IMG/VR virus record: IMGVR_UViG_3300042731_003521
Coordinates: 1-29,417 of that record
Strand: one strand, 5' to 3'
Origin: a virus
DNA length: 29,417 bases
The notes beneath the pieces are model-generated. The model had not been told where the DNA came from and made no database searches. It was given only the letters and a program-made list of their open reading frames with translations. Below, in pieces: positions 1-29,417 of this stretch. Within the stretch, counting starts at the first letter, position 1; each line of letters opens with the position of its first letter. Made by a program: the position numbers and the translations under genes.

Positions 1-542
1 TTAATTACTTCTACTTCATCAAGTCTGACTTCATAGCTCCCTACTGTCTCGTCGAATACTACTTTCCATTCTATATGATGCCATGTTGCCCATTTAACAT
101 ACCCTGCTACGGTTATGTCATAATACTTCGGCCATGTACTTGTGCTAGGCCAATATGACGCGGGATCGGAAGTACTATTCGCGCCTACTCCTATCTCTAT
201 ACTCCCAGCTTCATTAGTACATCGGATTGCTGCCACGCAATTAGCCTCCCGGTCATATACTGTCATAATCGGGCTACTAGCTGCCGTATAGCCGGGATAT
301 ACATAGAAAGCGAATCCCATAACAAAACCATTGTAGAACTCTGGCAGATTCTTTCGGAGTATAGAAGTATACCAACTAGAGTAGGATATTAGTGCTTGCT
401 CTTGCAGTCCTTCTCTTCTGCACCTGTTTGTCTCATTAGTGATTATAGCATGTTCTCCCACTCCCTCTTCGTCGGAATCCCATTTTCTAATTAAATGTTC
501 CTGATCGTAGTGGTCGAACCCATCACAAAATACTAGCGCCAT
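1..542 (-). CDS. Putative tail fibre/receptor-binding protein, 3' end beyond the window
   Basis: The reading frame starts at ATG 542-540 behind a GGAGT ribosome site and is still open at position 1, so about 180 N-terminal residues are visible. It begins MALVFCDGFDHYD, almost the same as the start of the next gene upstream (554-1978, MALVFCDSFDHYS). Both also share a later WHH-E-KVVF-ET-GSYEVR block (here near residues 155-175). The two are therefore tandem paralogues. The beta-rich, aromatic composition and the WHH...V...Y block resemble the concanavalin-like (LamG-type) folds seen in phage tail and fibre proteins; that is inference from pattern, not a proven match. Its place after the tail-tip genes suggests a distal tail or receptor-binding role. 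The N-terminal part is shorter than the paralogue's because a stretch of roughly 30-40 residues after the start is missing. Confidence 0.8.
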   Translation of the reverse strand, partial: MALVFCDGFDHYDQEHLIRKWDSDEEGVGEHAIITNETNRCRREGLQEQALISYSSWYTSILRKNLPEFYNGFVMGFAFYVYPGYTAASSPIMTVYDREANCVAAIRCTNEAGSIEIGVGANSTSDPASYWPSTSTWPKYYDITVAGYVKWATWHHIEWKVVFDETVGSYEVRLDEVEVI

Positions 543-553
543 TTACTTTACTC

Positions 554-1978
554 CTACCAAGTGGACACCACTAATCCGCCCTCTATGCTTTCTACTTCAT
601 TAAAAGTCCACGCACTCCCGGTTGCAGGGTTGATGCTGTAAGGCTTACAATAATGCTTCAGTTTATCTTGTATTCTAAATTCTTCGGAGTCGTAGTCAGT
701 ACTACTGATTCTCAAGCGATGTTTCAACTTCATGGTCCCGGCATCGGTCTTCTTCAATGCACTCACCTTTTGGATGCCTTGGATATTACTATACTCTGGA
801 GTATATTCTTCCTTCTCATAAGTGTAGGTCTCTGCTGCTCCTTGAGTATTTGTACTAGCATAAGATTCATAGTCTATGTAAGGAGCGATATAATCAGGAA
901 CAGACCATGTGTAGTTTGTAAACCAGCCTCCTCTCCATGAATCCCAATACTGATACGATGTATGCAGATCGACCCATACTTTATTATTTGCTACCGTTCC
1001 ACTCCACTGATTGTAGTTTCCATTATTTTCATTTACTACATACGCTTTTACTGATGCGTATGGTCCCAATAAATCATTTCCAACACTCCCAGAAGTGTCT
1101 AGTACATAAAGGTCTTGGATTAAAGTCACATCCCAATTGTTCTTGCATATCGCTATGGAGTTAATTGTCGGACCACCAACAGGGTCTACTGCATGACCAG
1201 CTCCAATGGTAGGTATACCAAATTGGCTGTAAATAGTACTTCCGTCGTAGCGTACTTCATAACTCCCATTGGTTTCGTGAAATACTACCTTAAACTCTAC
1301 ATGATGCCAATCAGATGTGTAATGAGGGTATTCTCCTACTGCATAAGTAAAACTGTTTTCATAATAGTCATGTAAGCTAGAGCTAGGAGAGCCTGCGAAA
1401 TTGTTTGTTCTGTAGATTTTATTAGGAGTACAACCAAATATTACTCTTCTCTTTATAACGGAGCCTGAACCGATGTAGCCTGTATCTGCATAATCGTCCA
1501 TTTTCAATGCAGCTATTATAACTGAATTACGATCCAATACTACTACTTGAGGAGAGTGTCTCATACTAGCAAAACCATATAGGTCAGAATAGGACCATAC
1601 ACCATTTCCACCCAATAATCTGTCGGACAGATCGCTTAAACACCAAGAAGAATTATTATTGTACCAAAATCCAAATATTACTCCATTATAAGTTTCTTTG
1701 AAATGCTTTCTAATTACCCCACTGTAACCGCCCCAATGTCCAAGCATACCTCCCGGTCTTCTACTCCAATACTTCATGCCCCCCTCGCAAGGGTATATGA
1801 CCCAATTACTTACTCCCTCATCGTTACCATCCCACTTTCTACTGAGTCCATCGCTACAACGGTATCCATCATCCCCTATACTACCTGCTTCTCCTATCCA
1901 TAAAGGAGACACCTCAGCACCGCTCGGTCCTCTAATGGTACTATAATGGTCGAAGCTATCACAAAATACTAGTGCCAT
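554..1978 (-). CDS. Putative tail fibre/receptor-binding protein, LamG-like
   Basis: A 474-residue protein, last complete gene of the tail-tip cluster, starting at ATG 1978 after a GGAAAG ribosome site. The N-terminal 310 residues are rich in Gly, Ser, Tyr and Trp and contain a WHHVEFKVVFHET-GSYEVRYDG block near residues 224-248 that resembles the strand pattern of concanavalin/LamG domains. The C-terminal 150 residues form a separate region with charged, helical stretches (KKTDAG.MKLKHRLR) and end in GGLVVSTW. The partial gene downstream (1-542) is a clear paralogue of the first region. I infer a structural adsorption protein from its position after the J-like hub genes; no enzymatic motif was seen. 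It could instead be a tail-tip decoration protein. Confidence 0.82.
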   Translation of the reverse strand: MALVFCDSFDHYSTIRGPSGAEVSPLWIGEAGSIGDDGYRCSDGLSRKWDGNDEGVSNWVIYPCEGGMKYWSRRPGGMLGHWGGYSGVIRKHFKETYNGVIFGFWYNNNSSWCLSDLSDRLLGGNGVWSYSDLYGFASMRHSPQVVVLDRNSVIIAALKMDDYADTGYIGSGSVIKRRVIFGCTPNKIYRTNNFAGSPSSSLHDYYENSFTYAVGEYPHYTSDWHHVEFKVVFHETNGSYEVRYDGSTIYSQFGIPTIGAGHAVDPVGGPTINSIAICKNNWDVTLIQDLYVLDTSGSVGNDLLGPYASVKAYVVNENNGNYNQWSGTVANNKVWVDLHTSYQYWDSWRGGWFTNYTWSVPDYIAPYIDYESYASTNTQGAAETYTYEKEEYTPEYSNIQGIQKVSALKKTDAGTMKLKHRLRISSTDYDSEEFRIQDKLKHYCKPYSINPATGSAWTFNEVESIEGGLVVSTW

Positions 1979-1988
1979 ATTTACTTTC

Positions 1989-2660
1989 CTATGTAGGAGG
2001 CAACTCTTCTTCTGTTGGGCTGTGGTCCCAGAGAAATACTACAAAGTCTTCGATACAAAACGGAACATCTGTAGGATCGGCCGAAAGTACTTCTATTGCT
2101 TCTTGATACCATCTAGAATAAGGATCGCCAGTTCTAACCACTTCAACTACTTCCTGAGTATGCCTTGCTGATGGAAATCCTGTTCTCAATACTTCTACTA
2201 CTTCCTGTGTGTACCTTAAAACTCCCGGTGGCAATACTCTTTCCCAGAATTGTACTTTGATCTCTCCATAAGTTTCGGGCCATGATAATCGGTCTATGTT
2301 AGGCTCTTCGAGAATTAAATCAATATCTACTACAGGAAGAGTTTCTAAGTCATAGTCATTTCGTATGAGAATAAACCTTAACTTAGGCTGATTGTATTGA
2401 TTCATGCCCCATACTATTACTCCATCGGCATGATTTAAAATTTGAGTTATGTACTGCTTTGCACTGGTTTCACTCCTTATATAAATACTTATTCCCCGGT
2501 TCTCATTGAATAAAGTAATTGATGCTGCCAAGAAAGAATCTGCATCTAAGTACTGCTCATCTACTCCAGCTAGCTCTACCATTACATACCATAAAGCATG
2601 TGCAGGGTTGTAGTCGAAGTACCCCGGTCCATTCTCATCGTATGTTGATTTATAAGCCAA
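1989..2660 (-). CDS. Second J-like tail hub paralogue with TQEVVEV repeats
   Basis: A 223-residue protein that probably starts at TTG 2660-2658, ten bases after GGAGG; the preceding gene stops at 2664. Residues 16-142 match the same region of the upstream protein (2664-3659): DYNPAHALWYV, DADSFLAA, IL.HADGV, R.DYDLETLPVVD and ETYGEIKVQF all have counterparts there. This block is typical of the hub domain of phage tail-tip (J/gp27-like) proteins. Residues 149-199 hold three 17-residue repeats of the type R.TQEVVEVLRTG, a motif familiar from fibre-attachment regions of tail-tip proteins. The chain then ends in an acidic tail. It therefore looks like a hub domain joined to a fibre-docking repeat. 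Role in the virion is inferred. Confidence 0.83.
   Translation of the reverse strand: MAYKSTYDENGPGYFDYNPAHALWYVMVELAGVDEQYLDADSFLAASITLFNENRGISIYIRSETSAKQYITQILNHADGVIVWGMNQYNQPKLRFILIRNDYDLETLPVVDIDLILEEPNIDRLSWPETYGEIKVQFWERVLPPGVLRYTQEVVEVLRTGFPSARHTQEVVEVVRTGDPYSRWYQEAIEVLSADPTDVPFCIEDFVVFLWDHSPTEEELPPT
2064..2216 (-). repeat. Three tandem 51-bp coding repeats (17 residues each)
   Basis: Residues 149-165, 166-182 and 183-199 of the 1989-2660 product are three successive copies of a 17-residue unit beginning RY/RH/RW. The first two (RYTQEVVEVLRTGFPSA and RHTQEVVEVVRTGDPYS) are nearly identical; the third (RWYQEAIEVLSADPTDV) is diverged. At DNA level the copies are similar but not identical, so this is an older protein repeat rather than a fresh duplication. 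Confidence 0.85.
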
Positions 2661-2663
2661 CTA

Positions 2664-3659
2664 CTAGCTTCCTCCCCCATCGAAGTATGTTCCGAAAATA
2701 AAACCTTCGTTTATTATATCACCATTAAAAGTCAAAGTAATGTATTGTCTGTTTCCCGGTATCCAGTTTCCCTCCTGAAACATTACTTCCATCCTAGCAT
2801 AGCACTCATCAAATGCTATTGACCAGCTAGTAATAAGCCCCATTTTTACTCCAAAAATCCATTCAATCTCGTCTCCATCATAGAAGTTTCCTATGTAGTA
2901 AGGGTCTCCTGTATAGTAAGGGTCTAGTTCTCTTTCAATTTTTGTCGGGCCTATAGTACACATTTCAGCAGAAGTCATATCAATCGTAGTATTACTACAC
3001 TCATGGTAAAAGGTATACTTTTCTACACCAGTATCAAATACTACTTTCAGCCTTACTGGATAGCCCACAGGATCGCCATAATCATATATGTAGTTTCCGT
3101 CCTCGTAGAATGAGGGAGTCCATGCCTGAAAAGTTATTGTGTCAGTTTCAATGTTTATTACTTGTGAAGTAGTCTTTCCATTGATAGCAAATATTGGTGC
3201 GGGTATTAGGTCGGGGAAGTAGCCGTATATAGGATAAAAGCTATACCCTGTCGAGTCTACTACTCTTTCATTGAACTGAACTTTTATCTCCCCGTATGTA
3301 TCCATGAAACTACTTCTCTCGATAGCAGGTTCGGACAGCAGTATAGACTCGTCCACTATTGGGAGATTGCCAACTGTGTAGTCCTCTCTTATTAGTTTTA
3401 AATGGAGAGTACTGTCTATATCATAATAAAGTACTCCTTCTATGTGAGCTAAAATATTTTTAATATAGTTTATAGCGTTGCTGTGATCCGACTCTCGTAC
3501 TTGAACTCCTTTTCCTTCACCATGAACTACTTCTGCTGCTGCCAAAAAAGAGGTAGGGTCTATCCACTCCTCGGGCATACCAAGGCTATTCACTAGAACA
3601 TACCAAATGGCGTGAACCGGATTGTAGTCGTAATCCCCTATTATAGTATAAGCACCCAT
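2664..3659 (-). CDS. J-like tail hub protein, first paralogue
   Basis: A 331-residue tail-tip protein starting at ATG 3659 with AGGAGT eight bases before it. The N-terminal 125 residues carry the hub pattern (DYNPVHAIWYVLV, DPTSFLAAAEVVH, YIKNILAHIEGVLYYD, LKLIREDYTVGNLPIVDES, TYGEIKVQFNERV) seen in central tail-hub/J proteins. After residue 150 it has its own region ending with an IT-like beta-rich domain (YITLTFNGD..NEGFIFG). It is separate from, but follows, the 3667-4482 gene whose end matches the N-terminal part of J-type proteins, so the usual single J gene appears split. The downstream gene 1989-2660 repeats the hub part. The start of the usual J family is longer; the split is my inference from homology patterns. 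Confidence 0.83.
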   Translation of the reverse strand: MGAYTIIGDYDYNPVHAIWYVLVNSLGMPEEWIDPTSFLAAAEVVHGEGKGVQVRESDHSNAINYIKNILAHIEGVLYYDIDSTLHLKLIREDYTVGNLPIVDESILLSEPAIERSSFMDTYGEIKVQFNERVVDSTGYSFYPIYGYFPDLIPAPIFAINGKTTSQVINIETDTITFQAWTPSFYEDGNYIYDYGDPVGYPVRLKVVFDTGVEKYTFYHECSNTTIDMTSAEMCTIGPTKIERELDPYYTGDPYYIGNFYDGDEIEWIFGVKMGLITSWSIAFDECYARMEVMFQEGNWIPGNRQYITLTFNGDIINEGFIFGTYFDGGGS

Positions 3660-3666
3660 ATTACTC

Positions 3667-4482
3667 CTATGGATCGAAAGAACAGTCGGGAGTTTTCTTT
3701 ATTACAAACTTCATCGTTGGGCATCGGTTATAAGTATTAATCATGTTATCATAGAAGTAAGCATAACACTGTCCTCGGTACGGTATGTTGTAATTGAGGT
3801 CTGGTATACTACCTGCTTGGAGCATTTGTGTACCTAGTGTGCCGTGAGCAGGTTGATCCATCGTACCGAAGTAGAAAAAACACATTCCCTGTAATATGTT
3901 TGCACTATCGTCTGATCGGTAAGCATTTAATGTTATCTGTTCTACATAGTACTCATTTATTCCATAGCCAGTGGAGTCTGTTGCAGCTAGCTGAATACTG
4001 TAGTCTTCTATTAGGAGTAAAGTGGCCCAACCTTGAGCGGGTCTGTTCAGTTCTCCTGCCCATACTACTTTGTCGTCTTTGTAAATAGTATACAGAGTAT
4101 CAACTGGACCTAGGCAAATTCCCATCGCCCACGACAAGTAATACCTATAACCTGTTACTACGTCTTCACTCCCCCCGAATATACCTCCTGAGCCTACTTC
4201 CTCAGTAATGTTCATCATTCGGTTGTTTCCGTACCATAGTAAATTGCCAGTGAGTTTTGTGGTGCCTAGTACATCAGGAAGTGGCATACCTTCCTGATTC
4301 GTCATTATCTCCACATCCTTCATCGGTTCGCCGGGAGTAGGTCGATCTGGTACTAGTGGGTCTATCATACCACCTAAACCCATACCTAAAGTAAAACCGT
4401 AAAATGCTCCCCACGGTCCACCTGCTATGTAGCCTATTACTCCACCTATTATGCCACCTACCCACTGACCTACTGTACCCAT
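3667..4482 (-). CDS. Tail-tip protein, N-terminal J-like portion
   Basis: A 271-residue protein that opens with a Gly-rich hydrophobic stretch (residues 5-45, GGIIGGVIGYIAGGPWGAFYG) of the kind found at the N-terminus of many tail-tip host-specificity proteins. It is followed by D-V-E-IMTNQEGMPLPDVLGTTKLTGNLLWYGN (in pieces, residues 56-84), a pattern characteristic of J-like proteins in which a small virion protein passes from a smooth hydrophobic segment to a beta-rich platform. Start ATG 4482 follows the NlpC/P60 stop directly with only a weak GGTG ribosome site, suggesting translational coupling. It is followed by two hub paralogues. The hydrophobic segment could allow membrane contact during DNA entry, but this is speculative. 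Confidence 0.8.
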   Translation of the reverse strand: MGTVGQWVGGIIGGVIGYIAGGPWGAFYGFTLGMGLGGMIDPLVPDRPTPGEPMKDVEIMTNQEGMPLPDVLGTTKLTGNLLWYGNNRMMNITEEVGSGGIFGGSEDVVTGYRYYLSWAMGICLGPVDTLYTIYKDDKVVWAGELNRPAQGWATLLLIEDYSIQLAATDSTGYGINEYYVEQITLNAYRSDDSANILQGMCFFYFGTMDQPAHGTLGTQMLQAGSIPDLNYNIPYRGQCYAYFYDNMINTYNRCPTMKFVIKKTPDCSFDP

Positions 4483-4953
4483 TTACTTCACCACCCTAAA
4501 TGCACATCGTTTTCTTCCATTCCAATAGGAGTCCATTCTATTTATTTTCTCTACTCCTATTATGCTAACTGCCTGATAAATGTAGTCTTCAAATACTATC
4601 CCACAATGCCCCACTACACCACCTAGCCTAAACATTATTAAATCTCCGTCCGTTAACTCAGGCATACTTACTTCTCTAAAACTTCTTTTTCTCCTAACCT
4701 TAAACTCATTATATAATCTCTCTTCCTTCTCATGGTAGTTCCAATAAATATGGTACTTGGGAAGAGTACTATTCCCGATTTTTATTGCTCCTACATTCTT
4801 GTAAGCAGCAAGCACAAAGCCAACACAATCCGCTCCTACTCCTTTTACTGCACACCTATGTCGATACGGTGTTCCTCGCCAAGACTCTAACTCCTGTAGT
4901 AGTTTATTCTTATTAGAATCTGATTCAAAATAGTACTTCACTAAACTGCCCAT
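4483..4953 (-). CDS. NlpC/P60-family tail-tip peptidase
   Basis: A 156-residue member of the NlpC/P60 cysteine peptidase family, which in siphophages sits at the tail tip and cleaves peptidoglycan peptides, or acts in tip assembly. The catalytic cysteine is C43 in GADCVGFV and the catalytic histidine H116 in GHCGIVF. The WRGTPYRHRC segment (residues 25-34) and the LTDGDLIMFR segment (100-109) are the usual flanking elements. The gene overlaps the end of the DUF2163 gene by 13 bases, the normal order in phages of this kind (distal tail, DUF2163, NlpC/P60, J). Confidence is high because both active-site motifs are intact. Confidence 0.93.
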   Translation of the reverse strand: MGSLVKYYFESDSNKNKLLQELESWRGTPYRHRCAVKGVGADCVGFVLAAYKNVGAIKIGNSTLPKYHIYWNYHEKEERLYNEFKVRRKRSFREVSMPELTDGDLIMFRLGGVVGHCGIVFEDYIYQAVSIIGVEKINRMDSYWNGRKRCAFRVVK

Positions 4954-5768
4954 GTAGACGGATTATCTAGTGGGATATAAGGATGCCCGAAGAAGTTTAA
5001 CTGATTGGAGAACTTGTCAATGCAAGTTCCTATAAGTTTATCACAACCGGGGTAAGCATAGATCGACTGCCCGGCAGTAAATCCCGGCATGGAGAATCTA
5101 ATCTTAATAACACTTCCAGTGTGGTCTACTATCATGCGATGGTAGTCTCCCCACTTGATATATCCCCTTGTGTAGTACCCATTTGCTTGTGCGCTAAATG
5201 TTGTACTAGTCAAAGAAGTTCCATCATCTTCCACTGTAGTAATTGTCGGGTTTATCTGGTAAGCTGCTGCTGTCGGACCACCGCCGTAGGAGCATCTTGC
5301 ATCGAATAGATCGTTGTTGCAAGACACTTGCCACCTATATCTAGGTATCCTAGTATTTAACCAGTGCTCAAATCCGACACATTGTACTCCTGCTACATTA
5401 CCATCAAAGGAGACAGTTTTTATCTGCCCGATAAATACTACACTAGTTTCTGTCGGCAAGTCTGCAAAATATCTTCTTATCTCCACCCATATTAGTTCTA
5501 CAGGATTTTGAGAAATATACTCCACTACCGGATCACTTATGTATGTGAACTGAATGGTTAATTTACTTACTTCAAATTGAGTGTCGTACTTTGCAGTTCC
5601 TCTAGTAATAGTTGCCGGAGTATAGGTATGAGTGTCGTAAATTATCGGAGCATTATGAGAAGTATAATACCAATTGGTTCCACCATCTCTCCAAAAGTGG
5701 TAGAGTTCTATTGGCTTTTTCTTCTGCCCTTCTTCTATTGCTATGTATCCACTAGTATGATTTTTCAT
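4941..5768 (-). CDS. DUF2163 (BR0599-type) tail protein
   Basis: A 275-residue protein with the pattern of the DUF2163/phage BR0599 family, a structural tail-tip protein. Visible features are an N-terminal beta region with FEVSKLTIQF (residues about 67-76), a central IRRYFADLP and FIGQIKTVSFDG stretch, cysteines in CNNDLFDARC and GCDKLIGTC, and the conserved ending F.NQLNFFGHPYIPLDNP. Known members lie directly before the NlpC/P60 gene, as here. The gene begins three bases after the stop of the distal tail gene. No enzyme activity is expected. Cysteine pairs could form structural links. Confidence 0.9.
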   Translation of the reverse strand: MKNHTSGYIAIEEGQKKKPIELYHFWRDGGTNWYYTSHNAPIIYDTHTYTPATITRGTAKYDTQFEVSKLTIQFTYISDPVVEYISQNPVELIWVEIRRYFADLPTETSVVFIGQIKTVSFDGNVAGVQCVGFEHWLNTRIPRYRWQVSCNNDLFDARCSYGGGPTAAAYQINPTITTVEDDGTSLTSTTFSAQANGYYTRGYIKWGDYHRMIVDHTGSVIKIRFSMPGFTAGQSIYAYPGCDKLIGTCIDKFSNQLNFFGHPYIPLDNPSTWAV

Positions 5769-5770
5769 GT

Positions 5771-6991
5771 CTATAATGTAGTTGTAGTGTATACTCCTGA
5801 TCTGAGAATATTAGAAAGATTTATCTCGCTTTCAGCTACTTCTTCGGTCAAATAAGTGATCTCAAGATCATCGGTCGCAAACCTACCGAATACTAGAAAA
5901 GAGCACATCAGATTTAAAGTAGAAGTAATTGTATACCCTACGGCAGAGTCTAATTGCAGACTAGTCGCTGTAGGAGCACTTACTATTCTCTTCGGGTTTA
6001 CCTGTGTACCATTAGGGAGTGTTATGAGAATGAATCTCCCATAAGCATCATTGTACCTGTAGTAAGAATCCCACTCTATGTCTTCGATCTCTATTGTGGT
6101 ATCTGTACTAGTAAACGGATCAGTAATTACTACATCATCCAACCATGTCGGATACCAGAAGTTCTCATATCTCCCTTTGCACTCATCGAAAAACTTTACT
6201 ACATTATATATGTCTGCTTTCGACTCAAACAAGTGAACCGTTTTATTAGACAGCGATCCTTCGTTGGAGAAGGAGTAGCTATATGCTTTGCCTAAGAACT
6301 TTGTGAGAAATGGAAATACTTCTACTTGATCTCTTATCTTACCTACCCAATTTGGCTTGCGGTCAAAAACAGCAGAGCCATTGTAACTAGAGTAACTACT
6401 TCCTGAAAATGTCCTGCAAGTAACATCATCATCGAACTCCTCCAATACTTCCACCATGAATCTTTGCGGTATAAAACTAGTTTCGTATATAGTATCGTAT
6501 GAATTAGTGACTAGTCTCCCTTGTAGCACAGGATACACATCTGTCGCAGACTGCCAAGTACCTGTAAAAGCACTGTCTACAGTTATGGAGTTAGAAGTAA
6601 TCGAAACAATCTCTTTTACTTCGTAGTTTCTTTCGTCCTGAATTAAAACACACAAACCACCTACGTCAAAGTTTCTGTAGTCTGTACTCCCAACTGAAAC
6701 AGTAGTTCCAGAGCCGGGGTTTACTAGCGCAGTTGTTTGAGTCCTATCGCACCACCACGGTACTCCGAACACTTTATCTTTAGAGTGGTAAAGTTTTCTT
6801 TTTACATAATTATTCTCAGAAGAAGACATCGGTTGGAGCATAAAAGACATTGATCTCTCTGGGTAAGAGACTAGAAGAGACCGTTGCTCAGAACGATCTA
6901 AGGAGAATACTACATTATTTCTCCATGATCTTTTTATCGAAATACCTTGCTGCCAATCGGGAGCTAGGAATAAATAGTCTTCTGCTATCAT
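5771..6991 (-). CDS. Distal tail-like protein
   Basis: A 406-residue tail protein starting at ATG 6991, which overlaps the tape measure stop by four bases (ATGA). The opening APDWQQGISIKRSWRNNV and the S.EQR.LL..YP.RS..F pattern (residues 10-50) match a family of tail proteins that replace the distal tail protein in many Gram-negative and Gram-positive siphophages and precede DUF2163. The rest is beta-rich. Its C-terminal half has R.ENFWYPTWLDDVV and the FGRFATDDLEI strand typical of the same family. The protein ends in TTTTL, echoing the poly-Thr ends of the capsid and tail tube genes. Function as adapter between tail tube and tip is inferred from family and order. Confidence 0.85.
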   Translation of the reverse strand: MIAEDYLFLAPDWQQGISIKRSWRNNVVFSLDRSEQRSLLVSYPERSMSFMLQPMSSSENNYVKRKLYHSKDKVFGVPWWCDRTQTTALVNPGSGTTVSVGSTDYRNFDVGGLCVLIQDERNYEVKEIVSITSNSITVDSAFTGTWQSATDVYPVLQGRLVTNSYDTIYETSFIPQRFMVEVLEEFDDDVTCRTFSGSSYSSYNGSAVFDRKPNWVGKIRDQVEVFPFLTKFLGKAYSYSFSNEGSLSNKTVHLFESKADIYNVVKFFDECKGRYENFWYPTWLDDVVITDPFTSTDTTIEIEDIEWDSYYRYNDAYGRFILITLPNGTQVNPKRIVSAPTATSLQLDSAVGYTITSTLNLMCSFLVFGRFATDDLEITYLTEEVAESEINLSNILRSGVYTTTTL

Positions 6992-9900
6992 CGAAGTACT
7001 CTTCTAACTGTTTCTGCTCTGGAACTTAGGATGTTTATTACTGCATCCTGTCCAGCACTAGTGTTTAAATAACGATCTAACTCAGATGGATCAGTAATGT
7101 TCATAATAGTAATTGGTTGTGGTGGGGGAGTCACTACCGGCTGGTTTGTCTTCACTCCCATAGAGTTTTTCTCGCTCATTACTTCACCACCAGAAGCATA
7201 CCCTCGGGAGTACGCAGGAATTGGCACCGGAAGACGATACCCGCTAAATACTTCTTCGGGAAACAATCCCTTCTGAATCCCTGCCATCACTGATCTTCCG
7301 TATTTCTTTACTGCCTTAACAGGCATGACCCACTCTTTAGCAGTCACTTTAGCTAAAATGTTATCTGCTTTGTCGTGGGGAGAAGTACCTTTGATCTCTC
7401 CACCTTCTGCTACAGGTTGCGCCGATATTCTTGCTACTGCTGCTGCTCCCTGTATAAGTATTAGTGCGGCCATTACTTTACCCGCTATTGGGCCTAACTC
7501 CGACATTGCTTTCATAGCCGCTGCTTGTGCGTTCATTACTGTAACTGCTATAGCTGCGGCTTTCTCTGCATATAGAAATTCTTTTCTCTTCTTCCCCGTA
7601 GCTTCGTATAGGTCGGCAAATATCCCTTCTGTAGCACTAGCCATATCAGAGTACCATCCAAGTCTCTGTATAGTAGACTCTCGGATCGCATCTTCGGTAG
7701 CTAGAAGCATTGCTTCTTTTTGCTCTTCTTCGTATTTTATAATCGCAAGTTTATCATCTGTAGTATCTTTAAAAAGTATAAGCTCCCTTTCTTGCTTCAA
7801 CCGAAATGCTTCTAGATCAGCGTTATACATGGCATTTAAGCCATCGTTGTATACTCTCATCCGTTGCATACGAAGATCGTGAAACTGCTGCTCCTTGTCA
7901 TTCTTTCTTATTAATGCCTCTGTCTCGGCCTTATTGTACGCACTTGGCTCTGCCTCTATTACTCCCGCTTTTTCTTCTTTGAGAGCTTCTATTTTACCTT
8001 TTATTTTTATTACTATCGGGTTGCCTTCTACTTCCCCTTTGAAGGCTTTTAGCTTTTCTTCCAGTATTGCTATCTCTCTATCAATTGCTTCTGTCTGTAA
8101 TCTAGTTATTTCACTAATGTACTGATTTGCAGATATTTTTCCTTTGTCGAAGTCCTCTTGTAAAGCATCTGCGTAGTATTCCGATCTAGTATCCAATGTC
8201 TCCTTATCGGATTCTAGTTTTGCCAAGTTTGCTTCTATGTGAGCATCAAGCTCTTCTTTGTCGTACTTCTTATTTATTGCAGCAATTAATTTTCTGTAAT
8301 CTTCTTCTACTAGCCCCTTGTCTGCCATATTCTTTTTCAATATAGCTATCTCTTGAGCCTTCTCTGCTCTGAGTTTTTTGATTGGGTCTTGTTCTAGAGA
8401 AGTAATAATCTTTGCTGCTTTTCGGTTCGCATCAATGATGGTGTCTCTTACTTCGTTGGCATGTTTTATTCTTTCGTCTGCCGCGTCTTGACTAGCGTCT
8501 GTTACCTCCTGATCTAATCTCTTCAACTCCTTAGATAGATCGGTATAAGATTGCAATTGAAGACCATTGGAATTAATTACTTCTACTAAAAGATCATTCA
8601 GAAAATCATTTTTCTTTTTCGCGTAGCTTAAATCCAAGTCTGCTACTTTTTGGTTGTACTCCCACTCGGTATCGTACTCCTCGTCTTTCAGGTCTTTCTT
8701 TCGATCAATTGCTTTCTTCTCTGTATCATACTCTTCTTTTAATTGAGCTAGCCCCTTCGTTTTGATTGCTGCTATTCTTTTATCTAGGTCAGCTTCACTG
8801 TCTTTTCGAGCATTGTTAAGTTCTACTCTCTGTAAGTAAGCCGCTTGTGCCGTAGCCTTTGCAGAAGTACTACCTGTTCTTTGTGCTGCCTTAGCTGCTT
8901 TCTCCGACTTCTCTGCTGCCTCGTCGTATGCTTCTCCAAGCTCTCTGACTTTCTGAACAGACTCATCTAGTTCTTCTCGCAACTGATCCAAAGTCAGGTC
9001 GTCTAGATTCTCATTAGACTTCGCAGTTTTGTCGGACGCTTTTTTGATCTCTTCAAATTTATCTACTATTATTTTCGCGTTGTCTTCGGCATAACCTCTT
9101 ACTTCGGTAAGGAAGAAAAGCATTTCCTCCCTACTAGAACTCATGTCGATTTCACCGAACTTATCAAAGGTAGCAATTACTCCCTCTGCTGCCCCTTTGA
9201 TCTTATCCATAGCCTTTCGGTTTGCTTCTTCTTGCTGCTTGAAAACTCTATTTACTCCCTCCACTCCGTCAGTCACTAACGCCCACATAAGTCTAGCCGT
9301 TAAACCTACGGAGTGAAAGGTAGCGTTCAAAATACTAGCCTGACCGTTTAATTTTCTCCACTGCTCGGTCAGTAATTCGGACTGCTCCCTTAATGCTTCT
9401 AGCTGTAATTCCTTTGCTACTTTCTGAAATTCTTTTAATGCTCTGCCGCCGTCTGTTATCTGTCCGGTCAGTTCATTGATAGACTCTGCTGCTGCTGTCG
9501 CGGATTCTTCTAGCTCTTCGTGCTTCTCTGCTATCCTTAATAACTCCTCTCTCATTGCTTTGGTAGTAGAAGTATACCTGTCAGATTCTTTATCTAAATC
9601 CTTGATCTTATCCAGACTCTTCTCTATAGAAGAATTTACTGTATTCAAAGACGCTGCTAGTCTAGCGTTCTCTCTAATCAATCTCTCCGTTCTAGCTCTC
9701 CATTCTGCTACGGCATATACTACTGCCCCAATTACTGCTATCAATCTAATTATAGGATGCAGTGTAGAGAACCATCCCCAAAGTTTTACTACAAATCCAA
9801 GTAGACTTTTGAATACGGTAATCAGACCACTCAGAGCCACTTTAAAAAGATTTACTAGTCCAGTTGTAGTAGTCAGAGACGCGCCTAAAAATTGGAATCC

Positions 9901-11322
9901 AGTTTTTAACTTCCCTAGTGTACCTCCCAATATCGTGCCTACAGTAAGTGTCTCTCCCACTTTTACTGTTAGTAATGCCATAGAAGCAGCAACCGACGCT
10001 ATGGCTAGAGCTAGCCCACCCATTGCTCCGGTCAGAATTACTACCACTGCTGCAAGTTTTACTAGCAGTGAAGTCAGCACCGGAAATTTACCAATCAACT
10101 CATTGACCCAGTTTACTATCTTTGTTACTGCATTAATTATAGCAGTCATTGGCTTTAGTAGAGGATCTCCAATAAGTCTCCTGAAACCATCTATAGCAGA
10201 GAAGAGTTCGATAAATGCTCCCTTTAAATTACTCTTCATCGTCTCTGCCATTTTCTCTGCGGCTCCTTGTGCAGCATAGTTGGAGTCGATCATTTTGTCT
10301 AGTTCTTTTGTGTTTGCCGTTACTGCTAATGCTCCCGCTGCTGCAAACCTACCGAAGATTTTATTCGCTTGTGCTGCTGTTAGTTGTGCATCTCCCAACT
10401 GATGCAGAGCATCTACTAAATCAAGTGTTCCGTCTTCACCTATTTTTATGGTGATATTCAAATCGTCTAATACTTTTTGTGCTGCTTCGGTTGGAGAAGT
10501 AAGACTGCGAAGCATACCTCTCATGGCAGTACCAGCCATTGATGCTTGGATACCGTTGTTACCTAGTACTCCAATTATTGCTGCGACTTCTTCTAATGGA
10601 ATTTTAGACGCTGCTGCTAGCGGACCCGCGTATACCATAGCATCGGCCAACTGCACCATGTTAGTATTCGCGTTAGCAGTAGTATTAGCTAGAATGTCAA
10701 CTGCCGAAGACAAGTCTTCTACCGGCAGTCTCATAGCGGATACTATGTTCGTTACCATGTCTGCTGCTTGCGCTAGTTCTACACCGGCAGCTACGGCAAG
10801 TGTTAGGGAGGGAGTAATACCTTCAATTACTTCTTGGGCATCTAGACCTGCTTGGCCTAAAAATACCATACCTTCTGCGGCTTGCTTGGCAGTAAACTCA
10901 GTTGTTCTTCCCAACTCCGCTGCTTTTTGTGTCAGTGCAGCAAAGTTTTCTTCTGCTCCTGATGTTACTGCTCGTACCTTCGACATCGACCTTTCAAAAC
11001 CGGCTGCGGCAGTAGTAGCAATAATCAAAGGTGCAGACATGGCGGCGGCTAGACCGGAGAGTTTAAGACCTAGCGATCCAAACCCCGACATCTTAGCTAG
11101 TAAACCATCTAATTTACTTTCTGCTGCCTTCGTTTCCTTCTGAAAGTCTTTCATTCCATCGACGCTAACTTCGCTGGACTTCTTACTTTCTTCGGAAAGT
11201 TTTACAGTACTCTTTGCTACCTCATTTAACTGATCCCGCAAACTGTTTACGGTTTTGGATGCCTTGTCTACGGCTTGAATAAGTAGCCGAATACTTACTG
11301 TAGTCCCGCTGCTCTCTGGCAT
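6988..11322 (-). CDS. Tape measure protein
   Basis: A tail length ruler of 1444 residues if translation starts at ATG 11322, which has GGGAG eight bases upstream; an in-frame ATG at 11340 exists but lacks a ribosome site. An N-terminal coiled coil (about residues 10-60) is followed by a TP901-type tape measure domain at about 100-330 (AGFERSMSKVRAVTSGAEE, LGRTTEFTAKQAAEGM, MAGTAMRGM). Hydrophobic segments lie at about 410-460 and 490-550, then long alpha-helical, charged coiled coil to about 1330. The C-terminus is soluble. At about 0.15 nm per residue, the known rule, the tail would be near 215 nm. The start overlaps the frameshifted chaperone frame by about 100 bases. Confidence 0.94.
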   Translation of the reverse strand: MPESSGTTVSIRLLIQAVDKASKTVNSLRDQLNEVAKSTVKLSEESKKSSEVSVDGMKDFQKETKAAESKLDGLLAKMSGFGSLGLKLSGLAAAMSAPLIIATTAAAGFERSMSKVRAVTSGAEENFAALTQKAAELGRTTEFTAKQAAEGMVFLGQAGLDAQEVIEGITPSLTLAVAAGVELAQAADMVTNIVSAMRLPVEDLSSAVDILANTTANANTNMVQLADAMVYAGPLAAASKIPLEEVAAIIGVLGNNGIQASMAGTAMRGMLRSLTSPTEAAQKVLDDLNITIKIGEDGTLDLVDALHQLGDAQLTAAQANKIFGRFAAAGALAVTANTKELDKMIDSNYAAQGAAEKMAETMKSNLKGAFIELFSAIDGFRRLIGDPLLKPMTAIINAVTKIVNWVNELIGKFPVLTSLLVKLAAVVVILTGAMGGLALAIASVAASMALLTVKVGETLTVGTILGGTLGKLKTGFQFLGASLTTTTGLVNLFKVALSGLITVFKSLLGFVVKLWGWFSTLHPIIRLIAVIGAVVYAVAEWRARTERLIRENARLAASLNTVNSSIEKSLDKIKDLDKESDRYTSTTKAMREELLRIAEKHEELEESATAAAESINELTGQITDGGRALKEFQKVAKELQLEALREQSELLTEQWRKLNGQASILNATFHSVGLTARLMWALVTDGVEGVNRVFKQQEEANRKAMDKIKGAAEGVIATFDKFGEIDMSSSREEMLFFLTEVRGYAEDNAKIIVDKFEEIKKASDKTAKSNENLDDLTLDQLREELDESVQKVRELGEAYDEAAEKSEKAAKAAQRTGSTSAKATAQAAYLQRVELNNARKDSEADLDKRIAAIKTKGLAQLKEEYDTEKKAIDRKKDLKDEEYDTEWEYNQKVADLDLSYAKKKNDFLNDLLVEVINSNGLQLQSYTDLSKELKRLDQEVTDASQDAADERIKHANEVRDTIIDANRKAAKIITSLEQDPIKKLRAEKAQEIAILKKNMADKGLVEEDYRKLIAAINKKYDKEELDAHIEANLAKLESDKETLDTRSEYYADALQEDFDKGKISANQYISEITRLQTEAIDREIAILEEKLKAFKGEVEGNPIVIKIKGKIEALKEEKAGVIEAEPSAYNKAETEALIRKNDKEQQFHDLRMQRMRVYNDGLNAMYNADLEAFRLKQERELILFKDTTDDKLAIIKYEEEQKEAMLLATEDAIRESTIQRLGWYSDMASATEGIFADLYEATGKKRKEFLYAEKAAAIAVTVMNAQAAAMKAMSELGPIAGKVMAALILIQGAAAVARISAQPVAEGGEIKGTSPHDKADNILAKVTAKEWVMPVKAVKKYGRSVMAGIQKGLFPEEVFSGYRLPVPIPAYSRGYASGGEVMSEKNSMGVKTNQPVVTPPPQPITIMNITDPSELDRYLNTSAGQDAVINILSSRAETVRRVLR

Positions 11323-11880
11323 TACCACTGCTCCCTTCATTTATTGCTTCTGCTTGTCTTTCATACCGCTTTCTTATAAGTTCGACAAACAGAAGCAATT
11401 GGGGAATAGAGTACTTCTTTACATCGCTAAAGGTGTGACCTTCACTAATGAGCAGTTCGATGCTAGAGGCAATTACTTCGGAGAAGCTAGACTCTTCACC
11501 TTTTCGACTGCGCTGCTCTGATCTTGTGCTTCTCCTACTTCTTTCATTTTTTCGATCAGAGCCATCCACTTTCCCAACACGTTCTCATTGATATTCTGGG
11601 ATATTACTATCTCCAAAATATCAGGAACATCACTAGCGGGAATGTACTTCGCGGGAATGTTTATGCAGTAAGGGATTATCTTTAATACTTCGCCTAGTGC
11701 TTTAGAAGCAATCTCAGAAGGTGGGTCGCCAGCCTCGGCATGTCGCATCAGTACACCGAAACTATCTGCTACTTTGGGAAGGTTTTCTAGCGAGAGAGGT
11801 TTCACTTCCACCTTGACATTACTACCTGAAAGTGAAACCTCCCTTATTGGGAAAAGTATTTCTAGTTCTTTAATGTCCAT
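11222..11880 (-). CDS. Tail assembly chaperone GT fusion by -1 frameshift
   Basis: Ribosomes slipping back one base at 11569-11575 leave the gpG frame after residue 104 and continue in an open frame to 11222, giving about 219 residues. The new frame starts VDGSDRKNERSRR, a basic linker, then SSFSEVIASSIELLISEGH and VKKYSIPQLLLFVELIRKRYE, the helical T domain that typically follows the frameshift in lambda-like tails and recruits the tail tube protein. The shift site and the new frame's first codon coincide exactly, which is strong evidence. The T frame overlaps the tape measure start (11322) by about 100 bases, more than usual, so its last 33 residues share DNA with the ruler. GT amount would be a small fraction of G. 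Confidence 0.85.
11473..11880 (-). CDS. Tail assembly chaperone (gpG-like)
   Basis: A 135-residue protein between tail tube and tape measure genes, the position of lambda gpG. It starts at ATG 11880 after GGGGG and TTTT. The N-terminal two thirds is a compact alpha/beta segment (PIREVSLSGSNVKVEVKPLSLENLPKVADSF in pieces, residues 11-41), a pattern shared by many gpG-type chaperones that bind the tape measure during tail assembly. Near residue 103 the reading frame contains G GGA AAG, identical to the lambda slippery heptamer, so part of the ribosomes should shift to the -1 frame and make the longer GT protein. The leader before the gene can fold into a three-way junction (11889-11941), which may modulate its translation. 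Confidence 0.88.
   Translation of the reverse strand: MDIKELEILFPIREVSLSGSNVKVEVKPLSLENLPKVADSFGVLMRHAEAGDPPSEIASKALGEVLKIIPYCINIPAKYIPASDVPDILEIVISQNINENVLGKWMALIEKMKEVGEAQDQSSAVEKVKSLASPK
11569..11575 (-). promoter_or_regulatory. Programmed -1 frameshift site GGGAAAG
   Basis: On the coding strand the heptamer is G GGA AAG in the gpG frame (Leu-Gly-Lys codons). This is the same sequence as the lambda G/T slippery site. In the -1 frame the next codon, GTG, opens the T reading frame without a stop. No alternative slippery heptamer was found between here and the gpG stop at 11473: GAA AAA ATG and GAA AAG GTG do not fit the X XXY YYZ rule. Confidence 0.88.
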
Positions 11881-11888
11881 AAAACCCC

Positions 11889-11941
11889 CGTTATGAGTGT
11901 TCTACCCGAAAGTAGCACTCAGTTAACGCAAGTTAATAACG
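11889..11941 (-). promoter_or_regulatory. Possible three-way-junction leader of the tail chaperone gene
   Basis: In the 75-base gap between tail tube stop and gpG start the RNA can form an outer stem CGTTAT/ATAACG (11941-11936 with 11894-11889). Inside it are a small hairpin TAAC-TTGC-GTTA and a longer one GAGTG-CTAC with GTAG-AA-CACTC. The ribosome site GGGG follows the outer stem at once. All pairs are Watson-Crick. It may tune or couple gpG translation to the tail tube gene. No known riboswitch or ribozyme motif was recognised, and the fold was found by eye only. Confidence 0.5.
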
Positions 11942-11955
11942 ATGTCACTGAAGTA

Positions 11956-12495
11956 CTACGCGGTCGTAGTGGTCGTAGTCGCAAATGTCACTGTAAAATA
12001 TGGAGAAGTCGGATTGTTGGCAGTATCCGCGAGTCCTTCACCAGTAATACTCATCAAAGACCATTCATCGGAGATCAAATTCAGTGAACCACCGGGAGTC
12101 AATTTGCAACGGTGAAATTCCCAAGTCTCGTTGGGACCGGCAGGGTTATCGGAGACAAACTTAACGGAGTACTCCTTGTCTAGTTGAGTATTAGCAGAGA
12201 TCACATTTCCACTAACACTACCTTTGAGATACATCGTCAAGTTCTGCACCGAAAACTCATCAAGATCGAAGTTCAGGTTGTACCCTGTTTCGAGAACTAC
12301 TTTCTTGTCTTTCGTTCTAGTTCCAGACCGGGAAGAGTAATGATCCAAAGTCTCCTCGGTCACTTCACACTCAAACCTCGGAGAGTTACCTACATCATTG
12401 AGCGAACCGGGAGGTGAAGTTCCACTCCATTCAGCGAGAGAAACTACTCCACGGCCCAAGGTATAAAGGGTAGTACTTGGATTACTAGCAGGCAT
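11956..12495 (-). CDS. Major tail tube protein
   Basis: A 179-residue protein preceded by a strong AAAGGAGG site, placed between the tail terminator gene and the chaperone gene, which is the tail tube position. It is beta-rich, with EWSGTSPPGSLNDVGNSPRFECEVTEE (in pieces, residues 22-48) leading to a DKKVVLETGYNLNFDLDEFS strand pair and a central VSGNVISANTQLDKEYSVKF segment, similar in pattern to tube proteins of siphophages. It ends with six Thr codons and Ala (TTTTTTA). The capsid protein has the same type of end, and the DNA word ACGACCACTAC occurs at both. The product should be one of the most abundant virion proteins. Assignment rests on order and composition as well as family likeness. 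Confidence 0.88.
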   Translation of the reverse strand: MPASNPSTTLYTLGRGVVSLAEWSGTSPPGSLNDVGNSPRFECEVTEETLDHYSSRSGTRTKDKKVVLETGYNLNFDLDEFSVQNLTMYLKGSVSGNVISANTQLDKEYSVKFVSDNPAGPNETWEFHRCKLTPGGSLNLISDEWSLMSITGEGLADTANNPTSPYFTVTFATTTTTTA

Positions 12496-12509
12496 CTGTT
12501 AATCCTCCT

Positions 12510-12974
12510 TTACAATGCGTTAAAGTCTTCTATGTAACGGATAGTTAATACTTGTCCGATTCCAACTACGTTATTTCCTATTGGGGGTCGGTATACTCTA
12601 CTGACTTCACTCTCTTCCAATAAGTTGCACAATCTACTTAGAGTAATACCGTCTTCAAATAATACTTTCCTGTTATACTTCAAAAAGGCAGTAATGTCTT
12701 TGGAAGTCATGCCTTTAGAGGTAGAAGCATACCAGCTCTCTAATACTATTTTAAACTCCTTCGTGTATATTGGAGGTTGTGATGCTCCACGGTTTTTCGT
12801 AGACTCCAAAGTAATTTCGGGAAACTCAAACAGGTTAACACAAGGCATTGCTTCTACTACTGGTTCGTCCTCTGGATTCTGGAAGACATACTTCATGTCG
12901 AAAGTATAGCCATTAGCGATCTTGATCGTGTTGATTCTACGCATTACTTCTGAGACTATACTATCTCTTTTCAC
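12510..12974 (-). CDS. Tail terminator-like protein
   Basis: A 154-residue protein that starts at GTG 12974, overlapping the stop of the HK97 gp10-like gene by four bases (GTGA). An alternative ATG is not nearby. N-terminal helix RDSIVSEVMRRINTIK is followed by EAMPCVNLFEFPEITLE and a central TKEFKIVLESWY strand, ending RPPIGNNVVGIGQVLTIRYI. This alpha/beta arrangement fits tail terminator or tail completion proteins, which cap the tail tube and join it to the head. The position between the gp10-like gene and the tail tube gene fits that role. The family resemblance is by pattern only. Confidence 0.8.
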   Translation of the reverse strand: MKRDSIVSEVMRRINTIKIANGYTFDMKYVFQNPEDEPVVEAMPCVNLFEFPEITLESTKNRGASQPPIYTKEFKIVLESWYASTSKGMTSKDITAFLKYNRKVLFEDGITLSRLCNLLEESEVSRVYRPPIGNNVVGIGQVLTIRYIEDFNAL

Positions 12975-13393
12975 CGAAGGCTCTCTCCCTTTACTACTCG
13001 GTTAATCAATCGTACTGCTGCTTCTTGAACCACTCTATCGGCATCTGCCTTGACTGATATTCCCTCTGGTGCCTGAGAGGAGTAAATTCTTCCATGATTA
13101 AAAACCGTTCTACTTCTTGGGTTGGGCCACGGTCTCTCCCCTGCTTGCGATCCATGCTCTAGAAACCACGATTGGATTGTAGGGTTCCCAAAAGAATATC
13201 CCTTCTCTACTTTCCTAACCGGAGTCCACGATCTTTTAGTAGTTCCTGCCCCGGCTCTGTTACCCACCGGAGTTGCTGCAACTACTTCCTTTCGCAGTCT
13301 TGCTGCAACACTTCTCACTACTTTACTTACTTGACCGGGAGTTAGTTTCGGCAAGTCTTTGATGCCACTTAGGTCTACGTTAAATTCAAGCAT
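12971..13393 (-). CDS. HK97 gp10-like head-tail joining protein
   Basis: A 140-residue protein of the HK97 gp10-like family, a neck or tail completion protein. Typical marks are the N-terminal helix with VVRSVAARLRKEVVAATPV (residues 26-44), the TPVGN..GAGTTKRSW stretch near 41-56 and the SW.LEHGSQAGERPWP..RS segment near 80-94. It overlaps the 3' end of the preceding gene by eight bases. Order in this cluster (DnaT-like connector, stopper-type protein, gp10-like, terminator, tube) is the usual head-to-tail order, which supports the call. Confidence 0.88.
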   Translation of the reverse strand: MLEFNVDLSGIKDLPKLTPGQVSKVVRSVAARLRKEVVAATPVGNRAGAGTTKRSWTPVRKVEKGYSFGNPTIQSWFLEHGSQAGERPWPNPRSRTVFNHGRIYSSQAPEGISVKADADRVVQEAAVRLINRVVKGESLR

Positions 13394-13796
13394 ATCCCTT
13401 CACTTCCACTTTTACTATCAAACCAAAAACAGGATATATTTTCTTCACGGAATACTTCATACCATTTGACTCTACTATCGTGTCTCTTATACTTGCTTCT
13501 GTAGGCACATCGCCAAATTTAAACAAGTATACCGTATCGCCTGAACCTACTCCAAATTGACTTGCAAGACTTCCGGTGTTATTACCACCGAATTTACTAG
13601 CTCCAATTTCCTTCTCTACTCGTATAGCACTGATACCTGTATGATCGGTGTATGTGTCTTCATTTACTCCCAACGACTCATTGAACACAGAATCTTTAAA
13701 TACTTTCCAAGTGACTATTGTAGTCAGGTCTGGATCATTGTATAGCGTTGGTAGTATAGAATTAACCGAATTTTTTATTTGGGAGAATAGACTCAT
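13386..13796 (-). CDS. Head-tail stopper-like protein
   Basis: A 136-residue protein starting at ATG 13796 within ATGA shared with the stop of the previous gene and with GGAG seven bases upstream. An in-frame ATG at 13826 lies deep in that gene and has no ribosome site. The protein is beta-rich: VTWKVFKDSVFNESLGVNED, then a long loop, then DTVYLFKFGDVPTEASIRDTI and MKYSVKKIYPVFGLIVKVEV. The pattern (a small beta barrel with a DTI..NG..Y.V..I turn) is common in head-closure stopper proteins. Position fits. No catalytic motif. Confidence 0.78.
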   Translation of the reverse strand: MSLFSQIKNSVNSILPTLYNDPDLTTIVTWKVFKDSVFNESLGVNEDTYTDHTGISAIRVEKEIGASKFGGNNTGSLASQFGVGSGDTVYLFKFGDVPTEASIRDTIVESNGMKYSVKKIYPVFGLIVKVEVKGYA

Positions 13797-14362
13797 ATTG
13801 CTGCTCCGCTGAATCTCCTGTACCATCTGCCTAGGTAGGCATATACTATGTCCAGAGAAGACAACTTCGCTTTGTTGACTTGACTACTCTCGGAAGAGTC
13901 TGGAAAAAATTCTATGCCTAGACTTCCACCTAGTTCAAACATTTTTATTTCTTTCTCGGAAAAGGCAAGTGAGTCTAGCGTCATAATGTAAGTAATTACT
14001 TGGTATGCAATTTCGATCTGAGAATACTTTACTTCTGCCGGGATAGTGGGTGCAGTTCCTTCGATGTCGGAATACTCTAGTATATAGTCTTCGTCTTCTA
14101 CTATATACTCGTAGTTGTCTTCAGTCCTCCACCATCGGGGAAACTCTAGCCTCTGGTTCCGACTAGCTTTTACTCCCCGCCACGGAAAGGTATTCATTAG
14201 CAGTGCAGCGATTTTTAATCTCTGCTCTTTCGGAGCCTCGTCTAGATCACTCCAATTGGTAGACAAATTATCTCCGTATACTGCTTCGAGATATTCATCT
14301 GCCTCTGCAACCGTGACGTAACTATCCCCACTATTGCTCCCAACAGTAGTATCAAGGGCCAT
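13793..14362 (-). CDS. DnaT-like head-tail connector
   Basis: A 189-residue protein with the start pattern GSNSGDSYVTVAEADEYLEAVYG (in pieces, residues 8-30), WRG.KASRNQRLEFPRWW near 62-78 and a long helix VKYSQIEIAYQVITYIM near 113-129. This is the signature of the family often labelled DnaT-like ssDNA-binding protein in databases, which in phages is a head-tail connector (adaptor) rather than a replication protein. It starts behind AAGGAG and follows the capsid gene by 21 bases, the expected position of an adaptor. Confidence 0.85.
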   Translation of the reverse strand: MALDTTVGSNSGDSYVTVAEADEYLEAVYGDNLSTNWSDLDEAPKEQRLKIAALLMNTFPWRGVKASRNQRLEFPRWWRTEDNYEYIVEDEDYILEYSDIEGTAPTIPAEVKYSQIEIAYQVITYIMTLDSLAFSEKEIKMFELGGSLGIEFFPDSSESSQVNKAKLSSLDIVYAYLGRWYRRFSGAAI

Positions 14363-14383
14363 ATTACTTCTCCTTCACTACTA

Positions 14384-15337
14384 TTACACAGAAGTAGTAG
14401 TGGTCGTGGAGGGCAGACCGGAATCGGTGAAACCTTCTACTGCGATACAGGCTTGCGGTTCTTCAACCTTGATGTCGCAACGCATGGTCAGAACGATGAT
14501 AAGTACTCTACGCCTGATGTCCTTGTCAGTCTCAATCATAATGTCTCGCTGAATACCCCAAATGATATTCTTCGGGTAGGAGAGCCACAACTTATGATCG
14601 GGCATCATTGCTGCTGGTCGGACAGGTGTACCGTAGGCGAACATGGGAGTATACTTGCTGATTTTCTCGTCACCAAGAGAAGTAGCGCGGTCAGCAATAC
14701 TATCCCTGTACTCCATCTCTACATGCGGAGAGACGTAGTAGTTCATCATGGAACGGTTGCGAAGATATCTAGTCGGCATGTGCTGGATGGCAGTTTTGAA
14801 CAGGTCTTTGTCGATGTCCGTGATACTACTACCGTCGATTGTATTAGCAGTAGGAGTCAAAGACAAAATACCATCGCACAGGGCAAGGTAGTCATCGGAA
14901 GAGCCGGTGTCGCCAAGCACCATAAGTTCTTCCAAGTCAAGTGCTGCTCTCTCCGCGATCATGGACATAATGGTTTGCTCTAGTCCACCGCGTTCGATAT
15001 TGTCTTCAAGCACATCGTAGGGGAGCCATACTTCTGCAATGATCTCTTCTGTTTCCAGTTCGATCATGCCAAGATCAGGCCGCGCACGTTTGGTAGCGTC
15101 GAGAGCAGTACCACTGGAAGGTGCTGCGCGAAGTATTCTACTCCCGAAACCGATCTTTTCGATCTTCCGTTTCGGTGCGCTCATTCGTACTACCCGGCAC
15201 TCATTGATGAGTGTAGGCTGGTCGATAATCATACGGATAAAAGCATTTGCTTGCTCGGGATTCAAGTAACCACCGGAACTCACAAGGTTACTTACTGCAA
15301 TATCAGCCTTCTCCACAATTGAACGATTGTCTTTCAT
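14384..15337 (-). CDS. Major capsid protein
   Basis: A 317-residue protein with the strongest ribosome site in the window (AAGGAGG, ten bases before ATG 15337). Its sequence shows the course of an HK97-fold capsid: an N-terminal helical part with SSGGYLNPEQANAFIRMI (residues 20-37), acidic EETEE-like E-loop zone (IELETEEIIAEVWLPYDVLEDN, in pieces 92-113), P-domain helix AERAALDLEELMVLGD (128-143) and the C-terminal A-domain strand with Y..P....W...RD. It ends in STTTTTSV. It follows a protease and a scaffold-like gene and precedes the connector, the standard order. Mass near 35 kDa. No separate decoration protein is seen. Confidence 0.9.
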   Translation of the reverse strand: MKDNRSIVEKADIAVSNLVSSGGYLNPEQANAFIRMIIDQPTLINECRVVRMSAPKRKIEKIGFGSRILRAAPSSGTALDATKRARPDLGMIELETEEIIAEVWLPYDVLEDNIERGGLEQTIMSMIAERAALDLEELMVLGDTGSSDDYLALCDGILSLTPTANTIDGSSITDIDKDLFKTAIQHMPTRYLRNRSMMNYYVSPHVEMEYRDSIADRATSLGDEKISKYTPMFAYGTPVRPAAMMPDHKLWLSYPKNIIWGIQRDIMIETDKDIRRRVLIIVLTMRCDIKVEEPQACIAVEGFTDSGLPSTTTTTSV

Positions 15338-15402
15338 TGCTTAATTTCCTCCTTGATCTAGTGTAGAAAGTACTTGTATAATTATAAAATCAAACAGTGG
15401 GA
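15338..15402 (-). promoter_or_regulatory. AT-rich capsid gene leader with strong ribosome site
   Basis: The 65-base gap before the capsid gene is AT-rich and holds a TATAAT and a TATACA word on the coding strand but no convincing -35 box 16-18 bases upstream, so a promoter is uncertain. The AAGGAGG ribosome site is at 15348-15354. No terminator hairpin was found. The leader may simply raise translation of the abundant capsid protein. Confidence 0.4.
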
Positions 15403-16407
15403 CTAGTTAGACCGAAAAAGTACTCCTTGAAAAAGTTTCTCTTCTTTCGGAGTGTCCACCTCTTCTTCCTTCTCCGTTTTACTGCTGACCGTAGCAGTCT
15501 TCAGATCGTCAATCTCTTTCTTCATTTCATCGGTTTGATCTTTGACTTGCTTCTCTACTTTGCCCAGAGTCTCAATCAGCTTGTCTCCAAAATTGGAAAG
15601 AGCAGTATTGAAAGCACCGCTAAGATTCTGCACCAGATCGTCCATGCTAAAAGGAGTATTCCCCGTAGAAGCATTGTCGTCAGTCTCTTCTTTATCGGTC
15701 TCTGGTTCTTTGTCTTCGGGTTCCTTCGGTTCGGTCTTCTCTTCTTTCTCTTTCTTCTCTTCCTGAACCAAAGGATAGACTAAAGTCGGGTGATTTTCAG
15801 GATTGATAAAAGCGTCTGCTTTTTCTCCTGACAGGTTATTCAATACTACCTCTGCAAATGATCGAAAATTGTCGATGGCCGTCAGGATAGTACTTTTCCG
15901 AAAGTCAACTCCTGCGGTCTCCTGCCGCATGGCCCCACCTACTACATCTGCCATTGCATACAGTTCGGTGTAGAGATTGTCCAGAGTCGCATAGTCAACT
16001 GCTTCTTTTGCTTCTACTACCAAAGTACCTTGCTCGGATTCTCCTTCTTTCAGCGTACCCAAAACAACATAGACGCCATCAATGTCCTCATGCTTTACTA
16101 CAGAAAGATTCTCTTCGCAACGATCCGCAGGGAGTTGAGGATAGGAAGTATACGTGTTGTACTTCTTCGCTTCTTTCCTACTCATTCCCTCTAGTGCTTT
16201 GGCAGTCTCGTCTTTCGGCAAACTGTTCTTGACCAAAATAGACTGCACCACTTTTTTCATGCCAGATTCCTCCTTTTCTTCTTTGAGGACTTTGAAGGGA
16301 GTTCTATTCGCACCGTACTTCACTAGCGATACAAACTCGACTGTCGGATCAGTCATAAAAACTACTTCGTCCTCGATGGTTGTGGTAATCGTTTTTACTT
16401 TCGACAT
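15403..16407 (-). CDS. Scaffold-like protein with XkdF-associated N-terminal domain
   Basis: A 334-residue protein between the protease and capsid genes, a scaffold position. Residues 20-42 (VEFVSLVKYGANRTPFKVLK) carry the SLV..GANR.PFKV pattern that is found in XkdF-type prohead proteins or just after the protease domain. Residues 45-215 form a mixed alpha/beta part with SYPQLPADRCEENL (87-100). The rest is a low-complexity acidic, Glu/Lys/Thr-rich region (about 225-260) and then a coiled coil (SNFGDKLIETLGKVEKQVKDQ). Such an unfolded acidic and helical C-terminus is typical of capsid scaffolds. In some phages this and the protease are one chain, so a split protease/scaffold is likely. Starts at ATG 16407 behind GGAG. 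Confidence 0.78.
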   Translation of the reverse strand: MSKVKTITTTIEDEVVFMTDPTVEFVSLVKYGANRTPFKVLKEEKEESGMKKVVQSILVKNSLPKDETAKALEGMSRKEAKKYNTYTSYPQLPADRCEENLSVVKHEDIDGVYVVLGTLKEGESEQGTLVVEAKEAVDYATLDNLYTELYAMADVVGGAMRQETAGVDFRKSTILTAIDNFRSFAEVVLNNLSGEKADAFINPENHPTLVYPLVQEEKKEKEEKTEPKEPEDKEPETDKEETDDNASTGNTPFSMDDLVQNLSGAFNTALSNFGDKLIETLGKVEKQVKDQTDEMKKEIDDLKTATVSSKTEKEEEVDTPKEEKLFQGVLFRSN

Positions 16408-16410
16408 TGT

Positions 16411-17037
16411 TTACTCCAATACTAGTCTGTGGCGATGATCCAACTCTTCTTCCGTTGCAGTGCCGTGAACTATCGGGTGGAAGTGCTCAAATACTACATC
16501 TGTTTTCCCTGATACTATCCCTCCTTCGCTATTGAAGTTGATTATGAACGTGTGTTCATGTGTAGGGAGTGGACCATCCTTTTCGCTCTTCTCGGTAACT
16601 CCTGCGACTTGCTTCGACACTTCCACTAGTACTCTAGCCGGGACTTTCTTAGTAGACCCATAAAAAGAAAATCCGTTCAGTTCGCCTGACTTAACGGATT
16701 CCCATATTTCAGGAGTACACTTTACTCCCATCACCCATGCGTCCTCTACAAAAGGTTCCCACCCTGCTCTAGCAACAAAACTCTCTACTACCTGACAACC
16801 GGACTCCTTTAGATCGTGCTGCACATCAATCTTGAATACTTTTCCACTAGCAAGAAAATTATGTGCTGCCTTCTCTACGTCTTCCTTTGTCATAGTCTCA
16901 TGGTCAGTATCTATCCGGTATGGGATATATACTTCTGCATAAACTATGCGCTGCTCTTCTTTTGTAGTTTCTTTTTTAATACTGAAGTAGAGTTGATTTT
17001 CTTTGGCTTTCTCGGAAGTTACTAGTTCGATAGGCAT
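16411..17037 (-). CDS. XkdF-type prohead protease
   Basis: A 208-residue protein similar to the phage serine protease XkdF family (peptidase S78-like), which processes the prohead. The typical elements are RIVYAEVYIPYRIDTDHETMT (in pieces, residues 30-50), EDVEKAAHNFLASG (52-65), DVQHD with H74, CQVVESFVARAGW (81-93), W.MGVKCTPEIWESVKSGELNGFSF with S124. H74 and S124 are the likely catalytic pair; I cannot point to the third residue. The chain ends with a His-rich segment (PTHEHTF, FEHFHPI, HRHRL). It starts behind GGAGAG at ATG 17037 and is the first clear head gene in this transcription unit. Confidence 0.9.
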   Translation of the reverse strand: MPIELVTSEKAKENQLYFSIKKETTKEEQRIVYAEVYIPYRIDTDHETMTKEDVEKAAHNFLASGKVFKIDVQHDLKESGCQVVESFVARAGWEPFVEDAWVMGVKCTPEIWESVKSGELNGFSFYGSTKKVPARVLVEVSKQVAGVTEKSEKDGPLPTHEHTFIINFNSEGGIVSGKTDVVFEHFHPIVHGTATEEELDHRHRLVLE

Positions 17038-17072
17038 ACTACTCTCCTGTGCAAGTAACAGTTATAGAGAGT

Positions 17073-17101
17073 AGTATATATAAGGTGAGATTGGTTTACA
17101 A
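17073..17101 (-). promoter_or_regulatory. Possible late promoter before the protease gene
   Basis: On the coding strand TTGTAA (17101-17096) and TATACT (17078-17073) are separated by 17 bases. The -10 box matches five of six bases and the -35 only four, so it is moderate. A transcript from about 17066 would have a 29-base leader to the protease start. It would let the structural genes be transcribed separately from the HTH gene just upstream. Confidence 0.4.
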
Positions 17102-17109
17102 TATAAATT

Positions 17110-17355
17110 CTAGTTCTTCAAAAATTTTAGTCTCTCTAAGCACTCCTTTGAATTGCAATGATTGAAGTAGTTCTCTAATTCCTTCGCATAAACTCTTTTG
17201 TCTTTTGTGACCGTGATCTCCCCTCGACCCACTTTTTTATAAAAAGTATTTCTACTGCAATCAAGGATTTTTATAGTTTCTTTAATACTATAGGTGGGTT
17301 TGTAGGGTAAGCCGACACTCGGAAGTACAACGTCTTTGAAGTAATTGGATTCCAA
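17110..17355 (-). CDS. Small helix-turn-helix DNA-binding protein
   Basis: An 81-residue protein that starts at TTG 17355-17353 with GAGGGG six bases upstream (no in-frame ATG is near). Residues 21-68 (YSIKETIKILDCSRNTFYKKV then GEITVTKDKRVYAKELENYF) have the layout of MerR/excisionase-type helix-turn-helix domains: a helix ending in ILD-CS, the recognition helix RNTFYKKV and a wing with a KRVYAK strand. It lies between two promoters at the start of the structural genes and may regulate them, or bind DNA for replication or packaging. It is monocistronic with its own promoter P2 (17422-17450). Confidence 0.75.
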   Translation of the reverse strand: MESNYFKDVVLPSVGLPYKPTYSIKETIKILDCSRNTFYKKVGRGEITVTKDKRVYAKELENYFNHCNSKECLERLKFLKN

Positions 17356-17421
17356 TTTTACCCCTCATAAAAACTTTCTGTTGCTAGTAAAATTATTTTT
17401 TCAATTTGTCACTTTTGTACT

Positions 17422-17450
17422 AGTCTAACAAACAGGATTTTACTTGTCAA
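17422..17450 (-). promoter_or_regulatory. Promoter P2 for the HTH gene and head genes
   Basis: TTGACA (17450-17445) and TAGACT (17427-17422) are separated by exactly 17 bases on the coding strand. The -35 box is perfect and overlaps the terminator tail. A transcript would start near 17415 and reach the TTG of the HTH gene after about 60 bases. The upstream flank is shared with P1 (TTGACAAGT then A-rich). Confidence 0.75.
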
Positions 17451-17451
17451 C

Positions 17452-17496
17452 AAAAAATAAGGGAGACAAAGGCCGGGGAACCTTTACCTCCCTTAT
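17452..17496 (-). terminator. Rho-independent terminator
   Basis: On the coding strand ATAAGGGAG, GT, AAAGG pair with CCTTT, GT, CTCCCTTAT around an 8-base loop, followed by TTTTTT. The stem is interrupted by a symmetric GT/GT pair of wobble or mismatched bases. It ends transcripts from the helicase operon and from promoter P1. Confidence 0.9.
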
Positions 17497-17547
17497 ACTG
17501 GGGAAAGAATGGAGATATACCGTCAACACCTCACAGGGGGAGTTGAT
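17452..17547 (-). ncRNA. Candidate 96-base small RNA or attenuated leader
   Basis: A transcript beginning near A17547 from promoter P1 and ending at the terminator T-run would be about 96 bases and has no credible open frame. Its 5' end can form a hairpin (TCAAC with GTTGA around C/G-rich pairing, 17546-17522). It then has a single-stranded, pyrimidine-rich centre (UAUAUCUCCAUUCUUUCCCC) and ends in the terminator stem. This is the architecture of a trans-acting small RNA; the CUCC of the centre could pair with ribosome sites. It could equally be a leader that allows read-through (antitermination) into the HTH and head genes. Nothing in the sequence decides between the two. Confidence 0.5.
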
Positions 17548-17550
17548 GGA

Positions 17551-17566
17551 ATAATAGTACTATTAT
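17551..17566. promoter_or_regulatory. 16-bp perfect palindrome over the P1 -10 box
   Basis: ATAATAGT followed by ACTATTAT is an exact 16-base inverted repeat covering the P1 -10 element. A dimeric repressor or activator would fit such a site; the nearby helix-turn-helix gene (17110-17355) is one candidate. Being AT-rich with the word AGTACT at its centre, it could also arise by chance in this AGTA-rich genome. Confidence 0.45.
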
Positions 17567-17582
17567 ATTTTTCACTTGTCAA
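17554..17582 (-). promoter_or_regulatory. Promoter P1, between helicase gene and terminator
   Basis: TTGACA (17582-17577) and TACTAT (17559-17554) are 17 bases apart on the coding strand. The -10 box lies inside a 16-base perfect palindrome (17551-17566), a likely operator. The only DNA that its transcript would cover before the terminator is the 96-base candidate RNA. Confidence 0.75.
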
Positions 17583-17594
17583 GCATTTTTATCA

Positions 17595-18914
17595 TCATAT
17601 CACCGCCACTGGTTCGTAGTCAATAGGTCTCTCGCGCTCTAGTTCTTGCTCGGTCATATCGTCAGGGTCCATTCTACCTGATATTACTTTTATCTGCTCA
17701 ATGGTAGTACGTCTCATATTGTACTCCACTTTGATTGAACCTGATTCTCCGTCTCTTCCTTTGGTCAGTCGTAGTATTCTATACTGCACTTCATTTTGAC
17801 TGCCTATGTCTTCCTTGCGCTCATACTCAAAAGAGAATACTACCGACGCGATCTGCGGTATGGCAAACCCACCGCCGACACCCTCTAGTTTGCCTGTCTC
17901 TTTTTTGGTGTACTGATAAGTAGCAATGATCGGGAAGTCTTCATTCAATGCCAAGTTTTTAAGCATTGATGCTACTTCCATGTTTCTCTCCCACCATGAC
18001 GCTCTCCCCGTTGTCTGTAAGAGGTATGCCCCATCTACTATCAGTAAATCTGGTTTCATTTCCTTTGCTACTATTACAACGTCTTCTACCTTTGGAAACA
18101 TACCGCCGGGGAGCAGATAAAAATACTTCCCACTGGATTCTTTAAATGTTGCTCCATCATCTATCAACTGTATCGCTCGGTCTCTAGCCCACGGAGACAT
18201 TCTCCCCATCTTCATATCGGTAGTAGAGAATCTCCCTTCCATAGCTAAGGCTCTACGTGCTGCTTGTAAGTTCGGCATTTCAGTAGAAAGTACTAGCACA
18301 TTTTTATTGTCTGCGTGTGCAGCTAATCCTATGCGAAGCGCTAGATATGTCTTGCCAACTCCTGTTTGCCCAACTACTACAACGTAGTCGCCGGATTGTG
18401 CTCCACCCGATACGGTATCTATAAAAGGAAAACCAAAAGGTATGCCGGGAATATCAGGAGACCTTTGAAGTAAATCATGCTTCTCTATTACTTCTCTCTG
18501 GACTTCTCTCAGGTCAACCATTCGCTTAGTAGAGTAACTCTCACGAAGGGCTAAATAACTACTTCCTATGACATCAATTGCTCCCTCTACTCTTCCTGAC
18601 TCCAAGTGCTCCCTCACTCGGGCCATGCCTTCTCTTATGTCCTTATATCGTTTTCTCTCCTTTACTTCCTCTACCCAGTATGCTACAGGCTCATCGGTCA
18701 GTCCATCAAAAGTTAACTGATCTCCCAAGTGTCGGGCAACAGTTTCAACTCTAGGGTATGTGCCATAGTCTAGTATGAACTCCCTTATAAAAGAATAAGC
18801 ATTTACTTCGTTATCTATAAAGTAATCGGGGGTTATACCTTCGTCGGAAAGAGTTGAAAAGTTTACTTCTGATGTTATCAATGAGCGTAGTAGTCCGAAT
18901 CCTACGCTAGCCAA
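17595..18914 (-). CDS. DnaB-like replicative helicase
   Basis: A 439-residue replicative helicase of the DnaB/RecA-fold group. The N-terminal region (about 28-120) has the DnaB N-domain type NEVNAYSFIREFILDYGTYP; a short linker follows, then the motor domain: Walker A GQTGVGKT (182-189), STEMPNLQAARRALA (210-224) as motif 1a, Walker B LLIVDGAYLL (290-299), ATYQYTKK (motif 3) and RLTKGRDGESGS as motif 4. It uses TTG 18914-18912 behind AAGGAG; the preceding gene overlaps the start by a few bases. It should unwind the phage replication fork. It is followed by a regulatory block and not by other replication genes. Its location between terminase and capsid genes is unusual. Confidence 0.92.
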   Translation of the reverse strand: MASVGFGLLRSLITSEVNFSTLSDEGITPDYFIDNEVNAYSFIREFILDYGTYPRVETVARHLGDQLTFDGLTDEPVAYWVEEVKERKRYKDIREGMARVREHLESGRVEGAIDVIGSSYLALRESYSTKRMVDLREVQREVIEKHDLLQRSPDIPGIPFGFPFIDTVSGGAQSGDYVVVVGQTGVGKTYLALRIGLAAHADNKNVLVLSTEMPNLQAARRALAMEGRFSTTDMKMGRMSPWARDRAIQLIDDGATFKESSGKYFYLLPGGMFPKVEDVVIVAKEMKPDLLIVDGAYLLQTTGRASWWERNMEVASMLKNLALNEDFPIIATYQYTKKETGKLEGVGGGFAIPQIASVVFSFEYERKEDIGSQNEVQYRILRLTKGRDGESGSIKVEYNMRRTTIEQIKVISGRMDPDDMTEQELERERPIDYEPVAVI

Positions 18915-19296
18915 TATCCTTATCTCCTTCTAGTGCTTTTTTGATTTCTTCTATAATGTCCGACAAATAACCTCGTGTCGCTTGTGATTGGTCTTTCAGC
19001 AAAGTTCTCTCTAGTAAATCCAAGAATAGTACTTCAAACTTCCTAAGCTCGCTTTCTCTTCCAGAATAAGCTAGCTTCATAATTAGCATACAGACATCAT
19101 TGAACTTAACTACTAGCTCCTCTTTTATACGGAGAAACTCTTGGTCTATCTGCCCCTCAAAGTACTCTGGGTCCGTGAAGTAATTAGATTTTCTTACTTC
19201 ACTTTTTATCTCTTCACTATGCCTCTTGAGATACTGATTGACGTAGTACTCCATTATTGCTTTTTGTACTTCGTTTTCGTTTGGTTCGTTTCCCAT
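18907..19296 (-). CDS. Small helical protein upstream of helicase
   Basis: A protein of 129 residues if it begins at ATG 19296, the best start because GGGGG lies upstream; an in-frame ATG at 19368 would add 24 residues but has no ribosome site. It overlaps the end of the previous gene by about 80 bases and the helicase start by eight. Entirely alpha-helical, charged: KAIMEYYVNQYLKRHSEEIKSEVRK (in pieces) and EFLRIKEELVVKFNDVCMLIMKLAYSGRESELRKFEVLF. It may assist helicase loading or replication from its position. I recognise no family. Confidence 0.72.
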   Translation of the reverse strand: MGNEPNENEVQKAIMEYYVNQYLKRHSEEIKSEVRKSNYFTDPEYFEGQIDQEFLRIKEELVVKFNDVCMLIMKLAYSGRESELRKFEVLFLDLLERTLLKDQSQATRGYLSDIIEEIKKALEGDKDIG

Positions 19297-19927
19297 CTGA
19301 TTTACTACCCCCAGTGTCTTTGCTGCGAATAATGACATGCTTTGAAGTAGGTCCAGTAAACAACTCATGCACTGACTCCCCGAAACTATCTGTCAGTCGC
19401 ATGATAGTATTTATTCTTGCCTCTTCTGTAAGTGGTTCGGGAATACTTCCTACGAATAGATCAACCATCGTGGAAAGTCTTCTCTGCTTTCTTCGATGGA
19501 ATATAGTAGCTATTGCTCCCCTCTTGAACTTCAACTGCGGATTGTGCGGATCGCAATAGCATACCATCAGCAACTCTGCGTATTCGATAATATCTCGCAA
19601 CTCTCCATTAGGATTGTCTACTGCTTGTATAAGATCGTCTACGTCTACGATAATCGCTCTCTCGGTGGTAGTAAAGATGTAGCTAGCCATAACATACGAA
19701 AATAGACTTCGCATATAGATAGTAGAATCACAAACACATACGATCCAATTGCGGCTTTTCAGAGAGTACTCCACTAGTTTTGCTATCCTATTAATTGACT
19801 TCTCACTAGTCGGCTCTCTGTATACATCTGATCGTAGGTCGCAACCTCTCAACGAGAGGTATCCAACTGACCACTTCCATTTGTCAGAAGACAAATTTAC
19901 TTCCCACGGAAGAACTACATTAATCAT
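19217..19927 (-). CDS. Degenerate ATPase, possible helicase loader
   Basis: A 236-residue protein just before the helicase genes. The layout is that of a DnaC/IstB-type P-loop protein without an intact Walker A: the strand WIVCVCDSTIYMRSLFSYVMASYIF (in pieces, about 60-84) occupies the Walker A position but has no GKT/S; then AIIVDVDDLI, a Walker-B-like strand LLMVCYCD near 117-124, and RRLSTMVDLFVGS near 147-159, similar to sensor strands of helicase loaders. The C-terminus is a basic, disordered tail (SKSDGKRTKRKRS). It starts one base after the preceding stop. I infer a loader-type role from order and shape; ATP use is doubtful. Confidence 0.7.
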   Translation of the reverse strand: MINVVLPWEVNLSSDKWKWSVGYLSLRGCDLRSDVYREPTSEKSINRIAKLVEYSLKSRNWIVCVCDSTIYMRSLFSYVMASYIFTTTERAIIVDVDDLIQAVDNPNGELRDIIEYAELLMVCYCDPHNPQLKFKRGAIATIFHRRKQRRLSTMVDLFVGSIPEPLTEEARINTIMRLTDSFGESVHELFTGPTSKHVIIRSKDTGGSKSDGKRTKRKRSTKSNNGVLRQSVSQEA

Positions 19928-19928
19928 T

Positions 19929-20099
19929 TTAATTTTCCTGTTTAAATATTACTCCCTCGAAAACATCTTTCTTAGCCTGTTCCCACATACTACTACATAT
20001 TGCAACTGCTTGGTCTTGTTCTCTTCCTTCCTCTATTAATACAGGCACACACCTTTTCATCCACTCTGATCTGCTCTCGGTGGTATTGGGTTTCGGCAT
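19929..20099 (-). CDS. Small phage protein with RC...EGREQDQAVAIC motif
   Basis: A 56-residue protein starting at ATG 20099-20097 with GGGAG overlapping the end of the preceding gene. It contains SEWMKRCVPVLIEEGREQDQ and AVAICSSMW (residues 11-40), a motif I recognise from many phages: R-C-...-EG..QDQAVAIC-S-W, usually found at the N-terminus of prohead or minor head proteins or as a free-standing small protein. It has two cysteines (C17, C35) that could bind metal. Here it stands alone, between a membrane protein and the ATPase, away from the head genes. The function is unknown. Confidence 0.75.
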   Translation of the reverse strand: MPKPNTTESRSEWMKRCVPVLIEEGREQDQAVAICSSMWEQAKKDVFEGVIFKQEN

Positions 20100-20100
20100 T

Positions 20101-20589
20101 TTACTTCTCCCTTATTTTTCTAATCGTAGGAGTTTTAATTTTTCTTAAATCATCTCGTACTACCTTTCCGTCACGTATAACTATCACTCTCGGCGGTTGA
20201 TCTGCACTAGATGGGAGATATGTACTAGTGGTGCTGACATAATCAACAGTAGAAGACACTGGCAGACCGGGACTCCTCTCTGTAGTAAAGCTCATTTCTC
20301 CAAGTTCTATCTCTGATCCGTTTCTGCCTATTGCTATATTACTTCTTATGCCTCGACACCTACCGACTCTCCTACGAACTGCTTGTATTTCTTTAACATA
20401 CTCGTAGTACTCCCAAGCAGGTAAAAAAGACAAGATTACCCCAAGTATAATTAGAATACTTAACTTGTCGGGGAAGTGAATAATCCAAACGCTCTCTAGC
20501 AGTATAACCGTAAATATGTATTTTGGTTTTAATCTCTTCCCTCTAGTATACCTATAGAAACTAATTAATTTTCTGGCAACTTGGCCCAT
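20101..20589 (-). CDS. Putative membrane protein, two membrane segments
   Basis: A 162-residue protein with an N-terminal basic region (RKLISFYRYTRGKRLKPKY) and two hydrophobic segments at about 25-40 (IFTVILLESVWIIHF) and 42-60 (KLSILIILGVILSFLPAWEYY). The remainder is soluble and ends in a Lys/Arg-rich tail. The N-terminal charge suggests an N-in arrangement. It overlaps the previous small gene by 25 bases; no strong ribosome site is seen before ATG 20589, so translation may be coupled. I do not recognise a family; it could be a superinfection-exclusion or membrane-anchoring protein. Confidence 0.6.
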   Translation of the reverse strand: MGQVARKLISFYRYTRGKRLKPKYIFTVILLESVWIIHFPDKLSILIILGVILSFLPAWEYYEYVKEIQAVRRRVGRCRGIRSNIAIGRNGSEIELGEMSFTTERSPGLPVSSTVDYVSTTSTYLPSSADQPPRVIVIRDGKVVRDDLRKIKTPTIRKIREK

Positions 20590-20735
20590 TTTTCACGAAG
20601 AAATTTTATTGCTTCATCCATTTCCTCTTCTTCTACTACCGGATCGTCTGCAAATGCTTTACCGGCAACAGCTAGGCCTAGTACTATTTCGATAGATCGT
20701 TTCAGCGTCATTTTCTTCTTTATCTTTACTGCCAT
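20565..20735 (-). CDS. Small acidic/hydrophobic hypothetical protein
   Basis: A 56-residue protein starting at ATG 20735 with GGGGAG eight bases upstream; a more upstream ATG (20750) lies inside the previous gene and is less likely. Residues 1-13 are basic (MAVKIKKKMTLKR), followed by a hydrophobic stretch IEIVLGLAVAGKAFA and an acidic end (VVEEEEMDEAIKFLREKW). The shape could be a short membrane-associated or signal-like peptide, but this is uncertain. I do not recognise a family. It overlaps both neighbours slightly. Confidence 0.55.
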   Translation of the reverse strand: MAVKIKKKMTLKRSIEIVLGLAVAGKAFADDPVVEEEEMDEAIKFLREKWAKLPEN

Positions 20736-20736
20736 G

Positions 20737-21282
20737 CTAATACTCCCCACTCAGAAGGTCTTCCATTTGTTTCTCATACTCTCTTTGTAAATCTTCTTCA
20801 CTAGGCCCGAACTTCTTACGTCTGCTGGATGCTACTACTCTCTCTTGCTCTCGTTCCAATGGTTTGCAGTCTACTCTGCATTTTATGGATTCGATAGCAT
20901 TAAGTATACTATCCCTTGCGATCATAAACTCCATAAGACTCGGACGATCGCCTAGCATTACTTTCTTGCCATTCAAAGAATAATGATCTTTACGCTTGAT
21001 CTCTCCCCAAAGCCTTACTAGGTCGATAATCAAGTCGTAAAACTTCTTCTCTTCCCATCCATTATTCCTGCCTAACTTAATAAACCCAAGAAGCATATTC
21101 TCTACTTTCTTAGATAATGGATGCGGTTCTCCGTACCCATTGCTTCTAAACTCATTATAGAAAAGCCTCTTGAGTTTACTAGGTGAGGCAGGAGTAATAA
21201 AAAACACATCGTTTCTTTTACTCCTGCTTTTGTTGGATACCATCAATCCTTTTTTGATTGCTTCAAGTGTACTCGGTTTCAT
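20737..21282 (-). CDS. Hypothetical helical protein
   Basis: A 181-residue mostly helical and basic protein with no recognised motif. It contains a KKVENMLLGFIKLGRNNGWEEKKFYDLI helical stretch (in pieces, about 58-86) and a C-terminal acidic coiled coil (EEDLQREYEKQMEDLL). It overlaps the previous gene by four bases (ATGA) and ends one base before the next. The helix-rich, charged composition would fit a DNA-binding or replication accessory protein, but there is no evidence beyond its neighbours. Confidence 0.7.
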   Translation of the reverse strand: MKPSTLEAIKKGLMVSNKSRSKRNDVFFITPASPSKLKRLFYNEFRSNGYGEPHPLSKKVENMLLGFIKLGRNNGWEEKKFYDLIIDLVRLWGEIKRKDHYSLNGKKVMLGDRPSLMEFMIARDSILNAIESIKCRVDCKPLEREQERVVASSRRKKFGPSEEDLQREYEKQMEDLLSGEY

Positions 21283-21539
21283 GCTATTTGAAGAGTCTCT
21301 TGCAAGTAGTTATGTTCCCAATCCAATGCTTCTTCTCTAGTGTCAAAATCCAATGGTGATGTCTCCCCACTAGACAGGAATTTTACTTTCCACTTTTTCA
21401 CTTTATTACAGAAGTAAACATCGGACGCTCGGTTCACTTCAAACTCGCCTAGTGAATCGTCCATCTGCCTGAGAGTGTCATTGTATATGTGAATGAACTT
21501 CTTGCCGTCTTTACTTACTAACAGTTTATAGCTTTTCAT
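21279..21539 (-). CDS. Hypothetical small protein
   Basis: An 86-residue protein of alternating strands and helices (SYKLLVSKDGKKFIHIYN, DVYFCNKVKKWKVKFL, then a Glu-rich C-terminal helix REEALDWEHNYLQETL). It overlaps the upstream DUF2997-like gene by four bases and the downstream gene by four bases. No family was recognised. The closely packed arrangement suggests a single cotranscribed unit. Confidence 0.68.
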   Translation of the reverse strand: MKSYKLLVSKDGKKFIHIYNDTLRQMDDSLGEFEVNRASDVYFCNKVKKWKVKFLSSGETSPLDFDTREEALDWEHNYLQETLQIA

Positions 21540-21727
21540 AACTCCTCGCTATTGTTAATGGGGTTCTCTTCCCAATACTCGGGAGTAAATCCCCCCTCTA
21601 CGGTGCCGGTGTAAAGAGCATCCTCTAGTCCTCTGGTCAGGCTAGTACAACCAGACCCTTTGACTCCCTCTACGACTAGCTTTACTTCTGACCCATCATA
21701 TTTAATGTTTACTTTTATCGTTTTCAT
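21536..21727 (-). CDS. DUF2997-like small protein
   Basis: A 63-residue protein with the pattern M-T-I-V-I-G...V...GVKGSGC..L...LE.AL, close to the DUF2997 family: strand MKTIKVNIKYDG, then VEGVKGSGCTSLTRGLEDAL (residues 19-38) with conserved C27. Members of this family are small proteins of unknown role that I recall as frequent neighbours of DUF1257 proteins. Exactly that arrangement is present: the DUF1257-like gene is directly upstream. The C-terminal 20 residues are divergent (YTGTVEGGFTPEYW). Confidence 0.72.
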   Translation of the reverse strand: MKTIKVNIKYDGSEVKLVVEGVKGSGCTSLTRGLEDALYTGTVEGGFTPEYWEENPINNSEEL

Positions 21728-21737
21728 CGCTCTCCCT

Positions 21738-22112
21738 TTAGTATACTTGAATGGTTAGCTCGACGTTTCCCACTTGGTCTACTGCCTGAGAAGCAATTAC
21801 TCCACCAAGCATAGCCGCTTCTTGCTTTGCTTTCTCTACCATGTAATCTCTGCAAAGTAGGTTTCCGTCGGACCCAATCTTTTCTACTATCGGGTTGTTC
21901 CAGTTGTCCAGTACAATGCCGTAACCGTCTGCGGTCTTTACTACTCCCGCCTTACCCTCGTTGTAATCCAGAATAAACTCTACTTTTCGAGTACCGGCAA
22001 AGCTACTCTGTAAAGTAGTAGACTCCACTGTTTTAATCCCCTTCTCTTCTACTACTTTTTTAAACAACTCCAAGTCCTTGATTGATCCTCTTCCTGTAGT
22101 GTAATGACTCAT
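21738..22112 (-). CDS. DUF1257 (Ycf35-like) protein
   Basis: A 124-residue protein starting MSHYTTGRGSIKDLELFKKV, the classic N-terminal signature of DUF1257/Ycf35-like proteins (MSHFTT...IKD...L). It continues with SSFAGTRKVEFILDYNEGK, then KTADGYGIVLDNW and a C-terminal helix with YMVEKAKQEAAMLGG. The family is known mostly from cyanobacteria, plastids and bacteria next to DUF2997 and AAA proteins; the biochemical role is not established to my knowledge. Here the DUF2997-like gene follows after ten bases, so a two-gene cassette of the known type is present in the phage. Its role for the phage is unknown. Confidence 0.78.
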   Translation of the reverse strand: MSHYTTGRGSIKDLELFKKVVEEKGIKTVESTTLQSSFAGTRKVEFILDYNEGKAGVVKTADGYGIVLDNWNNPIVEKIGSDGNLLCRDYMVEKAKQEAAMLGGVIASQAVDQVGNVELTIQVY

Positions 22113-22134
22113 AATACTCTTCTCCTTTCCCTCG

Positions 22135-22656
22135 TTATTCGACCCTTAATTTACGAACTTTAGGTCTGCACATTACTTCCTCCGGTTTGGTTCTATCTGT
22201 TACCGTTACCATCTCTAGCAGTCTTCTTCGGGATATGAAAGACTGCCTAGAGTAAAACTTATAAGTATTAGAGTGCTTTCCGTACAATCTCTTAATCTCT
22301 TCTTCCACAAGGAATCTCCCAGTAGTAGAAAAAGAAAAATTAAGGTGCGGTATCTTCTTAAACCCCAAAGGCTTTATATCTAGTCTAGAACTCACTTCGG
22401 GACATACCAATACAAAATACGAAAAGTACTCCTTCGGTATTCCGAATCCTGATGTGCTTGTAAACAACTTCACTACTGGATAAGCTAGAGAATAACGATC
22501 TAATACCCCTCTGCGCTTCTCCGCTAACCCTCGTCTCAATGCTTCGTACAAGTGAAATTCTTCACCTTTTGAGTCGGTGACGTATAGGTGAAACTTGTAC
22601 TCCCCATTGTTGTACTTACTTGAGCCTCCTTTAAAATTTACTTCATAGTCGAACAT
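22135..22656 (-). CDS. Hypothetical protein
   Basis: A 173-residue basic protein of mixed strand and helix, starting at ATG 22656 inside the end of the preceding gene. Visible features are YKFHLYVTDSKGEEFHLYEALRRGLAEKRRG (in pieces, 21-50), SYFVLVCPEVSSRLDIKPLGFKKIP (79-103, in pieces) and a C-terminal Arg/Lys-rich tail (RSFISRRRLLEMVTVTDR). The tail could bind nucleic acid. I do not recognise a family. Confidence 0.68.
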   Translation of the reverse strand: MFDYEVNFKGGSSKYNNGEYKFHLYVTDSKGEEFHLYEALRRGLAEKRRGVLDRYSLAYPVVKLFTSTSGFGIPKEYFSYFVLVCPEVSSRLDIKPLGFKKIPHLNFSFSTTGRFLVEEEIKRLYGKHSNTYKFYSRQSFISRRRLLEMVTVTDRTKPEEVMCRPKVRKLRVE

Positions 22657-22904
22657 CTGCGCCTCTCTTTCTTGTCCTTGTCAACTGCTCGTTTTACTTC
22701 TTGAGATTGCCTCCTTCCGTAAGATTTCTCTTCTACTAGTATCAAATCTTTTCCTTGCTGCACGTAGAGTTTCCACGTTCGCATTGATATTAACAAATAG
22801 TACTCCCCACTTTTTAACCATACATCTGTCTTCTCTCTAGAAATACTCCACCCTCTTTTTCGGAGAGCGACTAGTAATAAGTTTCTAGATAGAGAGTCTA
22901 CCAT
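22638..22904 (-). CDS. Hypothetical basic protein, probably leaderless
   Basis: An 88-residue protein with a hydrophobic beginning (MVDSLSRNLLLVALRKRGWSISREK) and a strongly basic C-terminus (KSYGRRQSQEVKRAVDKDKKERRRC). The only plausible start is ATG 22904-22902, but the promoter -10 box ends at 22909, so transcription would begin at or within the ATG. There is no room for a ribosome site and no credible in-frame alternative for 40 codons. Therefore the transcript may be leaderless. Homology unknown. The gene could be a nucleic acid-binding protein. Confidence 0.65.
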   Translation of the reverse strand: MVDSLSRNLLLVALRKRGWSISREKTDVWLKSGEYYLLISMRTWKLYVQQGKDLILVEEKSYGRRQSQEVKRAVDKDKKERRRCSTMK

Positions 22905-22908
22905 TAGG

Positions 22909-22937
22909 GTTATAACCTATATAAAAATTTTTGTCAA
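22909..22937 (-). promoter_or_regulatory. Strong sigma70-like promoter for the small-gene/helicase operon
   Basis: TTGACA (22937-22932), 17-base spacer and TATAAC (22914-22909) on the coding strand. The flanks (TTAAAAAACTA before and AAAATTTTTATATAGG in the spacer) are nearly the same as those of the ligase promoter (28228-28256). It lies just after the terminase stop and drives the following genes down to the helicase. Confidence 0.8.
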
Positions 22938-22957
22938 TAGTTTTTTAATGACTACTC

Positions 22958-24976
22958 TTAGGAGTATAATGGTGATCTCCCGCTTGATGGCCTTCTAGTG
23001 GTAGCTCTACCTCCCTTACGAATAGGTATAGCTTTTGGTAGTATTTTAGGGGCGTACTTGAGACGATAACTGCTTTTCTTATTGCTTAAAGTATAAACAA
23101 CTCCTGCAACCGAATCTGCTAAATCTTTACTTCCCCCTTCGGGGTGGTCGATCTTTCCTGTTATATTGTCCTGATCTAAATTAGGAAACTCTTCTAGTAA
23201 AACATTATTTACTGCTATGTATACTCTCTCTTCTTTTATAGCAAACTTGGTTTCGATGTAAGGATCGGGACTTCTATCTAATGATAGAATACTGCTATTG
23301 ACCTGTCTACTTCTAAAATATTGTAAGAAAGTGGCCGATTGGTGCCTATCCATCGTAAGGTAGTAAATAGGCAAATACTCGCTAACTATTCCAACTAGCT
23401 CTCGCAAAGTGTTCAACTCTATCTCTCCACCGTCAGGAGGAAGTACTTGCAATGCGCCCGGTATTCCATAAATAGGTAATGCTCCCTTTGACTCTCTCCT
23501 AAGTTCTCCGGTGTCCTTATTGAATACCAATCGACTTGCAACTTCTTTACTTCCTATGGAATGACCAATTGCTACACCCGCAGCATCCCCACTTATTGCC
23601 AGATCAATATGTACTGCAAATGGCCCATGCGGAGATAATCTTCTCAGAAAGTCAATATTTATCAAGTCTTGAACTTCACTATTCACTGTAAGTACTACCG
23701 ACTGCTCATTAAATATCTGATCGTCTCCATAGATCGAAGTATACTTTGAGAACGCAAGTCGTATGTAATTCTTTTCAATAAATCTACTAGTCTTTGTTAC
23801 CGCGACTCCTGCAATATCTCTCAGTGATCCAATCAGGTCTCTATCAAATGCCGGTTTGTGTTCAATCGGTATTTGTATTAAGTTCTCCTCGTCTTCCTCT
23901 TCTACTACTTCTGGGCGATTGTCGTAAATGGCACCGGCAGAATTTTCACTAGGCTTTCTCACCCAAAACATTTTACCGCAGTACTTCTTCTTACTCAATG
24001 TTCCATCCTTATTTGTAAAGGATTCCCACTGAGCTAGATGCATAACAAATATATGCGGATTGTCTTCTGCTTCTTTCTCCTTGCGATCTATAAAATCGTC
24101 TTCATAGTTAGCAGAAGAGATTAAGTAAATCTTGCCGGGAAGTCTCCCAAGTCTATCGAACCGCGACTCCATACGTCTTAGGATGGTAGTATATAAAACT
24201 TCTGCCTGATCGTATTCCTGATCGACCGTGTTTGTTCTTCTCTTTGACTTCTTGACTTTAGACATGAAGTTCATTTCATCTATTACTGCTCCGAACACAT
24301 TCATACCTAGAGCCGATGTATCTGCACTACTGATAGGCATTACTTCGATGCCATGCGGAAACTTCATAACCTTCTTGAAAGAAGGGTCATGCCGAAATGT
24401 TCTAGGGAAGTATCCCGATGCATCTAGTCTCCCACCGAACTGATCGAAGACAACTTCTTTTGCAAGTCTCTCGGTCTTCGACTGATGGACGAAGATGATT
24501 TTACTACCTGGAGCCAACTCGTAGTGTGACTGAGGGGAGTACAGGCAAGAGAGCTTGTATAGGTCATAGGCTAGTGACATATCAGAGAAGTAGTTTTTGC
24601 CGATACCGATAGCTCCGCCAAGTACTGCTTCATAATAGTAATTATCTGGGGAGTGTAATTTGATCAGATGGTCTAGTATTAATGGTCGAACGTATGCTCC
24701 TTGGTTCATATACTCCGGTGATTCCACGAACTCTACTATATCCACCGGCTCTCGTATATAACCTGTTCTAGTTAGTTCAATTTGATGAGATATGATCCTG
24801 AGAGCATCCTCTTTGGGAATACTACTCCCGTAGAGCACTCTCAATCCCTCAAACTGCTCTAGCAATAATTCGATTACTTCTACTCCTAGTCCTGTTCTCT
24901 CCGCTACGTGTCTGAGGAAATGAACTAGTGCATCAAATGTCACGGTATTGTCTGGATTGGTGTGTAAATGTGTCAT
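22958..24976 (-). CDS. Terminase large subunit
   Basis: A 672-residue packaging motor. The ATPase domain carries Walker A GGAIGIGKN (120-128), adenine-binding Q-like residues upstream, Walker B AVIDE (230-234, catalytic E234) and coupling motif SSAN (287-290). The nuclease domain has acidic residues D458 in VHIDLAISGD, D543 in YLTMDRHQ and D618/D621 in GGSKDLADSV, the expected RNase H-like layout. It starts at ATG 24976; the ribosome site is poor. A 70-residue N-terminal extension with a helical DALVHFLRHVAERTG segment precedes the usual terminase body. The next downstream structural gene would normally be a portal, but a portal is not found. Confidence 0.93.
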   Translation of the reverse strand: MTHLHTNPDNTVTFDALVHFLRHVAERTGLGVEVIELLLEQFEGLRVLYGSSIPKEDALRIISHQIELTRTGYIREPVDIVEFVESPEYMNQGAYVRPLILDHLIKLHSPDNYYYEAVLGGAIGIGKNYFSDMSLAYDLYKLSCLYSPQSHYELAPGSKIIFVHQSKTERLAKEVVFDQFGGRLDASGYFPRTFRHDPSFKKVMKFPHGIEVMPISSADTSALGMNVFGAVIDEMNFMSKVKKSKRRTNTVDQEYDQAEVLYTTILRRMESRFDRLGRLPGKIYLISSANYEDDFIDRKEKEAEDNPHIFVMHLAQWESFTNKDGTLSKKKYCGKMFWVRKPSENSAGAIYDNRPEVVEEEDEENLIQIPIEHKPAFDRDLIGSLRDIAGVAVTKTSRFIEKNYIRLAFSKYTSIYGDDQIFNEQSVVLTVNSEVQDLINIDFLRRLSPHGPFAVHIDLAISGDAAGVAIGHSIGSKEVASRLVFNKDTGELRRESKGALPIYGIPGALQVLPPDGGEIELNTLRELVGIVSEYLPIYYLTMDRHQSATFLQYFRSRQVNSSILSLDRSPDPYIETKFAIKEERVYIAVNNVLLEEFPNLDQDNITGKIDHPEGGSKDLADSVAGVVYTLSNKKSSYRLKYAPKILPKAIPIRKGGRATTRRPSSGRSPLYS

Positions 24977-25008
24977 GCAAGTACTTTTACCACTAAGCCC
25001 TTATAAAG

Positions 25009-25815
25009 TCAAGATATTTCAAACTTAAAAACGATCTCGACTCTGCCCGATACGTTGACGTTAACTCCAAGACTTTCGATTGAGGTTTTAACGGCATTTC
25101 TGATACCATCGGATATTTCCTGCATCGGAAATTCTTCTGGCTGTACCCTCACATTAGCAGTATGAGTTGACTCTTCATTGCCGGTCTCTTTCTCTCCCTC
25201 TTCTATTATAGATTTTAGTTCTGGATGAACTTCATACAAGATTGTTAAGTCTTCTGCCTTAGACCTCCCATAGTAAATTACATCTAGCTCCTCTGGGGTT
25301 AGCTCTCTGCCTACGGCTTTAAGTCTGTGAGTCTTTGCCAAAGTTCCATCTCCCACTTTTTTGGTATCTAGTAAATGCCTGAGTGGAGACTTACTGTATA
25401 AAGAGAAGAAGCGAGCTTTTATTTTACTTTCTACCGCCGAAGGATAAATCCTATTTACTTCCTTCACCATGTCCTCCACCGTGAAATTTCTACCACTTAG
25501 CAAAGCTCCAATTATTACCCCGGTTAGATCATGCCTACTTGCCGATGATTGCATTACTTGTTCCCATTGCATGTCGTTTATCTCCTGTCTGCTGTATATT
25601 TTGGTTGTGCTTTCCCTCTTGTGCGGTTTGTCTCCCTTGTCTTTTTCTCTTATAGGATACTTGTACTTGTATATTGGAACTCCAATAGATTCTCGTAAAT
25701 CTGCTCCTTTCTCTTGTTTCTCTTCTTCGTCTAGATGACCCTCTAAAGTATCCACTTTTCCCTCGGCTGAGATGTACCTTATACCGCTACCTGATTCTTT
25801 TTTAATATCATTCAT
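25009..25815 (-). CDS. Protein in small-terminase position
   Basis: A 268-residue protein if translation begins at ATG 25815 with GGGAG eight bases upstream; a more distant ATG (25869) lies inside the zinc-ribbon gene. The N-terminal 70 residues are charged and disordered. Residues about 75-165 (MQWEQVMQ, GVIIGALLSGRNFTVEDMVKEVNRIYPSAVESKIKARFFSLYSKSP, in pieces) form a winged-helix-like DNA-binding region. Then a helix (LTPEELDVIYYGRSKAEDL), and a C-terminal segment with VEIVFKFEIS. Because it directly precedes the large terminase, a role as small terminase or packaging DNA-binder is an inference only. Confidence 0.65.
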   Translation of the reverse strand: MNDIKKESGSGIRYISAEGKVDTLEGHLDEEEKQEKGADLRESIGVPIYKYKYPIREKDKGDKPHKRESTTKIYSRQEINDMQWEQVMQSSASRHDLTGVIIGALLSGRNFTVEDMVKEVNRIYPSAVESKIKARFFSLYSKSPLRHLLDTKKVGDGTLAKTHRLKAVGRELTPEELDVIYYGRSKAEDLTILYEVHPELKSIIEEGEKETGNEESTHTANVRVQPEEFPMQEISDGIRNAVKTSIESLGVNVNVSGRVEIVFKFEIS

Positions 25816-25826
25816 AGTTTTACTCC

Positions 25827-26012
25827 CTAGTCCCATATCCATGCGGCGAGACCGCACTGAGGACACCACATGGTATCATCTTCTCCCGATGGGTCCACTA
25901 GTAATTCTGCCGCTTTCCCTCTATAGCCGCACTCATTACAAATAAATCCCCAATCTGGTGGGTCTCCTTCTGCTTCCTCTGCCAAAGTGATTGCATCGCT
26001 AGGTGCGCTCAT
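25827..26012 (-). CDS. Small zinc-ribbon protein
   Basis: A 61-residue acidic protein with CNECG (C25, C28) and CPQCG (C50, C53) flanking a 20-residue loop, a zinc-ribbon or rubredoxin-like knuckle pair. It starts at ATG 26012 with GGGAG before it. Single zinc ribbons of this type in phages often assist DNA or RNA polymerase-linked steps, but no specific role can be given. The stop lies before the next gene, whose ribosome site is in the overlap region. Confidence 0.75.
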   Translation of the reverse strand: MSAPSDAITLAEEAEGDPPDWGFICNECGYRGKAAELLVDPSGEDDTMWCPQCGLAAWIWD

Positions 26013-26015
26013 TTT

Positions 26016-26267
26016 TTATTTCTCCCTAACTTGCTTTAGCATAAGTTCGTTATACTTACTCATCAAAAACTTATCAAGGTCTTTGTCGTTCTTTTTGAAC
26101 ATTACGGCTAGTAAAGTTACAGCAATTACTTTATTCGATGGAGTGGCCTCGGGGTCCATGTCTGGTATAGTAAACTCTAGACTACCGTCTCCCCGAAGTA
26201 CTAAAGCGCAGTCTTCTTTCTCTAATACTATGGTTGTTTTCTCTTTCACTTTATACTCCTTATCCAT
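26016..26267 (-). CDS. Hypothetical small protein
   Basis: An 83-residue protein. I chose ATG 26267 because it overlaps the stop of the preceding gene by eight bases (ATGGATAA), as in translational coupling; an in-frame ATG at 26318 has no ribosome site and overlaps the upstream gene by 59 bases. It starts MDKEYKVKEKTTIVLEKED and has a hydrophobic VIAVTLLAVMF stretch near residues 48-58 and a basic C-terminus. The stretch is too short to call a membrane span. Family not recognised. Confidence 0.6.
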   Translation of the reverse strand: MDKEYKVKEKTTIVLEKEDCALVLRGDGSLEFTIPDMDPEATPSNKVIAVTLLAVMFKKNDKDLDKFLMSKYNELMLKQVREK

Positions 26268-26454
26268 CGTTAGCCACCCATGCTTGAGTAGATTTAAAGC
26301 GGAGTACTGCTTGCCCATTTACACATATCCATACTCTGCCGTCTTCAGAAATTTGTACTCCCATATCGACATAAGTAGTGCCGACTTTGAGTTCTTTCTC
26401 TACCGATAAGAAACCCTGCAAGTGCATTTCCTCATAAGGTTCAATTTTTATCAT
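26260..26454 (-). CDS. Hypothetical small protein
   Basis: A 64-residue protein starting at ATG 26454 after AGGAAGGA. It overlaps the neighbours at both ends. Its composition is mixed with a strand-rich end (GVQISEDGRVWICVNGQAVLRF). No motif or family recognised. Confidence 0.6.
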   Translation of the reverse strand: MIKIEPYEEMHLQGFLSVEKELKVGTTYVDMGVQISEDGRVWICVNGQAVLRFKSTQAWVANDG

Positions 26455-26647
26455 TACTAGTCCTTCCTATTGGGATTAATTTTTTTGGAACCTTATACTT
26501 CAAAACTTTTACTTCTGACAATTTCTGCAAGTACTCATCATAAGGTTCTCCACTTCCTACTATTAAGTGAAGTCCGTCTCTCAAATCTTGGATTACATCT
26601 TTTTGCCTAAGCGCATCAGAGCATCTTATCTTTACTAGAAATTCCAC
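26441..26647 (-). CDS. Hypothetical small protein, GTG start
   Basis: A 68-residue protein starting at GTG 26647-26645 eight bases after GGGGG. It begins MEFLVKIRCSDALRQKDVIQDL and is soluble with a basic C-terminus. No family recognised. It may be part of the accessory small-gene block behind the ligase. Confidence 0.58.
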   Translation of the reverse strand: MEFLVKIRCSDALRQKDVIQDLRDGLHLIVGSGEPYDEYLQKLSEVKVLKYKVPKKLIPIGRTSNDKN

Positions 26648-26648
26648 G

Positions 26649-26741
26649 TTACCCCCTTCTCCCGAATTTAAGAATCACAAACAGTACTCCTATCGCATTC
26701 GCCGCTACAAGTATTACAGTTAACCATTCGTCCCAGGACAT
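26649..26741 (-). CDS. 30-residue single-span membrane peptide
   Basis: A short gene starting at ATG 26741-26739 with AAGGAG upstream and ending TAA 26649. The 30-residue product is MSWDEWLTV then ILVAANAIGVLFVILKF, one membrane span of about 19 residues, ended by GRRG. The start overlaps the end of the previous gene. Small one-span peptides are common in phage accessory modules. Function unknown. Confidence 0.6.
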   Translation of the reverse strand: MSWDEWLTVILVAANAIGVLFVILKFGRRG

Positions 26742-26899
26742 ATTACTATTTTCTCCTTTGGATACTTCCTATTGTTCTCGTCACAAAAGTCTTTTACTAG
26801 TGCTTTTACTTCCCATGCATCAATCTCGGATTCTTGCAACCATCGAAATAGTTCTCTCCAACTATCGTACCGCCTTTTTGGATCATCTTCTTTCCTCAT
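26720..26899 (-). CDS. Small acidic hypothetical protein
   Basis: A 59-residue protein starting at ATG 26899, which overlaps the ligase stop by four bases (ATGA). It begins MRKEDDPKRRYDSWRELFRW and contains a helix LQESEIDAWEVKALVKDF. It ends with a Cys-containing segment. Composition is charged. No family recognised. Coupled to the ligase, so possibly expressed with it. Confidence 0.62.
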   Translation of the reverse strand: MRKEDDPKRRYDSWRELFRWLQESEIDAWEVKALVKDFCDENNRKYPKEKIVICPGTNG

Positions 26900-28188
26900 A
26901 AGTCTTCCCTCACTCTCTTGTATACGGGGAAACGCATACGCCCATTTGCTCCGTAGCCTTGAAATTCTACTTCGATTATTTTGTTGAGAAGCATAAAAGG
27001 ATTTGCTTTCAATTCTCTTCTGAAGTCAAGGGCAAACCCACTCCCTACAAGACATTCGATGCCGTCGGCTTGCGTGACTCTTAACTTGGTTGGGAGATAT
27101 TCGGTAGTAACTTCTCCGTTTTGCATAACAGTCATGTGATCGAATATTACTTCATCTACAAAACAGTCTGCTTGCACTACTGTACCGGAAACGTCTGACT
27201 TCTTTACTTTCAAAAGGTAATTGCTTCTCTTCGGGGTCAGCAAATTGTTTGGGTCTCGTAGCATGACTCCCTCGTACCCTTCTAATACTGCTGCTTCTAA
27301 AATTTCGTATATGTCTTTTTTATTGTTGTTTACTTCACCTTGATAGACCGTTTGAATAATATTATTCCCTCCCGGCAGTACTTGTCGCCTCGGAACTTTG
27401 ATGTCTGTTAAGTTCTTTGGGTTTACTCCCATGCAACTCCCTACCAGAAAAACATGGAACTGTAAAGACTTCGCATCCACTTTTTTGTTAACGTCAGACA
27501 TTACTGCTCCCTGTATTCTTTCAAACTTCCAACCGTGAAGGTATGCTTCACCTTCCAAGTAAGTAATACCGTACTTGTTGTATAACTTCATCAACTCTGG
27601 TTTCCAGTGGTCTAGCGTGTCTATCCTTCGGCCTAAGTACTCCTTTGCTCGACTATAGATAAACCAATGATCTCCATAGTAATAAGCGAATACTCGCATA
27701 CCGTCTAGCTTGTATGACCATAGCCAATGATCTGTAGGGTATTTCTTCTTAGGGTTATACTTATTGGCAAGTTGAATTGGAACTACTTCGATTAGACCGG
27801 GGAGTGCAGTGTTTATCAGCTTGATATTGATTCCGACTTTGAGCGACTTGTTTACTACACCTAACAATGCCTCTTGATCTTCTCTTTTGAGGATTCTCAT
27901 TATTTTAAGTACTGCTTCTTTGTTCTGCTTGCTGCTTTTAGACATGCTAATATCTTCTAACAATTGCGTGATCTGAAAACCCTCTTCTAGCAATTCAAGA
28001 TCGCAGAAACCGGGTTCTGGTAAATCACTCTTTGAAATTCTTACATTGTGAAGTAAATTAGGATCGAAAGTCTCCCGAAGCAGTATCTCTATAAAGTCAC
28101 TGTCTATGCCGTCCAATATAATTAACTTCTCGTTTTTACTGGTCGTGCTTTTTAACTGCTCTACTAGCTCAGTGAATCTCATGTGCAT
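26896..28188 (-). CDS. ATP-dependent DNA ligase
   Basis: A 430-residue ligase that seals nicks in phage DNA. Residues 1-155 form the helical N-terminal DNA-binding part. The nucleotidyltransferase core shows motif I YKLDGMR with adenylated lysine K160, the EGEAY glutamate zone (212-216), EGVMLRDP as motif IV (306-313) and LLKVKK as motif V (325-330). The C-terminal OB part ends GRMRFPVYKRVRED (in pieces). The gene uses ATG 28188 behind AAAGGAGT, has its own strong promoter 28228-28256 and is followed without gap by small genes. It is likely an early or middle gene and repairs or joins replication intermediates. Confidence 0.93.
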   Translation of the reverse strand: MHMRFTELVEQLKSTTSKNEKLIILDGIDSDFIEILLRETFDPNLLHNVRISKSDLPEPGFCDLELLEEGFQITQLLEDISMSKSSKQNKEAVLKIMRILKREDQEALLGVVNKSLKVGINIKLINTALPGLIEVVPIQLANKYNPKKKYPTDHWLWSYKLDGMRVFAYYYGDHWFIYSRAKEYLGRRIDTLDHWKPELMKLYNKYGITYLEGEAYLHGWKFERIQGAVMSDVNKKVDAKSLQFHVFLVGSCMGVNPKNLTDIKVPRRQVLPGGNNIIQTVYQGEVNNNKKDIYEILEAAVLEGYEGVMLRDPNNLLTPKRSNYLLKVKKSDVSGTVVQADCFVDEVIFDHMTVMQNGEVTTEYLPTKLRVTQADGIECLVGSGFALDFRRELKANPFMLLNKIIEVEFQGYGANGRMRFPVYKRVREDL

Positions 28189-28227
28189 ATACTCCTTTCG
28201 ATAAAAGGTAATAGTTTCAGTTTGTTG

Positions 28228-28256
28228 ATTGTACCTTAAATAAAAACTTTTGTCAA
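28228..28256 (-). promoter_or_regulatory. Strong promoter for the ligase operon
   Basis: TTGACA (28256-28251), spacer of 17 bases and TACAAT (28233-28228) on the coding strand. The upstream flank AAAAAATAG and the spacer AAAGTTTTTATTTAAGG are shared with the promoter at 22909-22937. A 30-35 base leader leads to the ribosome site of the ligase gene. Confidence 0.85.
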
Positions 28257-28308
28257 CTATTTTTTATCGACTGCTTTTAAGGTAGTAAAGTTTTCAGAAT
28301 TTTGGCAC

Positions 28309-28344
28309 AAAAAAACCCACCCATACTTGGAAGTATAGGTGGGT
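28309..28344 (-). terminator. Rho-independent terminator
   Basis: On the coding strand ACCCACCTATACTT pairs with AAGTATGGGTGGGT (14 pairs, one G-T) and is followed by TTTTTTT. It lies after the small gene 28400-28675 and before the ligase promoter, separating the two units. Confidence 0.93.
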
Positions 28345-28399
28345 AGTTATCGGGCGCTAGTAAATAAATTCTCTATGAGGGATTCCCAATGCTCTCCAA

Positions 28400-28675
28400 C
28401 TACTTCTCAGATTGTGTACTACTGTACTCTTTTAACACCTGAGTCAGTCGATTTCGGTTTTTACTTCCTTCACGACTCTTCTCCAATAGGAACTTAATTT
28501 TGCTCCCCCACAAAAAGTGATCTCTCTGAGGTGTTATGATGTTAACATCTAGTCCCTCTGGGAGATCAAGATTCTTACTGAAGTAAAGAGTACCAACTAC
28601 TTCTGACTCTTCATTCGCCACTGCGAATATGTGAAAATTTCTACTATCTCCGGTATATACAATAGTGATTTCCAT
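28400..28675 (-). CDS. Hypothetical small protein
   Basis: A 91-residue protein starting at ATG 28675 after AAGGAG. It begins with a strand MEITIVYTGDSRNFHIFAV, continues with VVGTLYFSKNLDLPEGLDVNI (in pieces, 26-46), a small conserved-looking pattern, and ends in a basic helix SREGSKNRNRLTQVLKEY. No family recognised. It is followed by a terminator. Confidence 0.65.
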   Translation of the reverse strand: MEITIVYTGDSRNFHIFAVANEESEVVGTLYFSKNLDLPEGLDVNIITPQRDHFLWGSKIKFLLEKSREGSKNRNRLTQVLKEYSSTQSEK

Positions 28676-28699
28676 TGTGCCTCTCCTTTACTAGTGATG

Positions 28700-28837
28700 T
28701 TACGCTATGAGATTCAATGTACGAAACGACTCCTTAATCACTTCTATGTAATCTGACAGTCCTAAGTACGCAAGGATAGAGACTACTGCCAAAATACCAA
28801 ATACTACTACCATCAGGATTACTCCTTCTGATCTCAT
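28700..28837 (-). CDS. 45-residue single-span membrane peptide
   Basis: A short gene starting at ATG 28837-28835 with AAGGAGG upstream, and ending TAA 28700. The product starts MRSEG and then has VILMVVVFGILAVVSILAYL (one membrane span, about residues 6-25), followed by a soluble end GLSDYIEVIKESFRTLNLIA. It overlaps no neighbour. It could be a membrane-associated accessory or lysis-related peptide, but nothing in it is diagnostic. Confidence 0.65.
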   Translation of the reverse strand: MRSEGVILMVVVFGILAVVSILAYLGLSDYIEVIKESFRTLNLIA

Positions 28838-28860
28838 ACTAGCCTCCTTTCTGATTGTTT

Positions 28861-28912
28861 AATGCAGTCAAATAAGAACTCAAGTTCACTTGAATACTTA
28901 TTTGATGGCATT
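28861..28912. repeat. Long near-symmetric inverted repeat (19 paired bases per arm)
   Basis: AATGC, TCAAATAAG and TCAAG pair with CTTGA, CTTATTTGA and GCATT around the loop TTCA, with small symmetric internal loops of 2 by 2 and 3 by 3 bases. It is directly beside the terminator, sharing two bases with its T-run. A plain terminator is ruled out on the minus strand because no T-run follows. It could be a protein binding site, RNase III site or read-through control element. Confidence 0.75.
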
Positions 28913-28940
28913 AAAAAAGGGGAGTCAACTAGACTCCCCT
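28911..28940 (-). terminator. Rho-independent terminator
   Basis: On the coding strand AGGGGAGTC-TAGTT-GACTCCCCT (nine perfect pairs) is followed by TTTTTT (28918-28913). It closes the transcript of the coiled-coil gene at 28964-29417. Confidence 0.92.
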
Positions 28941-28963
28941 CTTTCTCTACCTCTTTACAATGA

Positions 28964-29417
28964 CTACTTCAAATCGTCAAGATCCTCTGTAGCATTGTCT
29001 TTTACTACCTGGGAAAGCGCACTCAGAGAGTTTTGACCGTAGGGGTGTTTAAAAGGTTCTTTCAACTTCCCGCCGGTCACGACATACTCTTCCGGTTCAA
29101 ATGTAACCGTCAAACCGTACTTCTGAGCATCGGTGATCCGATTCTTCAAGTTGTAGTTCATCATCCAACCGTTTGACTTCAAGCGATACTGAAAGTTATT
29201 CTTCGCTCTCCGCTCTGCGGCTGTACCTGTAGCAGCGGTTCGGACCTTCTTGGTAGAGATACCAAGCTCTTCCATTTTCTTCGCTGCTTCTTCTTTCGCA
29301 GCCTCATACTCCTCTTCGGCCTTTTTGATCTCGTCTTCTTTCTGCTGGGCCTCAGTAAGTATTTGAGTCTCCTCTGCTGCCAGCTCTTCGGCTTTCTTCT
29401 CCATCTCTTCTGCTTTC
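28964..29417 (-). CDS. Coiled-coil protein, 5' end outside the window
   Basis: The frame is open to the right edge (KAEE before the first internal Met at 29404), so the start is outside. The visible 151 residues have a long charged coiled coil (EEKAEELAAEE-type heptads, then KKEEYEAAKEEAAKKMEEL) followed by a compact C-terminal domain with RAKNNFQYRLKSNGWMMNY and LTVTFEPEEYVVTGGK. The end is acidic. Function is unknown; it may be a scaffold-like, single-strand-binding or adaptor protein. A terminator follows immediately, so it ends an operon. Confidence 0.75.
   Translation of the reverse strand, partial: KAEEMEKKAEELAAEETQILTEAQQKEDEIKKAEEEYEAAKEEAAKKMEELGISTKKVRTAATGTAAERRAKNNFQYRLKSNGWMMNYNLKNRITDAQKYGLTVTFEPEEYVVTGGKLKEPFKHPYGQNSLSALSQVVKDNATEDLDDLK

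Follow-up and report, generated by a model that had tools for sequence, protein, structure and literature searches.

Unpaired C-rich motifs in small RNAs (sRNAs) are known to act as seeds for pairing with Shine-Dalgarno sequences, as in RNAIII and IsrR of Staphylococcus aureus (PMC2837412, PMC11448259). Among phages, sRNAs with functions include PreS, VpdS, 24B_1 and others (reviewed in PMC12197685). Phage sRNAs with a known role are nevertheless few, and the unit described here offers a clear, compact and conserved case in a clade of uncultured phages. On the sequence evidence it is a real and conserved candidate sRNA gene, to our knowledge undescribed, whose function we infer.

The candidate unit is located on the minus strand at positions 17582-17452 of an IMG/VR record of 29,417 bases, the whole of which is here called the window, and it sits at the border between the replication genes and the head genes of an uncultured phage. 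The gene directly upstream of its promoter P1 encodes a DnaB-like helicase (17595..18914, minus strand; phrog_19, E 6e-49; Pfam DnaB_C). Downstream of a second promoter, P2, lies a small helix-turn-helix (HTH) gene of 81 aa with a TTG start (17110..17355, minus strand), homologs of which occur in each of the five relatives. Of the gene assignments, those of the helicase (DnaB_C), the XkdF-type protease and the capsid are sound, and that of the HTH protein is plausible, its Pfam HTH_17 match (E 3e-5) falling just below the curated cutoff. Elsewhere in the window, two neighbouring frames at 2664-4482 (minus strand) match the tail-protein family phrog_1101 at positions 224-351 and 31-190, as if one long tail protein were split.

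A search with the major capsid protein retrieved L008, L010, L011, L012 and L013 at 85-89% identity, the range found within the clade, before identities fell to about 60%, and a search with the helicase retrieved a single relative, L001/L004, at 64%. The clade was taken as six distinct phages, namely W (the phage of the window), L004/L008, L010, L011, L012 and L013, with L004 and L008 counted as one as they carry an identical unit. All members of this close group retain the order helicase, intergenic unit, HTH gene, XkdF protease, scaffold and capsid, and in all six phages the intergenic part runs P1, RNA, terminator, P2. The helicases of the clade are only 52-80% identical and its four-fold degenerate sites 27-55% identical, which is near saturation; neutral sequence being close to saturated, a pattern conserved outside genes implies selection. 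In bacterial genomes, relatives of the major capsid protein were found only at 44-51% identity, with no close prophage that would point to the host.

P1 (17554..17582, minus strand) is a sigma-70-type promoter made up of TTGACA (17582-17577), a 17 bp spacer and TACTAT (17559-17554), and it matches the consensus at 10 of 12 positions. Its equivalents are present in all six phages, where TTGACA, a spacer of 17 or 18 bp and a TA-type -10 box come after the stop codon of the helicase gene. Just upstream of P1, within the end of the helicase gene, a further promoter-like sequence with a TG (TTGACT-18-TATGAT) occurs at 17594-17623 (minus strand). Judged from the -10 box of P1, the RNA would start near 17547, and in the six phages the predicted start falls about seven to ten bases past the -10 box; the 3' end would lie in the U tract of the terminator.

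The terminator hairpin (17457..17496, minus strand) is separated from the predicted start by 50 nt and comprises 18 pairs and a 4-base loop, CCCC, followed by TTTTTTG, with the U tract read from the sequence at 17452..17457 (minus strand). It ranks as the strongest terminator of the window, its stem being the longest terminator-like one in 10000-29417, and a hairpin with a U tract is present in all six units, with stems of about -20 to -26 kcal/mol. The stems are nearly unrelated in sequence among W/L004, L010/L011, L012 and L013, yet the pairing is retained: double changes, one or more per pair, occur at seven of the nine consensus pairs, and a comparison of W with L004 shows an A-U pair missing from both arms together. 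No other strong non-coding terminator was found in five of the six contigs. Two other structures of this kind were observed. A short non-coding gap of the window holds, at 28871-28940, a terminator-like perfect repeat (AGGGGAGTCAACTAGACTCCCCT) alongside another inverted repeat (ATAAGTATTCAAGTGAACTTGAGTTCTTAT), and in L001 a terminator-like hairpin with a T tract lies inside the protease gene at 3966-4002 (plus strand; also at 2234 in the reverse-complemented G001), where it appears to derive from the codons of a conserved protease motif (GELNGFSFYG).

P2 (17422..17450, minus strand) precedes the HTH/head operon and consists of TTGACA (17450-17445), TG (17430-17429) and TAGACT (17427-17422). 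The pattern TTGAC[A/T]-N14/15-TGN-[T/C]A begins directly behind the U tract in all six phages, and this conservation of P2 behind the terminator indicates that the head operon has its own promoter. Behind P2, at 17387-17405 (minus strand), is an AT-rich stretch, AAAAAATAATTTTAC. Similar words occupy the corresponding position in L010, L011 and L012, and the stretch is possibly an operator or an extra promoter element for the HTH/head operon.

P1 and the terminator together place a predicted non-coding RNA of about 96 nt at 17452..17547 (minus strand), with homologous units in L004/L008, L010, L011, L012 and L013. When the criteria were made strict, requiring a promoter that matches at 10 or more of 12 positions and a stem of 10 or more pairs situated 40-130 nt past the -10 box, the window contained one such unit, and none was found in 40 Markov-simulated genomes of equal dinucleotide make-up. 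The first-pass annotation had proposed here a promoter-terminator unit yielding a short RNA with no gene, and this is upheld by TTGACA-17-TACTAT, the length of about 96 nt and the 18-pair terminator, and by the fact that no conserved reading frame was apparent on reading the six RNAs. An antisense frame opposite the RNA centre (beginning ATGGAGATATACC) was also considered and was rejected as not conserved, the frames differing among W, L010 and L011. When folded, the 98-mer gave a z score of -3.2 against dinucleotide shuffles, the contribution coming almost wholly from the terminator. As to the layout proposed earlier for the RNA, the terminator stem and the unpaired C-rich centre were found as described, whereas the 5' hairpin (17546-17523; 5 bp plus 2 bp), a weak one, is private to this phage. 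A comparison with related phages, suggested at the same time, recovered the unit in six of six clade members and showed that the 5' hairpin is not conserved; in L013 a hairpin follows ACUCCC, and L012 is without a notable 5' hairpin.

Three C-rich modules can be distinguished in the predicted RNA. Module 1 (17536..17543, minus strand), near the 5' end, reads ACUCCCCC (ACUCCCUU in four relatives), and ACUCCC(UU) is found at the predicted 5' end in all six phages, broken in L004 as ACUCAGCCCC. Module 2 (17500..17514, minus strand) is the pyrimidine centre, CUCCAUUCUUUCCCC, which is predicted to be unpaired and is complementary to a ribosome site together with its start codon (GGGGAAAGAAUGG). Its CCAU-UUCUU-CCC pattern is retained in W, L004, L010 and L011 and altered in L012 and L013; the pyrimidine-rich centre of the six units reads CCAUUCUU-UCCC or similar and ends in UUCCC or similar. 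Module 3 is the terminator loop CCCC (17475..17478, minus strand), and C runs are present in the loops of all six units, as CCCC, CCCC, CC, CCC, CCCC and CCCCC. In total, 19 CCC runs (3, 3, 2, 4, 3 and 4 per RNA) versus a single GGG run (0, 0, 0, 0, 1 and 0) fall in unpaired regions of the six RNAs, whereas windows of equal length in the sense-strand background hold 0.16-0.30 CCC versus 0.34-0.55 GGG runs, CCC being the rarer. The observed CCC count is attained by about 0.01-4% of such windows, although the six units are homologous and their counts are hence not six independent trials. As the CCC signal is strand-specific, it points to an RNA and not to a DNA element. The conservation in six of six phages supports the earlier suggestion of an sRNA with a C-rich anti-Shine-Dalgarno centre.

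Leave-one-out profiles, each built from the other five units, recovered those of W, L010, L011, L012 and L013 modestly (E 0.005-0.5) and failed to recover that of L004, which was assigned on the strength of its location and a near-identical terminator. Beyond the clade, a profile search of the fetched loci, including the relatives of about 60% identity, revealed no unit, and a blastn search of 50,697 phage records likewise returned no match to it. No Rfam family matched at the gathering score, a relaxed threshold yielding only chance-level matches, and exact-pattern scans of IMG/VR gave, outside the clade, only GC-rich or coding chance matches.

Promoter, terminator, gene order and conserved modules were all observed directly, and in our judgement the unit is probably an autonomous gene for a phage regulatory sRNA that acts in trans via its C-rich anti-Shine-Dalgarno modules. 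The arrangement might instead be one of transcriptional punctuation only, in which transcription of the helicase operon stops at the terminator and starts afresh at P2 for the head operon, with the P1 RNA arising as a side product. The position of P2 immediately behind the terminator in all six phages is in line with this, as is a further terminator-then-promoter pair at 28344-28228 (minus strand) of the window, ahead of an ATP-dependent DNA ligase gene, where a 13-pair terminator (28344-28315) is followed by TTGACA-17-TACAAT (28256-28228), which at 11/12 is the highest-scoring promoter in 10000-29417. Punctuation, however, leaves unexplained both the retention of P1 and of the initial RNA bases (ACUCCC) across the six phages and the presence of strand-specific CCC runs, and we regard it as unlikely to be the whole account.

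Less probable still, and in our opinion quite improbable, is a regulated leader or attenuator, also put forward in the first-pass annotation, in which the 5' part would control read-through of the terminator and so turn on the HTH and head genes. Complementarity of the C-rich 5' part to GGGAG in the 5' arm of the terminator does exist in W, L004 (partly), L010 and L011, but CUCCC has no such complement in L012 and L013, and with pairing possible in only four of the six phages no attenuator switch is conserved. Furthermore, the terminator stems outweigh a competitor of 5-7 bp, and read-through is made unnecessary by P2, so that the leader is disfavoured. A replication primer or origin element, with the P1 RNA priming synthesis of phage DNA close to the helicase gene, is scarcely credible. 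The unit adjoins that gene and the AT-rich stretch lies behind P2, but along every contig the cumulative GC skew climbs without a switch at the unit, iterons were not seen in the intergenic sequence, and the conserved C-rich modules would be left unexplained.

If the unit is a trans-acting sRNA gene, host RNA polymerase with the housekeeping sigma factor would initiate at P1, and an RNA of about 80-97 nt would be made and would end at the intrinsic terminator. Ahead of the terminator this RNA would be mostly unpaired, with C-rich modules exposed at the 5' end, in the centre and in the terminator loop. The putative targets of these modules are host or early phage mRNAs, with whose G-rich Shine-Dalgarno (and AUG) regions they would most likely pair in trans, and such pairing would block ribosome binding, while P2 behind the terminator would drive the HTH/head operon separately. 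A role in the middle-to-late switch is possible. A more far-reaching proposal would make the three-module RNA a general silencer, with interchangeable terminator stems and C-containing loops, that represses translation broadly, among host or early phage mRNAs, when early expression gives way to late; in our view this is doubtful. The proposed mechanism of C-rich modules acting on ribosome sites is concrete and open to testing by point mutation.

Target prediction against phage ribosome sites, which had likewise been suggested, gave single strong duplexes and no clade-wide target. In W, the gene at 22112 formed a duplex of -37.7 kcal/mol, compared with -31.1 +/- 3.1 for the best of shuffled RNAs, and other single strong pairings were found with the protease start of L004 and with an 84-aa gene of G003 at 11505 (minus strand); the mean pairing with phage translation starts was only slightly better than that of shuffled RNAs. 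By ortholog group, no target was shared across the clade, the best group being strong in W and G003 and absent in G002. Shine-Dalgarno sequences of the GGGAG type are frequent in early genes of W and G003 only, and not in those of G002, L010 and L004. In L043 (G003), four early genes share the ribosome site AAGGGAG, the exact complement of CUCCCUU in its sRNA, a sharing that does not extend to the clade as a whole. The RNA may act chiefly on host mRNAs.

Compared with the phage sRNAs described so far, VpdS of Vibrio phage VP882 is also phage-encoded and acts in trans, affecting phage and host mRNAs (PMC12197685); it is about 50 nt long, linked to quorum sensing and carried by a temperate phage, and it has no known sequence or position in common with the candidate. 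PreS (LPR1) of phage lambda resembles the candidate in being phage-encoded and of similar size (∼88 nt), and acts in trans during infection (PMC12197685), but its gene is flanked by ea10 and ral, it depends on Hfq and its target is dnaN, and the locus and sequence of the candidate are unrelated to it. RNAIII and IsrR are bacterial genes, whereas the candidate belongs to a phage and has no sequence match to any Rfam family. What RNAIII, IsrR and their relatives share with it is the presence of several unpaired C-rich motifs per sRNA, which in RNAIII occur in hairpin loops as well, and if the RNA is made, the candidate would belong among the C-rich anti-Shine-Dalgarno sRNAs by its features rather than by homology.
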